A stretch of DNA of 64,000 bases, taken from the NCBI GenBank assembly GCA_947625935.1, contig CANQQE010000008.1, positions 49,922-113,921 of the forward strand, written 5' to 3'. This DNA comes from an uncultured Muribaculaceae bacterium. GTDB lineage: Bacteria > Bacteroidota > Bacteroidia > Bacteroidales > Muribaculaceae. The position numbers were made by a program, and so were the translations under genes. The notes beneath the pieces were generated by a model, which had not been told where the DNA came from, made no database searches, and saw nothing but the letters and a program-made list of their open reading frames with translations. Positions 1 to 64,000 of the stretch are shown here, piece by piece. Position 1 is the stretch's first letter, and every line of letters starts with the position of its first letter.

Positions 1-938
1 AGCATCAGCGCGCCCTCGGCGCGGGTGATGAGGTGGCGGCGGAAAAACCATCCGCATATCCAGAACAGCAGGCTGGCACCCATCAGCACCCAGAGGTCGG
101 TGTGGGTCACGCCGCCAAACTGCAGCGGCTTCACTGTGGCCGCCGAGCCGAGCACGAGCAGCACGTTGAAGATGTTGCTGCCGATGACGTTGCCGATGGC
201 CAGGCCGTTCTCCTTCTTCAGGGCGGCGACAACCGATGTGGCCAGTTCGGGGAGGGATGTGCCTATAGAGACGATTGTCAGACCGATGATGGCGTCGCTT
301 ACCCCCATTAGGTGTGCTATGCCGGTGGCTCCGTCGACAAACTTGTCGCCACCGAATATCAGTCCCGCCAGTCCGGCCGCAATGAACACTATCGACTTCA
401 GCACGGGCATTTTGGCGAGTCGCTCGCCGTCGGCCTCTGAGGGGTCGTTGCCGATCTCGGTCTTGTGACGGCGAGCGCTTGCAAAGGTGTAGCGCATGAA
501 CAGAAGGAAGAATATCAACAGGAAAATCCCTTCGGTGCGGGTGATTGTGTCGGTAGCGGTGCCGTCGAGCAACGAGCTGTAGCCCATGATGAGCAATATC
601 AGCGACGAAAGCAACAGCATAGGTATTTCGTTGCTCATCACGCTTTTTTTGATGGCTATCGGTGACACTAAAGCGGTCACTCCGAGAATCGCCAGTATGT
701 TGAATATGTTGCTGCCGACGGCGTTGCCAACCGCGAGCGAGGCGTTTCCGCCGGTAGCCGCCATCACGCTGATCACCAGCTCCGGTGTCGAGGTGCCGAA
801 AGCTACCACTGTGAGTCCGATGATAAGGTCGCTGACCCCCATCCTTTTCGCCACCGCCGATGCTCCGTCGGTGAGGAGATTGGCTCCGTAGAGTATCAAG
901 GCCAGCCCGGCAACGAGCCAAAAAATATCAATCCACAT
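1..938 (-). CDS. Calcium/sodium antiporter, CaxA/YrbG family (C-terminus beyond window edge)
   Basis: Reading the minus strand from the ATG at 938-936 gives an uninterrupted frame to the left edge, so the last residues are missing. The protein is an inner-membrane K+-independent Na+/Ca2+ exchanger. It has the two inverted exchanger repeats of the family: an early one with VAFGTSTPELVIS and GNAVGSNIFNILAILG, and a later one with VSIGTSLPELATS and GNVIGSNIFNVLLVLG. The GTSxPE and GN-GSN-N motifs hold the ion-binding acidic and polar residues in this family. An acidic, charged loop (around HKTEIGNDPSEADGE) separates the halves, as is usual. It is transcribed divergently from the prenyl synthase at 1076. 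Family assignment is firm; which cation it exports in this organism is inference. Confidence 0.9.
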   Translation of the reverse strand, partial: MWIDIFWLVAGLALILYGANLLTDGASAVAKRMGVSDLIIGLTVVAFGTSTPELVISVMAATGGNASLAVGNAVGSNIFNILAILGVTALVSPIAIKKSVMSNEIPMLLLSSLILLIMGYSSLLDGTATDTITRTEGIFLLIFFLLFMRYTFASARRHKTEIGNDPSEADGERLAKMPVLKSIVFIAAGLAGLIFGGDKFVDGATGIAHLMGVSDAIIGLTIVSIGTSLPELATSVVAALKKENGLAIGNVIGSNIFNVLLVLGSAATVKPLQFGGVTHTDLWVLMGASLLFWICGWFFRRHLITRAEGALM

Positions 939-1005
939 TGTCGATGAAAATTAGGTTATACTCGATATAACAAATTACCGCGTAAAATTAGTCAAAAAAT
1001 AGCGA

Positions 1006-1037
1006 TTTGGGGATATGGCCGAGATTTACTACTTTTG
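1006..1037 (+). promoter_or_regulatory. Bacteroidota-type promoter for the polyprenyl synthase
   Basis: TTTG at 1006-1009 and TACTTTTG at 1030-1037, 20 bp apart, match the Bacteroidota vegetative consensus (TTTG at -33, TAnnTTTG at -7). The predicted start site is near 1044, about 30 nt before the ATG at 1076. Confidence 0.75.
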
Positions 1038-1075
1038 CAAAATATTTTCAGTATCATCAAAGATCACCACAGTAG

Positions 1076-2053
1076 ATGACCACCATCCAGTCAATCCAGC
1101 AGTCGATAGCTCCTGAGCTTGCGAAGCTCAACGAGCGCATCGCGGATACCCTCCGCTCAAGCAATGCGCTGATGAATCAGGTGGTGGAGAATTATCTGCG
1201 CTCGAAAGGGAAACAGATACGCCCCATATTAGTGCTCCTGAGCGCGCGGCATTTCGGCGAGATCAACGACAATGTGATTGACGCCGCCGCCGCCGTCGAG
1301 CTTCTTCACAATGCGTCGCTCATTCATGACGATGTGGTGGATGACTCGAAAACGCGCCGCAGTGTCCCCACGATCAACAGCATCTGGGACAACCATATCG
1401 CCGTCCTCGTTGGCGATTTTTTTGTGTCGACAGCCCTCCAGCTCGCAATCGCTACCGGCGATCCCCGCATCATCGCCTCGCTCGCCCGTCTGGGAAAATT
1501 GCTGTCGCTCGGTGAGATTGACCAGATTTACAACGCCCGCTACCATAAGCTCGATGAGAGGGCCTATTTTGAAATAATCAACCGCAAGACCGCCTCGCTG
1601 TTTGTCTCGTGTGTCGAGATGGGCGCCTACGCCGCCGGAGCCGATGAGAGGCAGATTGACGATATGCGCCGCTACGCCGAGCTGCTCGGGCTTTGTTTCC
1701 AGATAAAAGACGATATTTTTGACTATTACACCGACGATGTCGTAGGGAAGCCCACCGGCAATGACCTAAGGGAGGGGAAAATCACGCTTCCTTTGCTCCA
1801 TGTGCTTGAAAACGAGGCTTTGCCCCTGCATGATGAAATGTCGGAATTGTCGCGAAAAGAGGAGCTTACGGCCGACGAAATAGCCACGCTCATCGACTAT
1901 GCGAAAGAAAACGGCGGTATAGATTACGCTTATGCCGCGATGATGCGTCTGCGCGACGAGGCTGTCGCGTTGCTGCGGTCGTCGTCACCCTCCGACGAAA
2001 CCACGGCCCAGCTCACGGCCATCTTCGATTACATCATTGCGCGCGACCACTGA
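1076..2053 (+). CDS. Polyprenyl diphosphate synthase (IspB/octaprenyl-type)
   Basis: A 325-residue trans-prenyltransferase that adds isopentenyl diphosphate units to an allylic diphosphate to make a long polyprenyl diphosphate, the usual source of the menaquinone side chain. Both Mg2+-binding aspartate-rich motifs are present: DDVVD at about residues 85-89 followed by the usual RR (SKTRR), and FQIKDDIFDY with DDIFD at about 212-216. The KGKQIRP motif near residue 44 binds the IPP diphosphate. Length and motif spacing are normal for the long-chain class, but chain length cannot be read from the sequence. It is a single gene with its own promoter and is followed by the promoter of the AraC gene. 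Confidence 0.93.
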   Translation: MTTIQSIQQSIAPELAKLNERIADTLRSSNALMNQVVENYLRSKGKQIRPILVLLSARHFGEINDNVIDAAAAVELLHNASLIHDDVVDDSKTRRSVPTINSIWDNHIAVLVGDFFVSTALQLAIATGDPRIIASLARLGKLLSLGEIDQIYNARYHKLDERAYFEIINRKTASLFVSCVEMGAYAAGADERQIDDMRRYAELLGLCFQIKDDIFDYYTDDVVGKPTGNDLREGKITLPLLHVLENEALPLHDEMSELSRKEELTADEIATLIDYAKENGGIDYAYAAMMRLRDEAVALLRSSSPSDETTAQLTAIFDYIIARDH

Positions 2054-2220
2054 TTCAATTGATGTACTTACAAATAATTGTAGTTAAATAGACCGATGGC
2101 GGAAAAACACTGCCATTATTGGAATATTTGGCAGTATTGTTGGCCTACGGTGGCGAATAGGGATAATAAATTACCCGATTATCGTATTTTTGTAGCTTAA
2201 AAGCCCAAAACTCGTCGATT

Positions 2221-3132
2221 ATGGAAAAGGAACTGCAGGTTGGACAATTGTCAAAAATGGAAGCAATATCTTCAGAATTCAGTCGATTCGGAGACGACTA
2301 TGTGTTTTCGCGCATAAGGCCCGACTCAGACCGAAAGTCTGTGACTCCAATGACAATACGCATAGCCGGCCTTTCCTTTTTCCTGTGCCGTTCGGGTAGC
2401 CTCACCGTTGACATCAACCTGACGCCGGAGCACGTCGGGCCGGGGATGTTGCTTTGCGTCCCTCCCCATTCGGTCATGAACACCTATGATGTGGACTGGG
2501 CCAATCTCGATGCCGATATGCTCATACTGTCGACCGATTTCATGCGCAGCATCGCCATCGATCTCAACACATGGGCTTCGGCCGGCATACCGTTCCGACG
2601 CCCCGGCTCCAACACGCTCACCCTTTCATCGGAGGAGCAAGACGTAATAGAGCGTTACTTTGACCTTTTTCATCTCAACACCACCTGCAACACCGACGAG
2701 ACATATGTGCGCAGCATAGCCCGCACTCTCATGGCCGCCATCATCTACCAGCTCATGCAGTTCATGAGCCGTCGCAAGGATGAGCAGGAATCATCGTCGC
2801 AACAACCTTACTCCCGGCGTATATCCTATGTCCAGGATTTCATGAAACTCGTTCACGAGCATTTCCACCGTGAACGTTCAGTGGGTTTTTATGCCGATAA
2901 ACTTTTCATATCGCCTAAGTATCTGTCGCTGATAATCAAGGAGGTGACTGGGAAATCGGCTGCCGCGTGGATTGACGAGTGTGTGATTCTCGAAGCCAAA
3001 AACCTGCTCAAATTCTCAGGAAAAAACGTGCAGCAGATAGCTTATGAGCTTAATTTCAACAACCAGTCGTCGTTCGGCAAATATTTCAAGCATCTGACCG
3101 GTATGTCGCCCACCCAGTTCCAACGGTCTTGA
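2221..3132 (+). CDS. AraC-family transcriptional regulator
   Basis: A 303-residue regulator. The N-terminal two thirds looks like a cupin-type sensor domain (residues about 45-130, with the segment PGMLLCVPPHSVMNTYD). The C-terminal 100 residues form the double helix-turn-helix of AraC proteins: first helix pair around FYADKLFISPKYLSLIIKEV, second around IAYELNFNNQSSFGKYFKHL, ending in the family signature GMSPTQF. It is probably a ligand-responsive activator or repressor; the ligand is unknown. A TATTTTTG box at 2185-2192 fits a -7 element, but I see no clear -33 element. It is monocistronic, and nothing in the sequence ties it to either neighbour. Confidence 0.88.
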   Translation: MEKELQVGQLSKMEAISSEFSRFGDDYVFSRIRPDSDRKSVTPMTIRIAGLSFFLCRSGSLTVDINLTPEHVGPGMLLCVPPHSVMNTYDVDWANLDADMLILSTDFMRSIAIDLNTWASAGIPFRRPGSNTLTLSSEEQDVIERYFDLFHLNTTCNTDETYVRSIARTLMAAIIYQLMQFMSRRKDEQESSSQQPYSRRISYVQDFMKLVHEHFHRERSVGFYADKLFISPKYLSLIIKEVTGKSAAAWIDECVILEAKNLLKFSGKNVQQIAYELNFNNQSSFGKYFKHLTGMSPTQFQRS

Positions 3133-3317
3133 GGCGGCCTGTTTTGGTCAAAATCGCGGGAAAAAGCATCCAAATCCCTTAAAGGTTTTGACGGTAGAGG
3201 CAAATAAGTTAATTTAGCGGTCGCAAACGGTGACGACCGTCTGCCTTTTGGCTCGCCGTGACCGGCGACGGCCATAATTCGCGAATTTTAATAACCGAGA
3301 AAAACCATCAAAGGAAA

Positions 3318-4526
3318 ATGTCAAAAGTTATCATTATCGGAGCCGGGGGCGTTGGCACTGTCGTAGCCCACAAGTGTGCACAGAACCCCGATGTTTTTAC
3401 TGAAATAGTAATCGCGTCGCGCACCAAGAGCAAATGTGACGCTATCGCCAAAGCCATAGGCGCGCCCAATGTCACCACCGACCGGGTCGACGCCGACAGC
3501 GTGCCTCAGCTCGTTGAGCTGCTGCGCCGCCACCGTCCCGACCTTGTGATCAACGTGGCCCTCCCTTACCAGGATCTCACCATCATGGATGCCTGTCTCG
3601 AATGTGGAGTAAATTATCTCGACACGGCCAATTATGAGCCTAAAGATGAGGCGCATTTTGAGTATTCATGGCAGTGGGCCTACCGCGAGCGTTTCGAGAA
3701 AGCCGGGCTGACGGCTATACTCGGGTGCGGATTCGACCCCGGAGTGTCGGGAGTGTTCACCGCATATGCCGCCAAGCATTATTTCTCAGAGATGGAATAT
3801 CTCGACATCGTTGACTGTAACGCCGGTGACCACGGCAAGGCGTTCGCAACCAACTTCAATCCAGAAATCAACATCCGCGAAATCACTCAGAACGGCCGCT
3901 ATTATCTCGACGGTAAATGGGTTACAACCGGCCCGCTTGAAATACACGCTCCTCTCACATACCCCAACATAGGTCTGCGCGATTCATATCTGCTCTATCA
4001 CGAGGAGCTTGAATCGCTCGTCCAAAACTTCCCGACAATCAAGCGCGCGCGTTTCTGGATGACTTTCGGACAGGAGTATCTGACACACCTGAGGGTGATA
4101 CAGAACATAGGCATGGCCCGCATCGACGAGGTCGATTACAACGGCACAAAAATCGTGCCCTTGCAGTTCCTCAAGGCTGTGCTGCCCAATCCGCAGGATC
4201 TCGGGGAGAATTACCACGGCGAGACCTCCATCGGTTGCCGAATCTCGGGCAAGGACAAAGAGGGCAAGCCGCTGACCTATTACATCTACAACAACTGTAG
4301 CCATGAGGCCGCTTACCGCGAGACCGGGATGCAGGCAGTCAGCTACACCACGGGTGTGCCGGCGATGACTGGAGCCAAGATGTTCCTCACCGGCAAATGG
4401 GTGAAGCCCGGCGTGCACAACGTCGAGGAATTTGACCCGGATCCGTTCCTCGCCGAAGTCGCCAAGCAGGGTCTGCCTTGGCATGAGATTATCGGCGGCG
4501 ATCTCGAAGTCGATAAAATCGGCTGA
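3318..4526 (+). CDS. Carboxynorspermidine/carboxyspermidine dehydrogenase (saccharopine dehydrogenase fold)
   Basis: A 402-residue protein with an N-terminal Rossmann motif (VIIIGAGGVGTVVAHKCAQN) and a saccharopine-dehydrogenase-type C-terminal domain (GCGFDPGVSGVFTAYAAKH). In bacteria this subfamily reductively condenses aspartate semialdehyde with a diamine to form carboxynorspermidine or carboxyspermidine, the first step of the alternative polyamine route. The decarboxylase partner is not in this window. The frame is open further upstream to 3258, but the ATG at 3318 follows an AAAGGA Shine-Dalgarno-like stretch and begins exactly at the nucleotide-binding strand, so I chose it. Lysine biosynthesis is the alternative role, but the sequence type favours polyamine synthesis. 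Confidence 0.88.
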   Translation: MSKVIIIGAGGVGTVVAHKCAQNPDVFTEIVIASRTKSKCDAIAKAIGAPNVTTDRVDADSVPQLVELLRRHRPDLVINVALPYQDLTIMDACLECGVNYLDTANYEPKDEAHFEYSWQWAYRERFEKAGLTAILGCGFDPGVSGVFTAYAAKHYFSEMEYLDIVDCNAGDHGKAFATNFNPEINIREITQNGRYYLDGKWVTTGPLEIHAPLTYPNIGLRDSYLLYHEELESLVQNFPTIKRARFWMTFGQEYLTHLRVIQNIGMARIDEVDYNGTKIVPLQFLKAVLPNPQDLGENYHGETSIGCRISGKDKEGKPLTYYIYNNCSHEAAYRETGMQAVSYTTGVPAMTGAKMFLTGKWVKPGVHNVEEFDPDPFLAEVAKQGLPWHEIIGGDLEVDKIG

Positions 4527-4561
4527 TTACCGCGGTATTACTGAATCATACGACAGCTTTA

Positions 4562-4583
4562 TCAGGCCCGTGACCGGGCCTGA
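4562..4583. terminator. Possible terminator hairpin after the carboxynorspermidine synthase gene
   Basis: TCAGGCCCG at 4562-4570 and CGGGCCTGA at 4575-4583 form a perfect 9-bp stem with a TGAC loop, 35 bp past the stop codon. There is no U-tract after it, so termination is only a possibility. The rest of the gap up to the TolC gene at 4693 shows nothing else I can name. Confidence 0.4.
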
Positions 4584-4692
4584 GGGGGTGTCGCATATCA
4601 TGAGCTGTTTAAAGAATAATCACCTCGGCTATCAACATTTTAACCTTTTGAGCGGTTATATTAATGTAAATTAGATTAAACCAATACCGACT

Positions 4693-6138
4693 ATGCGTTT
4701 CAAAGTTTTATTGATGATGCTGGGATTAGCCTTGGCGGGGGGCTTTGCCTCCGCCGAGCCTCTGTCGCTTGACTCCTGCCGGGCCATGGCGATCGCCAAC
4801 AACAAGCAGATGCGCATCAAAACCGCGGCTCTGTGCGGCGCAGGCTATCAGAAAAAGGAGGCTTTCGCAGCCTATCTGCCTTCGATAGACTTCGCCGGCG
4901 GCTATATGTATAACCAGAAGAACCTGTCGGTCTTTGACAGCGACCAGCTTCTGCCCACCAAAAGTTTTGACCCCAAGACTGGTTCCTATCAATTCAACAT
5001 AGTGACCGATCCCGCCACTGGCGCGCCGGTCAAAGGTCCTGACGGGCAGTATATCCCCGAGACAGTGGCTTTGATTCCGAAAGAGGCCATGACGTTTGAT
5101 GTGCACAACGTGTTTTTCGGTGCCGTGACCTTGACGCAACCCATTTTCATGGGTGGTAAAATCGTGGCCATGAATAAAATAACCGGTTATGCCGAGCAGC
5201 TTGCCCGCGAGATGCGCGACGGAGAGGCCGAGAATGTCATCTATGCCGTCGACGCCGCATATTGGCAGGTTGTCTCGCTAAGGGCCAAACAGCAGCTCGC
5301 AGCGAGCTATGTGGCTTTGCTTGACACCCTTCAACATAACGTGAAGGCCATGCTCGACCAGGGTGTCGCCACGCGGAGCGACCTCCTAAGCGTCGATGTC
5401 AAACTCAATCAGGCTCAGGTGGATATGGTCAAGGTCGATAACGGTCTTGTGTTGTCGCGCATGGCTTTGGCCCAGCTCTGCGGATTGCCCGTGCATACAC
5501 CTCTGACGGTCGCCGACGAGGGGCTCGACAGCACGTCGACCGCGATGCCGTCGCTGCTGTCTGATTTCAATATCAATGATGTCTACGCCCGCCGTCACGA
5601 CGTGAGGGCACTTGAGCTTGGCACTAAAATCTATGAGCAACAGAAACGGGTGGTGATGTCGGCAATGATGCCAAATGTGGCCCTGATAGGCTCTTATTCA
5701 TTTTCCAACCCCAATATGTTCAATGGGTTCAGCAAGAAATTCGCAGGCGCGTTCCAAGTGGGTGCCATGGTCACTATCCCCATCTGGCACTGGGGAGGCA
5801 ACTACAATAAATACCGTGCCGCCAAGACGCAGCAGGTCATCAGCGAGCTGACTCTGGCCGAAGCAAAAGAGAAAATAGACCTTCAGGTCAACCAGGCTGC
5901 GTTCAAGGCTCAAGAGGCGGTGAAGACCTACGAGATGACCCGCACGAATCTCGCCAAAGCCGACGAGAACCTGCGTCAGGCCACCCTCGGATTCCGCGAG
6001 GGGGTCATGACCACCGACAACGTGATGGAGGCGCAGACCGCATGGCTTAAAGCCAACTCCGAGAAAATCGACGCTGAAATCGACGTGCATCTCTGCGATA
6101 CCTATCTGTCTAAGGTTCTGGGATTGTTAGACTATTGA
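4693..6138 (+). CDS. TolC-family outer-membrane efflux protein
   Basis: A 481-residue precursor with a cleavable signal peptide (about residues 1-21, ending ASA before EPLSLDSC). The mature protein has the two-repeat TolC/OEP architecture: long heptad-rich helices such as the segments after residues 150 and 380, with characteristic positions like LSLDSCRAMAIANNKQM at the start and the LSKVLG ending. It forms a trimeric channel through the outer membrane and periplasm. It is the first gene of a tight operon with a HlyD-type adaptor (28-bp gap) and two ABC-2 permeases, so it should be the exit duct of that efflux system. The substrate is unknown. Confidence 0.92.
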   Translation: MRFKVLLMMLGLALAGGFASAEPLSLDSCRAMAIANNKQMRIKTAALCGAGYQKKEAFAAYLPSIDFAGGYMYNQKNLSVFDSDQLLPTKSFDPKTGSYQFNIVTDPATGAPVKGPDGQYIPETVALIPKEAMTFDVHNVFFGAVTLTQPIFMGGKIVAMNKITGYAEQLAREMRDGEAENVIYAVDAAYWQVVSLRAKQQLAASYVALLDTLQHNVKAMLDQGVATRSDLLSVDVKLNQAQVDMVKVDNGLVLSRMALAQLCGLPVHTPLTVADEGLDSTSTAMPSLLSDFNINDVYARRHDVRALELGTKIYEQQKRVVMSAMMPNVALIGSYSFSNPNMFNGFSKKFAGAFQVGAMVTIPIWHWGGNYNKYRAAKTQQVISELTLAEAKEKIDLQVNQAAFKAQEAVKTYEMTRTNLAKADENLRQATLGFREGVMTTDNVMEAQTAWLKANSEKIDAEIDVHLCDTYLSKVLGLLDY

Positions 6139-6165
6139 TTGTAAACCGATAAAACAAAAGAAATA

Positions 6166-7185
6166 ATGGCCGATACACAAAACATTTCCACTCAGGAAAA
6201 ACAGGCGCGGGGCCGTCTCGTCGCCGTTACCGGGATTGTAGTGCTGCTGTTGGCAGCGTTAGCGTTAGTTGGGTTCCTGTTTCTCACGCCTCCCGCAGAA
6301 ATCATAGAAGGTCAGGCCGATGCGACATCCGTGAGGGTGTCGGGCAAGCTGCCGGGCCGCGTGGTGGAATTTTATGTCCATGAGGGTGACAGCGTCCATG
6401 CCGGCGACACTCTCGTTCACATCCATTCGTCGCTCGCTGAGGCCAAACTCATGCAGGCCGAGGCGATGCAGCAGGCCGCCGCAGCGCAGAATCAGAAAGT
6501 CGATGCCGGAACGCGTTCGCAGATTGTGCAGAGTGCCTATGAGTTGTTGCAGCAGGCTATTGCCGCCAACAACATAGCCAAGAAGACCTACGACCGCATG
6601 GAGGCCCTTTGCCGCCAGGGGGTCATAAGCGAGCAGAAGCGCGACGAGGCTCTCGCAGCCTATCAGTCGACACAAGCCGCCGAGGCTGCGGCCCGCAGCC
6701 AGTACCAGATGGCTAAGGAGGGTGCGCAAAAAGAGGATAAGGAGTCGGCGGCGGCTATGGTCAATGTGGCCCGAGGCGGAGTCAAAGAGGTCGAGGCTGT
6801 GCTTGAAGACCAGTATCTCACGGCTCCATGCGACGGACAGATAGATGTCATCTACCCCAACGTCGGCGAGCTTGTTGCGCTTGGCGCGCCTATCATGGAT
6901 GTGTTGCGCCTTGACGACAAATGGGTGGTGTTCAACATCCGTGAAACCTATCTCAAGGATATACCGATGGGTAAGGAAATCGACATAGAGATTCCCGCGC
7001 TCGGCGACCTCAAGGCAAAGGCAAAAGTCTATTATATCCGCGACATGGGCACATATGCCGTGTGGCGTGCCACCAAGGCTACAGGCGACTGGGACACGCG
7101 GACCTTCCAGATCAAGGCGCGCCCGGTCAAACCGATTCCGGATTTGCGTCCCGGCATGACCGTTATATATCGTCAACCACAATAA
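6166..7185 (+). CDS. HlyD/EmrA-family periplasmic adaptor (membrane fusion protein)
   Basis: A 339-residue adaptor. One N-terminal transmembrane helix (about 21-43) is followed by a half-biotinyl/lipoyl segment (SVRVSGKLPGRVVEFYV then HEGDSVHAGDTLVHI), a helical hairpin rich in Ala, Gln and Glu (about 90-200), the second lipoyl half (APCDGQIDVIYPNVGELVA) and a beta-barrel domain. It links the TolC duct to the inner-membrane permeases. It lies 27 bp after the TolC gene and 12 bp before the first permease, so the four genes are almost certainly co-transcribed. Confidence 0.92.
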   Translation: MADTQNISTQEKQARGRLVAVTGIVVLLLAALALVGFLFLTPPAEIIEGQADATSVRVSGKLPGRVVEFYVHEGDSVHAGDTLVHIHSSLAEAKLMQAEAMQQAAAAQNQKVDAGTRSQIVQSAYELLQQAIAANNIAKKTYDRMEALCRQGVISEQKRDEALAAYQSTQAAEAAARSQYQMAKEGAQKEDKESAAAMVNVARGGVKEVEAVLEDQYLTAPCDGQIDVIYPNVGELVALGAPIMDVLRLDDKWVVFNIRETYLKDIPMGKEIDIEIPALGDLKAKAKVYYIRDMGTYAVWRATKATGDWDTRTFQIKARPVKPIPDLRPGMTVIYRQPQ

Positions 7186-7197
7186 TCTCATAGTCCC

Positions 7198-8358
7198 ATG
7201 ACAGGTCTACTGGCAACAATACGTCGCGAAATCAGCCGTTTGTGCGGTCGCCGCATCTACTTTTGGACGATGATAATCGTCCCGGTTGCGTGCAGCCTGT
7301 ATTTCTTGTCGCTTCTAAACGAGGGACTGCCCCTGAAGTCACCGTCGGCCATTGTCGATCTTGACCACACGTCGATGTCGCGACAAGCCGTGCGCTCGCT
7401 CCAGGCTATGGAGCTGATCGATATCTGCGAAAAAGCCAATAGTTTCCATGAGGCGATGGCTATGGTGGACCGCGGTGAGATATATGGATTCTTCTATATA
7501 CCCGATGGGTTTCAGAAAGACGCCATCAGCGGCCGCACCCCCACTCTGTCCTATTATTCCAACATGGCTTATTTCGTCCCGGGCACGCTATCGTTCAAGG
7601 GCTTCAAGACTCTTGCCGTGTCCACTTCCGGCTCGATAGTCAAAGCCGAACTGGTATCGGTCGGCGTTGGTAGCAATACCGCCAACGCTATTTTGCAGCC
7701 GATGGCCGTGCAAGACCATCAGATTGGTAATCCATGGACCAACTACTCGATTTATCTGTCTAATTCTTTCTTGCCGGGGCTTGTAGAGCTGATGGTGATG
7801 CTTGTCACATCGTTCTCGATATGCCGTGAAATAAAGGAGGGGACCTCGGTCGAATGGCTCAGAACCGCCGGCGGCTCTATCTGGACGGCTGTTGTGGGTA
7901 AACTGATTCCTCAGGCTGTCATCTTCTCGGTCGTGGGAATTTTCGTCCAGTCGTTGATGTTCGGTTATCTCCACTTCCCGCTTAATGGCAGCGTGTGGAC
8001 GATGATGTTGGCGATGGTGCTTATGGTGGTAGCCAGCCAATGGCTCGCTGTGCTGTTCTGCTCGGTTTTTGTCAACCTGCGCATGGCGGTAGCGTCCTCG
8101 TCGCTGACAGCCATTCTCGCGTTCTCGATAGCCGCGTTCTCGTTCCCTGTAACGAGTATGTACGGTGGTATCGCGGCGTTCAGCTATATTCTGCCTGTCA
8201 GATACTATTTCCTGATTTATATCGATCAGGCTCTTAACGGCATCCCGCTGTTCTACTCCCGTTGGTATTTCATGGCTCTGCTGCTTTTCCCGCTGCTTTG
8301 CGGCGCGTTTTTGTGGCATCTGAAGAAAATGTGTCTCAAACCTGTCTATGTTCCCTAA
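7198..8358 (+). CDS. ABC-2 type transporter permease (first of two)
   Basis: A 386-residue inner-membrane protein of the ABC-2/YhhJ type. It has one N-terminal membrane helix, a periplasmic domain of about 150 residues (from LNEGLPLKSPSAIVDLD), then five hydrophobic helices in the C-terminal half. The start ATG at 7198 is 12 bp after the adaptor gene. It would pair with the next gene to form a permease dimer feeding the adaptor and TolC. No ATP-binding subunit is encoded in the operon, so energy coupling must come from elsewhere or work differently. Confidence 0.88.
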   Translation: MTGLLATIRREISRLCGRRIYFWTMIIVPVACSLYFLSLLNEGLPLKSPSAIVDLDHTSMSRQAVRSLQAMELIDICEKANSFHEAMAMVDRGEIYGFFYIPDGFQKDAISGRTPTLSYYSNMAYFVPGTLSFKGFKTLAVSTSGSIVKAELVSVGVGSNTANAILQPMAVQDHQIGNPWTNYSIYLSNSFLPGLVELMVMLVTSFSICREIKEGTSVEWLRTAGGSIWTAVVGKLIPQAVIFSVVGIFVQSLMFGYLHFPLNGSVWTMMLAMVLMVVASQWLAVLFCSVFVNLRMAVASSSLTAILAFSIAAFSFPVTSMYGGIAAFSYILPVRYYFLIYIDQALNGIPLFYSRWYFMALLLFPLLCGAFLWHLKKMCLKPVYVP

Positions 8359-8370
8359 ACGCATTGTGTT

Positions 8371-9564
8371 ATGAAAAGCAAGATTAACGATTGGTTTTCA
8401 GGGGTCTCCCGCACGTTTGCAAGGGAGATGTCGTTGGTGCTTAAAGATATAGGAGTGATAATCTTCTTCTTCGGGTTGCCGTTGCTCTACCCCATTGTCT
8501 ACACGCTCATCTATAATCCCGAGCTTGTCAGGGACATCCCGGTGGCGGTTGTCGATGATTGCCGTACTGCCCAAAGCCGTGAACTTGCCAGAATGGCCGA
8601 CGCTACCGAGGCTATGAACATAATGGGTTATCCGTCTAACATGGGGGAGGCGCGGAGGTTGATGAACGAGAAGGAGTGTTACGGCATCCTTTACATCCCC
8701 GAGGACTATTCGCGGCGCATAGGCCGCGGCGAACAGGGGGTGGTGGCGTTCTACTCCGAGATGAGCCTGCTGCTGCGTTACCGCGCGTTTGTCTCGGCGT
8801 TGACCGACCTTCAGTTGCAGACCGGGGCGCAGATACGCCGGGAGCTTCTCGACGCTCTCGGGGCTTCTTCGGCCGGTCAGTCGTCATCGCCGGTGTCTAA
8901 CGAGGCTTATTTTATAGGGGACCCCACTCAGGGTTTCGCTTCATTCATCATCCCCGGAATAATCATACTCATTCTCCAGCAGAGTATGCTTCTCGGCGTG
9001 ACCATGCTTGCCGGCAACTCGGCTGAGCGCCGCCGGCGCAATGGTGGCATCGACCCGCTGGCTGTTCAGTGCCCGCAGTCGGCCGGGATGATCGGGCGAA
9101 TGTTATGCTATATAGTGGTCTATATCCCCATGACCATCTATGTGCTCCACTTTATCCCCATGATGTTTGATCTCCCGCATATAGGTGATGCCGCTGACTA
9201 CCTGCTTTTCATCGTGCCGCTTTTGGTGGCTTCGGCGTTCTTGGGCATGACGCTTCAGGTCTTCGTGAAAGAACGTGAGTCGTCGATGCTCGTGGTAGTG
9301 TTCACGTCGTTGGTGTTCCTGTTCCTTTCGGGGCTGACCTGGCCGCGTTATGCCATGTCTCCGTTGTGGAAAATGGCGGGCGATTGTGTGCCTGCCACAT
9401 GGGGCGTGGAGGGTTTCATCCAGATAAACTGCAACGGCGGCACGCTTTCTGAGGCGGCACATCCCTACATGATGCTTTGGGTGCTTGCGGCGGTGTACTT
9501 CCTGACGGCTTACGCTGTCATCGCATGGCAACGCCGCCGGGTGTCGCAGCGCGCGGTGTCGTGA
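8371..9564 (+). CDS. ABC-2 type transporter permease (second of two)
   Basis: A 397-residue paralogue of the preceding permease with the same layout: N-terminal helix around residues 27-47, periplasmic domain starting DIPVAVVDDCRTAQSREL, and five C-terminal membrane helices, including the conserved segment FIIPGIIILILQQSMLLG. The 12-bp gap to the upstream permease and the terminator just past the stop codon show it is the last gene of the efflux operon. Confidence 0.88.
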   Translation: MKSKINDWFSGVSRTFAREMSLVLKDIGVIIFFFGLPLLYPIVYTLIYNPELVRDIPVAVVDDCRTAQSRELARMADATEAMNIMGYPSNMGEARRLMNEKECYGILYIPEDYSRRIGRGEQGVVAFYSEMSLLLRYRAFVSALTDLQLQTGAQIRRELLDALGASSAGQSSSPVSNEAYFIGDPTQGFASFIIPGIIILILQQSMLLGVTMLAGNSAERRRRNGGIDPLAVQCPQSAGMIGRMLCYIVVYIPMTIYVLHFIPMMFDLPHIGDAADYLLFIVPLLVASAFLGMTLQVFVKERESSMLVVVFTSLVFLFLSGLTWPRYAMSPLWKMAGDCVPATWGVEGFIQINCNGGTLSEAAHPYMMLWVLAAVYFLTAYAVIAWQRRRVSQRAVS

Positions 9565-9598
9565 CCGGCGTTGCATCCCCCTTCGCTTGACATATACA

Positions 9599-9633
9599 AA
9601 AAACCCTGCGGCGCACTGGCCGCAGGGTTTTTT
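9599..9633. terminator. Bidirectional intrinsic terminator between convergent operons
   Basis: CCCTGCGGC at 9604-9612 pairs perfectly with GCCGCAGGG at 9619-9627 across a GCACTG loop. An A-run precedes it and a T-run follows (9628-9633), so it can stop transcription of the efflux operon from the left and of the inositol-phosphate synthase gene from the right. Confidence 0.9.
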
Positions 9634-9655
9634 GTGATTATATGCTTTAATCTGA

Positions 9656-10984
9656 TTAGTCGATTTCTTCGTCGGCTTCGTAACCGCCCATCTCGCGGAT
9701 AGCGTTCTTGAGCATGGTGTACTGCTGGAACAGGTGGTTGACGGGCACCTCACCCTTGGTGTAGTCGTGCATCGGGCTCTTGAGGAAGAAGCTGAGGAAA
9801 CGCTGGGTTCCGTAGCGTCCGGCGCGTGCGGCGAGGTCGCTCAACAGCACGAGGTCGAGGCAGAGGGGAGCTGCGAGGATTGAATCGCGGCAGAGGAAGT
9901 TGATTTTAATCTGCATGGGGTAGCCCATCCAGCCGAAGATGTCGATATTGTCCCAACCCTCTTTGTTGTCGTTGCGCGGGGGATAGTAGTTGATGCGCAC
10001 CTTGTGATAGTATTGGGTGTCTTCGTCGTTGCCGTGTCCGTAGAGGTCGGGCTGTTCTTCGGGTACGAGGATTGATTCGAGAGTGGAAAGTTTGCTGACT
10101 TCCTTGGTGCGGAAGTTGGCGGGTTCGTCGAGCACGAGGCCGTCGCGGTTACCGAGAATGTTGGTTGAGAACCAACCGTTGAGCCCGAGGCAGCGTGTGC
10201 CGATGATGGGAGCGAAGCCCGATTTAACGAGGGTCTGGCCAGTCTTGAAGTCCTTGCCTGCTATCGGCATTTTGGTCTTCTCGGCGAGTTCCCACATGGC
10301 GGGGATGTCGACGGTGGTGTTGGGGGCGCCCATGATGAAGGGGCAGCCTTCGGCCAAAGCGGCGTATGCGTAGCACATTGACGGAGCGACGTGTTCTTTA
10401 TCGTCGGCTTTCATCGCTGCCTCGAGGGCTGCGAGCGAGCCGTGGACTTTCTCGTCGACGGGAACGTAGACTTCTGTTGACGCTGCCCAGAGGACAACAA
10501 CGCGGTCAACGCCGGTCTCTTTCTTGAATTTGCGGATATCCTCGCGAATCTGCTCGGTCATGTCCCAGCGGTCTTTGACGGTCTTGACGTTGTCGCCGGT
10601 GAGACGTTTAGCGTAGTTGTGGTCGAAAGCGGCCTTCATCGGCTTGATGGCGATGAGTTCCTCTTTAACCGGCTCAATATCTTTTTCTTTGAGCACTTCG
10701 GCGTTGATGGCCGATTCATAAGCGTTTGCGGGATAAACGTCCCATGCGCCGAAAACGATGTCGTTGAGGTCAGCGATAGGAACAATCTCGTTATATTTCA
10801 GATATTTTTTGTCTGCACCTTTTCCGACACGGATTTTGTCGTATTGGGTCATTGAGCCCACGGGTTTCGCCAACCCTTTACGAGCCATTAAGACACCGGT
10901 CATGAAAGTCGAGGAGACAGCTCCCAGACCCACAACCAAAACGCCAAGTTTACCCTCGGCCTTTTTTACCTCATTGTTACTCAT
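9656..10984 (-). CDS. myo-Inositol-1-phosphate (inositol-3-phosphate) synthase
   Basis: A 442-residue NAD-dependent isomerase that converts glucose 6-phosphate to inositol 3-phosphate. The Rossmann motif is near the start (VLVVGLGAVSSTFMTG). Conserved family segments are visible: VVLWAASTEVYVP, GCPFIMGAPNTTVDIPA, AGKDFKTGQT and LGLNGWFSTNILGNRDG, the last ones around the active site. Length is normal for bacterial and archaeal enzymes. It is the promoter-distal member of the inositol-lipid cluster, 234 bp downstream of the HAD gene and with its own probable promoter. It supplies the headgroup for the CDP-alcohol phosphotransferase at 11907. Confidence 0.94.
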   Translation of the reverse strand: MSNNEVKKAEGKLGVLVVGLGAVSSTFMTGVLMARKGLAKPVGSMTQYDKIRVGKGADKKYLKYNEIVPIADLNDIVFGAWDVYPANAYESAINAEVLKEKDIEPVKEELIAIKPMKAAFDHNYAKRLTGDNVKTVKDRWDMTEQIREDIRKFKKETGVDRVVVLWAASTEVYVPVDEKVHGSLAALEAAMKADDKEHVAPSMCYAYAALAEGCPFIMGAPNTTVDIPAMWELAEKTKMPIAGKDFKTGQTLVKSGFAPIIGTRCLGLNGWFSTNILGNRDGLVLDEPANFRTKEVSKLSTLESILVPEEQPDLYGHGNDEDTQYYHKVRINYYPPRNDNKEGWDNIDIFGWMGYPMQIKINFLCRDSILAAPLCLDLVLLSDLAARAGRYGTQRFLSFFLKSPMHDYTKGEVPVNHLFQQYTMLKNAIREMGGYEADEEID

Positions 10985-11057
10985 GATGTAGGTTTTCTAA
11001 AGTTGTTATTTTTAGTTTTTTAATTCGTCACTAAGTGTTTTACACGGAGATGAGCCG

Positions 11058-11065
11058 CAAATGTA
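11058..11065 (-). promoter_or_regulatory. Probable -7 promoter element of the inositol-phosphate synthase gene
   Basis: On the minus strand TACATTTG (11065 down to 11058) matches TAnnTTTG, about 70 nt before the start codon, in an AT-rich 234-bp gap. The -33 element is weak (an A/T-rich TTTA). I see nothing else definite in this gap. Confidence 0.55.
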
Positions 11066-11218
11066 CGGCTACTATTTTAAATGTAAAAGTATTTCTATGA
11101 CAAATTTTCCTTATTATTGTAAATTTAGCTTAAATAAACGATGATTATGCCAAATAAAATGAATTTTCGGCTATAATTGGGCTGAATATGTTAACTAACG
11201 CAAATGCGGCATGGCGTT

Positions 11219-11920
11219 TCAGAGCAGTGTTTTTAGTGCTTCGATGCCCGAAATCTGTGATGGGTCGGTCTGGGCGTCTTCCTCAGGAGTCCATCCCTTG
11301 CCCTTTATCCATGCCGTGGCGCAGCCGAGTGAGCGAGCGGGAAGTATATCTTTCCGATAGCTGTCGCCCACCACGAGCACTTCGCCGGCGTCAAGTCCGA
11401 GGGCTTCCACGCCGAGAGCGAAAATCGCAGGGTCGGGTTTGCGCACGCCCACTACCGCGCTCTCGACGACAGCCTTGAAGAATCCCCGCAAGCCGAAGTC
11501 GGCGAGTACAGCCTCGATATTGCCGTAGAAATTAGAGACAAGCACTAAGGGATATTTGCCGGCGAGATATTGCAACACAGGGCGGGCCTCGTCGACCGAT
11601 TCGCGGGCCTTGCCGTAGCAGTAGGCGGCGATGCGGGTGGATTTGGCGGCCGTTGTCTCGTCGACCGCTCCCCATTGGAGCAGATAGCTCATCTCAGACG
11701 CTATTTTTTTGAGCATGACGTCGCGGAAGGTGTCGGCCGGGGTGATGACAGGTGTGCGGGCTAATTCGCGCTCGGTCTCGACATAGGCTCTGCGGAACAC
11801 CTCTTTATCGATGTTGACGTCTGAGTCTCGATAGCCGTCCCAGATTATCTCGCTCCAGTGGTCGCCATGTGAGTCGATGGTTCCGCCGTAGTCAAAAATT
11901 ATACCTTTAATATTTTCCAT
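11219..11920 (-). CDS. HAD-superfamily phosphatase, candidate phosphatidylinositol-phosphate phosphatase
   Basis: A 233-residue HAD hydrolase. Motif I is IIFDYGGTID with nucleophile D10, motif II the Ser of LVLVSNF, motif III the Lys of VRKPDPAIF, and motif IV GDSYRKD. The usual second Asp of DxD is Gly here (DYG), as in some active YihX-like HAD phosphatases. In the characterised inositol-lipid cluster of Bacteroides thetaiotaomicron a dedicated phosphatase removes phosphate from phosphatidylinositol phosphate. Because this gene overlaps the CDP-alcohol phosphotransferase by 14 bp, I infer the same role. A generic sugar-phosphate or nucleotide phosphatase is the alternative. Confidence 0.82.
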   Translation of the reverse strand: MENIKGIIFDYGGTIDSHGDHWSEIIWDGYRDSDVNIDKEVFRRAYVETERELARTPVITPADTFRDVMLKKIASEMSYLLQWGAVDETTAAKSTRIAAYCYGKARESVDEARPVLQYLAGKYPLVLVSNFYGNIEAVLADFGLRGFFKAVVESAVVGVRKPDPAIFALGVEALGLDAGEVLVVGDSYRKDILPARSLGCATAWIKGKGWTPEEDAQTDPSQISGIEALKTLL

Positions 11921-12878
11921 TTTTCAAATCGTTGGTAAAATGGCGGCACATTTTTTCGTGCCTTGCGTTCATGTAGACCAGCAATGCGTTGAGCACTGTA
12001 AGCTCAAAGGCGAAGTAAAGCCACGGCATCTGAAGGAACAGTGCCGCGAACAGCGTCCATGAGCGCACGTTGAACGACAGTATGTTGGTGTATTTCATCA
12101 GGGGGAGGCTTTCGCGGCGGAAATCGTCGCGGAAGCTCTGCGGAATCTTGCCGTCGGGGAACCGTTCGCGCAGTTCGGCACGCAACGCCTGCATGGAGCG
12201 CGTGTGGGCTTCCTGGCTGACGGTGTAGTTGGTGTAGAACGATAGCGTCAGTTTGCGCCAAAAGTCGCGTTTCCACGACAGTCCGTTTAGTTTGCGCTGC
12301 AGCGACCCTGCGTCCTCAAGCTCGCTGCCCTCCTTCCCCTTGACGAAGTAGAGGTGGAACTGGCGGTAATAGTCGGCCATGGCCGCTTGTTTGGCGTGGC
12401 ACAGCCCTGTTATCACGGCCATTACCCATATCACCCATTTGTGATCCATGAAAAACTCCGACGTGTAGTTCTCGCGGAGGCATATGGCAACATATATGGC
12501 TGCGAACCACACGTCGCCCGACAGTCCGTCGAGTATGCGTCCCAGACGGGAATATCGGCCGGTCATGCGGGCAAGCTGTCCGTCGGCGCTGTCAAACGAG
12601 TTGGCCCACACGAGGAGCAGTATACCGATGATATTGAGCCATATGTCGTTGAAATAGAACATCACGCCCGCTCCCAGACCGAGGAATATCGACGCTATGG
12701 TGATGGCATTGGGCGACACCCCTATTTTCCTGAAAAAGCAAGCCCACGCATATCCTATGGGGCGATAAAAGATGAGGTCGAAAGTCTCCTCGGTGTCCAT
12801 CGACTTGAGGCTCGCGCGGTAGCCGCGGCCCGTCGCCGGTTTATTGTCAGCAGTGTTCATCTCGTTATCGGGTGTCAT
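11907..12878 (-). CDS. CDP-alcohol phosphatidyltransferase (candidate phosphatidylinositol-phosphate synthase)
   Basis: A 323-residue multi-pass inner-membrane enzyme expected to join inositol phosphate to CDP-diacylglycerol. The family motif runs from D96: D-x2-D-G-x2-A-R (DSADGQLAR), then G113 and D117. The last Asp is at 122, four residues after D117 rather than the usual three (DGLSGD). Several hydrophobic helices flank the motif, and the C-terminal part is longer than in a typical family member of about 200 residues. The frame is open to 12911, but the ATG at 12878 overlaps the upstream stop as ATGA and is the likely start. The context (inositol synthase, HAD phosphatase) sets the predicted substrate. 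Confidence 0.87.
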   Translation of the reverse strand: MTPDNEMNTADNKPATGRGYRASLKSMDTEETFDLIFYRPIGYAWACFFRKIGVSPNAITIASIFLGLGAGVMFYFNDIWLNIIGILLLVWANSFDSADGQLARMTGRYSRLGRILDGLSGDVWFAAIYVAICLRENYTSEFFMDHKWVIWVMAVITGLCHAKQAAMADYYRQFHLYFVKGKEGSELEDAGSLQRKLNGLSWKRDFWRKLTLSFYTNYTVSQEAHTRSMQALRAELRERFPDGKIPQSFRDDFRRESLPLMKYTNILSFNVRSWTLFAALFLQMPWLYFAFELTVLNALLVYMNARHEKMCRHFTNDLKNGKY

Positions 12879-13741
12879 GATTTGCGGGCTTTGATGGTGT
12901 TCATCACACATTTTGCTATGTGGGGCGCGGCTTCCATGCGGCAGGGGGCGAAACTTGGCCAGTCGTTGAAGTCGATGATCGAGATCTGGCCGTCGGGCGA
13001 TATGATGCAGTCGCCGCCATAGATTTTAACGTCGAGGACTTCCGACGCGCTTTGGCATATGGCTTTCAGCTTATCCTTATCAAACTCAATGCCTTGGCTC
13101 TTTCCGTTGATGGCTTCGTGGCCATACTTGCTGTGGCCCATGTCGAACGGGTAGAACCAGTAGAAGAACGGGGTGCCCTGCACGCCGTAGAATTTTATGA
13201 GATCGCCGACGAGGTGACGGTTGATGACCGCGCGCTTGATGCCGCGCAGGAAGTACTCCTGCAGCACCTCCTGGGCCTCTTCGGGGTGCCTGACGTACGA
13301 CACATCTTCTTTGTGCATGGCGTGGAAATCGCCGCGCTTGATCCAGCATTGGGTGAACTTCTCTTTGACAAGCTGCCCTTTGACCACCTCGTCGGTGTTG
13401 ACGATGAGGCTGGGGGGATAGGGGATGTTGCTGCCTATGAGTATGCGTGTCATGCGTTCGCGGGTGCAGTTCTCAATTCCGTAACCTGAGTTGATCACAA
13501 GTCTCCCTTCATCCTCGAGCTGCTGTAACAGTGCTATTGATTTCTGCTCGCGGCACATATTGACGATTATCGGCTCATTGACTATGCCGGCAGCGAGTTG
13601 CTCCTCGTTATAGACGTTGACCTCACATCCGCGTTTTCGCAGTTGGTCGACTACGGCGTTGAAAATGGCGGCATCGTTACCGATGTGGTTGGGGGAGTAG
13701 GCTCCCGCTCTCATGATTCCGGCAATTTTTGTCTCTGCCAT
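12875..13741 (-). CDS. ATP-grasp family protein in the inositol-lipid cluster
   Basis: A 288-residue protein with an N-terminal Rossmann-like half (MRAGAYSPNHIGNDAAI) and a C-terminal ATP-grasp half ending in IIDFNDWPSF. There an Asp and an Asn sit where ATP-grasp enzymes bind Mg-ATP. The Lys in CWIKRGDFHA fits the ATP-binding lysine. The fold covers RimK/glutathione-synthetase-type ligases and also inositol-phosphate kinases of the ITPK type, whose C-terminal motif is similar in form (D-x-N). The gene is coupled by an ATGA overlap to the CDP-alcohol phosphotransferase, so a role in making or modifying the inositol headgroup is plausible, but no function is established here. A ligase role is equally possible. 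Confidence 0.72.
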   Translation of the reverse strand: MAETKIAGIMRAGAYSPNHIGNDAAIFNAVVDQLRKRGCEVNVYNEEQLAAGIVNEPIIVNMCREQKSIALLQQLEDEGRLVINSGYGIENCTRERMTRILIGSNIPYPPSLIVNTDEVVKGQLVKEKFTQCWIKRGDFHAMHKEDVSYVRHPEEAQEVLQEYFLRGIKRAVINRHLVGDLIKFYGVQGTPFFYWFYPFDMGHSKYGHEAINGKSQGIEFDKDKLKAICQSASEVLDVKIYGGDCIISPDGQISIIDFNDWPSFAPCRMEAAPHIAKCVMNTIKARKS

Positions 13742-13767
13742 AAATATATTAAAAAATGAGTGGTTAT

Positions 13768-14472
13768 TTATGATGGTTGGCTGATGAATTTCTCGGCGGT
13801 GGCAATGTCGCCCGCATGGTCCACATCGACAATTTTGTCAAACGGGAAGGCGCGCAGATCCAGACCGTCGTCGACGAGAGCGCGCTGATAGTTGCGCATT
13901 CTCGAAACGCCGCTGTCCATGCACCGGCGCAGTGTGTCGAGCGCGGGAGCGGTGAGGCCGTAAACCCCCCCAGAGATATATCTGACCCCTTCAAACGGTT
14001 CGTCGCGGAAAGCGGTGATGCGGTCGTCGGCGTCAACATCTATATAGAGCGGTTTCTCGTCGTCGATAAACGAGGTGACAGCCATGTAACCGTCGGCTTT
14101 GTCGTCGGCCTCGAAAGCGTCGATGTAGCGGCGGAACTCGTCGTCGCGGAATATGGTGTCGACTGTCGTTAGGCAAAATTTTCCGCTGCCGAAACAGCGG
14201 CTCACTTCCCAGAAGCTGTGCATGGAGCTGGGGGTGGTCTTGACGGTCAGCCTCAGCGGCACAGGGAGCTCCAGGCTCTCAAGATATTCGCGCACCTGAG
14301 TCATCTGCTCGTTGACTATTATGCTGAGCGACTCGGGGTTGTGTCGCATGAAGATGTCGATGAGGCGTTTGATCATCGGTGTGCCGTTGAGGCGCACCAA
14401 TGGTTTCGGGAGTCTGACCCCCTCTTGGACGAGCCGGGATCCCTCGCCGGCGGCTATAATGGCATAGTTCAT
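13768..14472 (-). CDS. Sugar/inositol-phosphate nucleotidyltransferase (NTP-transferase fold)
   Basis: A 234-residue cytoplasmic protein beginning MNYAIIAAGEGSRL, followed by RLPKPLVRLNGTPMI: the G-x-G-S-R and PKP motifs of NTP transferases. A metal-binding Asp is likely in CLTTVDTIF. The fold is that of MobA-like, sugar-phosphate and inositol-1-phosphate cytidylyltransferases. In this cluster, activation of an inositol phosphate (for example with CTP) is an attractive inference but not shown by the sequence. It lies 26 bp upstream of the ATP-grasp gene and 46 bp downstream of pdxA. Confidence 0.82.
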   Translation of the reverse strand: MNYAIIAAGEGSRLVQEGVRLPKPLVRLNGTPMIKRLIDIFMRHNPESLSIIVNEQMTQVREYLESLELPVPLRLTVKTTPSSMHSFWEVSRCFGSGKFCLTTVDTIFRDDEFRRYIDAFEADDKADGYMAVTSFIDDEKPLYIDVDADDRITAFRDEPFEGVRYISGGVYGLTAPALDTLRRCMDSGVSRMRNYQRALVDDGLDLRAFPFDKIVDVDHAGDIATAEKFISQPS

Positions 14473-14518
14473 CGCGAAAATATTCGGTTGATTCGTATTT
14501 GTAATTTTGGCAAGGCAT

Positions 14519-15631
14519 TCAGAGGTCTTTGTCGGCGTCGGGATCCTTGGTCAGGTCGAGCACCTCCTTGTCGCCGCTCTTGTCGAAATATTTGCGGCGG
14601 AGTGGCCGGCGTGTCATTTCGTCGTGACGGCGGCGGTTGCGCAGTATGTCGATAGCCGAGTAGATGGCCTGACGCATTGATTCCTCGCTGGCCTCACCTT
14701 TTGAGGCTATATCGTAGCCGGTGCCATGGTCGGGTGATGTGCGCACAAACGGCAGCCCGGCCGTGAAGTTCACCCCGGAATCCATGGCCACGGTCTTGAA
14801 CGGGGCGAGTCCCTGGTCATGGTACATGGCGAGGATGCCGTCAAATTTCTTGAAGTTGCCCGACCCGAAGAAGCCGTCGGGGGCGTATGGGCCGAAACAG
14901 AGTATTTTCTCCTCCCGGGCCTTTTCGATAGCGGGTACTATTATCTCGCCCTCCTCCTGTCCGAGCAGCCCGGAGTCTCCGGCGTGGGGATTGAGCGAAA
15001 GGACCGCTATCCGCGGGGCCACAATGCCGAAGTCGCGCGTGAGCGAGCGGTTGAAAATCTCAAGTTTCTCGACTATGGCGTCTATCGTGATTTTGCCTGC
15101 CACCTGACTGATCGGGCAGTGGGTGGTGACAAGCGCGATTCTCATGATGTCGTTGCAGAGAATCATCAACGCTTTCGCTCCGTCGCCGATGGACGATTCG
15201 AGGTACTCGGTGTGGCCGGGGAAGGTGAATGTCGCGCTTTGTATGTTGTGCTTGTTGATGGGAGCGGTAACCAGAACGTCGATTTCGCCGCGCCTCAGGT
15301 CGGTGACTGCCCTTTCGAGGGCTATGAACGCGGCCTGTCCGGCTCCTTCGGTCGATTGCCCCGGCTCGACTTTCACATCTTCGCCGACGACGTTGATTAT
15401 GTTGTTGGCTCCGTCGCGCGCCTCTGAGGCCGATGCGATCTGGTTGAGCGGGACTGCCGGCATCTCGGCCGCCTTGCGGTAAAACGCCGCTATCTTGGCT
15501 GAGCCATATATGACGGGGGTGCACATCTCGAGTATCCTGTTGTCTTCGAGAGCCTTCAGGATTACCTCGTAGCCTATGCCGTTTATGTCGCCGTGGGTGA
15601 TTCCCACTTTTATTTTTTTCTCTTTTTCCAT
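14519..15631 (-). CDS. pdxA: 4-Hydroxythreonine-4-phosphate dehydrogenase
   Basis: A 370-residue PdxA, the NAD-dependent enzyme that oxidises 4-phosphohydroxythreonine in pyridoxal-phosphate synthesis. Recognisable segments are VGITHGDINGIGYEVI at the start, TAPINKHNIQ, the metal-ligand histidines in FPGHTEYLES, in LSLNPHAGDSGLLGQEE and in MYHDQGLAPFKT, and the RTSPDHGTGYDIA block. The C-terminal 40 residues, rich in Arg, Lys and Asp, extend past the usual end of the family. It heads the minus-strand run into the inositol cluster; the 46-bp gap suggests co-transcription, although the pathways are unrelated. Confidence 0.94.
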   Translation of the reverse strand: MEKEKKIKVGITHGDINGIGYEVILKALEDNRILEMCTPVIYGSAKIAAFYRKAAEMPAVPLNQIASASEARDGANNIINVVGEDVKVEPGQSTEGAGQAAFIALERAVTDLRRGEIDVLVTAPINKHNIQSATFTFPGHTEYLESSIGDGAKALMILCNDIMRIALVTTHCPISQVAGKITIDAIVEKLEIFNRSLTRDFGIVAPRIAVLSLNPHAGDSGLLGQEEGEIIVPAIEKAREEKILCFGPYAPDGFFGSGNFKKFDGILAMYHDQGLAPFKTVAMDSGVNFTAGLPFVRTSPDHGTGYDIASKGEASEESMRQAIYSAIDILRNRRRHDEMTRRPLRRKYFDKSGDKEVLDLTKDPDADKDL

Positions 15632-15740
15632 TGCGATGTTTTGGTCACGGTTTCAACCCGCTAATTTACGCAATTTTCCCCAATTAGCCGCAAAGTGCCA
15701 TCAAAACAGATATCTGTTAGGACTGGGAGATAAATAAAAT

Positions 15741-15801
15741 GCTAACTATTGTATGTTGTCGAAGGATGATTTTACCTCTAATTTTGTATACAATAGTTAG
15801 C
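15741..15801 (+). promoter_or_regulatory. Promoter and inverted-repeat operator of the C-protein/endonuclease genes
   Basis: A 14-bp inverted repeat, GCTAACTATTGTAT at 15741-15754 and its exact complement ATACAATAGTTAGC at 15788-15801, brackets a promoter with TTG at 15756-15758 and TAATTTTG at 15779-15786. The right arm lies over the expected transcription start and ends 2 nt before the ATG at 15804. It also contains part of the palindrome TTGTATACAA (15784-15793). This layout fits autoregulation by the C protein encoded next, which is inference. Confidence 0.7.
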
Positions 15802-15803
15802 CA

Positions 15804-16019
15804 ATGCATACTGACAAACAATATCTACAATCATTTGGCCGCCGCATCCAAGAACTAAGGAAAAAACTTGGAATTTCGCAAGAGGAACTGGCTTTCAGGG
15901 CAGGGTTCCATCGCACATATGTAGGTATGATTGAGCGTGGAGAACGCAATATCTCGCTCTGCAATTTGTTAAGATTGGCCGATGGCTTAGGAATTGATAT
16001 TAAAGATTTATTCAAATAA
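15804..16019 (+). CDS. Restriction-modification controller protein (C protein), XRE-type HTH
   Basis: A 71-residue protein made only of a Cro/CI-type helix-turn-helix. The motif is LRKKLGISQEELAFRAGFHR followed by TYVGMIERGERNISL and a dimerisation helix ending DIKDLFK. Size and sequence type match C proteins that bind an operator and time expression of the endonuclease relative to the methyltransferase. The next ATG (16021) lies one base past its stop, so C and R are translationally coupled. It sits in a visibly AT-rich island unlike the flanking GC-rich genes, which suggests horizontal acquisition. Confidence 0.88.
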   Translation: MHTDKQYLQSFGRRIQELRKKLGISQEELAFRAGFHRTYVGMIERGERNISLCNLLRLADGLGIDIKDLFK

Positions 16020-16020
16020 A

Positions 16021-16787
16021 ATGAAGTATGTTATAAATTCCAAAATGCAAATTTCCTATGAAGGGGATATGGTGCTATCGCCACAGGATGTTGTGAATGC
16101 AATCAATTTCTCTAACGATGCTTTACTCAAACTGAATGCTACTACTCAGGAGTTTGATATAAATATATTTGAGACTTTGGGTATGAGAAATTTAAGTGGT
16201 CTTGTCGGAGAATACTTTGCAAGAAGTATAATGAGGCTATCTAATGGAAACCTCCAAAGCAATCTTCATCAAGACGGATATCCTGATTTATGTCTGACAG
16301 ATACTGAGATAAAAAAGAAATATTTTGAATCCCTTTATACCGAAGAAAACGGTAAAAATATCCTTTCAGTAAAGAGGTGTTCAGCCCGTATCGGTATGGT
16401 GGCATAGAGATAAAAGCGACTTGTGGCAGCACACCTCCTGCCTCTATACATCCCAAACCGCTGGTTGGAGAACAACGGGTCTCTCTTATAAACAGTTTTG
16501 ACTGGAAAGCCCATCATAGAGAAACTAATCACTTGCTTGCCGTATTGTGGGATTTTATTAATGAAAACCCGACTATTGTGGCGGCATTCTATCAGGACGA
16601 TTTAACTAAAGATGACTGGGGTAATATCGTCAGGCCAAAAGAGGAAGGAGGCCGGACTACCAGCGTATCAATCATGAATTCCAAAGGCATAAAGAAAATG
16701 TGCAGTGGTTGGGTGGCTGTTTTGAATGATCCGGCATATATTAACCTATTGTCAAAAAAGAAATGGATAGGATATAAAGTGAATTGA
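16021..16787 (+). pseudogene. Type II restriction endonuclease gene, frameshifted
   Basis: Two overlapping frames together make one endonuclease of the PD-(D/E)XK type. Frame one (from ATG 16021) carries the Asp of QDGYPDLC and runs out of frame after NGKN to a stop at 16405-16407. Frame two carries GGIEIKAT with the E-x-K motif and continues to 16787. The break is at a run of five A (16354-16358). Adding one A gives a continuous reading through GKKYPFSKEVFSPYRYGG and a 255-residue protein. As written, the nuclease is truncated between its catalytic residues and should be inactive. The family member and cut site are not identifiable from sequence alone. A slip or assembly error at the A-run is the alternative explanation. 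Confidence 0.85.
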
Positions 16788-16808
16788 GCAATGGGCATGA
16801 AGGATCTC

Positions 16809-18106
16809 TCATTGCCCTGTTGCATGATAAGATAATATGTGATTAGCTATTTTGTCAATTAGCAATGGTGGAACGCTTTCGCCTATGGAATCTCTTATGA
16901 GACTGTCGCTGACATATTTTCCATCGATTTCGAATGAATAATTGTAGGGTAATATAGTCTGAATGATTAATCCTTCATAAAGAGACAATACTCTGTTCTG
17001 AGTCGGATGCAACTTGTTGTCGGAGCAGGCGTATTGAAAATTTTGTGTCAGTGTGCTTGACGGTTCATTCCATGACATTCTCTTGTATGCGCTGGTAAAT
17101 GCCTTCATAAATCTGCGTTCTCCTGTTTTTTTATCCTCGGTATAGGGCCTTGGTAGTATCTTTCCGCAACGTTCGCAATATAAAGGAGTGTCAGTATTGG
17201 ACTGATTTATTCCTTCGGCATTATGTTTCGCCCCGTGAATTCTGTTCCCTTGATACATACAATCGGGGTTGATGCATTGGTTGTTAAGTGCTGTCTGACC
17301 TTCAGGTGTATTTGAAATCCAAAATAATTTTTTGTCATCCAATAGAGGAACACGATGGAGTGGTATATGGCCGTCTATGTTTTTCCCTTTCTCTGATGAT
17401 AGTGGGGGTAGATCAGATATCACGTCTCTCAGTGTTATCCAAGGTTTAACAAAAAATGACGCTTCTTTTCCATGTGTAGGTTCAGGCATGAAGCATATTC
17501 CTTTATTAGGTCTGCTTGACTATTAGGTCTGCTTGACCTGTGTAAGATGGTAATCAGCCTTTTTCTGTGTTGTGGTACGCCATAATCAGCAACATCTATG
17601 GCAATCGGTTTCCCTTCATAGCATTCGCCTAACTCTCTATTGATATATTCGATAATGCTTATAAGGCCATCGCCATCCTTTATAAGTGTGTTAATCATAT
17701 TAGGTACATTTTCAAAAATTACCCAGTATGGCTTTAGCTCTTTGATTATATCTATGGCAGGGATGATAAGTCTGTTCCTATCATCAAATTTAGGGCGTAT
17801 ACCCTCACGGAAATTCTTCAACATTGTCCCCATGCCGTTAGACGACATTCCTTGGCATGGAGGAGTTGCCATAATTACGAACGGTGGTTCCGTAAACGAG
17901 GTTTTATAGAATTCGATTATTTTGCTCTTCAGATTCCAAATATCTCCACAGAAACAAGTAGCTTCAGGATAATTATGATGGAACAAATCCATTCTTTCAG
18001 GCAATAGCTCACAGCCAATAACGGTTGAAATATTGTTGGCCTTTAATCCTAAATCTCCTATTCCAGATGATGAAAATAAACTTATCGCATTTAGTGGCAT
18101 AGACAC
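16809..18106 (-). pseudogene. C5-cytosine DNA methyltransferase gene of the R-M island, frameshifted by a 17-bp duplication
   Basis: The N-terminal frame (from ATG 18106) has motif I LFSSSGIGDLGL, the catalytic PCQ motif ATPPCQGMSSNG, ENV (VIFENVPNM) and motif VIII YGVPQHRKRLI. It then shifts and stops at 17435. The C-terminal frame (to 16809) has the target-recognition region with two Cys pairs (CINPDC and CERC, a possible zinc knuckle) and motif X GESVPPLLIDKIA. The break coincides with a perfect 17-bp tandem duplication at 17504-17537. Removing one copy gives HRSSRPNKGICFMPEPTHGK in frame and a protein of about 426 residues. It is convergent with the C-R genes. With the duplication the enzyme lacks its recognition domain and is presumably dead. 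Confidence 0.87.
17504..17537. repeat. 17-bp perfect tandem duplication inside the methyltransferase gene
   Basis: TATTAGGTCTGCTTGAC occurs at 17504-17520 and again, immediately adjacent, at 17521-17537. Because 17 is not a multiple of three, the second copy shifts the frame. Loss of one copy by slippage or recombination would restore the gene. Confidence 0.95.
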
Positions 18107-18394
18107 TTAATGTTTAGAATAAACGTTTTTTTTGAAATACATATTATTTTATAAAGAACATTTTTTTAACTATCAAAATCAAGTTCATAATGCATGATTA
18201 ACAGAGATACCTAATGTAAATGAAAAACAAAATCTTCGTCTGAGGGATTGTCCATAACGCAAATGTAGCAATTTTATCCTACTCATAAGATATGTTTATT
18301 TAATTTTAAGTCTATTTTGATGTGGTTGCATGGGTTAAAATCCCCAAAATACGGGTTGTGTGACTGGGTGGATGAGCGGCGGTCGGATGCGGTA
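18107..18394. other. AT-rich intergenic region upstream of the methyltransferase gene
   Basis: There is no coding frame here. On the minus strand TACATTTG (18267 down to 18260) could be a -7 box for the methyltransferase, about 150 nt upstream of its ATG, but no -33 partner is clear. The AT-rich composition ends near 18350, which I take as the right edge of the acquired island. I see no direct repeats or integration sites. Confidence 0.4.
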
Positions 18395-18425
18395 TTGGGG
18401 ATTGTCAAAAAAAGTTGTAAATTTG
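18395..18425 (+). promoter_or_regulatory. Promoter of the SGNH hydrolase gene
   Basis: TTG at 18395-18397 and TAAATTTG at 18418-18425 are 20 bp apart. The predicted start near 18432 lies downstream of an earlier in-frame ATG (18360), which supports translation from 18459. Confidence 0.7.
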
Positions 18426-18458
18426 TGGACATTCATTACTCAATTACCTTTTATTAAT

Positions 18459-19154
18459 ATGATTGTCAGGATATTTATCGCTCTTTTGGTTATGACTGTT
18501 TTTGTCGCCAAGGGCTATTGTGAGGATTGGGCAAAAATAGGACGGTATGCCGATGAAAATAAGGTCGTCGCGTCGCGTGTGGCGGTCGATGACCATCTCG
18601 TGGTCTTTATGGGGAATTCCATTACCGATCGGTGGCCGGCGTCGAACGAAGCATTTTTCGAGGATAATAACTTTTTGGGCCGCGGCATTTCAGGGCAGAC
18701 TACATACCAGTTTCTCGTGAGATTTAACGATGATGTCGTCAATCTGCGACCTGAGGCGGTGGTGATAAACGGGGGAATCAACGATATCGCAGAAAATAAC
18801 TACGCTTATGACGAAATGCGCACATTTGGCAACATCAGAGCTATGTCTGAAATAGCTGAGGCCAACGGGATAAAGGTTATATTGACGAGCGTTTTGCCCG
18901 CTGACCGATTCGGTTGGCGCCCCGAGGCGGTTGACATCCAGAGGAAGGTGGCATCGCTCAATCGGCTCATAAAAGCGTTGGCCGATAAGAAAGGTTATCG
19001 CTATGTAGATTATTATTCAGGCTTGGTAGACCCGGCGACCGGTGGTATGAAGGCCGTTTACAGTGACGACGGGGTGCATCCGACTGATTCAGGATATCGA
19101 ATGATGGAGTCGATTGTGCTACCAGTGGTCAGAAGGGTGGTGGCAAAACCGTAA
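18459..19154 (+). CDS. Secreted SGNH/GDSL hydrolase
   Basis: A 231-residue protein with an N-terminal signal peptide (IVRIFIALLVMTVFVAKGYC, cleaved before EDW). The SGNH blocks are all visible: catalytic Ser in VVFMGNSITDRW, Gly in GRGISGQTT, Asn in VINGGINDIAE, and the Asp/His pair in DDGVHPTDSGY. It is a periplasmic or exported esterase, typically a carbohydrate or platelet-activating-factor-type acetyl esterase. The frame is open from 18360, but the promoter position and the signal peptide place the start at 18459. It stands alone between the R-M island and DUF3467, so the substrate cannot be inferred from neighbours. Confidence 0.9.
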   Translation: MIVRIFIALLVMTVFVAKGYCEDWAKIGRYADENKVVASRVAVDDHLVVFMGNSITDRWPASNEAFFEDNNFLGRGISGQTTYQFLVRFNDDVVNLRPEAVVINGGINDIAENNYAYDEMRTFGNIRAMSEIAEANGIKVILTSVLPADRFGWRPEAVDIQRKVASLNRLIKALADKKGYRYVDYYSGLVDPATGGMKAVYSDDGVHPTDSGYRMMESIVLPVVRRVVAKP

Positions 19155-19209
19155 ACAATTATTATAAGCTCTAAATTTGATTAACGCGTCGGTGGTTTTT
19201 GGCATGGAA

Positions 19210-19241
19210 TTTGCGGGAATGAGGGGAAATGACTACTTTTG
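19210..19241 (+). promoter_or_regulatory. Promoter of the DUF3467/cysS region
   Basis: TTTG at 19210-19213 and TACTTTTG at 19234-19241 with a 20-bp spacer match the Bacteroidota consensus. The transcript would have a leader of about 85 nt before the ATG at 19334. Confidence 0.75.
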
Positions 19242-19333
19242 ATTTTCAATTAACCTATAAATATTAACCACATGGACGTGACAAGGCGTCAGAAAACGAC
19301 GCGAATGTCAGTCTGCGAAAACCCAATAAGACA

Positions 19334-19654
19334 ATGGACGCAAACAACGAAAAAAAGAATGAACTGAAAATCGAGCTTACCCCCGAAGTGGCCAACGGCC
19401 ATTATTCAAACCTCGCTGTCATCTCTCACAGCTCAAACGAGGTGTTTATCGATTTCATCACCGTCGCCCCCAATATGCCCCAGGCCAAGGTGCAGAGCCG
19501 CATCATAATGACCCCGGAGAATGCCAAGAACCTTCTGTTCGCCCTCCGCGACAATGTGCAGAAGTATGAAAAGACTTTCGGCGAAATCGAGCGTAAGACT
19601 CCCGTCAACAACGGTGGCAAAGATGGCAACATCCCCAACCCGTTCATGGCCTGA
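19334..19654 (+). CDS. DUF3467 family protein
   Basis: A 106-residue soluble protein with the features of the DUF3467 family: an early beta-rich segment (ANGHYSNLAVISHSSNEVF), then FIDFITVAPNMPQAKVQSRI and the helix MTPENAKNLLFALRDNVQKYE. The tail is Gly/Asn-rich and probably disordered. The function of this family is not established; it is widespread and short. It precedes cysS by 73 bp on the same strand and may share its transcript. Confidence 0.85.
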   Translation: MDANNEKKNELKIELTPEVANGHYSNLAVISHSSNEVFIDFITVAPNMPQAKVQSRIIMTPENAKNLLFALRDNVQKYEKTFGEIERKTPVNNGGKDGNIPNPFMA

Positions 19655-19727
19655 GCCCCGTGTCGCTCTCTGACCGAGAGCCGAAGCGAGAGATATCTGA
19701 TTAAGAAACCCCAATATCCACAGCGCG

Positions 19728-21221
19728 ATGAAAGAAAACAATTTCGCGATCTACAACACACTGACGCGCCGCAAACAACTGTTTGTCCCCATCCACGAAG
19801 GCCGAGTGGGGATGTATGTCTGCGGCCCCACGGTCTATGGCGACGGCCATCTCGGCCATGCCCGCCCGGCCATCACGTTCGACGTTCTGTTCCGTTACCT
19901 GACCCATCTCGGCTATAAGGTGCGCTATGTGCGCAACATCACCGATGTGGGGCATCTTGAGCATGACGCCGACGACGGTGAGGATAAAATCGCGAAGAAA
20001 GCCCGTCTGGAGCAGCTTGAGCCGATGGAGGTGGTGCAACATTATCTAAACCGCTACCACCATGCGATGGAACGTCTCAACGTGCTGCCGCCGTCAATCG
20101 AGCCTCACGCGTCGGGTCACATAATCGAGCAGATCGAGTATGTCAAGAAGATTCTCGACAGCGGTTATGCCTATGTCAGCAACGGGTCGGTCTACTTCGA
20201 CGTTCCGCGCTATAACAAGGATTACCCTTACGGGAAACTGTCGGGCCGCAATGTCGATGAGCTTCTGTCGACCACACGCACTCTCGACGGTCAGGAGGAG
20301 AAGCGTAACCCCGCCGATTTCGCATTGTGGAAGAAGGCTGCTCCCGAGCATATCATGCGCTGGCCCTCGCCATGGAGCGACGGTTTCCCCGGCTGGCATC
20401 TGGAGTGCTCTACCATGGGGCAGAAATATCTCGGCGAGGAGTTTGACATCCACGGTGGAGGCATGGATCTGATGTTCCCGCACCACGAATGTGAGATAGC
20501 CCAGTCCGTAGCCCACAACGGTCACGACACCGTGCGCTACTGGATGCACAACAACATGATTACCATCAACGGTCAGAAGATGGGCAAATCGCTCGGAAAC
20601 TTCATCACGCTCGATGAGTTTTTCACCGGCAGTCATAAGTTGTTGACGCAGCCCTATTCGCCAATGACAATCAGGTTTTTCATCCTTCAGGCGCAATATC
20701 GCAGCACGCTCGATTTCAGCAATGAGGCGTTGCAAGGCTCCGAAAGGGCATTGCAGCGTATGCTCGACGGGGTCAGACGTCTCGGAGAGCTGAAACCGTC
20801 CGAGACATCGACCATTGATGTCAAAGGCTTGGAGGCCAAGTGCTACGAGGCTCTCGACGATGACCTTAACACTCCCATCGTAATCGCCCACCTGTTTGAG
20901 GCGTGCCGTCTGATCAATCAGGTCAACGACGGTAACGCTACGGCCACCCAAGAGGATATTGACACGCTTAAAAAGCTGTTTGACACCTTCTTGGTGGAGA
21001 TATTGGGCATTCGCACCGATTCTGTGGGTGCGGCCGACGGTGAGGCGACTGCCGCCATGGAGCCGTTTGAAAAAGCTGTCGACCTGCTGCTTGAGCTTCG
21101 CGGTGAAGCTAAATCGCGTAAAGACTGGGCCACGAGCGATCTTATTCGTGACCGTCTGGCGGCAATCGGTTTCGATGTCAAGGACACGAAAAACGGTTTT
21201 GAGTGGTCGGTCAGGAAATAG
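19728..21221 (+). CDS. cysS: Cysteinyl-tRNA synthetase
   Basis: A 497-residue class I aminoacyl-tRNA synthetase that charges tRNA-Cys. The N-terminal zinc Cys is in [18 protein letters not shown], which also contains the HIGH-type motif (HLGH). Zinc-site residues follow in WHLECSTMG and HHECEIAQS. The KMSKS loop reads KMGKSLGN. The C-terminal helical anticodon-binding domain (DALE-type) starts near residue 350. Length is standard. It is followed by the helicase gene after 18 bp. Confidence 0.96.
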
Positions 21222-21239
21222 TCGTCACCGTGCGATCCG

Positions 21240-22634
21240 ATGGAACCGCTTGAGTTAGCTGAACTCATATTAAAACAGCTCCCCTACGAGCCAAACTCGC
21301 AACAGATACAATTGATTGCGGCTTTGGCTCGTTTCTGCCTGTCAGACAGTAGTCTTGACCCGGTGTTTCTGATAAACGGATATGCCGGCACGGGAAAAAC
21401 GTCGCTGACGGGCGCGTTGGTGAGGGCGGTCGAGAGCACCGGGCGCAAAGCGGTGTTGCTTGCTCCCACCGGTCGTGCCGCGAAGGTGTTTGCCGCCTAC
21501 GCCCGTCACCCGGCCTACACCATACACCGGCAGATTTACCGCATGAATGTGGCCGGGATGAGCCATGTGGCCGACAACCCCTTCCGCGACGCCATCTTCA
21601 TAGTCGATGAGGCTTCAATGATAGGGGCGGGAAACGACGGCGGCGAGAATCTGCTGCAAGACCTCGTCCATTACGTCTATACCGGAGTGGGCTGCCGTCT
21701 GTTGCTGCTTGGCGACACGGCCCAGCTTCCGCCGGTGGGGTGTGCCGAAAGTCCGGCTATGGATGTCGATGTGCTGAAAAGTTACGGGCTAAGAGTGAGT
21801 CGCGCCGTGCTGACCGACACCGTGCGTCAGGCTTCATCGTCGGGAATACTATACAACGCCACATGGATCCGGCGGGCTATGCGAGCCAATCCTCTGCCCA
21901 TGCCGCGTTTGTCGGTGTCGGCCTTTGATGATGTGGAAGTCATCGATGGCGAGGAACTTGAAGACGAAATGGGCCGGTGCTACTCTGACGACGGGATAAG
22001 GGAGACCGTGTTGATCACACGCTCCAACAAGCGTGCGACGGCTTTCAACCAGGCCATAAGGTCGTCCATTCTCGGCAGAGAGGGCATGATTGGCCGCGAC
22101 GAGCTGTTGATGGTGGCGAAAAACAACTATCATTGGAGTGCGAAAGTGTCCGGTCTCGACTTTATAGCCAACGGCGATGTGGCCACCGTCACAAAAGTCT
22201 ATGGCACGGAGCGGCGGTATGGATTCGAATTTGCCGACGTGTCGCTTCATTTCCCGTATCGCGACATCGAGATTGATGCGAAGGTTATCCTCGACACTAT
22301 GTGGAGCGACTCCGCATCTCTCGGGCAAGCTGAGCTTGCCCAACTTGCTCAGGCGTGTCTGGCCGATCCTGAGTTTGCGCCTGCCGGTGAATCGCCGACG
22401 GCTCTGAGGGCTGCGTTGAAATCTTGTCCTTACTACAATGCCCTGCAGGTTAAATATGCTTACGCCGTTACCTGCCATAAGGCGCAGGGTGGCCAGTGGG
22501 CCAACGTGTTTGTCGACATGGGCTATATCCCACCCGAGGCGCAGGGTATGGAATTTTACAGGTGGCTATATACCGCTACTACCCGTGCCACTGCCTCGCT
22601 CTACTATGTCAATCCGACTGTCGAAGTCAGATGA
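21240..22634 (+). CDS. RecD-like ATP-dependent DNA helicase/exonuclease (AAA, UvrD-like C-terminal domain)
   Basis: A 464-residue SF1B-type helicase. Walker A is NGYAGTGKTSLTGAL, Walker B FIVDEASMIG, motif III LLLGDTAQLPPVG, and the C-terminal UvrD_C_2 motif is YAVTCHKAQGGQWANVFVD with the terminal Arg finger segment YTATTRATASLYYV. It lacks the N-terminal domains of RecD2, so it is a short stand-alone family common in Bacteroidetes, probably moving 5'-3' on single-stranded DNA in repair. It is co-directional with cysS (18-bp gap). Confidence 0.88.
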   Translation: MEPLELAELILKQLPYEPNSQQIQLIAALARFCLSDSSLDPVFLINGYAGTGKTSLTGALVRAVESTGRKAVLLAPTGRAAKVFAAYARHPAYTIHRQIYRMNVAGMSHVADNPFRDAIFIVDEASMIGAGNDGGENLLQDLVHYVYTGVGCRLLLLGDTAQLPPVGCAESPAMDVDVLKSYGLRVSRAVLTDTVRQASSSGILYNATWIRRAMRANPLPMPRLSVSAFDDVEVIDGEELEDEMGRCYSDDGIRETVLITRSNKRATAFNQAIRSSILGREGMIGRDELLMVAKNNYHWSAKVSGLDFIANGDVATVTKVYGTERRYGFEFADVSLHFPYRDIEIDAKVILDTMWSDSASLGQAELAQLAQACLADPEFAPAGESPTALRAALKSCPYYNALQVKYAYAVTCHKAQGGQWANVFVDMGYIPPEAQGMEFYRWLYTATTRATASLYYVNPTVEVR

Positions 22635-22954
22635 ACCTATCTTAGTCACGGATGTTACAGTTGTTACAGGCTTTGTAATAGCATAAAATATTAGGAATCG
22701 GATGTGTGTCATAATATAGTGTATGATTTGTAACAAATGTGTCACTTTTTGTATTTAAATCTATTGCGCTGATTAATAATATTTTAGTCAGAGTATGTAA
22801 ATTATTTTCCATGCTTTAACATATTTTAATGTCATAAATTATTGTGTATTCAGAATATTGTATTACGTTTGCATTGTCATCAATTTGTAACAACATCGTT
22901 TCAACCTTGTGACAACAAAAACGAGCATCGCATAACAACTAAAAACTACGCTAT
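22635..22954 (+). promoter_or_regulatory. 320-bp AT-rich gap holding the sigma-factor promoter
   Basis: The gap has no coding frame. TTG at 22842-22844 and TACGTTTG at 22864-22871 (19-bp spacing) form a good promoter, predicting a start near 22878 and a leader of about 77 nt. Repeated GTTACA words occur near 22653-22668 (GATGTTACAGTTGTTACAGG), of unknown meaning. Nothing else is evident. Confidence 0.65.
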
Positions 22955-23458
22955 ATGGAATCTAACAACTTTCAAGCCAATCTGATGAAGCTACAGGGCA
23001 ACCTGCTCAACTTCGCGTACATGCTCACCTCAAACCGCGACGACGCCTACGACCTTCTCCAGGACACCACCCTCAAGGCCCTCGACAACAAGGAGAAGTA
23101 CGTCGACAACACCAACTTCAAGGGGTGGGTGTTCACCATCATGCGCAACATCTTCATCAACAACTACCGCCGCGTGGCCCGCGCCGCCACCGTGGTCGAC
23201 ACCACCGAGAACCTCTACCACCTGAACCTGTCGCAGGACTCCGGGCTGGAGACCCCCGAGGGGTCGTTCGGGGCCAAGGAGATAACGGCCTACATCAACG
23301 AGTTCCCCGACGAGTACCGCGTGCCGTTCTCGATGCACGTCGCCGGCTACAAGTACAACGAGATCGCCGAGAAGATGGAGCTGCCGCTGGGGACGGTCAA
23401 GAGCCGCATATTCTTCGCCCGCCAGAAGCTCCAGAAACGGTTCGCCGACTACCGCTAA
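22955..23458 (+). CDS. ECF-family RNA polymerase sigma factor
   Basis: A 167-residue extracytoplasmic-function sigma factor. Region 2 is around FAYMLTSNRDDAYDLLQDTT and FKGWVFTIMRNIFINNYRR, and region 4 is DEYRVPFSMHVAGYKYNEIA with the helix-turn-helix PLGTVKSRIFFARQKL. No anti-sigma gene is next to it. Codon choice is exceptional: after the first dozen codons almost every third base is G or C (TAC for every Tyr, TTC for Phe after the start, GAC for every Asp, nearly only AAG for Lys), far beyond the neighbouring genes. In this phylum that pattern suggests very high expression or strong selection on translation. Confidence 0.93.
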   Translation: MESNNFQANLMKLQGNLLNFAYMLTSNRDDAYDLLQDTTLKALDNKEKYVDNTNFKGWVFTIMRNIFINNYRRVARAATVVDTTENLYHLNLSQDSGLETPEGSFGAKEITAYINEFPDEYRVPFSMHVAGYKYNEIAEKMELPLGTVKSRIFFARQKLQKRFADYR

Positions 23459-23552
23459 AAACGAAACCCCAGGGCTTGACCGCGGCGGGACTGCAAGACC
23501 CGCCACCCCCTCATAACCAAAAGATTTTATTTTTAGATTCCAACCCAAACCG

Positions 23553-23580
23553 GCCCGGCCGCCTATTTGGCGAGCCGGGC
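23553..23580 (+). terminator. Probable terminator after the sigma-factor gene
   Basis: GCCCGGCCGCC at 23553-23563 pairs with GGCGAGCCGGGC at 23569-23580 (one bulged A, TATTT loop). The tail TCATTTATTC is only modestly T-rich, so the call is moderate. Confidence 0.55.
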
Positions 23581-23668
23581 TCATTTATTCAGATCTTTAA
23601 GTAGCTTTTTGCCGCACCTTTATTCATGAAAAATCGCTACTTTTGCAAAATATATCCGTAAATCACCG

Positions 23669-25030
23669 ATGACAAAAAAGAAAACAGGCAAAACTGAGAA
23701 TGTGGCAGAGTTGCCGCCAGAAATAGTCGTGAGCGATTTGGTAACCCCGGCGATGCTTGCCGAGATGGCCGCTGCTCCTGGTCCCGGAGATAATCCTCTG
23801 AGGGTGTTGTCGCTGTTTTCTGGCTGCGGTGGCATGGACGCCGGTTTTGAGGGATGGTTTATTGCCCCGCGCAGGTCGTTTCCTGTCGGTAGCCCGCTGG
23901 TGGTGAGAAACATCGGCGACGATTGGGCCCTTGTCAGAAAGACGCGTTTCACCACTGTTTTCGCCAACGACATTCTGCCCGAAGCGCGTGCCGGATGGCT
24001 CGGTTACATGAGCCGGTTCGGCCATGGTGAGGATATATTCAGCAACGTGAGCGTAGTGGATCTCGTCAAAGCGCATAACGAAGGGAATGAGGTGTTTCCC
24101 CGCGACATAGATGTGGTGACGGGCGGATTCCCCTGTCAGGATTTCAGTGTCGCAGGCAAGCGTCTCGGTTTCGAGTCCCACAAAAATCATCTTGGGAAAA
24201 AACGTGACGGTGACGACATCGGCCAGCCGTCGGAGGAAAGCCGCGGCAAGCTCTATTTCTGGATGAAGCAGGTCATTGACGCGACCCGTCCCAAGGTTTT
24301 CATCGCTGAAAATGTGAAAGGGCTTGTCAATCTTAAAGATGTCAAGGAGATAATACAGCGCGACTTCTCCAACGCGAGCAACGGTTACATCGTGCTTGAC
24401 CCGCAGGTGCTGCACGCCGCCGACTATGGGGTTCCCGAGTCGCGGGAGCGTGTCATATTCATCGGGTTGCGCCGGGACGCGCTGCGGCCCGACGCTCTCG
24501 CTGCGTTAGAGGCCGACGAGATACCGCCTATGTATAACCCCTACCCGCGTCCCACCCATAGCAGGGACGGAAACCCGGCGTTTTGTCCGGCGGTCACCAC
24601 GGCCGAGGTGCTTGCGTCGCTCCCGGAGCCTGACGAGTCGGCCGACCGTTCGCAACAGACCTATTCCAAGGCCAAATTCATGTCAAACGGATCGCAAGGG
24701 CAGGTTGAGATAAAGCTCGACCGTCCGGGGCCTACGATACGTTCTGAGCACCATGGTAACATAGAATTCCGGCGTCTGTCGGCCGAGCATGGAGGCCGGC
24801 ACAGTGAGGAGCTTGCGGCGGGCAGACGCGAACGACGGCTGACACCGCGCGAGTGCGCCCTCATACAGACGTTTCCTCCCGATTTCCCCTTTGTCAGGAC
24901 GTCGCCGTTATTCCCCGGCGGAGCCATGAGCGCTTCGGGCGCGTATAAGGTGATAGGCAACGCCGTTCCCCCCGTGCTCGCCTACAACATAGCCATGAGG
25001 CTTCAGGAGCTGTGGCCAGTCTTATTTTGA
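23669..25030 (+). CDS. C5-cytosine DNA methyltransferase (solitary)
   Basis: A 453-residue m5C methyltransferase. Motif I is LSLFSGCGGMDAGF, the catalytic loop GGFPCQDFSVAG, ENV in FIAENVKGLV, motif VIII ADYGVPESRERVIFIG, motif IX around LTPRECALIQTFPPDF and motif X YKVIGNAVPPVLAYNI. All catalytic residues are intact. About 75 residues lie between motif I and the next conserved strand, with a further insertion after PCQ (KNHLGKKRDGDDIGQ). No endonuclease or Vsr gene is adjacent, so it is either regulatory or protective. A TACTTTTG box at 23638-23645 places a promoter just upstream. Base use is like the surrounding genes, unlike the R-M island at 16-18 kb. Confidence 0.92.
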   Translation: MTKKKTGKTENVAELPPEIVVSDLVTPAMLAEMAAAPGPGDNPLRVLSLFSGCGGMDAGFEGWFIAPRRSFPVGSPLVVRNIGDDWALVRKTRFTTVFANDILPEARAGWLGYMSRFGHGEDIFSNVSVVDLVKAHNEGNEVFPRDIDVVTGGFPCQDFSVAGKRLGFESHKNHLGKKRDGDDIGQPSEESRGKLYFWMKQVIDATRPKVFIAENVKGLVNLKDVKEIIQRDFSNASNGYIVLDPQVLHAADYGVPESRERVIFIGLRRDALRPDALAALEADEIPPMYNPYPRPTHSRDGNPAFCPAVTTAEVLASLPEPDESADRSQQTYSKAKFMSNGSQGQVEIKLDRPGPTIRSEHHGNIEFRRLSAEHGGRHSEELAAGRRERRLTPRECALIQTFPPDFPFVRTSPLFPGGAMSASGAYKVIGNAVPPVLAYNIAMRLQELWPVLF

Positions 25031-25062
25031 TTTGGCGGTAAGGGCAAAAAACTTTACCTTTG
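25031..25062 (+). promoter_or_regulatory. Promoter of pgi
   Basis: TTTG at 25031-25034, directly after the methyltransferase stop codon, and TACCTTTG at 25055-25062 are 20 bp apart. A leader of about 60 nt precedes the pgi ATG. Confidence 0.78.
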
Positions 25063-25130
25063 CCCCAAGTGTTGTAATTACCAATAATAGAGATTATAAA
25101 CAAAAAAATAACCATATTTATATATAAGAG

Positions 25131-26468
25131 ATGAATCTTATTCAAGTAAACATTCAGAATGCGCTCGGCACAGTCAGTGAAGCCGACGTGAAAGCTCTGC
25201 TTCCCAAGGCAGACGCGGCTCTCGAAACCCTTTATCGCGCCGACGGCGCAGGTAACGATTTCCTTGGTTGGCTCGACCTCCCGTCTCGTTCTAATGAAAT
25301 TCTTCTCGACGACATACAGGCTACCGCCGTGTCTCTGCGCGAGAAATGTGACATCGTGGTGACCATAGGCATCGGAGGCAGCTACCTTGGTGCTAAAGCG
25401 GTTATCGAGGCTCTCAGCGATTCGTTCGCTGCTTATCGACATGACGACAATAACCCCGAAATCCTTTTTGCCGGACAGAATATCGGCGAGGATTACCTGT
25501 ATGAGCTTCAGGATTATCTCAAAGGTAAAAATTTCGGTATCATTGTTATCTCAAAGTCGGGAACCACTACCGAACCCGCTATCGCTTTCCGCCTGCTCAA
25601 AGACCAGCTTGAGAAGGCAATCGGCAAAGACGAAGCGTCGAAGCGCATCGTTGCCGTTACCGACGAGCATCGCGGAGCGTTGCGTCAGCTCGCCACCGAG
25701 GAAGGCTACAAGACTTTTGTCATCGAGGACAGCGTAGGTGGACGTTTCTCGGTTCTCAGCCCTGTGGGTCTGCTCCCCATCGCAGTCGCCGGTTTTGACA
25801 TCAAAGCCCTCATGAGCGGTGCGAAATTCATGGAACTGACGCTCAAGACCCCGTCGGCCGACAATATGGCTGAAGTTTACGCAGCTACCCGCAACGCACT
25901 CTACAACGCCGGAAAGAAAATCGAGATTCTCGTTAACTATAATCCCAAACTCCATTATTTCGGTGAATGGTGGAAGCAGTTGTATGGCGAGAGCGAGGGT
26001 AAGGAAGGAAAAGGTATTTACCCCGCCGCAGTCGACAATTCGACCGATCTCCACTCCATGGGTCAATGGATTCAGGAAGGTGAGCGCATAATCTATGAGA
26101 CAGTGCTTTCTGTCGCAGAGCAGCAGCATTCTGTCGTTATCCCCAACGATGCCGCCAACCTTGACGGATTGAACTACATCTCGGGCAAACGTGTCGATGA
26201 AGTCAACAAAATGGCCGAGCTTGGCACGCGCATAGCCCACGTCGACGGCGGTGTGCCCAATATGCAGGTCATAATTCCCGCGCTCAAAGAGGAATACCTC
26301 GGCCAGCTCATCTATTTCTTTGAGCTTGCTTGCGGCATAAGCGGTTATATCCTCGGTATAAACCCGTTCAACCAGCCGGGAGTCGAAGCCTACAAGCGCA
26401 ATATGTTCGCTTTGCTCGCCAAGCCCGGTTACGAAAAAGAGACCGAAGCCATCCGCGCCCGTCTCTGA
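25131..26468 (+). CDS. pgi: Glucose-6-phosphate isomerase
   Basis: A 445-residue phosphoglucose isomerase interconverting glucose 6-phosphate and fructose 6-phosphate. Family landmarks: [20 protein letters not shown], the phosphate-binding [17 protein letters not shown], the signature [14 protein letters not shown], the catalytic Glu region and the C-terminal [20 protein letters not shown] with the active-site Lys. Length fits the bacterial short form. It is monocistronic between its own promoter and a strong terminator. Confidence 0.97.
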
Positions 26469-26525
26469 TTGCGCTTCCGGCCTTGAAAAAATTGAACGTC
26501 ACGAAGCTGTGTCGTGATTTATAGA

Positions 26526-26567
26526 CCGTCCCTCCAAAAGTTGAAACCAATACTTTTGGGGGGATGG
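26526..26567. terminator. Intrinsic terminator after pgi
   Basis: A 16-bp stem (26526-26541 with 26552-26567, two G-U pairs, 10-nt loop) built on CCAAAAGT/ACTTTTGG is followed by TTTAATTTA. It may also stop the minus-strand operon arriving from the right. Confidence 0.75.
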
Positions 26568-26640
26568 TTTAATTTATACGGTATAAATCCGGGTTTTAAA
26601 TTCATCTTCTTTGTCCGTGCCGATGCGGTAGTTTCCGTTT

Positions 26641-26845
26641 TCAATGTGGAATGGTGATGATTGTCTCGATAGTGAATCGGAACTGTCGGAGAGCAAACAT
26701 CCGGTTGACCTGGGCCGCCCATGCGTCAAATTCCGTTCTGCCTGAAAAAGTCGGGGTTGACATCGGCTTGATTGTTCATGTCGGAGACTGTCGCGCTCAA
26801 AAGCGACAGGAACCGCTGGCGTTCATCGTATGTGTAGCTGTCCAT
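26641..26845 (-). pseudogene. Small ORF after the WYL gene, broken by a one-base insertion
   Basis: Starting at the ATG 26845-26843, 13 bp past the WYL-gene stop, the frame reads MDSYTYDERQRFLSLLSA and then stops after about 39 residues. Removing one base from the run of five T (plus-strand A-run 26745-26749) joins it to a second stretch, FDAWAAQVNRMFALRQF, giving a 67-residue protein that stops at 26641. I do not recognise the family. It could be a decayed or phase-shifted small gene, or a sequence error at the homopolymer. The downstream bases to the pgi terminator hold nothing else I can identify. Confidence 0.5.
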
Positions 26846-26857
26846 TGTCGGTGTCGG

Positions 26858-27757
26858 TCAGGCGTGCTGGTTGTAGAGTTCGAGAGTTTCGCGGAGCGAA
26901 GTGAGCATCATAGCACGCAGTTCCGGCGGTTCAAGCACTACGATTCCCGTGCCGTACGACAGCAGTTCGCTGACGAAGTCGGGCGTGAGCTTGATCTGAT
27001 ACTGGAATATGGAGAATTTGTCGTGAACCATCTCTTTCTGTGACTGGTGGAGCGGCAGGTTGCGCAGGTATTTGGCCTGTCGGGTATCGGTCCTGATGAC
27101 TACCCGTTTGGTTTCTCCCTGAGTGAAGACAACCCCGAATGAGTCGCGGCAAAATTCCTCGGCGTTGAAATCCGCGGGAATCTCAAACTGTTCCGGCCCG
27201 ACGGTCACGTCGCTCATGCGGTCGAGGGCATAGGTTTTAAGCGTGTCTTCCTTGACATTACGTCCTGTGATATACCAGCGTTGACGGAACAATTTCAGGA
27301 AATATGGCTCAAGGGTGACCTCGCGCGCCGATGTGCGGCTGAACGGCGCGTAGCTGAACGTCAGCGGTCTGAGTTCTTTCAACGCGTCCATGACGGTGCC
27401 CATGTGGTCGCGGGCCGAGGGGATGTCTTCGAGGAAAATGCGTTCCGACACTTTCCGCGAGTCACTAAGCACATTGTTGGTAACCACTGAGTTGAGCAGC
27501 CAGTTTGTCACGCTTTCGTTGTGGATGTCCTCGTCGTTGATATAGTATTCAAAGGTGGTCTGGTCGCACTCGATGGTGATTCTGAACAGTTCCTCGATGG
27601 CCATGCGGTAATTGTAGAATGTGCGCCGCGGAAGGTTCTCCCCGTTTGAGAACGGGGAGTTGCGCCATCGTCGGTTAAGCTCTTTGCGCGATATGCGGCC
27701 ATATCTTTTGATTGTGTCCACTATCCATATGTAGCGGCTGAAAAGGTCTTTAGACAT
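26858..27757 (-). CDS. WYL-domain transcriptional regulator
   Basis: A 299-residue protein. It has an N-terminal winged helix-turn-helix (YGRISRKELNRRWRN region), a middle WYL domain (RPLTFSYAPFSRTSAREVTL then PYFLKLFRQRWYITGRNV, which carries W-Y) and a C-terminal WCX extension. WYL proteins sense ligands such as nucleotides or nucleic acid and control transcription. It is the third gene of a minus-strand run after the NamZ-like hydrolase and the SSS symporter, with 37 bp to the latter, so it may regulate that operon (inference). Confidence 0.87.
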   Translation of the reverse strand: MSKDLFSRYIWIVDTIKRYGRISRKELNRRWRNSPFSNGENLPRRTFYNYRMAIEELFRITIECDQTTFEYYINDEDIHNESVTNWLLNSVVTNNVLSDSRKVSERIFLEDIPSARDHMGTVMDALKELRPLTFSYAPFSRTSAREVTLEPYFLKLFRQRWYITGRNVKEDTLKTYALDRMSDVTVGPEQFEIPADFNAEEFCRDSFGVVFTQGETKRVVIRTDTRQAKYLRNLPLHQSQKEMVHDKFSIFQYQIKLTPDFVSELLSYGTGIVVLEPPELRAMMLTSLRETLELYNQHA

Positions 27758-27794
27758 ATACGATAATAAGAATTATAGGTTGCTGTTACACTGG

Positions 27795-29267
27795 TCAGAC
27801 GCCTGCCGTGCCGGGATGGCGCACGCCGATCGACAGGCATCTCAGCCCTATGACGGTGACGGCGGCGTTGATGATGAGAAGTTCAAAACCGGTGTGATAT
27901 CCGGCGACTTCCCTAAGCACCCATTGCAGGCACCACGACACAACCGGTGCGGCGACGCAGACAAAAGGCACCAAGCGGTCTCTGACTGGCTTTTTCCAGA
28001 ACATACCATAGACAAACAGACCGAGGATAGGCCCGTAGGTGTAGGACGCGAGTGTGTAGACCGCGCTTATGGCGTCCTGGTCGCTCAGGTAGTAGAATCC
28101 GATGATGACAAGGCCCATCATGGCCGACATGGCCACATGGACGAGTTTGCGCACGCGGGCGAGACGCTTGTCTTCGTAACGCTTCTGCCCGTCGAGTATA
28201 TCGACGGTAAACGACGTGGTCAGCGAGGTCAGGGCCGATCCCGCGGCTGAGTAGGCGGCTGATATGAGCCCGAGCACAAACAGTATGCCCACTATCACGG
28301 GCATCTCGTTGTGATGGGCCACAAAGCCGAACACCTCGTCGGTCTTTGCCGGTATCTCCAATCCCTTGTTCTCCATGAATATGTATAGGAGGGTGCCGAG
28401 CATCAGAAAGAGGGCGACTACAAAAAACTGCATTATGCCGCTGACTATCATGTTTTTCTGGGACTGGCGCGAGTCGCTGCACGCGAGGTTGCGCTGCATC
28501 ATGTCCTGGTCGAGTCCGTTCGTGGCTATGGCCATGAACACTCCGGCGAGAAATTGTTTCCAGAAGTAGGTCTCCTCTTTAGGGTTGTCGAAGAAGAACA
28601 TCCGTGAACTGTCGTGGGCGGCGATGGCCGACGTCATCTTTCCGAACGAGAAACCGAGGTTGGCAGCTACGAAATAGATGCACAGTATCACCGACATGAT
28701 CAGACAGAAGCTCTTGAGAGTGTCAGTCCATATGAGCGTTTTCACCCCTCCCTGCACGGTATAGAGCCAGATCAAGGCTATAGTCACAATCACGTTGAAG
28801 ATAAACGGCACATGAAGCGGCTCGAAAACGAGAGCCTGCAACACGACGCACACCACGAGAAATCTCACCGAGGCTCCGAGCATCTTTGACACGAAGAAAA
28901 ACCATGCGCTGGTGCGGTAAGTCCCGCCTCCGAACCGTTCACCCAGATAGCCGTAAATCGACACGAGGTTGCGCCGGTAGAACAGCGGGACGAGTACAAA
29001 CGCTATGACGAAATACCCGACTATGAACCCCAGAACCATCTGGAGGTAGGCGTAGCCCTTGCCTGCCACCATCCCCGGCACGGAGATGAATGTGACACCC
29101 GATATCGCCGCGCCGATCATGGCGAATGCCACCAACGGCCACGGGGTGCGGCGGTTACCGGTGAAAAAGGTGGAGTTGTCGCTGCGGCGCGACGCGAAAT
29201 ATGATATTATCAGCAGCAGGGCGAAGTAGCCTGCTATGGTGGCTATTACAATCCAGTGGTGTTCCAT
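27795..29267 (-). CDS. Sodium:solute symporter (SSS family)
   Basis: A 490-residue inner-membrane transporter with about 13 hydrophobic helices. Family features include RRTPWPLVAFAMIGAAISGV followed by FISVPGMV near the start and the Na+-site helix SAAYSAAGSALTSLTTSFTV. SSS members import sugars, sialic acid, amino acids or pantothenate with Na+. The gene is 25 bp downstream of a secreted exo-muramidase-type enzyme, so import of a peptidoglycan sugar such as MurNAc, or a muropeptide, is the best context-based guess. The sequence itself does not fix the substrate. Confidence 0.92.
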   Translation of the reverse strand: MEHHWIVIATIAGYFALLLIISYFASRRSDNSTFFTGNRRTPWPLVAFAMIGAAISGVTFISVPGMVAGKGYAYLQMVLGFIVGYFVIAFVLVPLFYRRNLVSIYGYLGERFGGGTYRTSAWFFFVSKMLGASVRFLVVCVVLQALVFEPLHVPFIFNVIVTIALIWLYTVQGGVKTLIWTDTLKSFCLIMSVILCIYFVAANLGFSFGKMTSAIAAHDSSRMFFFDNPKEETYFWKQFLAGVFMAIATNGLDQDMMQRNLACSDSRQSQKNMIVSGIMQFFVVALFLMLGTLLYIFMENKGLEIPAKTDEVFGFVAHHNEMPVIVGILFVLGLISAAYSAAGSALTSLTTSFTVDILDGQKRYEDKRLARVRKLVHVAMSAMMGLVIIGFYYLSDQDAISAVYTLASYTYGPILGLFVYGMFWKKPVRDRLVPFVCVAAPVVSWCLQWVLREVAGYHTGFELLIINAAVTVIGLRCLSIGVRHPGTAGV

Positions 29268-29292
29268 GTCGGGCGGGTTTCTGTGTTAATGG

Positions 29293-30462
29293 TTATTCGG
29301 CATAAAGTAGATAGGGTTTGCGTTGGCGGCGGAAACGGGCGGTGTCGTCAGCCCATGACGCTTTTATCTGAGCCGCTGACTGTCCGGCGGCGATTTTGCT
29401 CCTGATTGACGGGTCGCCTATAAGTTTCTCGAAGAAACCGGTGAAAATTTTATCGCCGAGACCAAGCGCGTTGTAAGCGTCGATGAGGTATTCGAGATTG
29501 ACCCCTTGGGCTATGATAGCTTCGTTGTCAAGCCCGCGCAGGTCGCGGCCGTGGCATTCCTTGTTGAGTTGCGGCGGGTTTTTCGCTCCCTCGACACTGC
29601 GGGGGGTGAAACTGAACGCGTAGCCTTTCATGTCGGGATGGCCGTAGACCTCAAACGGGTAGTCGGTCCCGCGGCCGAGACTAACCGGGGTGGCCTCAAA
29701 GTAGCAGGTCGACGGGTAGAGGTAAATCGCCTTCATGGTGCGCAGGTTTGGCGAGGGTGCGACCGGCAGCTCGTAGCGGGTCTGATGGGTATAGTTCAGG
29801 CAAGGTATTACGTCGAGTTTCACTTTGCGCCCGTTTTTGAGCCACCCCTCGCCGTTTATCATCAGCGCCATCTCGCCGAGTGTGAGCCCGTGGACGACGG
29901 GGATTGGCAGTCGTCCCACCCCCGATGCGTATTTCATGTCAAGTATAGGCCCGTCGACGGTCATGCCGTTGGGGTTGGGGCGGTCGAGCACGACCACCTG
30001 TTTGCCTTGCTCGGCGGCGACGTTCATCAGTTGGAGCATGGTGCAATAGTATGTGTAGAACCGCAGCCCCACATCCTGTATGTCGACCACCACGACGTCA
30101 AGGTCGCGCATGGCGTCGGCAGCGGCGTTGGGATTCTTGTTGCCGTAGAGCGACACGATTTCCACCCCGGTCTGAGGGTCGCGGGAGTTGCCCACATGTT
30201 CGCCGGCGTCCGCGTTGCCGCGGAATCCATGTTCCGGCGAAAATATCTTGGTGACGTTGGCCCCTTTCTCAAGCATTATGTCGAGCGAGTGTCGGCCATC
30301 GACAATACCGGTGTGGTTGGAGTAAAGGCCCACCCTCTTCCCTTTGAGCAGGGGTATGTATTGGTCGGTACGGGCTGCCCCGACTATGACTTCGGAGGCG
30401 GCAGCGGGAATCAGTGTGCAGATTGTCACTAAAACCAATGTGACGAGCAGGTTGCGGTTCAT
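29293..30462 (-). CDS. DUF1343/NamZ-family exo-beta-N-acetylmuramidase
   Basis: A 389-residue exported protein (signal peptide MNRNLLVTLVLVTICTLIPA..., cleaved about residue 23). The family is DUF1343, whose Bacillus member NamZ releases terminal MurNAc from peptidoglycan fragments. Conserved segments are GKRVGLYSNHTGIVDGRHSL, FSPEHGFRGNADAGE, VVVDIQDVGLRFYTYY, VVLDRPNPNG and LPVAPSPNLR. Length is normal. It leads an operon with an SSS symporter and a WYL regulator, which fits cell-wall sugar recovery in the periplasm followed by import. Function is by family; the link to import is inference. Confidence 0.9.
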   Translation of the reverse strand: MNRNLLVTLVLVTICTLIPAAASEVIVGAARTDQYIPLLKGKRVGLYSNHTGIVDGRHSLDIMLEKGANVTKIFSPEHGFRGNADAGEHVGNSRDPQTGVEIVSLYGNKNPNAAADAMRDLDVVVVDIQDVGLRFYTYYCTMLQLMNVAAEQGKQVVVLDRPNPNGMTVDGPILDMKYASGVGRLPIPVVHGLTLGEMALMINGEGWLKNGRKVKLDVIPCLNYTHQTRYELPVAPSPNLRTMKAIYLYPSTCYFEATPVSLGRGTDYPFEVYGHPDMKGYAFSFTPRSVEGAKNPPQLNKECHGRDLRGLDNEAIIAQGVNLEYLIDAYNALGLGDKIFTGFFEKLIGDPSIRSKIAAGQSAAQIKASWADDTARFRRQRKPYLLYAE

Positions 30463-30563
30463 GGCAGTAGCTTTGATGTCAAATAATTGTGTCGGTTAGG
30501 ATTTCAAACCGTAAAGTTAATCAAAAATTTCAGTTTTTTTACCCGACATAGCGAAATTAGCGT

Positions 30564-30571
30564 TATATTTG
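30564..30571 (+). promoter_or_regulatory. -7 promoter element immediately upstream of the DUF2851 gene
   Basis: TATATTTG at 30564-30571 matches TAnnTTTG. It ends only 6 bp before the ATG at 30578, so transcription would begin at or next to the start codon. The -33 region is only T-rich. Confidence 0.5.
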
Positions 30572-30577
30572 CTTGTG

Positions 30578-31864
30578 ATGGAGCGTCTGATGCAATATGT
30601 GTGGCAGCATAGGCTGTGGAATCCCGCCGGGATGTCCACGGTCGACGGGCGTGCGGTCAGAATCATTGACCCCGGACTGCTCAACACCGGTGCGGGCCCC
30701 GACTTTTTCAACGCCAAAGTCTCGATCGGCGGGGAGATGTGGGTAGGAAATGTCGAGATCCACTATCGTGCCAGTGACTGGCGACGGCATGGCCATGACA
30801 ATGACCCGGCCTATGACTCGGTGATACTCCATGTCGTCGACAGGGACGATATGCCCGTCCGGCGGCATGACGGCCAGATAATCCCACAAATGAGAATGCC
30901 TTGCGCGCCTGAGTTCAGCCGGCATTGTTCCGACCTTATGGGAGCGTCTGCTGCGGGGCTGCCGTGCGCCTCCGAGATTGCCGCGATGCCCGGTGTGTAT
31001 CTCACTGATTGGGTGACCACTCTCGGCTATGAGCGTCTCTACCGCAAAAGCGACCATCTGGCCGACCTCGCCCGGCGGCTAAAAGGTGACTGGGAGGAGA
31101 TTGCCTACATAACACTGGCGAGAGCTATGGGTTTCGGCGTCAACAACGACACTTTCGAGCGGCTGGCGATGAGTCTCCCCCTTAAATTTCTGCGCAAGCA
31201 CGGCGATTCCCCACTTTCGGTCGAGGCTCTGTTGTTCGGTCAGGCCGGGTTGCTCGACGGTGCGCCTGAAAAAGACCCCTACGTCGACCGTCTTGTGAAC
31301 GAATACCGCTTTCTGTCCCATAAGTTCGGGTTGAGGCCGTTGTCGCCCGGCGCCTGGAAACTCGGGCGTATGCGGCCATGGAACTTCCCGCACCGGCGCG
31401 TGGCCACTTTGGCCGAGATTGTGGCCCGTTGCGGCCGCATAATGTCATCCCTGCTCGCTATCGACTCTGAGGAAAAAGCCTCCAGTTTTTTCAATTTCGG
31501 ACTTTCAGGCTACTGGGGGCGGCATTATCGTTTTGGCGCGCCCTCGCCGCATATAGAGAAGGCGGTCAGCGCGTCGTCGGCGCGGTTGCTGATGATTAAC
31601 GCTGTGGTGCCGCTGCTGCACGCCTACGCCACATCGCGCGGCGACGACTGTTTGCGCGACAGAGCCGTCGAGATGCTGCAGCAGCTCAAACCCGAGAGCA
31701 ACACCATCGTCACTATGTTTACCGCTGCCGGTATACCCTGCCGCGACGCCTTCACCTCCCAGGCATTGATTCAGTTGCGGCGTGAATACTGCGAGCGGCG
31801 CAAATGCCTCTACTGCCGCATCGGCCACCGTATGCTCTCCGCCCGCGCCTACCGCCCCGAATAG
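30578..31864 (+). CDS. DUF2851 family protein
   Basis: A 428-residue soluble protein typical of Bacteroidetes DUF2851. It has the conserved opening MERLMQYVWQHRLW, followed by IIDPGLLNTGAGPDFFNAKV, WVGNVEIHYRASDW and HDNDPAYDSVILHVV. The D/E and H residues in these segments recall a metal- or nucleic-acid-binding site, but no activity is established for the family. The C-terminus carries two CxxC-like cysteines (CERRKCLYCRIG). A TTG codon at 30569 extends the frame, but the family start and the -7 box favour ATG 30578. Divergent from the NamZ operon. Confidence 0.85.
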   Translation: MERLMQYVWQHRLWNPAGMSTVDGRAVRIIDPGLLNTGAGPDFFNAKVSIGGEMWVGNVEIHYRASDWRRHGHDNDPAYDSVILHVVDRDDMPVRRHDGQIIPQMRMPCAPEFSRHCSDLMGASAAGLPCASEIAAMPGVYLTDWVTTLGYERLYRKSDHLADLARRLKGDWEEIAYITLARAMGFGVNNDTFERLAMSLPLKFLRKHGDSPLSVEALLFGQAGLLDGAPEKDPYVDRLVNEYRFLSHKFGLRPLSPGAWKLGRMRPWNFPHRRVATLAEIVARCGRIMSSLLAIDSEEKASSFFNFGLSGYWGRHYRFGAPSPHIEKAVSASSARLLMINAVVPLLHAYATSRGDDCLRDRAVEMLQQLKPESNTIVTMFTAAGIPCRDAFTSQALIQLRREYCERRKCLYCRIGHRMLSARAYRPE

Positions 31865-31882
31865 AGTTATACTTGTGTTTAA

Positions 31883-31914
31883 TTTGTATTAAACGTGTTT
31901 AATAGCTAATTTTG
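31883..31914 (+). promoter_or_regulatory. Promoter of the polyprenyl-pentose cassette
   Basis: TTTG at 31883-31886 and TAATTTTG at 31907-31914 are 20 bp apart. The five following genes overlap or lie within 7 bp of each other, so this is probably the single promoter for all of them. Confidence 0.75.
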
Positions 31915-31954
31915 TTGCGTTTAATCACAGTGTATTTATAAATAATGGCCGCTG

Positions 31955-33220
31955 ATGAATTACAAAAATTTCATGGACAAGCACGGTGTAAAATTGTTCA
32001 ATTTGTTAATTTGGGCTTACTTTTTAGCAAGATTACCTTGGCAGTGTCGAGTAATCGTTGATTGTGCGACTGATTTTACTCGGTTGAATCTGATTGAATT
32101 TATGTCAAATTATCAAGGGGGATTTCTGCGGCGAGGTCTTCTTGGTGAATTGCTGTTTTGGTTTACATCTTTCTCACATATTGATTTTAGGTGGTTAGCG
32201 ATACCTTTGGCGGTTGGGTGCTTTTTGGTGATTGTCTTTTTCCTTTGGAGGAAATTTAAGCAATATCAAATTCATTGGTGGCTTCTGCCCATGTCTTATT
32301 GTCTTGGAGCTTCATATGGCTGTTTGATAAGGAAAGATTTTATTATCATTGCATTACTCGCTGTAATGTTGTTTTGTTTGAAATCAGATAAAATTAAACT
32401 GGCTTATAGATTCTTGATTGTGACAATATTAAGTGTTATTGTGTTATTGATGTATGAGCCGGCGTTTTTTATGTTTATTCCAATCTTGTGGCTAACGATA
32501 TGGCGAGACAATCAAATCAATATATCTTTAAAATATATATATATATATACAGGATTGATGATTTTAACCATGATTAGTCTGACATTTTTTGGCATAGGTA
32601 ATATTGAGACTGCAGAACAAATGCATGCGTCATGGCATAATCTCATGCCCGCACATATTGAGCCTGAAATATCACAAAATGAACGATTCCTTGGGTGGGG
32701 ATTGGCTGATTCGTTAAAAATGAATGGAAGTGTATTCTTCAGTTTCGGATGGACATCAGAGTTGTATAAAATTATAGTTTTGATTGTTACCCCATATATT
32801 TTCATGCGTTTTCCATTTGTAGCCATTTATGGTAAGAAGAGGTTTCCGTGTAGTTATGGTGTCTGGAGTGCGGTGATTTTATTCCAAGTTCTGTCTCAAC
32901 TCCCCCTGTGGTTGGGTCTGAGCATAGATTTCGGCCGTATGTTCATGCATGTTTTCGTTACTTCTGCACTCTATGTTTTCATTATGCCAAAACGGGTAAT
33001 AAACAGAACTTTCTCATTCCAAAGTGTTAACTGGGTAGGAAAGTTAAATAATTTTATCGATTGTATTATTCCAAATCGATTACTTACCCTTATGTTTATA
33101 ATGATGTTTTATGGCGTTGGCTTTTGTGGGTACAATTTACAGAATTTATATAGTAATTCAGTTATAGGTGGAATTTTATACAGCTTGTATTCCAATTATT
33201 TAGAGTTTATAGTTGCATAA
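31955..33220 (+). CDS. Polytopic membrane protein, candidate GT-C-type glycosyltransferase
   Basis: A 421-residue protein with about ten hydrophobic helices and no recognisable soluble domain. Between the first two helices is an acidic and basic loop (CATDFTRLNLIEFMSNYQGG, then FLRRGLLGE). GT-C glycosyltransferases carry their catalytic acidic residues in this first extracytoplasmic loop, so a role as the membrane transferase that uses a lipid-linked sugar is plausible, but I do not recognise a named family. An (AT)8 tract lies in the coding sequence at 32533-32549. It is AT-rich like the rest of the cassette and overlaps the UbiA gene by one base (TAATG). Confidence 0.62.
   Translation: MNYKNFMDKHGVKLFNLLIWAYFLARLPWQCRVIVDCATDFTRLNLIEFMSNYQGGFLRRGLLGELLFWFTSFSHIDFRWLAIPLAVGCFLVIVFFLWRKFKQYQIHWWLLPMSYCLGASYGCLIRKDFIIIALLAVMLFCLKSDKIKLAYRFLIVTILSVIVLLMYEPAFFMFIPILWLTIWRDNQINISLKYIYIYTGLMILTMISLTFFGIGNIETAEQMHASWHNLMPAHIEPEISQNERFLGWGLADSLKMNGSVFFSFGWTSELYKIIVLIVTPYIFMRFPFVAIYGKKRFPCSYGVWSAVILFQVLSQLPLWLGLSIDFGRMFMHVFVTSALYVFIMPKRVINRTFSFQSVNWVGKLNNFIDCIIPNRLLTLMFIMMFYGVGFCGYNLQNLYSNSVIGGILYSLYSNYLEFIVA
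32533..32549. repeat. (AT)8 dinucleotide tract within the membrane-protein gene
   Basis: Seventeen consecutive alternating A/T bases encode a KYIYIYT stretch. Gain or loss of one repeat unit would shift the frame of the first gene in the cassette, so this is a potential slippage switch. Confidence 0.85.
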
Positions 33221-34107
33221 TGAAATATATCGAATTAGTTAGGTTGCTGAGGCCTCAACAGTGGGCTAAGAATCTCTTTGTGTTCCTGCCCATGTTTTTC
33301 TATGGTCAACTCACTGATGCGGCCGCTTTGAAAAATGCTGTTATCGCATTTGTGGCATTTTCTTTGGTAGCAAGTTCTGTATACTGTTTTAATGATTTGA
33401 AAGATGTTGAGAGTGATAAGCGGCACGAAAAGAAGCGGCATCGTCCCATAGCATCGGGTGCGGTGTCTCCGGCTGAGGCTGTAGTCTGTTGTATTGCTGC
33501 TTTTTGTATTGGAATACTTGCTACGTCACTATTGCCCGATTATGCATCTTTGGAATTAGCTTATATCTTGATTGCCTACACGATTATTAATTTGGCTTAC
33601 TGTCTGAAGTTAAAGCATATCGCTATTATTGATATTGTCATAGTTGCCGTTGGATTTGTGCTTCGAATACTTGCTGGTGGTTTTGCTACTGCAACTCCGA
33701 TTTCACATTGGATTGTCTTGTTGACATTCCTCTTGGCTCTGTTTTTAGCTGTGGCCAAACGCCGTGACGACGTAATCATTTATGAGCAGTCGGGAGCGAA
33801 AATGAGAAGAAATATTGACAGATATAACCGTCAATTCATAGATCTGGCTTTAGGCATCATCTCTACACTCTGCATGATGTGTTATATAATGTACTCAGTA
33901 AGTCCTGAGGTCGTTACCCGTTTCGGTACTTCATGGCTATATTTGACTTCGGTGTTTGTTCTGGCGGGAATCCTAAGATACCTGCAGCTCGCCATTGTTG
34001 ACATCCGAAGCGGTTCACCGACCCAAATACTGCTTCACGACAAGTTCATCCAGATGTGCATTTTAGGTTGGCTGCTTACGTTTGCTTTAATTTTGTATGT
34101 GAGATGA
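33220..34107 (+). CDS. UbiA-family decaprenyl-phosphate phosphoribosyltransferase-like enzyme
   Basis: A 295-residue membrane prenyltransferase of the UbiA superfamily with eight or nine helices. The first Asp-rich motif is FNDLKDVESDKRHEKKRHRP, closely matching the NDxxDxxxD-R-H-x-x-K-x-R-P form of DPPR synthases (Rv3806c type). The second region is AVAKRRDDVIIY. These enzymes transfer phosphoribose from PRPP to polyprenyl phosphate at the inner membrane, the first step toward lipid-linked arabinose or ribose. The start overlaps the upstream stop, and the stop overlaps the HAD start (ATGA). The subfamily call is strong from the motif; the exact lipid is unknown. Confidence 0.87.
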   Translation: MKYIELVRLLRPQQWAKNLFVFLPMFFYGQLTDAAALKNAVIAFVAFSLVASSVYCFNDLKDVESDKRHEKKRHRPIASGAVSPAEAVVCCIAAFCIGILATSLLPDYASLELAYILIAYTIINLAYCLKLKHIAIIDIVIVAVGFVLRILAGGFATATPISHWIVLLTFLLALFLAVAKRRDDVIIYEQSGAKMRRNIDRYNRQFIDLALGIISTLCMMCYIMYSVSPEVVTRFGTSWLYLTSVFVLAGILRYLQLAIVDIRSGSPTQILLHDKFIQMCILGWLLTFALILYVR

Positions 34108-34715
34108 ACGATAACAAAAAGATTATAGCCGTTTTCGATTTTGACGGAACTATCACCAAAAAAGACAGCATGATGGCTCTTATACGCTATGCCTTTGGCG
34201 CAAAGCGGCTTAGCCGGTGGGTAGCATTGAACATCCCTTGGCTTGTGTTGATGAAGTTGGGATTGATGCCGTCGGTTACGGTGAAGGAACGGTTACTCTC
34301 ATATTTTTTGTGCGGAATGCATTATGATTGTTTTGAAAGAATATGTGATGGATTTTTTAAGACGATCGGCCGTGAGATACTGCGTGATGATGCGTTAGAG
34401 TGCATCAGGAGACATAAGGCCAATGGTGACTACACAATAATAGCCTCGGCGAGTGCCGACGTTTGGGTCAAACCGTTTGCCGATTATCTGGGTATTGATA
34501 GGTTAATTTCATCGCGTCTTGAAGTATCTTCAGATGGGAAATTAACGGGAAAATTAATTGGAGAAAATTGTAAAGGACGAGAAAAGGTTGCTCGTTTAAA
34601 GGAAATATTCCCTGAGCGCACGGGTTATGTTATTGAGGCTTATGGTGACAGCTCCGGAGACAAAGAATTGCTTCAGTTCGCCGATGTCTCGCATTATAAA
34701 GTATTTAAAAATTAG
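34104..34715 (+). CDS. HAD-superfamily phosphatase (subfamily IB), candidate polyprenyl-phosphoribose phosphatase
   Basis: A 203-residue soluble phosphatase of the serine-phosphatase-like HAD group. Motif I is AVFDFDGTITKKDS with an intact DxD, motif II IIASASADVW, and motif IV EAYGDSSGDKELL. The ATG at 34104 overlaps the UbiA stop codon as ATGA, so the two are translated together. In the lipid-arabinose pathway a phosphatase must remove the 5-phosphate from polyprenyl-phosphoribose, and HAD domains are also found fused to UbiA enzymes in some bacteria. That step is the likely role here (inference from coupling). Confidence 0.85.
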   Translation: MNDNKKIIAVFDFDGTITKKDSMMALIRYAFGAKRLSRWVALNIPWLVLMKLGLMPSVTVKERLLSYFLCGMHYDCFERICDGFFKTIGREILRDDALECIRRHKANGDYTIIASASADVWVKPFADYLGIDRLISSRLEVSSDGKLTGKLIGENCKGREKVARLKEIFPERTGYVIEAYGDSSGDKELLQFADVSHYKVFKN

Positions 34716-34722
34716 AATCGTT

Positions 34723-35079
34723 ATGAATATATTTCTTATTATCGTGAGCGTGCTTCTCAATTGCGGTGCCCAACTGCTGATGAGAAAAGGAATGCTGTGC
34801 GTCGGCGAACTTGGTGTCGGCGAGTTTTTTCAAAAATTGGGCGTGATGGTAAGCAACATTTGGTTGTGGGGTGCTTTTCTGAGCTATGCGATAAGCATCA
34901 TCCTATGGATGGTGGTGTTGTCACGCGTACAGGTAAGTTTCGCTTATCCTTTTCTAAGTATAGGATATGTGGTTGCGGCGATATGTGGCTATTACTTCTT
35001 TTCTGAGGATTTGTCTTTGGTCAGAATAATGGGAATAGCTGTAATATGTTTAGGTGTATTTTTAATATCAAGAAGTTGA
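34723..35079 (+). CDS. Small multidrug-resistance/EamA-like membrane protein, candidate lipid-sugar flippase subunit
   Basis: A 118-residue protein with four hydrophobic helices, as in the SMR family and the ArnE/ArnF flippase subunits. It begins with a hydrophobic helix and LLNCGAQLLMRKG, and has the family-like stretch SRVQVSFAYPFLSIGYVVAA. The start is the ATG at 34723, 7 bp after the HAD gene; the longer upstream frame belongs to the HAD coding region. SMR-type proteins move undecaprenyl-linked aminoarabinose and related lipid sugars, so flipping of the lipid-pentose made by the neighbouring genes is the most economical role. Confidence 0.8.
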   Translation: MNIFLIIVSVLLNCGAQLLMRKGMLCVGELGVGEFFQKLGVMVSNIWLWGAFLSYAISIILWMVVLSRVQVSFAYPFLSIGYVVAAICGYYFFSEDLSLVRIMGIAVICLGVFLISRS

Positions 35080-35081
35080 CT

Positions 35082-36059
35082 ATGAAATATATTGTTTTTG
35101 GAGGCAACGGATTCGTAGGACGTTACCTGGCTGACTCACTGGGCGAAAAATACGGTTACGGCAAAGTGCTTGTCGTAGATTTACAAGATAATCTCGATAA
35201 TAGGATTTCATCTAAAGCGTCATACATAAAAACCGATATATGCGATAAAGATGCGTTGGCTCGCATCGAGATGGATAAAGATGATGTGGTTATAAACTTA
35301 GCGGCAAATCAGTATCATACTAAAGTGCCGTCCAACCGTGAGGAGTATTTCTTTAGCGTGAATACTGTCGGTACGCGAAACATACTGGAGATTATGGAAA
35401 ACAAAGGCGTTGGAAATTACCTGATGCTAACGACCGATATGACCTATGGAAAGCCACAGTACCTTCCCATTGATACCAACCATCCGCAAAATCCTTTTGG
35501 CCCTTACGGACAGAGCAAGAAAGCCTGTGAAGAACTTTGTCGGGAATATCGTAAAAGGGGTATGAATATAACCATTATGCGTCCCCGCATGATAAACGGT
35601 CCGGGTCGATTGGGTATTCTTGTCAAGCTATTTAAACTGATCGATATGGGGCTGCCTGTTCCAACAATCGGCGACGGTAGGAACCACTATCAGATGATTT
35701 CTGTGTTTGATTGCGTTTCGGCAATTATGGCGGCGATAGAAAAAGGATTACCGAATGAGGAGTACAATCTTGGCTCAAAAGATTCCCCTGACATCAAAAC
35801 ATTGCTTAAAGGTGTCATTTCTACCGCAGGCTCAAGAAGCATAGTTATATCTACTCCGGGTAAAGTTGTGAAGTCTGTATTGCGCTTGCTTGACAAAATC
35901 GGGCTTACGCTGATGTACCCCGAGCAGTTTATGATTGCTGATGAGGAATATGTATTGGACATTAGCAAAACCGAACGCGATCTCGATTGGCATCCCAAAT
36001 ACAATGATGCCGATATGCTTTCTGAAGCCTACAGGATGTACCGTCAGGTTAAAAAATAA
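35082..36059 (+). CDS. NAD(P)-dependent epimerase/dehydratase (extended SDR)
   Basis: A 325-residue extended short-chain dehydrogenase with GGNGFVGRYLAD (G-x-x-G-x-x-G), the strand-end Asp VVDL for NAD binding, the Thr in LTTDMTYG, and the catalytic pair Y-x-x-x-K in GPYGQSKKACE. The C-terminal substrate domain includes IGDGRNHYQMISVFDCVSAI. SDRs of this type epimerise or reduce sugar nucleotides or sugar lipids. It starts 2 bp after the SMR gene and completes the cassette. It may do the epimerisation that DprE1/DprE2 perform in mycobacteria, or supply another sugar; which is undetermined. Confidence 0.85.
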   Translation: MKYIVFGGNGFVGRYLADSLGEKYGYGKVLVVDLQDNLDNRISSKASYIKTDICDKDALARIEMDKDDVVINLAANQYHTKVPSNREEYFFSVNTVGTRNILEIMENKGVGNYLMLTTDMTYGKPQYLPIDTNHPQNPFGPYGQSKKACEELCREYRKRGMNITIMRPRMINGPGRLGILVKLFKLIDMGLPVPTIGDGRNHYQMISVFDCVSAIMAAIEKGLPNEEYNLGSKDSPDIKTLLKGVISTAGSRSIVISTPGKVVKSVLRLLDKIGLTLMYPEQFMIADEEYVLDISKTERDLDWHPKYNDADMLSEAYRMYRQVKK

Positions 36060-36063
36060 TCGG

Positions 36064-36924
36064 TTAGTTGTTGAGGCGGATTACGCGGATGCCTGTCATG
36101 CGGTTGCGGCGCAGAAATTCGCGTAGTTCGTGCTGCGACACAACCACTTTCCCTGCCGACGATGAGGCGTGGATCACATGCGGGCGTCCATCGACCATGG
36201 TGAGTATGCCGAGGTGGCTCACGTCAAGATCTTTGGCTGCGCAGGTGAAGGCCAGTATGTCGCCTTCGCCGAGAGCGTCTATTACCTGTCGCGAGTCGGT
36301 TTTCTCCCATTTTATGTATGGGAATTTGTGACTGCGGTAGCCGAGTTCCACATTTTTGATACCTTCGTAGTTGTTGTCATCGGCCAGTGCCGGGTATGCG
36401 TCGCGGTGGCGGCTCATGAAATCGAGGGTCTTTATGGCGTATGACACCGACGGGAGGCAGTCGGTCACCTCGCGGAAATTGCCGCGGTGGTTATTGTTGA
36501 CGATCCAGTCGCTGATATAGTGCAATCTTGACGGATAGCCGTTCATCTCGCCGCCGCGGTAACGAAGTTTCTCAAGATTATAGATGAAGTCTCGCCACGA
36601 CGTGCGTCCCTCGCCTGCGGTAAACGCCAGGGCCATGACGGTTTCGACGAACGTTGTGCAATCAAGCTGGTCGAGGTTGACGGTAAGCACCTCCGGTTCA
36701 CCTTCAAGAGTATGGGCTACATACGGGCGGTCAAGAAATTTGCGGGCGAGCATTGCCACCCTTTGGCCGGGGTCTTTGATTGGCTCGGCTTCGATAAGCA
36801 GGGCTGTTATTGCGGTAGTGTCTGTCGTCTCGTCGTGGAATCTGACGCGGTCAAGACCCACTGCCGATGCGGCATCAGCCGCTAAGAGTGCCAATAAGAT
36901 AGTCAGAATGCGGAGTGATTTCAT
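36064..36924 (-). CDS. DUF1460 family secreted amidase-like protein
   Basis: A 286-residue precursor with a signal peptide (MKSLRILTILLALLAADAAS). The DUF1460 domain is a papain-like/NlpC-P60-related fold found in N-acetylmuramoyl-L-alanine amidases. The catalytic Cys is in QLDCTTFVETVMAL and a His is in DVSHLGILTMVDGRPHVIH. It probably cleaves peptidoglycan peptides in the periplasm or at the outer membrane. A TTG two codons upstream is in frame, but ATG 36924 begins the signal peptide directly. It is convergent with the pentose cassette, 4 bp from its last stop. Confidence 0.88.
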   Translation of the reverse strand: MKSLRILTILLALLAADAASAVGLDRVRFHDETTDTTAITALLIEAEPIKDPGQRVAMLARKFLDRPYVAHTLEGEPEVLTVNLDQLDCTTFVETVMALAFTAGEGRTSWRDFIYNLEKLRYRGGEMNGYPSRLHYISDWIVNNNHRGNFREVTDCLPSVSYAIKTLDFMSRHRDAYPALADDNNYEGIKNVELGYRSHKFPYIKWEKTDSRQVIDALGEGDILAFTCAAKDLDVSHLGILTMVDGRPHVIHASSSAGKVVVSQHELREFLRRNRMTGIRVIRLNN

Positions 36925-37023
36925 GGTCAATCGGTTTACCGCGAATTTACGCTATTACCGCCGTTCCCGCAACTAAAATCTTTGATTAGTTTTTTCTTTC
37001 TTGGATATAATGACGGATATAAT

Positions 37024-37059
37024 GACGGCCCGGAGCCCCGAGATGGGGTCCGAGCCGTC
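37024..37059. terminator. Hairpin downstream of the 774-residue lipoprotein gene
   Basis: GACGGC at 37024-37029 and GCCGTC at 37054-37059 enclose further complementary GC-rich segments with a GAGA loop, 26 bp beyond the stop at 37085. There is no T-run on the minus strand. Just outside it, GGATATAATGAC is directly repeated (37003-37014, 37015-37026). Confidence 0.5.
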
Positions 37060-37084
37060 TGTGTTGTATTGGAGGGTTCAGGGA

Positions 37085-39409
37085 TTAGTTAGTCCAGGTC
37101 AGGTTCCAAATTGAGACGCGCTCTTTGTTACCCGTCTGGTTGCCGATGTGGTCGTTGACAATTTCTATCGAGAAGTCGCCCGACAGGTTGACATCCATCG
37201 AAAACGACTGGGCTTCACCCTTCTTCACCGGATCGACGTTCACGGTCTGTGTTTTGACTACGGCCCCGTTTTGCATGATGTTGACAGTGAACTGGCATTT
37301 GGTGTCGGTAAATGCGAAGCCATAGTTGAATGTCAGTGTCTTTATGCCGCCGGTAAGCGTGGGGGAGATGAGTCGGCCGGGGGTCGACGCTTTTCCGTTC
37401 AGGGTGGGGGCGAGAGTGTTGTCGCCACCGATGAACGAGAAGCGGGGATTCTGGTCGGTGCCCGATGATGAGCCGCCGAGTATTATGGAGTTCTCTGCCT
37501 TCCAGCCGGTGGCGTTCTCATATGTTCCGTAGGGTGACGCTTTGGGTGTTCCGCCGTTGAATGAGTCGAAGTCCCCTTTGTAGTCTCCCGACGGGGTGGG
37601 AGGAGTCGGAGGGGTGGGGGTGTCGCCGGCGTTGAGTTTCACGTCATCGACACACCAGGTGGCGTAGTTGGCATCCTGTGTGGCGGCATACTGGAATCCG
37701 ATGTAGATGGTGCCGGTGAACTGTTTCAGGTCGATGTTGCCTGAGTTTTTCCAGTCGGAGTAGACGGCCGATGTAGAATATGAGGGGAGTGCGGGAGAGA
37801 GTTTCACTTTCATTGTAGCCGTGGCCGGATCGGGTTTGTCGAGAGCGTAGACCTCAAATGTGGTGGTAGTGGCTCCGTAGCCTGCGACCTGGGTGCGGAA
37901 CGTCAGAGTCTTGTTTGCCACGCCCGCCATGTCGATTGGCGGGGTGAGCAGCCAGGAGTCGAACGGTGCCGTGCCCTTGTATCCGGTCATGGCGGCGTAA
38001 GAGTTGTTGGAGAACGATGTCACATACCAGGTCTTTGTGCCTTCAAGCTGTATCTGAGTCCAACCCTGAGGAATCGCGCCCCCTTCAAATGTCTCGTCAA
38101 TCGAGGTCACTGCGCCCTCCACGGGGGGAGTGATGCCCTCTATTTCCCATTCGGTCGATGCGCCTGAATTGCCCGTTATACCCGCCATTCCGAGTACTTT
38201 GGCGAACGTTCCCGTGATCCATATCTGTTTGCCGAGGTTGGCGGGATTGTCACGGAGATTGCCAAGGGTGCGGAGCGGAGTGCCTTGAGGCAGTTCCACG
38301 ACGACGCATTTGTCAAACTCTTTGACATCGGCCGCGGGTGCTATGACGAGGGTGTTGTTGAGTGTCACCTCTGCGCCCCATTCGATGTCGGCGTTGCTTG
38401 TGACGTTGGTGACTTCGGGGGCGACGGCTCCGACGATGTAGCCGGTCATCCATCCCGATTTAGAGGTCTGGTCGTTGACAAACTTGACAACCTCTGCCGT
38501 GGTGTAGGGAGTTTCGCGGGTTCCGCGTGGGAGGGTGGGGTTGCCGAAGTTCATGCAGTCGTCGGCGTCGTTGAGCACAAGCTGCCAGTTGGCCGACGAG
38601 CCGTTGCTGTAGAACGACAATATGCCGCAGACGTCGCCCGACCCTTCGGGAAGCATTTGGCTCCAGAAACTTGAATAGCCGCTGGTGCGCACGGCCACTA
38701 CGGTTGTCGACGCTCCGTTGCCCTTGCTGTCCACGAGGTTTTGGTTGACGTTTTCGTGATAGGTCGAGAAGGTCTCTTTGCCGCCGTTGACAAACGAAAC
38801 ATTGTTGAATCTCACGAATTGGCTCTGGTATTTGACGCAGGCATCTTTGTCTATCGACATAAATTCGTCAAAATTGTCGAATGTGAGGGTGTCGATTTTG
38901 GCTGTTTCTGGCAGCCCGTTAAGTTCGGCGTGTACAGCGAAAAGCTCGCGGCTCATGAAGCTGGCCTGAGTGCCGTCAAGATACTCTTTTGATATGCCAA
39001 ACTGCATCAGCCCGGCATATTTTCCGATTGTCAACCCGGTCACGTCGACAACTATCTCCTGTCCCACGCGGTAGTGCTGGGTCAGGTTGTATGAGTCAAT
39101 CGAGAAGGTGATGGCTCCCGTTGCATCCTGAAGGATGAGATTTTTGAACACATTTCCGGCCTCGTCCGACGAGATCACGCGCCCGGCTATGATGTAGTGG
39201 CTGCCGTCCTCGCGGGTACCTACTTCGGTGGTGTAGTTGATGAGGTCTTGCCAGAAGATTTCTTTCAGTTCCTTGATTGTGGTGTTGGGCTGCAGCGTAG
39301 CCACGGGTATCTCAAGCCCGGGGGCGTCGATGTCATCCTGGCATGATGTCACCCCTGCCGCGGAGGCAGTGAGCAGTGTCAGCCCTATGATATATTTTAA
39401 TCTGTTCAT
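37085..39409 (-). CDS. Outer-membrane lipoprotein with DUF5689, DUF6359-like OB-fold and choice-of-anchor J domains
   Basis: A 774-residue lipoprotein (lipobox AAGVTSC, lipidated Cys about 23). In order: DUF5689 (about 40-305, with YIIAGRVISSDEAGNVFKNL), an OB-fold-like DUF6359 segment (about 310-435, from RETPYTTAEVVKFVNDQTSK and GWMTGYIVGAV), a choice-of-anchor J domain (about 440-610, with AAMTGYKGTAPFDSWLLTPP), a Pro/Thr linker, and a final beta-sandwich (about 625-774). The anchor J and DUF6359 parts are clearly paralogous to the secreted protein at 45327. It is the last gene of the minus-strand set led by the TonB receptor, 27 bp after the other DUF5689 lipoprotein. It probably binds a ligand at the cell surface; the ligand is not known. 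Confidence 0.85.
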   Translation of the reverse strand: MNRLKYIIGLTLLTASAAGVTSCQDDIDAPGLEIPVATLQPNTTIKELKEIFWQDLINYTTEVGTREDGSHYIIAGRVISSDEAGNVFKNLILQDATGAITFSIDSYNLTQHYRVGQEIVVDVTGLTIGKYAGLMQFGISKEYLDGTQASFMSRELFAVHAELNGLPETAKIDTLTFDNFDEFMSIDKDACVKYQSQFVRFNNVSFVNGGKETFSTYHENVNQNLVDSKGNGASTTVVAVRTSGYSSFWSQMLPEGSGDVCGILSFYSNGSSANWQLVLNDADDCMNFGNPTLPRGTRETPYTTAEVVKFVNDQTSKSGWMTGYIVGAVAPEVTNVTSNADIEWGAEVTLNNTLVIAPAADVKEFDKCVVVELPQGTPLRTLGNLRDNPANLGKQIWITGTFAKVLGMAGITGNSGASTEWEIEGITPPVEGAVTSIDETFEGGAIPQGWTQIQLEGTKTWYVTSFSNNSYAAMTGYKGTAPFDSWLLTPPIDMAGVANKTLTFRTQVAGYGATTTTFEVYALDKPDPATATMKVKLSPALPSYSTSAVYSDWKNSGNIDLKQFTGTIYIGFQYAATQDANYATWCVDDVKLNAGDTPTPPTPPTPSGDYKGDFDSFNGGTPKASPYGTYENATGWKAENSIILGGSSSGTDQNPRFSFIGGDNTLAPTLNGKASTPGRLISPTLTGGIKTLTFNYGFAFTDTKCQFTVNIMQNGAVVKTQTVNVDPVKKGEAQSFSMDVNLSGDFSIEIVNDHIGNQTGNKERVSIWNLTWTN

Positions 39410-39436
39410 TTCAAGTCGTTGTTGATGTGGTTAAAA

Positions 39437-41071
39437 TCAATTGAATCCTTGGCAAGCGTCAGTGTCGTTGAGCACGAGCTGCCAGTCGGTGGCGTAGTAG
39501 CTCAGGATTGCTGTGACGCTGCCTGTGCCGGCGGGGAGTATGTTGCTTTGGAATGAGGCGTAACCGCTGTTGCGTACCAGGATTTTCTTGCCCAATGCGT
39601 CGATGAGGTAGCGGTTGGTGTTGGTCTGCGGCTCTGCGTAGGTCAGTGAGCCGCCGCCGTCCCATGTCATGTTCTCGAGTTTCACCATGCGGCTCATCAG
39701 ATTGCGGCGTTGATCAGCGTTAGCGTTGGCCGCTGTCAGTTCAGGGATGGTGACTGTGGTCACTTTGACAGCCGAGGGGTCGGGGGTGCCGACTTTCACG
39801 GTTTTTTCGGTGAAATCCTCTTTTTCCGCGAATGTCATCGACGGCGCGCCGTTGAATTCACCGAGACCGCCGAGCTGGAACAGGTTGTTGTACATCCCGG
39901 CATACAACCCCGTGACCTTGATCAGGATTTCCTGTCCTACGGGATATTCGAGATAAAGATTCTTTGCGTTGATGCCGATGGTGAGACCTTCACCGGTCTC
40001 TGTATCCTGGATGATGAGATTTTTGTAAACGTTTCCTGCAGCGTCCGACGACACCACGCGTCCGCGTATCACCATATCCTCGTCATTGGCTGTTTTGCCC
40101 ACAAGTGTCGCGCTGTTGCGCTCGCTCGACCAGTAGAGCTGTTTGAACTCGGCGATGGTGGTGTTGGCTTCAAGTTCCGAGGGGTCGACGGGTGTGTCTA
40201 CGCTCCAGTCCTCAAAGTCGACGCCGGCGAGATTGTTGAGCATGAGCTGCCAGCCGTCGGTGCCATAGTAGCTGAGTATACCTGTCACTGACCCGGTGCC
40301 TTTGGGAAGGACTACACCCTGGAATGTGGCGTGGCTGCTGTTGCGTACTATGATGCGGTTACCTTCGGAGTCCTTGATGTAGCGGTTGGTGTTGTTGGCA
40401 ACCGATGCGGGTTCGGCGAAGGTGAGCTTGCCGCCGCCGTCCCAACGCACATCTTTGATGCGGACTATGCGGCTCATGTAGTGACGGCGTTGCTCAGGGT
40501 TGTTGTTGGCGGCGCTAAGCTCGGCGAGTGTCACCTCGGTGGTGTCAATCTCCTGCCAGTTTGACAGACCGTCACACCAAGCGTGTTCCTTGAATGTCGA
40601 GGCAGCCGCGAAAGTCATCGACGGCGCGCCGTTGTATTCGCCCAGGCCACCGATCTGGAACAGATTGTTGTACATTCCGGCATAAAGCCCGGTGAGGTTG
40701 ATGACCACTTCCTGTCCGATCTGCCATGTCTTGTAGATTGACGTGGTGTCAAGGCTGATGGTGAGTCCGTCGCCTGTCTCAAGGTCTTGGATGACGAGGT
40801 TCTTATAGATATTTCCTGCTGAGTCCGACGACACCACGCGGCCGCGTATGATGATATCTTTGCCGTCGGCGGTCTTTCCTATCTCGGTCGCGCTGTTGCG
40901 CTCATCAGACCAATACGGTGAGGTCTTTAAGTCGGCAATGGATGTGTTGACAGTGATTCCTGCCGGCACTGAGGGTACGACGCTCGGAGGTGTATCCCAA
41001 TCATCGTCGCAAGCTGTGAATCCGGCGAATGCCAACAATGCCGATGCTATATATAATAATTTATTTTTCAT
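39437..41071 (-). CDS. Outer-membrane lipoprotein with two tandem DUF5689 domains
   Basis: A 544-residue lipoprotein (lipobox AFAGFTAC, Cys about 21). It is two copies of the DUF5689 domain: the first about residues 40-285 and the second about 300-544. Copies share SERNSAT/DERNSAT, IRGRVVSSD-AGN-YKNL, the run GLYAGMYNNLFQ-GGLGE-NGAPSMTFA and W-L-LN at the end. The IRGRVVSS...IQD pattern resembles OB-fold modules of secreted nucleases such as YhcR. It sits between the TonB receptor and the larger lipoprotein, where a SusD-like partner would be expected, and may play that surface-binding role (inference). Confidence 0.85.
   Translation of the reverse strand: MKNKLLYIASALLAFAGFTACDDDWDTPPSVVPSVPAGITVNTSIADLKTSPYWSDERNSATEIGKTADGKDIIIRGRVVSSDSAGNIYKNLVIQDLETGDGLTISLDTTSIYKTWQIGQEVVINLTGLYAGMYNNLFQIGGLGEYNGAPSMTFAAASTFKEHAWCDGLSNWQEIDTTEVTLAELSAANNNPEQRRHYMSRIVRIKDVRWDGGGKLTFAEPASVANNTNRYIKDSEGNRIIVRNSSHATFQGVVLPKGTGSVTGILSYYGTDGWQLMLNNLAGVDFEDWSVDTPVDPSELEANTTIAEFKQLYWSSERNSATLVGKTANDEDMVIRGRVVSSDAAGNVYKNLIIQDTETGEGLTIGINAKNLYLEYPVGQEILIKVTGLYAGMYNNLFQLGGLGEFNGAPSMTFAEKEDFTEKTVKVGTPDPSAVKVTTVTIPELTAANANADQRRNLMSRMVKLENMTWDGGGSLTYAEPQTNTNRYLIDALGKKILVRNSGYASFQSNILPAGTGSVTAILSYYATDWQLVLNDTDACQGFN
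39450..40960. repeat. Diverged internal duplication in the DUF5689 lipoprotein gene
   Basis: The DNA of the two domains is still visibly similar. For example TCATCGACGGCGCGCCGTTG recurs in both copies (near 39838 and 40617), and the words around CCGACGACACCACGCG recur (near 40048 and 40828). The offset is about 780 bp. Boundaries are approximate. Confidence 0.7.
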
Positions 41072-41105
41072 TGCTTTAAGTGATGGTTAACGTTAGTAAC
41101 GGGAA

Positions 41106-43892
41106 TTAGAATCTCACACCGACGTTGAAGAACACCCTTGTGCCCTGTGCGTAAAGATAGCGGTTGGGGTACTTGGTGCGGTCGTAGGTCTTGATGTCCA
41201 TTCGGCTCTGTTGGTAAGCGTAGGTCACCACATCCTCGTTGTTGAGGATGTTGTTGATGTTGAGGTTGAAGTTCATCGACACCTTGCGGTTGATGTAGAG
41301 AGTCTTGCCGATGGAAAGGTTGAGTGAGAAAGAATTCTTGAGTTTGTCCTGTGTCGACATCTCTTTGGTCTTCTCCTTAAGCCATTGTTCCTCGTCGGGA
41401 GCAACATCGGGCCCGGGCCATGCGGTGTACAGGTCGGGTAGGGCGGTGTGGTACACCGGCGACAGATTGACGTATGCGTCACCCTGCCATGTGGCGTTGA
41501 TGTTGAAATACCAGTTTTTGGGAGCGGCCCAGTCGAGGCCGATATTGGAGGCATACTGCGGGGTTGAACCGACGTAGTAGTTCTTCAGATATACCTTTTC
41601 GGTGTAGTCGGCATAGATGCCGTTCTCGGGCGAACCGATACAGGTGGGGTTGTTCTTGTACTGGTAGCGGGCATAGGTTCCGGCCGCTGTCGCTGTGAGC
41701 GACGGGGTGATTCGGTAAGCCATGCCGAGTTCCACACCTTTGAACACCTTTTTCGCGCCTTTCAGCACATAGTTGACAAATGTGTTGTAGCGGTCATCGT
41801 AAAACGACGAACGCTCCGTCAAGTCGCTCAATTCGGTGTAGAATCCCGAAATAGCGCCGCGGAAACGACGGTAGTTCCAACCGTAGGTGAAATCGGCTGA
41901 GAGTATGCGCTCGCTTTTGGGGTCGTCGACGGCGGTGTCTTTCACGCGGGGTGAGATATAGATGTTGTCGACGAGCGGGGCGCGGGTCGCGTATTCACCG
42001 TGCACCATCACGAAGTTGTGACCGTCTACTTTGTAGACTGCGCCGGCCTTTATGGCTCCGTCGTCAAAGCGATGGGTCTTGCCCTTGCCGAGTGAATTAT
42101 CGGGGGCGCGGCCGTTGCGCATCTTTCCGTCACGCTGGAACTGGGTGTAGCTGATTTTCAGGCCATAGTTGATGTCCCATTTGGGAAGTGTGATGACATT
42201 CTGGAGCCATGCTGTGGCCTGGAGGGCGTTGATGTTGTAGTCATAACCGAAGCGGTCACCCTTGCCGACGCGGCGGTTTGGATGGTCGAGGTCGTTCTGA
42301 AGCATCTCAGGATCGAGAGCGATGTCGCGGTCGCTGAACGGGTCTATGTCAACCCAGAACTCGCCGCCGAGCAGGTCGCGGATGGTCTTGTAGAACGAAG
42401 CGCGTGTGTAGTTCAACGACACACCGGCCTGCACGCTGAGATTATCGGTCAGGCGATGGTTCATGTAGGAGTTGAACAAGGCGTTGAACTGATTGCTGTG
42501 GCGCTTCTCCTGAATGTAGCTTGATCCTTTTTTCTGATCGTCGGGGAGGTTCTCGTTGGCCAGGTTGTTGAGGTAGTTGGCCTGATACAGGTTATCCCAT
42601 TTGATCTGTCGGAAAGCCTCGTTGTTTTTCCATAGCTCGGTGTAGAACTCTGACTGCGCCGTGGGTTCCCCGTCGTCGAGGAAATAGGAGGGGAGGTAGC
42701 GGTAGTAGGTGGGATTGGGATCGGGGGCCTTGTAGTAGTTGAGGGCCGATGACGAATAGTTGACCCAGCGAGCTGTCAGCGAGGTGTTGGCCGATGTCTT
42801 GGTGTCTTTGTAGAGCCAGTTGAGCATGAAGGTGGGATCAAACGACTCGATGATTCTTGCCGAGCGCTTTTTGCCGTCCTGCCAGCCCCAGTTGGGATTG
42901 TAGAGGTTGGACCCTACGAGGTCATATGCCTCCTGATAGGTGGGTGAGCCGTTGGCGCGCTGTGTCGGGCCGCCGAAGGCTGTCAGCATAAGCGAGTGAT
43001 TCTTGTTAAGAACTTTCTCCACTGAGAAGAACAAGCCTCCCGAGTTGTAGAACGTGCCTTCAACGACACCCTCGTCTGAGTAGCGTCCGATGCCGGCAAC
43101 GGTAAATGCCCAGCCGTGCTTGTTGACTCCTGTCGAATAAGAGGCCATGGCGCGGAACATATAGTTGCTGTTGGTGTAGGCGGCCGACCCGTTGAAGCCG
43201 GGGGCGTAGGCCGAGGCTGCGGTGTTATAGTTGATGCTGCCGCCTATATCGCCGAAACCGTAATCAGCCGCTCCGAGTCCGAGTGTGGTGGTCTTGTTGC
43301 GGAAGGCGCGGCTTGTCAGGCCCATCAGGGTCGAGAAGTTGAAGCGGCCGCGTATGAGGTCGTTGAACGACACGCCGTTGATATAGACCTGCTGATACTC
43401 GCTGTTGTAACCGCGGTAACGGAAATACATCGGCCCGAAATTGTAGCTCGCAGTCGAGTAGTACACATCGTCGGCCGCTCCCGTCAGAGCCGCCAACGAC
43501 TGTGAGTTGCCTTCCTCATCTTCGAGCACTGCCTCGTCGAAGAGCATATCCTGGTGCTCCTCGAAAAACTCTCCGCCGGCCATCTCGTTGTAAAGTTTAA
43601 TCGTGCCGGCGTCGACCGATTGATTGTTATATAGCTCCACAGCTTTGGAGCCGGAAGCGTAACCGTTGGCGTTGACAAAAAGCACCACGGCTCCTGCTGG
43701 GGCCTTGCTGACGCTGAAATCACCGGCGACACCGGTAGTTACGTTGATTCCACCGTCGCCTATGGTCACTGATGCTCCCGGGATGGGATTGCCAGTGTCG
43801 GCGTCGACCACGCGTCCCGTGACAGAGGCTGTCTGGGCCAATGCCGGAACCGCGACCGATAACAGTAACAGTAAAAACAGTTTTAATTTCAT
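41106..43892 (-). CDS. TonB-dependent outer-membrane receptor with carboxypeptidase-like regulatory domain
   Basis: A 928-residue receptor: signal peptide (MKLKLFLLLLLSVAVPALAQ), then an N-terminal CarboxypepD_reg-like domain (ASVTGRVVDADTGNPIPGAS, about 20-100), a plug (about 110-230, with FRYRGYNSEYQQVYINGVSF) and a 22-strand barrel ending in the aromatic GVRF. It imports a ligand using TonB energy. No SusD gene is present; two DUF5689 lipoproteins follow instead, 34 bp downstream. Across the divergent promoter region lie a secreted EEP hydrolase and a second multidomain secreted protein, so the whole set looks like one uptake locus. Confidence 0.93.
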   Translation of the reverse strand: MKLKLFLLLLLSVAVPALAQTASVTGRVVDADTGNPIPGASVTIGDGGINVTTGVAGDFSVSKAPAGAVVLFVNANGYASGSKAVELYNNQSVDAGTIKLYNEMAGGEFFEEHQDMLFDEAVLEDEEGNSQSLAALTGAADDVYYSTASYNFGPMYFRYRGYNSEYQQVYINGVSFNDLIRGRFNFSTLMGLTSRAFRNKTTTLGLGAADYGFGDIGGSINYNTAASAYAPGFNGSAAYTNSNYMFRAMASYSTGVNKHGWAFTVAGIGRYSDEGVVEGTFYNSGGLFFSVEKVLNKNHSLMLTAFGGPTQRANGSPTYQEAYDLVGSNLYNPNWGWQDGKKRSARIIESFDPTFMLNWLYKDTKTSANTSLTARWVNYSSSALNYYKAPDPNPTYYRYLPSYFLDDGEPTAQSEFYTELWKNNEAFRQIKWDNLYQANYLNNLANENLPDDQKKGSSYIQEKRHSNQFNALFNSYMNHRLTDNLSVQAGVSLNYTRASFYKTIRDLLGGEFWVDIDPFSDRDIALDPEMLQNDLDHPNRRVGKGDRFGYDYNINALQATAWLQNVITLPKWDINYGLKISYTQFQRDGKMRNGRAPDNSLGKGKTHRFDDGAIKAGAVYKVDGHNFVMVHGEYATRAPLVDNIYISPRVKDTAVDDPKSERILSADFTYGWNYRRFRGAISGFYTELSDLTERSSFYDDRYNTFVNYVLKGAKKVFKGVELGMAYRITPSLTATAAGTYARYQYKNNPTCIGSPENGIYADYTEKVYLKNYYVGSTPQYASNIGLDWAAPKNWYFNINATWQGDAYVNLSPVYHTALPDLYTAWPGPDVAPDEEQWLKEKTKEMSTQDKLKNSFSLNLSIGKTLYINRKVSMNFNLNINNILNNEDVVTYAYQQSRMDIKTYDRTKYPNRYLYAQGTRVFFNVGVRF

Positions 43893-44182
43893 AAAATAAT
43901 TATGTTAATGTTTGATTTGTTTTCGAGGAATTTTTTTTGCTATATGTAGGCTTGTCGCAACGCATGGTTTCAAATCATCGTCATAAAGCTCAAAACCCAC
44001 TTGTTTAGTATACGGTGTCAATTAGTGCAGGTTAACTATACCGTCCCAAAAGTAATCATTATTTTTTATTTTTTATTCATTTTTTCAGAAAATTCTCTTT
44101 ATCTTTACGCTCTCGTTACGTTGTTGCGGGCGGGTTAACGCTAACATTGAAAATAAACACTACCTAACTAATCACCGAAATA
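43893..44182. promoter_or_regulatory. Divergent regulatory region between the TonB receptor and EEP hydrolase genes
   Basis: A 290-bp AT-rich gap. On the minus strand TACTTTTG (44054 down to 44047) is a good -7 box for the receptor, giving a leader of about 150 nt; the -33 side is only T/A-rich. On the plus strand TATCTTTA near 44100 is a one-mismatch -7 candidate for the EEP gene. No clear operator palindrome is seen. Confidence 0.45.
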
Positions 44183-45229
44183 ATGAAAAAATTTATTCTG
44201 TTGTCATTTTTCGCCCTGTTGGGGCTGATGTCGGTCTCGGCTCAGGAGAGCCACGGCAGGAAATATAAGGTGTATGGAGTCGCTTTCTATAACCTTGAAA
44301 ACCTTTTCGACACGATAAACAACAACGGAAAATATGACCTGGAGTTTTCCCCGCAAGGCGCCCGCCGTTGGGACGGTCGAAAATATTGGTCGAAAATCAA
44401 CAACCTTGCCCGCGCTATTGCCTCGATGAAGACCCCGACGACCCCCATGGGGCCCGCAGTCATCGGCGTCTCTGAGATTGAAAACCGCTCCGTGCTCGAG
44501 GATCTGGTCGCCGACCCGCAGATTTCCAAATGGAACCTTGAGATTGTGCATCACGACTCCCCCGACCGCCGCGGTGTCGATGTCGGTCTGCTGTATAACC
44601 CGCGTTTCTTCACGGTCGAGGGTGTGACAAACCACCGGTTGCGCATAGAAGGCTACGAAAGTTTCCGCACCCGTGACCAGATGTGTGTCGTGGGCCGAAT
44701 GGCCGGAGAGCGTCTGGCGGTCATTGTCAACCACTGGCCCTCGCGAATCGGCGGACAGGAACAATCGTCTTATCTGCGCGAGGCGGCAGCAGCCCTCAGC
44801 AAATCGATCGCCGACTCGCTTTGGCGCATAGACCCGTCGATGAGTGTGATTGTGATGGGCGACCTTAACGACGACCCACAGGACAAATCGTGCGCAAAAG
44901 TGCTCGGTGGCAAGAAAAACGCGGCCGACGCCGACCCCCACGGATTTTATAACCCCTGGTGGAAGGTGCTCGACAGCGGCGTCGGGACGCTCGCCTACAA
45001 AAGCTCGTGGAACCTCTTTGACCAGATTGTGATTTCGGGCAATCTCGCCAACGCTCCCGCCGGCAAATTGCAATATTGGAAATGTGAAGTGCTCAACCGC
45101 GATTTCCTGAAAGACAAAAACGGTAACCGTCAGGGATACCCTCTGCGCACATTCTCGGCCGGTGTCCATCTCGACGGATTTTCCGATCACTTTCCAACCG
45201 AGATTTTCTTGCGAAAAGCTGTAAATTAA
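44183..45229 (+). CDS. Secreted endonuclease/exonuclease/phosphatase (EEP) family hydrolase
   Basis: A 348-residue precursor (signal peptide MKKFILLSFFALLGLMSVSA). The EEP fold landmarks are FYNLENLFDT (metal Asn), GVSEIENRSVLEDL (metal Glu), the Asp-x-Asn of VIVMGDLNDDP, and the terminal catalytic FSDHFPTEIF with Asp-His. VGLLYNPRFF and VNHWPSR are further conserved positions. EEP enzymes cut DNA, RNA or phosphoesters of inositol or sphingolipids, here in the periplasm or outside. Neighbours with OB-fold-like domains and a TonB receptor favour nucleic acid as substrate, but that is inference. Confidence 0.92.
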   Translation: MKKFILLSFFALLGLMSVSAQESHGRKYKVYGVAFYNLENLFDTINNNGKYDLEFSPQGARRWDGRKYWSKINNLARAIASMKTPTTPMGPAVIGVSEIENRSVLEDLVADPQISKWNLEIVHHDSPDRRGVDVGLLYNPRFFTVEGVTNHRLRIEGYESFRTRDQMCVVGRMAGERLAVIVNHWPSRIGGQEQSSYLREAAAALSKSIADSLWRIDPSMSVIVMGDLNDDPQDKSCAKVLGGKKNAADADPHGFYNPWWKVLDSGVGTLAYKSSWNLFDQIVISGNLANAPAGKLQYWKCEVLNRDFLKDKNGNRQGYPLRTFSAGVHLDGFSDHFPTEIFLRKAVN

Positions 45230-45326
45230 CAAAATTTTAACACATACCGATTGCTTATCTCACAGCTAACCCCTACTTTCGCAGTTCGGTAACAGGAATA
45301 ATGTTAACCCTTAAATATAAATTTTT

Positions 45327-47450
45327 ATGAGAAAATTATTACTCTCCATGATTTGCGCGGCCTCGTTGACGGCCTACGCAGGCACAGGCACCGCCGCCGA
45401 TCCCTATTCGGTGGCCGAAGTCATCGCCATGGGGGCAGACCTCAATGTGGCGAGCGCATCAGTCAAAGGCTACATTGTCGGTTATGTCAACGGACAAGTG
45501 ATAACTACCGGTGCTACATTCAACGCCACAGGCGCATCCGCTTCAAACGTGCTGATCGCCGATGCCCAAAACTGCACCGATGTTACGGCTTGCGTACCCG
45601 TGCAGCTCGTGGCCCAGACTGATATCCGCTCGAAGGTCAACCTTAAAGACAACCCCGGTAACCTTGGCAAAACGTTGACCATCACCGGCCAACTCATCAA
45701 ATATTTCGGCGTTCCCGGAGTGAAAGCCCCCACGGCCTACACCCTCGACGGTGCCGGTGTGACACCTCCTCCCACTCCCCAGGGGCCCGTGACCTCACTC
45801 GACGAGAATTTCGACGCAGGTTCTATACCCGCCAACTGGTCGCAGGTACAGGTTGCCGGCAACAAGAGCTGGTATACCCCCAGCTTCCAAAACAACTATT
45901 ACGCCGCCATGACAGGTTACAAGGGTACAGCTCCCTTCGACCAGTGGTTGCTCACCCCTGCCATCGACATGAGCAAGGTGACCGACAAGACCCTCACTTT
46001 CGACACTCAGGTCAACGGTTATGGCTCGACCACCTCGGTGCTTGAAGTCTATGTGCTTTCATCCAACGATGTAGCCACTGCCACCAAGACCAAACTCAAC
46101 CCCACCCTCGCCGTAGCTCCCGAATCGGGCTATTCATCGTGGGTCGCATCGGGCAACCTCGATCTTAGCGCGCAGAGCGGCACCGTCTACATCGGTTTCC
46201 GCTATTACGCCACCGAGGATGCTAACTATGCCACCTGGTGTGTGGATAACGTAAAACTTAATACTGGCGCGACTCCAACCCCCGAGGCCACCGAAGTCAA
46301 CTCAATCGCCGAGTTCCTCGCGCTTCCCCTTGAGTCGGTAGGTAAAATCAAATGCCCCGTCACCGCTGTTTATCAGAATGGCAGCTACCTATATGTGACC
46401 GACGGCACCACCCCGCTTCTCGTCTATGGCAAGCTCAACAGCACATATAAGAACGGAGATGTCATCGCCGCAGGTATCACCGGCACTAACTTCAATTACT
46501 CTGAAGGCCAGCTCCAGATGAGCAACCCCGACGCTACAACCTTCGGCGCGCCCACAGCAGGCACCGCGGTTGAGCCTGAGGTATATCAGATCGAGGAGCT
46601 TTCAGCCGACATGGTTTCAAGCTACATAAAGATTCTCGGTGTCAAGGTCGTGGCCGGAGCAACCGATAAAGAATTTACTCTTAGCGACAATACAGGCGAC
46701 ATCGCTCTCTATAACCAGTTTGGTGTGAGCGTCGGCGCAGGCGAGAACCTGACTTTCACCGGCGTTGTCGGTGTGCATGGCGGTAAACTCCAGGTACTTC
46801 CCGTGGCAGATCTTGGCGAAGGCGGCGGCCCGACTCCTCCGACTCCCTCAGATCCCAACGTGGCTTACTTCTTCGCTCCATCATTCGAGGGTAAGACAGG
46901 CTGCGCCCTGATGAACAAAGACGGTTCGACCACTCTCACCAACGACGATACAAAAGATGAAACCAAGGGTCTCAACGACAAACTGTTCACCGAGAAGGGA
47001 GTTTCTCTCAAGTTCGCTCACGGTACAGGTGAATATTATGTTTCATCGTTCGGCAACCAGGTACGCTGGTATCAGGGTGAGACAGCTACGCTTACCCCTG
47101 CTGCCGGCGTGACCATCATCAAGGTGTTCGTTCAGACGGTCGCTAACTCAAAGGGCGCTTTCACCGCCGAAACAGGTACGGTAGAAGGTACCGGCGTTGG
47201 TGCGGCTAACCCCATCACATGGACAGGTTCAACCACTTCGGCTCTTGTCCTGACCTCTGCAAAACAGATTCGTTTCAGCTACATCGAGGTTACAACCAAA
47301 GGATTCTCGGGCGTTGAAAATGTCACTGTAAGCGATGAGAACGCTCCTGTTGAATACTACAATCTCCAGGGTATCCGCGTCAGCAATCCCCAGGGCGGTA
47401 TCTTCCTCCGTCGTCAAGGCAACACTGTTACCAAAGTGCTCGTGAAATAA
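45327..47450 (+). CDS. Secreted multidomain protein with DUF6359, choice-of-anchor J and OB-fold-like repeats
   Basis: A 707-residue exported protein (signal peptide MRKLLLSMICAASLTAYAG). In order: DUF6359 OB-like domain (about 22-150, with SVKGYIVGYVNGQVITTG and NPGNLGKTLTITGQL), choice-of-anchor J (about 155-315, AAMTGYKGTAPFDQWLLTPA), two further OB-like segments (about 325-415 and 430-505), a beta-rich module (about 515-650), and a C-terminal region EYYNLQGIRVSNPQGGIFLR that resembles the sorting/attachment tail common in this group (T9SS-like). It is the probable partner of the EEP enzyme 97 bp upstream, perhaps holding substrate. Codons are strongly biased toward C-ending forms, suggesting high expression. 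Confidence 0.82.
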   Translation: MRKLLLSMICAASLTAYAGTGTAADPYSVAEVIAMGADLNVASASVKGYIVGYVNGQVITTGATFNATGASASNVLIADAQNCTDVTACVPVQLVAQTDIRSKVNLKDNPGNLGKTLTITGQLIKYFGVPGVKAPTAYTLDGAGVTPPPTPQGPVTSLDENFDAGSIPANWSQVQVAGNKSWYTPSFQNNYYAAMTGYKGTAPFDQWLLTPAIDMSKVTDKTLTFDTQVNGYGSTTSVLEVYVLSSNDVATATKTKLNPTLAVAPESGYSSWVASGNLDLSAQSGTVYIGFRYYATEDANYATWCVDNVKLNTGATPTPEATEVNSIAEFLALPLESVGKIKCPVTAVYQNGSYLYVTDGTTPLLVYGKLNSTYKNGDVIAAGITGTNFNYSEGQLQMSNPDATTFGAPTAGTAVEPEVYQIEELSADMVSSYIKILGVKVVAGATDKEFTLSDNTGDIALYNQFGVSVGAGENLTFTGVVGVHGGKLQVLPVADLGEGGGPTPPTPSDPNVAYFFAPSFEGKTGCALMNKDGSTTLTNDDTKDETKGLNDKLFTEKGVSLKFAHGTGEYYVSSFGNQVRWYQGETATLTPAAGVTIIKVFVQTVANSKGAFTAETGTVEGTGVGAANPITWTGSTTSALVLTSAKQIRFSYIEVTTKGFSGVENVTVSDENAPVEYYNLQGIRVSNPQGGIFLRRQGNTVTKVLVK

Positions 47451-47480
47451 CGGCATAGCTGACACGCTATAAATTAACCG

Positions 47481-47516
47481 ATAACGGCATGAGAGTTTCG
47501 ACCCTCATGCCGTTAT
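47481..47516 (+). terminator. Intrinsic terminator after the 707-residue secreted protein gene
   Basis: ATAACGGCATGAG at 47481-47493 and its exact complement at 47504-47516 form a 13-bp stem with a 10-nt loop, followed by a T-rich stretch (TATGTTTGTTTTTATTTTTTT). Confidence 0.9.
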
Positions 47517-47582
47517 TATGTTTGTTTTTATTTTTTTGTTTTTGTTGACAAAAATTTATTAGGAATACCGCCTGCGATTCAT

Positions 47583-47590
47583 TAACTTTG
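47583..47590 (+). promoter_or_regulatory. -7 promoter element of the candidate ncRNA
   Basis: TAACTTTG at 47583-47590 matches TAnnTTTG. The expected -33 position holds only an A/T-rich sequence. The start would be near 47597. Confidence 0.5.
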
Positions 47591-47596
47591 CAACGC

Positions 47597-47859
47597 CTGA
47601 CTGAAAAACTATTCGTAGCGGAGTGCAAAAAGATATTATCTCCGATTATATCATGAGAAATAAAATGGCTCTAAGCCATTGTTTTCCACTCAGTTCGTTG
47701 GCTTCTGATAAATTTTTCAGTGCGGCTTTGCGCCGGGCGTGTAAGGTAGCCCTATGCGATAATTATAATAACGTTTTGTTAGACACGAAAATATATACTT
47801 GAATTTTGGTTATGAGGGAGGTGCGCTTCTGTGAAGAAGTGCACTTTCGTTTTTTTTTT
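47597..47859 (+). ncRNA. Candidate structured non-coding RNA (6S-like is one possibility)
   Basis: The region lies between two plus-strand terminators and has no coding frame, yet has a promoter element upstream and ends in a strong intrinsic terminator. Paired segments are visible: ACTGAAAAA (47600-47608) with TTTTTCAGT (47713-47721), inside it GAGTG (47621-47625) with CACTC (47687-47691), a perfect small hairpin ATGGCT/AGCCAT (47665-47679), and GGGC/GCCC (47735-47752). The long outer stem, open internal region and length of about 260 nt recall 6S RNA, but I cannot match a family from memory. It could be a different regulatory RNA. Confidence 0.55.
47821..47859 (+). terminator. Intrinsic terminator of the candidate ncRNA
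   Basis: GTGCGCTTCT at 47821-47830 pairs with AGAAGTGCAC at 47835-47844 (one G-U pair, GTGA loop), followed by TTTCG and a run of ten T. The T-run is on the plus strand only, so it cannot belong to the minus-strand gene at 47867. Confidence 0.88.
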
Positions 47860-47866
47860 ATACCCT

Positions 47867-48505
47867 TCACCAGCGCGCATTTATATAGGCTATGACCACG
47901 TCGGCCAAGGCTTCCATCGGCATCAGTGAAGAATCGAGCGTGAGGTCATAGCTGCGCGCGTCGCCCCAGCGTTTGTCGGTGTAAAAATTGTAGTAGTTGG
48001 CGCGTAGTTTGTCGGTGCGCTCAGCCAGAGCGCGTGCGCGGGCCGGATTCTGACGGCTGTCGTCACAGTTGCTTCGCTTCATGATGCGTCGGCACCTGAC
48101 GTCAATCGGGGCGTGGACATATATGTTGGCTACCTTTGGGTGGTCGCGCAGGACGTAGTCGGCCGACCGCCCGACGATAACGCAAGATCCGCGCGAGGCA
48201 AGCGACCTGATCACGTCACACTGGGCTTTGTAGATGCTGTCGTCGCTTATCGAGGTCGAGCCGGCATAGTAAGACATCGGGTTAGAGCCGAGATTGAACG
48301 AAAAAAGCCCCGAGATAAACGATGGGAACCGTTCGTCGGCTTTCTCAAAAAATTCGGGACTGACGCCTGCCTCTTTGGCAGCCTCTACGAGCAGTTCTTT
48401 ATCGTAGTACGCGATGCCGAGCTTGCGGGCGATAGTGCGGCCAAGCTCGCGGCCACCTGCGCCAAATTGGCGGCCTATGGTGATTACAAAGTTTTCCGTG
48501 GTCAT
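47867..48505 (-). CDS. Cytidylate kinase-like family protein
   Basis: A 212-residue P-loop kinase-like protein. The nucleotide-binding loop is ITIGRQFGAGGRELGRTIA, followed by YYDKELLVEAAKEAGVS and the Arg-rich lid region around CRRIMKRSN. The family is related to Cmk (AAA_26/cytidylate kinase-like) and is abundant in gut Bacteroidetes and Firmicutes; its substrate is not defined. The frame extends to 48619, but ATG 48505 begins exactly at the first beta strand, and the upstream part contains the divergent licD promoter. A TATCTTTG box on the minus strand (48534 down to 48527) could be its -7 element. Confidence 0.87.
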   Translation of the reverse strand: MTTENFVITIGRQFGAGGRELGRTIARKLGIAYYDKELLVEAAKEAGVSPEFFEKADERFPSFISGLFSFNLGSNPMSYYAGSTSISDDSIYKAQCDVIRSLASRGSCVIVGRSADYVLRDHPKVANIYVHAPIDVRCRRIMKRSNCDDSRQNPARARALAERTDKLRANYYNFYTDKRWGDARSYDLTLDSSLMPMEALADVVIAYINARW

Positions 48506-48541
48506 CTGATTATGTGAGTTTAATGGCAAAGATACGCGAAT

Positions 48542-48573
48542 TTTGCTGATTTTGGCCGAATTTATTAATTTTG
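48542..48573 (+). promoter_or_regulatory. Promoter of the licD gene
   Basis: TTTG at 48542-48545 and TAATTTTG at 48566-48573 are 20 bp apart, giving a leader of about 65 nt to the GTG at 48646. Confidence 0.7.
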
Positions 48574-48645
48574 TCGTTGACGAAGTTTTTTCCGGCAAGC
48601 CGTTACCGGCCGCCGGCATATTAATGTAACTACAACGACATTACG

Positions 48646-49467
48646 GTGGCTAATTACGACCTCAGCGCGCTCCACGAGCGTTTGCTAAAGATTCTTTTGG
48701 CCTTTGATCGCGTCTGTGGCGAGCATGGGTTGCGTTATTGTATATGTGGCGGCACCATGATTGGTGCTGTGCGCCACAAGGGGTTCATCCCGTGGGACGA
48801 TGACCTCGATGTCTCTATGCCGCGTCCCGACTACGACAGGCTGATAGCTCATGCCCGCGAGTGGCTTCCCGAGCCGCTTGAACTGGTTTGTGCGGAGCTT
48901 GACCCCGAATATCCGTTGCCGTTCGCAAAAATTCAGGATGCGTCGACGACGCTCATAGAACGCCCCCATCTCTATTATCTCGGCGGTTGTTATGTCGATA
49001 TTTTCCCGTTTGACGCATGGCCTTCAAACCCCTTGGCGAGACGTTGGCAGGCCGTGAGCTACCATTTCCTGAAACAGGCGTTGTATCTGGTCCACCGCGA
49101 CCCTTACAAGCATGGCCGAGGCCCGAGTTCATGGGCGCCGTTGCTGGCGCGCAAGCTGTTCACCATGCAAGGCTTGCAGCGAGCCATACGCAAAGTATTG
49201 ACGCGCTATGATTACACATCGGCATCGTTGGCTTCAAGCTATACCGATGGAATCGGCAAGGTGCTTCCCAAAGAGATAATCGACACATACGGCCCTATGG
49301 AGTTTGAGGGCCACACCGTTCAGGGTATCACACATTTCGACCCCTATCTGAAATGTATGTATGGCGATTACATGACTGTCCCGCCGGTGGAGAAACGGGT
49401 GCAACATAATTTCCATTATCTTGATTTCAACCGGCCTTATCGCGAATACCGCCCTGTCGATAAATGA
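48646..49467 (+). CDS. LicD family phosphotransferase
   Basis: A 273-residue LicD-type nucleotidyltransferase-fold enzyme that transfers phosphocholine or a similar phospho-alcohol onto surface glycans. Motifs: CICGGTMIGAVRHKGFIPWD, followed by DDLDVSMPRPDYDRL (metal-binding Asp residues), and YVDIFPFDAWP. The start is a GTG; no ATG or TTG start precedes the motif region in this frame, and a promoter lies upstream. It stands alone, divergent from the cytidylate-kinase-like gene. No CDP-choline synthesis genes are beside it, so the transferred group is unknown. Confidence 0.9.
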   Translation: MANYDLSALHERLLKILLAFDRVCGEHGLRYCICGGTMIGAVRHKGFIPWDDDLDVSMPRPDYDRLIAHAREWLPEPLELVCAELDPEYPLPFAKIQDASTTLIERPHLYYLGGCYVDIFPFDAWPSNPLARRWQAVSYHFLKQALYLVHRDPYKHGRGPSSWAPLLARKLFTMQGLQRAIRKVLTRYDYTSASLASSYTDGIGKVLPKEIIDTYGPMEFEGHTVQGITHFDPYLKCMYGDYMTVPPVEKRVQHNFHYLDFNRPYREYRPVDK

Positions 49468-49482
49468 CGGCGTTACTCCAGG

Positions 49483-50433
49483 TCAGTCGAGAATCACGTT
49501 ATATTTGTTGAGCATGAATGCCGGGTTGTATGACAGCTTGGCTTGACGCAGTCCCGGGTCGCCGCAATCTTCCTCCCGGTTGATGTAGGCTATTCCGTGT
49601 TTTGCGGTCATTTTGGCTGCAAACAGCTTGTTGACGGTCTCGCCGGCTCCCGTTATGCCGTGATCCATTTTCTCGATATGAAGATAGAGAGTGTCGTCAA
49701 TGACCTCGCCGATTGTGAACGCCGCTATCGGCCCTTGGGGCGACAGGCGCAGAACGGCCCCTTCAAACGGGTAGGCCGCATAGTTGTCAAGCACTTGCGC
49801 TACTTGCGCCAGCTCGGCTCGTGCTGTGTCGGTGTTGTCATGTTCGAGAAACATGAGGAAATCCAACACTTCGGGTATAATGTCGGCGGTCAGCGGGAGC
49901 AGAGTTGCCTCAGGGTGTTCGGCCGTGAAACGGTTGACGTGATTGCGTTTCTTGTTGAATTTCTTGCCGGTGAGTGTGGCGAGTTCGTTGGCATTGTAGA
50001 TGTAGTCGGCCCAGTCGGTGAGTAATTCTACCGTCGACCGATGGCCTGCGATAAGATGCTCCACCTGCTCCTCAGGAATAGCCGAGAACCGCGGGCGCAG
50101 TCCGTGAGCCGCGCAGTATTCCTCAATCAGGCCCACCGCTTTTCCTGTCGGCATGGCACCGATGGGGAGTGAGAATGCCGTCGTCGACCGATCGTTCTCG
50201 GTCAATCCCTTTATGAAAAGAGTGTCGCCGATTATGCAATGTTCATATTTGAAATAATCTATCCACATATAGATGCCGCCTATGGTGTAGTCGCAGGTGC
50301 GGCTTGTCGATTTTCTCAGCACGCGGTTGATTGCCGGGATGTCGGAGAGTGTGATAGGCGAAAATCCGAGTCTCGGCTGTGAACGGCGTATGGGTTTCTT
50401 GCTGATGGTCGAATAAGTAAAAGGATAGTACAT
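49483..50433 (-). CDS. DUF2156 (phosphatidylglycerol lysyltransferase C-terminal-like) protein
   Basis: A 316-residue protein of the DUF2156 family, a double GNAT-like acyltransferase fold related to the soluble part of MprF and FemX enzymes. Recognisable segments are FSPITLSDIPAINRVLRKST, YMWIDYFKYEHCIIGDTLFI, LTGKKFNKKRNHVNRF and AYINREEDCGDPGLRQAKLS. Function in Bacteroidetes is not established; aminoacyl or acyl transfer is expected. The frame is open 48 codons upstream to 50577, but that part is not family-like, and ATG 50433 is the better start. Confidence 0.85.
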   Translation of the reverse strand: MYYPFTYSTISKKPIRRSQPRLGFSPITLSDIPAINRVLRKSTSRTCDYTIGGIYMWIDYFKYEHCIIGDTLFIKGLTENDRSTTAFSLPIGAMPTGKAVGLIEEYCAAHGLRPRFSAIPEEQVEHLIAGHRSTVELLTDWADYIYNANELATLTGKKFNKKRNHVNRFTAEHPEATLLPLTADIIPEVLDFLMFLEHDNTDTARAELAQVAQVLDNYAAYPFEGAVLRLSPQGPIAAFTIGEVIDDTLYLHIEKMDHGITGAGETVNKLFAAKMTAKHGIAYINREEDCGDPGLRQAKLSYNPAFMLNKYNVILD

Positions 50434-50630
50434 ATTTTCTGTGTCTATAGCTTGGTTGAAACGTGAATAATCATTTTTCTTTACTATCAAAACAGAAAAA
50501 CACACCCTATGGTTGAGGCATCCCTTTGTTTTTGTTATTTGTTCGACAGCGGCTACCGAACCAATCGACAATGCCATTGTTGGTAATTGAAAGATGAGGC
50601 ACTGTAGCAGTAGTAGTTTTTATAATGCAG

Positions 50631-50671
50631 GCGACCCGGCCGCGGCCCCCAAGGGGTAGCAGCCGGGCCGC
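50631..50671. terminator. GC-rich hairpin between yebC and the DUF2156 gene
   Basis: GCGACCCGGC (50631-50640) pairs with GCCGGGCCGC (50662-50671) with one mismatch, and CCCC/GGGG close the inner part. A T-run follows only on the plus strand. The remainder of the gap 50434-50708 shows no gene. Confidence 0.5.
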
Positions 50672-50708
50672 TATTTTTGCGGAGTTCCCGGATGAATCGG
50701 GGTGAGGG

Positions 50709-51443
50709 TTATTCCTCGGTTTCTTCCTCTTCCTTCATGTTGTGGAACACGTTCTGCACATCTTCGTCCTCCTCGAATTTGTCGAGCAGTTTCTCGATGG
50801 TAGCGCGTTGTTCGGGGGTGACCTCCTTGAGGTCGGTGGTGGGGATACGCTCAAACTCTGAGCTGATAATCTCAAACCCGTTCTCCTCAAGATATTTCTG
50901 GATGTGGGCATATTCTTCATAAGGCCCGTAGATGACGATTTCCTCCTCGTCGATGTCAAAGTCGTCGCAACCGAAGTCGATCAGCTCCAGTTCGAGGTCT
51001 TCGATTGAAAGGCCCTCTTTGGGTTTGATTTTAAACACGCTCTTGCGGTCAAACAGGAACGACAGCGAGCCTTGTGTGCCGAGCGAGCCGCCGTGCTTGG
51101 TGAAGTAGGAGCGCACGTTGGCCACGGTGCGGGTGTTGTTGTCGGTAGCGGCTTCTACCACGATGGCGATGCCAAAGGGGCCGTATCCCTCGTAGGTGAT
51201 TTCCTTGTAGTCGCCGGCATCTTTGTCGGTTGCCTTCTTGATGGCGCGCTCAACGGTGTCCTTGGGCATATTGGCGGCCTTGGCGTTCTGCATCAGCGCG
51301 CGGAGGCGGGGGTTGGTGTCGGGGTCGGGTCCGCCGGCCTTGGCGGCGATGGTGATTTCTTTACCTATGCGGGTAAATGTGCGCGACATATTGCCCCAGC
51401 GTTTGAGTTTTCTTGCTTTGCGGTATTCAAAAGCTCTTCCCAT
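50709..51443 (-). CDS. YebC/PmpR family protein (TACO1-like)
   Basis: A 244-residue YebC-family protein. The conserved opening is MGRAFEYRKARKLKRWGNMS, followed by NPRLRALMQNAKAANMPKDT and EITYEGYGPFGIAIVVEAAT. The family was annotated as transcriptional regulators and its members are also linked to translation of proline-rich stretches. The protein has the standard three-domain length, plus a very acidic C-terminal tail. It is transcribed alone, 56 bp downstream of pheT. Confidence 0.95.
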   Translation of the reverse strand: MGRAFEYRKARKLKRWGNMSRTFTRIGKEITIAAKAGGPDPDTNPRLRALMQNAKAANMPKDTVERAIKKATDKDAGDYKEITYEGYGPFGIAIVVEAATDNNTRTVANVRSYFTKHGGSLGTQGSLSFLFDRKSVFKIKPKEGLSIEDLELELIDFGCDDFDIDEEEIVIYGPYEEYAHIQKYLEENGFEIISSEFERIPTTDLKEVTPEQRATIEKLLDKFEEDEDVQNVFHNMKEEEETEE

Positions 51444-51499
51444 ATTGTTGTGATATTTTGTTTAGATTATATGCGAGTAAAAAAATCATAAGTGGTCAG

Positions 51500-53968
51500 T
51501 TATCTCAACGAGGCGCCGAGACGCTTTTCGAGATTTGCCACGATTTTAGCCATGACAGCTTCTATCTGCTTATCCTGAAGTGTCTTCTCGTCATCCTGTA
51601 GAGTTATGGCGATAGCGTAGGATTTCTTCCCGGCGGGGAGGTTTTTCCCCTCGTAGACGTCAAACAGTGCGACATCCTTGAGAAGTTTGCGCTCGCTTTC
51701 GCGCACGGTGTTCTCGACCTGTTCCATAGTCACCGCCGAGTCGAGCAGCAACGCAAGGTCGCGTTTTACCTCCTGGGTCTTTGGCAGCGGCGTGAAAGTC
51801 ACCTTCTTCTTGAGCGCGAGTTTCACCAAAGCGTTCCAGTCGAGCTCGGCGAAAAGCACGGGTTGTTTTATGTCGCAGGCTTTCAAAATCTGTCGGTTTA
51901 CTATCCCCATTGTTCCGAGAGCCTTGCCTGAGCGGGTGGCGATTGTGATGCCTGCCGAATAAATATCGGTTGGAATCTCGGTCTTCAGGCTGATTTCACG
52001 AGTGTTCAGTCCCAATCGGGCTAACACGTTGGCCACTATGGCCTTCAGATCATAGAATGTGGCTTCCTCGGCCTGGCGGTTCCACCCGCCTTGGCGCAGG
52101 TTGCCGGTGAGCCACAGCCCGAGGCGCGCGCCCTCGCTATAGGGTGCGAGCGGTGATTCGGCGGTGCTGACGGCTTCGGGGTTGCGGAAGTAGACGTTGC
52201 CAAACTCATACATCATCAGGTCGGCTGCGCGGCGGTTGATGTTGTGGGCAAGCGATTCAAGGCCGCCGAAAAGCAGTGTCTGGCGCATCACGTTGAGGTC
52301 GTTGCTCAACGGATTGAGCAGTTTCACGCAATGGTCGGCGGGGTAGGTCGACAGTCCGTCGTAGTACCCCTCGGCGGTGAGCGAGTTGTTGAGTATCTCG
52401 TTGAATCCGGTTGCGGTGAGTTGGTCGGCTATAAGGCGGCGCAGGTCATCGCTGCTGTCGGTGAATGTCTTGAACGACAGTGATGAGTGGACCGTTGACG
52501 AATATTCGACATTGTTGTAGCCGTAGATGCGCAGCACATCCTCGATAACGTCGCAGGGACGCTGCACGTCGACGCGGTAGGTGGGCACCTCAAGGTCAAC
52601 CTCCCCCTCGCGGCGCCCGGTGATGGCGATCTCGAGCGAGCCGAGTATGGCGTCGATTTCATCGGCGGGGATATGCTTACCAATTAGGGCGTCGGCCTTG
52701 GCATATTGGAGAGTGACCTTGAACGGCTCTATTTTTGATGGATATATGTCTGCTATGTCGCCGCAGATTTCACCACCAGCAAGTTCCTTGACGAGCAGAG
52801 CGGCAAGTTTCAGGGCATAGACAGTGCCGTTGGGGTCTATACCGCGTTCGAAGCGGAACGACGAGTCGGTACTCAGGCCGTGTCGGCGGGCTGTCTTGCG
52901 CACCCAGGTGGGGTTGAAGTATGCGCTTTCGAGGAAAATCGAGGTGGTGGTGTCGGTCACGCCCGAGTCGAGGCCGCCGAACACTCCGGCGATGCACATC
53001 GGCTCCTCGGCGTTGCATATCATCAGGTCGCGGCTGTCGAGCTTCCGCTCCACGCCGTCGAGAGTGGTGAACCGTGTGCCCTCGGCGCAGGTTTTGACCA
53101 CGATTTTTTCACCTTTGATTTTGTCGAGGTCAAAGCAGTGCATCGGTTGGCCTATGCCGTGGAGTATGTAGTTGGTTATATCGACTATGTTGTTGATGGG
53201 GCGCAATCCTATCGCGTTGAGGCGGTCCTTGAGCCATTGCGGGCTTTCGGCCACTTTGACGCCGCGGATTGTCACGCCGCTGTAGCGCGGGGCTGCCTCG
53301 GTGTTGTCGACCTCCACGCTGATCCCACCGTCGGGGCGGTCGGTCTTGAAGCTGTCGACGTCGGGACGGTGGAGCTTGCCGTCGGCGGCATGGCGCGACA
53401 GCCATGCGTTGAGGTCGCGGGCCACCCCGTAGTGTGATGCCGCGTCAATGCGGTTGGGGGTGAGGTCGACTTCAAGCAGATAGTCGCTTGAGAGGTTATA
53501 GTATTGCGATGCGGGTGTGCCGGGGGCTACCTCGTCGCTGATGACTATGATGCCGTCGTGTGATGTGCCGACACCAATCTCATCCTCGGCGCAAATCATG
53601 CCGAGCGATTCTACGCCGCGTATTTTGGAGCGTTTGATCTGAAATTCTTTATCGCCGTCGTAGAGGGTTGTGCCGACGGTAGCGACTACCACGGTCTGGC
53701 CCGCTGCCACGTTGGGAGCCCCGCACACAATCTGTGTCGGTTGGCCGTCGCCGAGGTCAACGGTTGTGATGTGGAGGTGGTCGCTATTGGGATGCTCCTC
53801 GCAGGTCAGCACTTTGCCGATGACGATGCCGCGCAATCCCCCGCGAATCGATTCAACCTCCTCGACCGAGCCGGTCTCAAGCCCGATTGAGGTTAACGCT
53901 GCCGCCACTTCATCGGCGGTCATGTCGAAATCGACATATTGTTTAAGCCATTTATAGGATATGTTCAT
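51500..53968 (-). CDS. pheT: Phenylalanyl-tRNA synthetase beta subunit
   Basis: An 822-residue beta subunit. An N-terminal tRNA-binding (EMAP-like) domain lies about 40-150 (VIGKVLTCEEHPNSDHLHIT), then B3/4 editing domain (about 210-380, with YSGVTIRGVKVAESPQWL), B5 domain (about 405-475), the core synthetase-like domain (about 490-700, with FRFERGIDP just before B5) and a C-terminal FDX-ACB domain (about 725-820). Together with PheS, which is not in this window, it charges tRNA-Phe. Length and domain order are normal. Confidence 0.96.
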   Translation of the reverse strand: MNISYKWLKQYVDFDMTADEVAAALTSIGLETGSVEEVESIRGGLRGIVIGKVLTCEEHPNSDHLHITTVDLGDGQPTQIVCGAPNVAAGQTVVVATVGTTLYDGDKEFQIKRSKIRGVESLGMICAEDEIGVGTSHDGIIVISDEVAPGTPASQYYNLSSDYLLEVDLTPNRIDAASHYGVARDLNAWLSRHAADGKLHRPDVDSFKTDRPDGGISVEVDNTEAAPRYSGVTIRGVKVAESPQWLKDRLNAIGLRPINNIVDITNYILHGIGQPMHCFDLDKIKGEKIVVKTCAEGTRFTTLDGVERKLDSRDLMICNAEEPMCIAGVFGGLDSGVTDTTTSIFLESAYFNPTWVRKTARRHGLSTDSSFRFERGIDPNGTVYALKLAALLVKELAGGEICGDIADIYPSKIEPFKVTLQYAKADALIGKHIPADEIDAILGSLEIAITGRREGEVDLEVPTYRVDVQRPCDVIEDVLRIYGYNNVEYSSTVHSSLSFKTFTDSSDDLRRLIADQLTATGFNEILNNSLTAEGYYDGLSTYPADHCVKLLNPLSNDLNVMRQTLLFGGLESLAHNINRRAADLMMYEFGNVYFRNPEAVSTAESPLAPYSEGARLGLWLTGNLRQGGWNRQAEEATFYDLKAIVANVLARLGLNTREISLKTEIPTDIYSAGITIATRSGKALGTMGIVNRQILKACDIKQPVLFAELDWNALVKLALKKKVTFTPLPKTQEVKRDLALLLDSAVTMEQVENTVRESERKLLKDVALFDVYEGKNLPAGKKSYAIAITLQDDEKTLQDKQIEAVMAKIVANLEKRLGASLR

Positions 53969-54026
53969 AAAGGGTGTCTTTTTGCCTTTAAAATCATGTT
54001 ACTGACCTCATGGTCAATAAATCGTG

Positions 54027-54057
54027 CAAATTTAGCGAAAAATTCCCATCCCCCCAA
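54027..54057 (-). promoter_or_regulatory. Promoter of pheT
   Basis: On the minus strand TTG (54057 down to 54055) and TAAATTTG (54034 down to 54027) are 20 bp apart. The predicted leader is about 50 nt. Confidence 0.72.
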
Positions 54058-54147
54058 CACCACGTCAGCCAAAGCGCACGGCGGTTGCTACTTTTTTGTT
54101 ATCTTTGGCTGCGACTTGGATACTCGCATTCGGCAAAAACAAATAAA

Positions 54148-54180
54148 TTTGATTTATGCGCTCGCTTATTCGTATCTTTG
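54148..54180 (+). promoter_or_regulatory. Promoter of the MBOAT/SGNH operon
   Basis: TTTG at 54148-54151 and TATCTTTG at 54173-54180 are 21 bp apart. The predicted start near 54187 excludes the long upstream extension of the MBOAT frame and supports ATG 54200. Confidence 0.75.
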
Positions 54181-54199
54181 CAGTCCACAAATCCTACCG

Positions 54200-55657
54200 A
54201 TGATATTTAACTCGTTTGAATTTCTACTGTTTCTGCCTTTGACGTTCCTGGTCTATTGGCTGGTGTTTAAAGAGAGGACGGCCCGTAACCTGTTCATAAT
54301 CGCCGCCAGCTACACTTTCTACGGCTGGTGGAATGTAAAGCTGCTGGGCCTGATTGCCTTCACAACCCTTTGCAGCTACCTGAGCGGTCTCGCTATCGAG
54401 CGGCTGAACGACCGTCGCCACCGTGCGGCCTTGGCAGTGTTGTGGATCAACGTGGCCATAAATCTCGGCATATTGGGGATGTTCAAATATTTTGACTTCT
54501 TCGCCCACAGTTTCTATCAGATGATGAACGCCATGGGGTGGGCTGTCGATGACATCACGCTCGGTCTCGTCTTGCCGGTGGGCATCTCATTCTATACGTT
54601 TCAGGCTCTAAGCTATTCCATCGACGTGTATCGCCGCAAGATTGAGGCGAGCCATGACGTGCCGACGTTTTTCGCTTTCATCAGTTTTTTCCCGCAGCTC
54701 GTGGCCGGCCCCATAGAGCGGGCTTCAAACCTGTTGCCGCAATTCATGCGCGCCCATAGTTTTGACTATGCCGGCGCGGTGTCGGGTATGAGGCAGATTC
54801 TTTGGGGATTGTTCAAAAAAATGGTTGTGGCCGACAACTGCGCCGAGGCCGTCGATTTGATATTCGGGGATTACACTTCGATGGGGGCTGCCAATTTGTG
54901 GATCGGAGCGGCCTTGTTCTCGTTTCAGATCTATGGAGACTTTTCGGGCTATTCCGACATTGCCGTAGGCACCGCCCGCCTGTTTGGGTTTGAGCTGATG
55001 CGCAACTTCAAGCTGCCCTATTTCTCCCGCGACATCGGCGAGTTCTGGCGGCGGTGGCACATATCGCTCACCACATGGTTCCGCGACTACGTCTATATCC
55101 CGATGGGCGGTAGCCGCGTGAGCAAGCCGAAAAAGGTGCGCAACACGTTTGTCATCTTTTTGTTAAGCGGATTCTGGCATGGCGCGACGTGGGGCTACCT
55201 CGCATGGGGTGCATATCATGCGGTCTTGTTCGTGCCGATGATACTCACGGGGCGCAACCGCAAATATCTTGATGAACCCGCTGCCGGGCGTCATCTCCCC
55301 TCGATTAACGAGGCGGCTTTGATGGCGTGGACTTTCGCGCTCGTGGTCATCGGGCGCGTGCTTTACCGAGCCGGAGATATAAGCGATGCGTGGGAATGCT
55401 TCAAGATAATGTTTACCGGATTTCTTCCTCCCTATTCCTCCATGCCGTTGATAGGGTTTGTACCGTTGTGCTGGGTGGCGGTGATGATGGGTGCCGAGTG
55501 GGTGTCGCGACACCGCGAGCATCCTCTGGACTTCAGAAGCGATGAGAAAGGTCTGTTCCGCAGCCGCATGGCCCGTTGCACGCTCTACTATGCCATATTC
55601 ATGACCATCCTGTTTTTCTCGGGTAGCCAGCAGCAGTTCATTTATTTCCAATTCTGA
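54200..55657 (+). CDS. MBOAT family O-acyltransferase (AlgI/DltB-like)
   Basis: A 485-residue polytopic enzyme that passes an acetyl or other acyl group across the inner membrane to an exported glycan. Family features are SFYTFQALSYSIDVYRRKIE, FISFFPQLVAGPIERASNLL, YFSRDIGEFWRRWHISLTTW, then FRDYVYIPMGGSR, and the catalytic His in FLLSGFWHGATWGYLAWGAY. Length and layout match AlgI-type proteins. The frame is open from 53939, but the promoter and family start point to 54200. It is coupled to an SGNH-like gene after 7 bp, the usual two-part acylation system. Confidence 0.94.
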   Translation: MIFNSFEFLLFLPLTFLVYWLVFKERTARNLFIIAASYTFYGWWNVKLLGLIAFTTLCSYLSGLAIERLNDRRHRAALAVLWINVAINLGILGMFKYFDFFAHSFYQMMNAMGWAVDDITLGLVLPVGISFYTFQALSYSIDVYRRKIEASHDVPTFFAFISFFPQLVAGPIERASNLLPQFMRAHSFDYAGAVSGMRQILWGLFKKMVVADNCAEAVDLIFGDYTSMGAANLWIGAALFSFQIYGDFSGYSDIAVGTARLFGFELMRNFKLPYFSRDIGEFWRRWHISLTTWFRDYVYIPMGGSRVSKPKKVRNTFVIFLLSGFWHGATWGYLAWGAYHAVLFVPMILTGRNRKYLDEPAAGRHLPSINEAALMAWTFALVVIGRVLYRAGDISDAWECFKIMFTGFLPPYSSMPLIGFVPLCWVAVMMGAEWVSRHREHPLDFRSDEKGLFRSRMARCTLYYAIFMTILFFSGSQQQFIYFQF

Positions 55658-55664
55658 TTGTGCT

Positions 55665-56588
55665 ATGAAAAGATTTTTGAGCTACGTCGGAGTGTTCGCC
55701 TTGGTGGTGTTGTTGTCGCTCGCCGCCGGCGAGGTTATAGTCAGAAATATTCCCAATCCCTACAAGATAAAGGCCCGCGGTCTTGAGCGTAACGGCGACC
55801 GTGTGGCGACATTGGTGCTCGGAAGCAGTCACACCTATTATGGCATTGTGCCTGAAGCGCTCGGCGACAGTGTGTTCAATCTCGCCAACATATCACAAAA
55901 TTATGAGTACGACTACCTGTTGCTTGAAAAGTACGCTCCGCTGATGCCAAACCTGCGCCGTGTGATTATCAACGTTGGCTACAGTTCATTTTCCGACAGC
56001 GATTTTCCTCACGGAGAATGGTGGCAAGAGACCAATTATCAGCTTTATATGGGGGTGAATAAACACGGACAGCTTTCGCGTACCGGTTTTGAAATCTCCA
56101 ATTTTCCGATATATGCGGGAAAGCTGCGCAAATTCATGATGCGCAAATCGCCGGCGATTTGCGACACCGCGGGGTTTGGTCTTGATTATACTTTTGATTC
56201 TCGCTATGACGGTTGGGAACGCACGGGCGAGATTGCAGCCCGCCGTCACACATCGACCGATACCTCTTGGGTCGGTTACAACCTCGGTTACCTGCGACGT
56301 CTCATCAATCTGTGCCGCGCCATAGGGGCTGAGCCTGTGCTCGTCACCCCGCCGTGTTACGCCACCTACAACGAACACCTCGACAAGGCGCAGTTTGACC
56401 GCTATGTCGATTTGACCGACACGGTTGTGGCGGCTTACGGTTTGCGATGGCTCGATTTCCTGACCGACAGCCGTTTCACAGCCGACGATTTCTGGGATGC
56501 CGACCATCTTAACGACCGCGGAGCGTTGAAGTTCACCCGCGTGCTACGCGATTCACTCGCCGTCACTCCAGCACGCTCAGTTCGCTGA
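55665..56588 (+). CDS. Membrane-anchored SGNH-like protein, partner of the MBOAT acyltransferase
   Basis: A 307-residue protein with one N-terminal membrane anchor (about 8-24) and a periplasmic SGNH-like domain. Block I is LVLGSSHTYYGIVPE with the putative Ser nucleophile (GSSH), and block V is DADHLNDRGALKF with Asp-x-x-His. The layout matches AlgJ/AlgX and DltD partners that receive acyl groups from an MBOAT enzyme and transfer them to polysaccharide. Its last 26 bp overlap the convergent gene at 56563. The glycan target is unknown. Confidence 0.82.
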   Translation: MKRFLSYVGVFALVVLLSLAAGEVIVRNIPNPYKIKARGLERNGDRVATLVLGSSHTYYGIVPEALGDSVFNLANISQNYEYDYLLLEKYAPLMPNLRRVIINVGYSSFSDSDFPHGEWWQETNYQLYMGVNKHGQLSRTGFEISNFPIYAGKLRKFMMRKSPAICDTAGFGLDYTFDSRYDGWERTGEIAARRHTSTDTSWVGYNLGYLRRLINLCRAIGAEPVLVTPPCYATYNEHLDKAQFDRYVDLTDTVVAAYGLRWLDFLTDSRFTADDFWDADHLNDRGALKFTRVLRDSLAVTPARSVR

Positions 56589-58866
56589 GTTTGCTCTTGA
56601 AATCGCTGATTTTGGCCACTACATCGACGTCGTGGGTCAAGTGGACGCCCGGAGTTTTTACTATGAGAGTGGTTAACCGTGATTTAATAGCTTGCCGGGC
56701 ATAGTTGAAACGCCATTTCTGGCTGTTGATCTGGGCTACGAACCAAAATAATTCCATTACGGTCATTTTGTATTTAGGAACCAATACTCTGACCGAGCTT
56801 CCTCCGTTCCCTCTTGCCACATATCTCCACGGCTGAAGATATGCCGTGCCGAAAGCCGATACGGTGATGCTGCCTTGGCATATCTCATCGTCAGGCGCGC
56901 TCACCAATCCCACTATTCCATTGGTGCCGTCTCCGCTCGACACATATGGCAGCGGCCCTTGGGCGTATCCCTTGAATCCCGCTGATTTGCCTGTCTTGAT
57001 GTCGAAATATTTCGATAACGGTCCCGTCTCGTCAAGCGGGAGCGTCTCGGCGTTTTCATCGCCTGTGTTGACCTGTGACAGCGACGATGTCACGTCGGGA
57101 TAACTTGTCACCCCTTGGAATAAAGATAGTAATGTCTCGTTATTGTGTGTTTTTACCAATGTTTCGGTCAAAGGTAACGATGGAAGATATTGTTGTGGGC
57201 TGAACTCGTTTCCCTCCATTATATCCTTTGCGTCAAGCACGGTGCAAATATTGCTTGAAAATTCCATTCCGTTGAGGAACTTGTGAAAGTTTTCAAGAAC
57301 GTGAGGTATCTGATTCCTGCCGCAAGCCACGCGTTTCCCTTTCAGTTTCATGTACCCGTCATTGGCTATGCGGCCGACAAACACTTTGCTTTGACCGTGC
57401 GCCACGCCGGCTTTGGCAATCATGATAGTGGTGATTGCCGATGCATTGGGATAGAAAAGCTCGTCTGGCAGGCTGATCATACCTAAAAGAGTATGCTTGT
57501 TTAGAAAATCTTTTCTCCACAATTTGTTTTCCTCGTCGGCAAATACTCCGGAATAAATCACCCCGGCAAATAGCCCTCCCTGTATCAACGAATCCATCGA
57601 AGTGTTGATGAACTCCCGTTCCGGCTCGTTTTCCTGATGGAACGGCGGGTTGAGAAATGCCCGTCGGAACTTTCGTTTTATCGCCGCTTTGGACTCTTTG
57701 TCGAGCGACGAGGAGTTTTCGATATTGCTCTTGCCGTCTCCTCTGAAAAACATATTCAGACAAGCCAAAGCCCATACGGTGGGATTTGTGTCATAGCCAT
57801 ATATTGATTCCCTGACCAGGTCGGTCGCTTCCTCGCTTGTGGCGTTTTTCCGCAGGGAATCGAATGCCGAGACAAGAAACCCGCCGGTTCCGCAGGTGAT
57901 GTCGATTATGTGGTCTCCGATTTCAACCCCGATCAGGTCAACGCACAGTTTGGTTATGTGGCGCGGGGTAAACACTATGCCCATGGCATTGTTGTCGGTT
58001 CCATAGCGCAAAAACGCCTCGTAAAACATCCCGAGAAAATCTGCGTCTGATTGCAGTACGGCACGGACATTTAGCCGTTTGAGTATCGAAACTATTCTTA
58101 GCGCAAATGGATTCAGTCGGGCGAAATCATTGTTTCCAAGAGTAATCGCTTCTATGAGTTTCCCTTTTTTGTCAGATGCGAAATGCCGACTTTCGTTTAT
58201 CGCCTCCGAGGCCATTCGGTTAATGTCGCTCAATATGTCGGTCGAGTCGGGATTCACATCGCCTTTATATAATGCCACGGCAAACGTGCCGATGACTTTG
58301 GGACGAAGCGAAGTTTCGATTTTTGCTGTGCGCAGTATGTTTGAAACTTCTATTGCAGCGTCGATAAATTCAGATTGCGAGGGTATGCTGACGTCGGTGG
58401 TGCTGTTGTCGCTGGCAAGAGCTACGGCACATTCAGTCTTCGATAAGATAGCGGTTAGAGGATTCCCCTTCGATTTCAGATAACTCCATTCACCATCCTT
58501 CAGGTACATCACCGTGACGATACATCCCGTAGATTCGTCACCGGCTACTCCGATGGCGATTTTTACTTTGTATCTGCCGTTTTGGTTGATTCTGTCGCAA
58601 TAGCTTATAGCTTGGCTGACGGCCTCGTTGATTTTCCGATAGCTGTTTTTGGTTTCGATTACTATTGCCGGCTCACCGTTCAGGCACAACAAAAAGTCGG
58701 GCTTTTTAGCTCCAAGTGCGGTACCGGGCAGAAAGTCGGCTACCTCCTGTTCCTCCAGAAGGTCTCCGTTGTTCTGAGGGTGCGATAGATTCCATCCTTT
58801 GTCTGCCGCTATTTGCCGTGTGAAATATCGAGCCCTGCTTTCTGATCTTTTTGTCTTTAGTGCCAT
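56563..58866 (-). CDS. Single-chain restriction-modification enzyme (HsdR_N-like nuclease, N6-adenine methylase, specificity domain)
   Basis: A 767-residue protein. The N-terminal domain has the PD-(D/E)XK nuclease pattern (D57 in KKPDFLLCL, then E71 and K73 in IVIETKN). The central N6-MTase domain (about 270-560) has motif I DITCGTGGF (about 322-330) and the catalytic NPPF (406-409). The C-terminal 170 residues (from about 590, ending ISDFKSKLSELSVLE) look like a type I-S specificity half with one recognition domain and a terminal helix. This order is that of type IIG enzymes, though shorter than most. No separate HsdS or HsdR gene is adjacent. It should cut and methylate its own site; all key residues are intact. 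Confidence 0.85.
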   Translation of the reverse strand: MALKTKRSESRARYFTRQIAADKGWNLSHPQNNGDLLEEQEVADFLPGTALGAKKPDFLLCLNGEPAIVIETKNSYRKINEAVSQAISYCDRINQNGRYKVKIAIGVAGDESTGCIVTVMYLKDGEWSYLKSKGNPLTAILSKTECAVALASDNSTTDVSIPSQSEFIDAAIEVSNILRTAKIETSLRPKVIGTFAVALYKGDVNPDSTDILSDINRMASEAINESRHFASDKKGKLIEAITLGNNDFARLNPFALRIVSILKRLNVRAVLQSDADFLGMFYEAFLRYGTDNNAMGIVFTPRHITKLCVDLIGVEIGDHIIDITCGTGGFLVSAFDSLRKNATSEEATDLVRESIYGYDTNPTVWALACLNMFFRGDGKSNIENSSSLDKESKAAIKRKFRRAFLNPPFHQENEPEREFINTSMDSLIQGGLFAGVIYSGVFADEENKLWRKDFLNKHTLLGMISLPDELFYPNASAITTIMIAKAGVAHGQSKVFVGRIANDGYMKLKGKRVACGRNQIPHVLENFHKFLNGMEFSSNICTVLDAKDIMEGNEFSPQQYLPSLPLTETLVKTHNNETLLSLFQGVTSYPDVTSSLSQVNTGDENAETLPLDETGPLSKYFDIKTGKSAGFKGYAQGPLPYVSSGDGTNGIVGLVSAPDDEICQGSITVSAFGTAYLQPWRYVARGNGGSSVRVLVPKYKMTVMELFWFVAQINSQKWRFNYARQAIKSRLTTLIVKTPGVHLTHDVDVVAKISDFKSKLSELSVLE

Positions 58867-58934
58867 TACAGGTGGTTTTTAAACGCAAATATACGCAAAA
58901 AATCGTCGATGACAAATCCGCGGTTCAAAACGAA

Positions 58935-58965
58935 GTGGTGCAGCCCCACGCCGGGGCTGCACCAC
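58935..58965 (-). terminator. Intrinsic terminator of the GH31 gene
   Basis: GTGGTGCAGCCCC at 58935-58947 and its exact complement at 58953-58965 form a 13-bp stem with a 5-nt loop. On the minus strand it is followed by TTCGTTTTG. Confidence 0.75.
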
Positions 58966-58992
58966 TCTGTGCGGTCATCTGTTATGGTGGCG

Positions 58993-61353
58993 TCAGCGGG
59001 TGACGGTCATGGTGAACGATGTGCCTTTGAGCGAGAGGGGGAGGGTGAGCGTGCGGGCTTTTTTGTTATAGGCCGTGCGCACTTTCTTACCGTCGACAGT
59101 CACGGCTTTCGGGGCCGCGTCGATTCCGTGAAGCACCATGGTGATGTCGCGCTTGGCGGGCATTCCGGCATAGCTTCCTGCGATTTTCATCTCGACTTTG
59201 ATTTGTGAGGGTGTGGCGTCGCCGCTGAAAAGCAGCAGGGCATACTCCTTGTTCTCAAGCGATTTGGTCGATTGGCGGTCATCTTCGAAGATATATCCGC
59301 TCGACTGCCCCTCGACGGGATAATAGTTGACGGTGTAACGGGCCGGGTTGTAGTCGCCGGTGTTGCCCATCTTATATTCGGCCATAGGGATGAATGAACC
59401 TGCCTTGACAAATAGCGGGAGTGTCTGGAGCGGGGCGGAATAGTCGATGGTGTCGCCTCCGTTGAACACGCGTGAGTCGTCGTTATAGTCGATCCACTGC
59501 CCGTCGGGGATGATGACTTTGCGCGATGTCGCTCCCCGGGTCATCACCGGAGCCACCATGACATTCGCGCCCCACAGGTATTGGTCGTCGATGTCGTCAT
59601 AACGGTTGTCGCCCGAGTAGAAGTTGAGGGGTCGCACCATCGGCAGACCGAGGTTGGCGTTTTCCGATGCGAGGGTGTAATTGTAGGGTAGCCAGCGGTA
59701 GCGATCGAGCACAATCTGTTTCAGAATTTTCTCCTGCTCCGGGTAGCGGAACGGCTCGGCGACCTGCTGGGCGTGGGTGCGCAGCACCGGCGAGAACAAT
59801 CCGAGCTGGCACCAGCGCACATAAAGCTCAGGGTCAACCGGGTGTTCGGGATCTACGGCGAAACCTCCCACGTCGTGGCTCATATACCCAAGGCCGCTGA
59901 GACCGGAGTTGAGCATGATGGTCACCTGAGGCTGGAGACCGCCCCATGAGCGCGACACGTCGGTCGACCATGGGAACACGCTGTAACGCTGCAGCCCGGT
60001 TGTGCCGCCGCGCATCATTGTCATCAGTCGGGTGTCGGGATATTTCTCTTTGTAAAGGTCATAGATGATTTCGCTCCAGTCGTTGCCATACTGGTTGTGA
60101 TATTCGCGGGCCGTCAGGCCGTTGGCGTGTAGGCCGGTTTCGGGGTGTACCTCAGGTTCGCCGAGGTCGCCCCACCATCCGCCCACACCGTCGTCGGTGA
60201 GCTGTGCGTAGCGTTCGGCGAGCCATTTGCGGGTGTCGGGGTTAGCTACGTCAAACATTCCGCCATGTCCCACCCAGATTGTGACGGGCTGCACTCCGCC
60301 GGTGGAATCCTTCACCATGAGCCCTTTGGCAGCGAGTTCGTTGTAGTTGTCCACTCCGCGTCCGTTTTGCAGTATGTAGGGCTGGGAGATGGTCACGGTA
60401 TTGACCCCGCGCTTTTTCAGGTCGGCGAGCATTTTCTTATGGTCGGGCCACTGCTCTTTGTCCCATGCCAGACGGCCCATATCTTCCTCTTTGCCATACC
60501 AGTACAGGTCGAGCACGACGCCGTCCACCGGGTAACCTTTCATCTTCAGGGTATCAATCACGCCGGTCGTTTCGGCCTGGGTCTTGTAGCCGTATTTGGA
60601 TGTGATGTAGCCGAGCGACCAGAAAGGGGGGAGTGCCTGGCGGCCGGTGAGCTTAGACAGTTGGGTCGTGAGCGACGCAAGGTTGTCGTTGTCGCCCTTT
60701 ATGAAGTAGTACGAGATAGGCGAGCGGCCTTCCGAGATATACTCGATTGGGTTCGACATCACCATCTCGGCGGCTGCGAAATCATCGAAAACCACTGCGT
60801 AGCCGTTGCTTGACAGGAACAGCGGCATGGTTATGTTCATCTGTGAGATGCGGGGTTCCCCTTTGACATAACCGTAGTTTTGTTTGTTGTACATCACCAA
60901 GGTGTCGCCTGCGAGGTTGAAGGAGTGGCCGCGTTCGCCGGCGCCGTAGAACGAGCCGCCTACGCTTGTGTAGAGTTGCAGCTTCTGTTTGCCGTCGGCC
61001 ATTGTGCGCAGGCCGTTATCGGCGATTGAGCGGTTCGCTCCGCCCGAGATTGTCACTTCGCCGGTTTTGGCGTTGAGCGTGGCGGTTACACCCGCCGGGG
61101 TCACGATGTTGGTCAGGTCGCCCACCGTCAGGGTTTTACCTTTGAAATCGGCGGCGTCGAGCACCGTAGCGCGTGATACCGGGATTTCAGCTCCTTTAGG
61201 TGCGTTGGTCACTTTGATGATGTTGTCGGTTATGACGGTGACGGTTACTTCGCGCCCTGCGTCGGTAGTCGTTTTAAACACACCCGGTGAGGCCATCGAC
61301 AGCCCCGGGATGACGGCCATCGCTGCCGCCAGCAGTGAATGATATTTTCTCAT
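58993..61353 (-). CDS. Glycoside hydrolase family 31 (alpha-glucosidase/alpha-xylosidase type)
   Basis: A 786-residue exported enzyme (signal peptide about 1-21, before SPGVFKTTT). Order: N-terminal beta-sandwich (about 30-235), catalytic TIM barrel (about 240-600) with nucleophile D396 in GGWWGDLGEPE and acid/base D465 in WSTDVSRSWGG, then two C-terminal beta domains including a DUF5110-like module (about 680-786). It cleaves terminal alpha-linked glucose or xylose in the periplasm. There is no SusC/SusD or regulator nearby, so it is not part of an obvious polysaccharide utilization locus. The substrate is not fixed by sequence. Confidence 0.94.
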   Translation of the reverse strand: MRKYHSLLAAAMAVIPGLSMASPGVFKTTTDAGREVTVTVITDNIIKVTNAPKGAEIPVSRATVLDAADFKGKTLTVGDLTNIVTPAGVTATLNAKTGEVTISGGANRSIADNGLRTMADGKQKLQLYTSVGGSFYGAGERGHSFNLAGDTLVMYNKQNYGYVKGEPRISQMNITMPLFLSSNGYAVVFDDFAAAEMVMSNPIEYISEGRSPISYYFIKGDNDNLASLTTQLSKLTGRQALPPFWSLGYITSKYGYKTQAETTGVIDTLKMKGYPVDGVVLDLYWYGKEEDMGRLAWDKEQWPDHKKMLADLKKRGVNTVTISQPYILQNGRGVDNYNELAAKGLMVKDSTGGVQPVTIWVGHGGMFDVANPDTRKWLAERYAQLTDDGVGGWWGDLGEPEVHPETGLHANGLTAREYHNQYGNDWSEIIYDLYKEKYPDTRLMTMMRGGTTGLQRYSVFPWSTDVSRSWGGLQPQVTIMLNSGLSGLGYMSHDVGGFAVDPEHPVDPELYVRWCQLGLFSPVLRTHAQQVAEPFRYPEQEKILKQIVLDRYRWLPYNYTLASENANLGLPMVRPLNFYSGDNRYDDIDDQYLWGANVMVAPVMTRGATSRKVIIPDGQWIDYNDDSRVFNGGDTIDYSAPLQTLPLFVKAGSFIPMAEYKMGNTGDYNPARYTVNYYPVEGQSSGYIFEDDRQSTKSLENKEYALLLFSGDATPSQIKVEMKIAGSYAGMPAKRDITMVLHGIDAAPKAVTVDGKKVRTAYNKKARTLTLPLSLKGTSFTMTVTR

Positions 61354-61387
61354 TGCAAGGTATTAAATTGTTATATAAGACTAAGAA

Positions 61388-61996
61388 TCATTGTTTCGCC
61401 AGTTGGGCCATCTTGAAGATGTATTTGCCTATTATGTCAAACTCAATGTTGACTTTTGTGCCGGGCACTATCTTCTTGAAGTTGGTGTGCTCGTAGGTGT
61501 AGGGTATTATAGCGACCCTGAAGCTGTCGCGCTCTGAGTCACACACGGTCAGGCTCACGCCGTTGACAGTCACGGAGCCTTTCTCGACAGTAACATAGCC
61601 TTTGGCTACCATCTCGGGGTCGGCCGAATAGTGGAATTTGTAGTATCGGCTTCCATCGACCTCCTCCACGCTTTCACACACGGCGGTACAGTCGACATGG
61701 CCTTGCACGATATGCCCGTCAAGCCGGCCGTTCATGACCATGCAACGCTCCACGTTGACGAGGTCGCCCGGCATGAGGTCGCCCAGGTTGCTGCGTTCAA
61801 GCGTCTCTTGTATAGCGGTCACGGTGTAGCGTCCGTCGGCAATCGAGACTACTGTCAGGCAAACGCCGTTGTGTGCCACGGACTGGTCTATTTTCAACTC
61901 ATCGACAAAGCTGCATTCAATCGTGAGATGGATGTTGCCGTTGTCGCGCTTGACGGCGGCTACTGTCGCCGCTTCTTCAACTATTCCAGAGAACAT
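61388..61996 (-). CDS. ribE: Riboflavin synthase, alpha chain
   Basis: A 202-residue riboflavin synthase that dismutates two 6,7-dimethyl-8-ribityllumazines to riboflavin. The two lumazine-binding repeats are clear: the first begins MFSGIVEEAATV with HNGVCLTV, the second from GHIVQGHVDCTAVCE with VNGVSLTVCD. Length is standard. It stands first among small metabolic genes following recF, DciA and the thioesterase, and is 34 bp upstream of the GH31 gene. Confidence 0.96.
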   Translation of the reverse strand: MFSGIVEEAATVAAVKRDNGNIHLTIECSFVDELKIDQSVAHNGVCLTVVSIADGRYTVTAIQETLERSNLGDLMPGDLVNVERCMVMNGRLDGHIVQGHVDCTAVCESVEEVDGSRYYKFHYSADPEMVAKGYVTVEKGSVTVNGVSLTVCDSERDSFRVAIIPYTYEHTNFKKIVPGTKVNIEFDIIGKYIFKMAQLAKQ

Positions 61997-62005
61997 ATAT
62001 TGGTG

Positions 62006-62512
62006 TTATTGGTTAGGGTTGTTGTTTTGTCTTTGTGAGTGGAGGTCGCGGCCTTCGTAGGCTGAGAACGCGTCCACCCATTCGTCTGCTATCTCGGTGG
62101 AGTGGCCGGTGCGCGGGTCAAAACCTGCCATTATGGTGGAACCGACACATTTCACCTGGCCGGTGACGAAGTTGAAGATGCGTTGCTCAAGTTTGAAGCT
62201 GTGGCGCGACACGCTCGCTACCGTTGTGGCCACGGCGAGCGGTTCGTCGAGGTAGGCCGGGGCGTAATAGTCACACGTCAGATGCACCACGACGATACCT
62301 ATGTTGTGCCAATCGATTTTCCCCTTCATCACGTCGCTGAAATAGCGCGTCTTGCCCAGATCCATGAACGTAAGATACACATTGTTGTTGAGGTGCCCTT
62401 GCATATCTATGTCGTTGAAACGTGTCTGGAGCTGAACCGTGTGGAAAAACGGCAGTTGCGGGTCCGGGACTCGCGGATTGGCCGACGGGGGGAATTTTAT
62501 CGGGGTTCTCAT
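62006..62512 (-). CDS. Acyl-CoA thioesterase, 4HBT hotdog fold
   Basis: A 168-residue hotdog-fold protein. The catalytic Asp is in RFNDIDMQGHLNN, and other family segments are VVVHLTCDYYAPAYLDEPLA and SFKLEQRIFN. It should hydrolyse acyl-CoA or acyl-ACP thioesters; chain length is not predictable. It lies 9 bp upstream of ribE and 13 bp after the DciA-like gene in one minus-strand run. Confidence 0.88.
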   Translation of the reverse strand: MRTPIKFPPSANPRVPDPQLPFFHTVQLQTRFNDIDMQGHLNNNVYLTFMDLGKTRYFSDVMKGKIDWHNIGIVVVHLTCDYYAPAYLDEPLAVATTVASVSRHSFKLEQRIFNFVTGQVKCVGSTIMAGFDPRTGHSTEIADEWVDAFSAYEGRDLHSQRQNNNPNQ

Positions 62513-62525
62513 CTTGAAATTCGGT

Positions 62526-62816
62526 TTAATGGATTATTATCTCGGTGATAACGTTTGAACCGACAGCGCGGTTTAGTTCATCGGCGATATGGGAGCGCAT
62601 GAACTGAAGCTCCCCCTTCAGCGGTCCCGACGCGATGTAGACATGGAGTTTCCCATGGTCCACATAGCGGCGCGTGGTGTAGCGGTTTACCCCGGGTCCC
62701 ACCACCTCGGGCCACAGATAGCACGCCTGTTGTTCGCGGAAGGTGTCAGACAGCGATGTTTCTCTGAGAGCTTCCTCGATTATGCGGTTCAGTATCTTAG
62801 GTTCCGTGCGCTTCAT
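62526..62816 (-). CDS. DUF721/DciA-like protein
   Basis: A 96-residue protein of the DUF721 family (DciA replicative-helicase loader relatives). It begins MKRTEPKILNRIIEEALRET, has the conserved ACYLWPEVVG and GKLHVYIASGPLKGELQFMR. The ATG at 62816 overlaps the recF stop as ATGA; the longer frame to 62870 lies inside recF. Coupling to recF is common in Bacteroidetes and suits a replication/repair role. Confidence 0.88.
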   Translation of the reverse strand: MKRTEPKILNRIIEEALRETSLSDTFREQQACYLWPEVVGPGVNRYTTRRYVDHGKLHVYIASGPLKGELQFMRSHIADELNRAVGSNVITEIIIH

Positions 62817-63919
62817 TCGGTCGTCGTTGTGGTGTGGATTGGTGTGAACCGCCCGTGGTCCACCTCCCACAGACGGTAGTCGCCTCCCATGCGGCTCATG
62901 ATTTCGTCGAGATGGTCGCGGTTGGTATCGGTGACGAATATCTGCCCGATGTTGTCGCGGCGCGCTATCTCCATTATGCGTTCCACGCGCGTTGAGTCGA
63001 GTTTGTCAAAAATGTCATCGAGCAGCAGTAGCGGCTTCAGACCGCTGTGCTGCCTCAGAAACTCATATTGTGCAAGCCTGAGGGCCACTGTAAACGTCTT
63101 GCACTGCCCCTGCGAGGCCACCCTGCGCGCCGGCATCGACGCTATCTCCATCGACAGGTCGTCGCGGTGGGGGCCTACACTCGTGTGCCCGGCTATCTCG
63201 TCATGGCGGCGCGCCTGGTCGAGAAGACGGTCGAGCGGAAGTTGTGGCCGTTCATAGGCCAATGACACCGGTTCTCCGTCGCCCGCTATCAGCTTGTAAT
63301 ATTCTTCAAAAATGGATTGCAACCGCTCCGCCCACCGCAGACGTGCGTCGGTGATGTAGCCTGCGCTTATGGTCATGGCCATCTCCACGGCCTCATAAAG
63401 AGTGTGGTCGACGATATGTTCGCGTAGCAGTTTGTTACGTTGCTCCAGAGCGCGCCCGTAGCGTATCAGGTGGTCTAAATACAGAGTGTCGCTTTGCGAA
63501 ATCACCTGGTCCATCAGGCGTCGTCGCTCGTCGCTCGCACCGGTGATGAGGTCACTGTCGCGGGGCGAGACAATCACCAAGGGGAACGACCCGATATGCT
63601 CGCTCAGCCGCTGGTACTCCTTCCCTTTGCGCTTGAAACTCTTGCGCTTGCCCGCGGTCAGCCCCGCTGTGATTTCCTCCTTCGCGCCGCGCCGTTCATA
63701 GACGCCTTTGAGCATGGTGAAACTCTCTCCGCGGCTGATGACCATCGCATCGGTCACACCGTTGAAACTTTTGCAGAAACTGAGATAGTAGACGGCATCG
63801 AGAAGATTGCTTTTGCCCATGCCGTTCCGTCCGAGGAATCCGTTGATTTTCGGAGAAAATTCAAGCTCGGCCCCGGATATGTTTTTGTAGTTTACTATTG
63901 ACAGTTCGCGCAATACCAT
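62813..63919 (-). CDS. recF: DNA replication and repair protein RecF
   Basis: A 368-residue SMC-like ATPase that loads RecA at gaps. Walker A is FLGRNGMGKSNLLDAVYYLS (about 30-49), the signature region is SQGQCKTFTVALRLAQYEF, and Walker B is PLLLLDDIFDKLDSTRVERI. The start MVLRELSIVNYKNI is typical. A TAACTTTG box on the minus strand (63934 down to 63927) sits 8 bp before the ATG, so the leader should be very short. Confidence 0.95.
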   Translation of the reverse strand: MVLRELSIVNYKNISGAELEFSPKINGFLGRNGMGKSNLLDAVYYLSFCKSFNGVTDAMVISRGESFTMLKGVYERRGAKEEITAGLTAGKRKSFKRKGKEYQRLSEHIGSFPLVIVSPRDSDLITGASDERRRLMDQVISQSDTLYLDHLIRYGRALEQRNKLLREHIVDHTLYEAVEMAMTISAGYITDARLRWAERLQSIFEEYYKLIAGDGEPVSLAYERPQLPLDRLLDQARRHDEIAGHTSVGPHRDDLSMEIASMPARRVASQGQCKTFTVALRLAQYEFLRQHSGLKPLLLLDDIFDKLDSTRVERIMEIARRDNIGQIFVTDTNRDHLDEIMSRMGGDYRLWEVDHGRFTPIHTTTTTE

Positions 63920-63926
63920 GCAAATG

Positions 63927-63934
63927 CAAAGTTA
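63927..63934 (-). promoter_or_regulatory. -7 promoter element of recF
   Basis: TAACTTTG on the minus strand matches TAnnTTTG. No -33 element is clear. The 80 bases to the window edge hold nothing else I can name. Confidence 0.5.
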
Positions 63935-64000
63935 CTACAAAAAAGTGAAATGCGGAAAGATATAGTGATAGAATTGAGTTACAAGGGTTTTGGTTGAAGT

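Follow-up and report, generated by a model that had tools for sequence, protein, structure and literature searches.

A probable pentofuranose-decoration cassette in an uncultured Muribaculaceae bacterium

Gene content and organization

The window, that is, the whole stretch of 64,000 nucleotides analysed here, comes from an uncultured Muribaculaceae bacterium and carries a compact group of five genes preceded by a promoter-like sequence:

31955..36059, (+) strand: five-gene cassette, all genes on this strand
31883..31914, (+) strand: promoter match, TTTG, 20 nt, TAATTTTG; 40 nt upstream of gene 1
31955..33220, (+) strand: gene 1, 421 aa, likely a transferase of GT-C type, without an assigned Pfam family
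33220..34107, (+) strand: gene 2, 295 aa, predicted UbiA-family polyprenyl-phosphate phosphoribosyltransferase
34104..34715, (+) strand: gene 3, 203 aa, predicted HAD-IB phosphatase, candidate for removal of the ribose 5-phosphate
34723..35079, (+) strand: gene 4, 118 aa, SMR-type small membrane protein, candidate flippase
35082..36059, (+) strand: gene 5, 325 aa, predicted extended SDR, candidate epimerase of a lipid-linked pentose

Gene 4 is taken to start at its first ATG; the mechanical list of open reading frames begins further upstream. In gene order, the junctions are a 1-nt overlap, a 4-nt overlap, a 7-nt gap and a 2-nt gap, and the tight operon described in an earlier sequence-only reading of this DNA is borne out by five co-directional genes with overlaps or gaps of at most 7 nt. 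The AT-rich base use noted there also holds: the GC fraction is 0.400 in the cassette (0.348, 0.421, 0.422, 0.412, and 0.428 in genes 1–5, respectively) against 0.523 in the whole window and 0.49–0.61 in 500-base windows lying fully outside the cassette between positions 26000 and 42000. As for the proposed promoter of its own, a pattern search gave an exact match at 31883–31914 to TTTG-N20-TAnnTTTG, the Bacteroidetes-type promoter consensus, although a match alone is no proof of function. The pattern occurs 8 times in the window against 1.14 expected, and 8 matches were reached in 0 of 100 shuffles. The cassette is probably self-contained and horizontally acquired.

Carriage as phage cargo has been rejected: viral contigs scanned twice with a single protein and once with an SDR alignment yielded no relative. 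A UbiA-alignment scan of the viral contigs gave one distant relative (36%, L194). Locus L095 is a GenBank "phage" record; this 6.6-kb faecal scaffold is unannotated and unverified, carries a BT4734-like domain and does not prove a phage origin. The gene at 29293–30462 adjoins DUF2851 in 2 of the 19 other DUF2851 loci examined (L175 and L176). A search for an empty site found neither such a site nor an AmiA-like gene in three other genomes of the genus or in the 19 DUF2851 loci, and no acceptor glycan genes were found among the nearest neighbours of the cassette.

Predicted functions of the genes

Gene 2 was earlier described as a DPPR-synthase-like UbiA enzyme, and the profile searches agree. 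It scores 91.2 bits with Pfam UbiA (cut-off 34.2) and passes two NCBIfam DPPR-synthase cut-offs (238.0/234 and 220.1/207), while two other models from this group give scores under their cut-offs (182.2/474 and 179.7/351). Its best solved relative is Rv3806c (3.7e-61 by profile; next protein 7e-9), and its best named relatives are from Prevotella and Xylanibacter; the type of the promoter match agrees with a Bacteroidales host. Residues N58, D59, D62, and D66, which form the NDxxDxxxD metal and PRPP motif, are invariant in 14 sequences and have the same spacing as N247, D248, D251, and D255 of Citrobacter ORF15. In a second loop K180 and R181 are invariant, and the window then has R-D-D at the point at which an acidic residue follows; the second conserved loop of ORF15 contains R366 and E369, both dispensable according to Kelly et al. 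(2024; PMC11127046). By its scores and closest solved relative, gene 2 is classed as a polyprenyl-phosphate phosphoribosyltransferase. Grouping with menaquinone, heme or ubiquinone prenyltransferases was checked by scores and profile and was not seen, with all three models under cut-off (Heme O 42.3/210.3, UbiA 37.6/275.5, MqnP 21.1/375). A further UbiA protein is located at G000:C4.

The coupled HAD phosphatase of the earlier reading is confirmed as to class. Gene 3 matches Pfam HAD (131.8, cut-off 27) and TIGR01490 (135.3/98.3), its DFDGT motif is invariant in 8 sequences, and it is assigned to the HAD-IB phosphatases. Gene 4 passes the cut-offs of Pfam SMR (26.0, cut-off 23.7) and EamA (30.2, cut-off 28.2), so that the SMR class proposed for the flippase candidate stands. 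Its best NCBIfam model is ArnF (56.8, under the cut-off of 99), and it shares 64–69% identity with the proteins of the three sister cassettes, for which L095 and L092 served in the comparison. The protein is accordingly classed as SMR/ArnF-like and is proposed to be a flippase for a lipid-linked sugar; drug efflux would be compatible with the sequence but has been set aside because of the conserved neighbour genes.

Gene 1 has no Pfam family and no PDB sequence match. Its structural model (pLDDT 87.4, pTM 0.89) contains over ten helices that are at least 4 residues long. The best Foldseek matches are to PglB, with probabilities of 0.97 and 0.94 but an E-value of about 0.05 and a TM-score of 0.35, and the search returned no match at E 0.001. 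The model thus weakly resembles GT-C transferases.

Gene 5 matches Pfam Epimerase (134.4, cut-off 20.9), in agreement with the SDR named earlier, and is classed as an extended SDR with the motifs GGNGFVG, Thr118-Asp119-Met120, and Tyr142/Lys146. It is 71–73% identical to its counterparts in three sister cassettes. The Thr-Asp-Met loop is common to the SDRs of the window, L095, L093, L094, L226, and L242, and falls between the GalE and RmlB patterns. NDP-sugar 4,6-dehydratases of the RmlB type carry Thr-Asp-Glu, and gene 5 does not fall into this group by score or loop (104.3 vs. a cut-off of 365.1; Met where Glu is expected). The protein reaches the cut-off of no curated epimerase or dehydratase model in NCBIfam. 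Its GGxGxxG differs from the TGxxGxxG described for Citrobacter ORF13, and the TGxxGxxG-type SDR of a UbiA-HAD locus (L239) is only 29% identical to it. Relatives of gene 5 adjoin DprE1-like oxidases in L093, L226, and L242, and the L242 relative also adjoins an adh_short protein of DprE2 size. A class-III aminotransferase neighbours the SDR in L093 and L226 and is fused to an FAD oxidase in L226. The DprE2 profile, built from one sequence, matched itself alone among the loci scanned and was unused as evidence of absence. Weaker SDR matches (26–31%) occur in 32 of 395 genomes of the phylum; these were not counted in the clade, because BLAST with the window's proteins on the 19 loci examined showed no UbiA, HAD, SMR or gene 1 in stretches of at most about 1.5 kb to either side.

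Recurrence of the cassette

Co-occurrence of the five families, which the sequence-only reading had put forward for checking, was found in part. Three loci besides the window (L095, L091, and L092) keep the order UbiA-HAD-SMR-SDR, each with another large protein 3' of it, which is a DUF6044 protein in L095 and of other kinds in L091 and L092. The order gene 1-UbiA-HAD occurs in 14 other loci. All five genes together were seen in the window only, among the loci examined. At the genome level, genes 1 and 2 are both present in 7 genomes, gene 2 only in 14, gene 1 only in 1, and neither in 128 (Fisher p 2.9e-6, not corrected for relatedness). Within the fetched stretches, some of them on short contigs, 9 of 20 gene 1 loci have no UbiA. 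Orphan copies of gene 1 in G007, G035, and G087 have a UbiA elsewhere in each genome; G057 (68% complete) is the exception. Among the UbiA loci of the family, a HAD match is missing from 5 of 20 and a same-strand SMR match from 19 of 20. A GtrA-type protein lies 3' of the HAD gene in some relatives.

Proposed pathway and alternatives

The enzyme classes of genes 2–5 and the operon can be read from the DNA; around them we infer which sugar is made and in what sequence of steps, what accepts it, and that gene 4 acts as flippase and gene 1 as transferase. Genes 1–5 probably form a cassette that decorates a surface glycan with a pentofuranose. A five-carbon sugar would be loaded on a membrane lipid, reshaped, flipped outward and attached to a surface molecule, and the polyprenyl-phosphate pentose route suggested earlier is supported by the DPPR-synthase-type UbiA, the HAD phosphatase and the SMR protein. 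Gene 3 would strip the 5-phosphate, and gene 5 would epimerise the ribofuranose on the lipid, with C3 as the likeliest position and xylofuranose as the product. Gene 4 would move the lipid with its sugar through the inner membrane, and the GT-C-like gene 1 would hand the sugar to a periplasmic acceptor. For the SDR, epimerisation at C3 has somewhat less than an even chance, and C2 epimerisation and another reaction are each put well below it. The tight operon, the recurring gene orders, the co-occurrence of genes 1 and 2 and the Citrobacter precedent count in favour of the pathway. Against it stand the weak GT-C match of gene 1, the loci in which UbiA, HAD or SMR partners are missing, the divergence of the SDR in its glycine motif and from the L239 protein, and the failure to find an acceptor among the nearest neighbours.

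The lone SDR would, in one alternative, be a one-enzyme C2 epimerase that converts polyprenyl-P-ribose to polyprenyl-P-arabinose in place of DprE1/DprE2. Extended SDRs act as stand-alone epimerases in other pathways, and DprE1 has a size of about 460 aa. The genome has no FAD oxidase of that size (its two FAD_binding_4 matches fall within open frames of 936 and 360 aa) and no GMC oxidoreductase. Against this, there would be no need for a second C2 enzyme beside the DprE1-like oxidases of L093, L226, and L242, and this neighbourhood points to a step other than C2 for gene 5. Kelly et al. (2024; PMC11127046) have described one extended SDR of Citrobacter that is required if xylofuranose is to be made rather than ribofuranose. 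It is the one lone SDR demonstrated in systems of this kind, and the Araf systems that they name carry DprE1/E2 homologues. Because the choice between the two sugars depends there on a single SDR, xylofuranose is likelier than arabinose here; the C2 reading is unlikely, and the arabinose product claimed earlier is not supported as stated.

It is similarly improbable that gene 5 makes or reduces another precursor, such as a keto, deoxy or amino-sugar intermediate, with gene 1 transferring ribofuranose or a modified pentose. The failure of gene 5 to reach any curated cut-off, its intermediate Thr-Asp-Met loop, and the class-III aminotransferase beside related SDRs, fused to the FAD oxidase in L226, are consistent with such a role, whereas the window cassette, L095, L091, and L092 contain no aminotransferase or oxidase and Met for Glu speaks against a 4,6-dehydratase. 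Gene 1 itself might be a polymerase or transporter, for example, the sugar being used by an enzyme encoded elsewhere. Its lack of Pfam and PDB sequence matches, its weak structural match and the gene 1 loci without UbiA would fit, but the constant gene order in 14 other loci and the genome-level co-occurrence argue against it, and the orphan copies fit extra transferases sharing one donor. This makes a non-transferase role quite unlikely, and the earlier proposal that gene 1 is the transferase of the cassette is supported as likely by the recurring order and the weak GT-C resemblance.

A broader and decidedly doubtful reading is that the SDR clade comprises one-enzyme epimerases on polyprenyl-phosphate pentofuranose, acting alone at C3 (or C2) and giving lyxofuranose with DprE1/DprE2 (L242), and that poly-G may switch the sugar. 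The SDR gene of one related genus (G320) bears a poly-G tract. A 400-kb sample of G320 contains 7 G/C runs of at least 8, and most of the five inspected look intergenic or near gene ends, so that poly-G as a general switch is a lead only. Lyxofuranose is in no solved carbohydrate structure according to Kelly et al. (2024; PMC11127046), and loci combining DprE1-like enzymes with a gene 5-type SDR are places to seek an unseen sugar.

These findings extend predicted PRPP-derived pentofuranose decoration to a bacterium that, by its sequence, very probably belongs to the Bacteroidales. They provide a candidate transferase family that keeps company with UbiA-HAD and has no Pfam model, and name an SDR clade with predicted activity on lipid-linked pentose. 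If true, a commensal with a xylofuranose or arabinofuranose coat would matter for phage receptors and for recognition by antibodies.

Comparison with known systems

The new glycan-modification route proposed in the sequence-only reading is not upheld, as the same logic was published in 2024 for Citrobacter (Kelly et al., 2024; PMC11127046); the cassette varies a system already known and is not a new invention. Among the matches listed in a literature search by title and start of abstract, which left subscription journals uncovered, this paper was the sole one on such a pathway outside mycobacteria; a paper on type IV pili (PMC11841053) mentions arabinofuranose. The Citrobacter youngae O1/O2 three-component pentofuranose system comprises ORF12–ORF15, with synthase, phosphatase and GT-C transferase activities demonstrated (PMC11127046). 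A UbiA-type phosphoribosyltransferase, a HAD phosphatase and an EmrE/ArnE-like small transporter are common to both, the window encoding synthase, phosphatase and small SMR protein together as in that system, and one extended SDR is found in both C. youngae O2 and the window. The GT-C transferase of C. youngae has its counterpart in gene 1, with its weak GT-C resemblance; compared by description only, gene 1 (421 aa) lacks the carbohydrate-binding domain that ORF12 is described as having at its C-terminus. Unlike the described Citrobacter system, the window has UbiA and HAD as separate genes and no recognised glycan locus beside the cassette, among the neighbours examined.

The mycobacterial decaprenyl-P-arabinose pathway consists of Rv3806c, Rv3807c, DprE1/DprE2, Rv3789, and Emb/Aft. 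It shares with the window an Rv3806c-type first enzyme and an SMR-type protein, and gene 1 is a candidate counterpart of its GT-C transferases. In contrast to that pathway, the window has a single extended SDR and small acceptor-side machinery, with no DprE1-sized oxidase found in its genome. Kelly et al. (PMC11127046) have described Rv3789 as a proposed SMR-type exporter and the HAD phosphatase as unrelated to Rv3807c. Gtr-type O-antigen seroconversion cassettes (GtrA, GtrB, and Gtr transferase) combine a donor module with a swapped transferase, much as the sister cassettes carry differing large proteins, but they take a hexose from UDP-sugar via GtrB, whereas the window would take a pentose from PRPP via UbiA and has an SMR protein in place of GtrA.

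Layout and setting of the cassette

The cassette comprises five genes on one strand with junctions of -1, -4, +7, and +2 nt. It lies downstream of an exact promoter match found by pattern search of the window, and is flanked by a DUF2851 gene on one side and an AmiA-like gene on the other. Features of the window are as follows.

31955-36059, + strand: cassette of gene 1 (candidate transferase), gene 2 (UbiA), gene 3 (HAD), gene 4 (SMR), and gene 5 (SDR)
31883-31914: exact Bacteroidetes-type promoter match ahead of the cassette
15994-18106: second low-GC block (about 0.38-0.41); by eye, a putative C5 cytosine methyltransferase across two overlapping reading frames, with two short ORFs adjoining
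37085-41071, - strand: two neighbouring genes for large proteins which, by eye, share alike stretches within and between them

The GC content is 0.400 across the cassette compared with 0.523 for the window, and the edges of the block are sharp. The genome (3.69 Mb, listed completeness 99.99) encodes two UbiA proteins including gene 2, which is absent from all three other genomes of the genus in the sample, one of them only 68% complete. The best named relatives of gene 2 are from Prevotella and Xylanibacter (49-53% identity, nearly full length). Low GC and patchy presence suggest that the cassette was horizontally acquired; no empty site was seen among the other genus genomes and DUF2851 loci examined.

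Predicted activities of the five genes

Gene 2 exceeded the cut-offs of two curated DPPR-synthase models (238.0 against 234 and 220.1 against 207), remained under those of two other models of this group (182.2 against 474 and 179.7 against 351), and scored far lower for other UbiA functions, which bears out the sequence-only reading of this protein as DPPR-synthase-like. A profile of 14 gene 2 relatives recovered Rv3806c of M. tuberculosis at 3.7e-61, with the next protein at 7.2e-9. Residues N58, D59, D62, and D66 are invariant among the relatives, and their spacing is that of the residues which Kelly et al. (2024; PMC11127046) tested in ORF15, the synthase of the Citrobacter pentofuranose system. 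A UbiA relative with 36% identity to gene 2 also occurs at 7962-8819 of a 63-kb viral contig in IMG/VR (L194). Gene 3 is a HAD-IB phosphatase by family score (135.3 against a cut-off of 98.3), and its DFDGT motif is invariant in eight sequences. Gene 4 is an SMR protein by Pfam; its best curated model is ArnF, with a score under the cut-off. Gene 5 is an extended SDR carrying the motif GGNGFVG, Tyr142/Lys146, and a loop of Thr-Asp-Met; for the 25 curated models listed, its scores stay below every dehydratase and epimerase cut-off.

Gene 1 had no sequence match in Pfam or PDB and no NCBIfam score over cut-off. Across 23 aligned sequences (20-29% identical to the window copy), the residues R59, R60, R126, E168, D325, and R328 do not vary; E48, placed by the model directly past the first long helix, is almost invariant. 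The predicted structure (mean pLDDT 87.4, pTM 0.89) gave no Foldseek match at E 0.001. The top two matches were PglB (probability 0.97 and 0.94, E about 0.05, TM-score about 0.35), and among the best 50 listed all those with probability >0.1 were GT-C enzymes, including EmbB, Pmt1, DPY19, and AftA. These matches lend moderate support to gene 1 as a putative GT-C-type transferase, although none reaches that E-value; transferase was the role first proposed for it.

Co-occurrence of the five families

Gene 2 was present in 21 of 150 genomes of the family. The 20 loci from other genomes carried, in the same direction and at most 7 kb away, HAD (15), gene 1 (3), GtrA (2), and SMR (1); the gene 5 SDR was at none of the 20, the single match having 33 bits (L083). 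Gene 1 was present in 32 of 398 family genomes, own included. Among 20 wide-fetched places (three from one genome), 11 showed the order gene 1-UbiA-HAD and nine had no UbiA in the stretch, some contigs being short. Nine scanned neighbours of these orphan copies comprised housekeeping-type enzymes or proteins (5), a porin, a TPR protein, a DUF6056 protein, and one protein without a family. By genome, both genes were found in 7, gene 2 only in 14, gene 1 only in 1, and neither in 128, the genomes in both searches being all or nearly all of the 150 (Fisher p 2.9e-6, kinship ignored). One genome (G007) has four gene 1 homologues, and the three that were fetched (L142, L144, L146) show no UbiA nearby; its one UbiA locus lies at another place and may supply a common lipid donor to several transferases.

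The expected co-occurrence of all five families held in parts. Gene 1-UbiA-HAD recurs in 14 loci beyond the window (the 11 plus L067, L068, and L072) and UbiA-HAD-SMR-SDR in three, but gene 1 and a clade SDR were seen together in no other locus among those examined.

The SDR clade and its neighbours

SDRs 71-73% identical to gene 5 are found in genomes G320 (L092) and G412 (L091) and in a faecal record (L095), and all three loci have the order UbiA-HAD-SMR-SDR. Own included, such SDRs occur in 3 of 295 genomes of the order (E 1e-40), and in 2 of 7 in the family of G320 and G412. The gene after the SDR encodes DUF6044 (L095), a 483-aa protein without a Pfam family (L091), or a 580-aa protein with one sub-threshold match (L092). 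A poly-G tract lies inside the SDR gene of L092 (10 G) and L091 (9 G), both copies being out of frame there, and slipped-strand switching is possible; G/C runs of 6, 7, 8, 9, and 12 numbered 12, 1, 4, 2, and 1 in a 400-kb sample of G320.

SDRs with 44-49% identity were found in Neorhizobium (L093) and Azospirillum (L094), from the best matches in 1229 plasmid records, and in L226 and L242. The last two are 2 of 40 UbiA-HAD loci fetched from the class to which a Methyloprofundus MAG belongs, where 48 of the 369 genomes gave 52 matches. These 40 loci had a DprE1-like match in 25 and an SMR match, on either strand, in 9. Counting the window, the SDR clade comprises 8 loci, and 7 of them have UbiA and SMR in the stretch, the exception being L094; UbiA and SMR are on opposite strands in L226. 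A DprE1-like oxidase is present in 3 of the 8 (L093, L226, L242), accompanied in L242 by a 251-aa adh_short protein; L093 and L226 have a class-III aminotransferase, and L094 a GMC oxidoreductase. Three of the compared loci have further features.

L226 2844-5714, - strand: DprE1-like FAD oxidase fused to class-III aminotransferase, beside UbiA and clade SDR
L093 6113-10485, + strand: DprE1-like FAD oxidase and class-III aminotransferase in one gene row, beside UbiA and clade SDR
L239 7640-9058, - strand: UbiA-HAD locus with no DprE1 match, an SMR match, and a TGxxGxxG-type SDR 29% identical to gene 5

The first two perhaps encode an amino-pentofuranose route, and L239 is a candidate for a system like that of ORF13, the extended SDR of Citrobacter.

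Proposed pathway and comparison with known systems

Gene 2 would join PRPP and undP to undP-ribose-5-P, gene 3 would dephosphorylate this to undP-ribose, gene 5 would convert undP-ribose to an epimer, gene 4 would flip the lipid-linked sugar, and gene 1 would transfer the sugar to an acceptor in the periplasm. By analogy, the chance that gene 5 reacts at C3 is a little short of even. This position is favoured because the known case of a lone SDR, ORF13, points to C3, and because gene 5 relatives occur alongside DprE1-like enzymes, which are known to act with their partner at C2; action of gene 5 itself at C2 is accordingly judged unlikely. The precedent is weakened in that the TGxxGxxG motif of ORF13, likened by motif description, resembles the distant SDR of L239. 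A different reaction has about the same low probability as C2, the aminotransferase neighbours of gene 5 relatives leaving room for it. The boldest form of the C3 reading, in which the clade would be a lipid-linked C3 epimerase yielding lyxofuranose with DprE1/E2, is more doubtful still.

The operon had been proposed as a new polyprenyl-phosphate pentose (arabinose) route with an SDR replacing DprE1/DprE2. The pentose route in its general form is already known from Citrobacter, where Kelly et al. (2024; PMC11127046) have shown the synthase, phosphatase, and GT-C activities, the flippase being outside the assays. In the same study, mutant and NMR data have shown that loss of the lone extended SDR ORF13 changes xylofuranose side chains to ribofuranose. 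A term search of that paper's main text found no word starting with "Bacteroid". The novelty lies in the setting, in a putative transferase family that lacks a Pfam model and is often fixed to UbiA-HAD, in separate genes for UbiA and HAD accompanied by an SMR protein and the gene 5 SDR clade, and in the swapping of the presumed transferase from one cassette to another.
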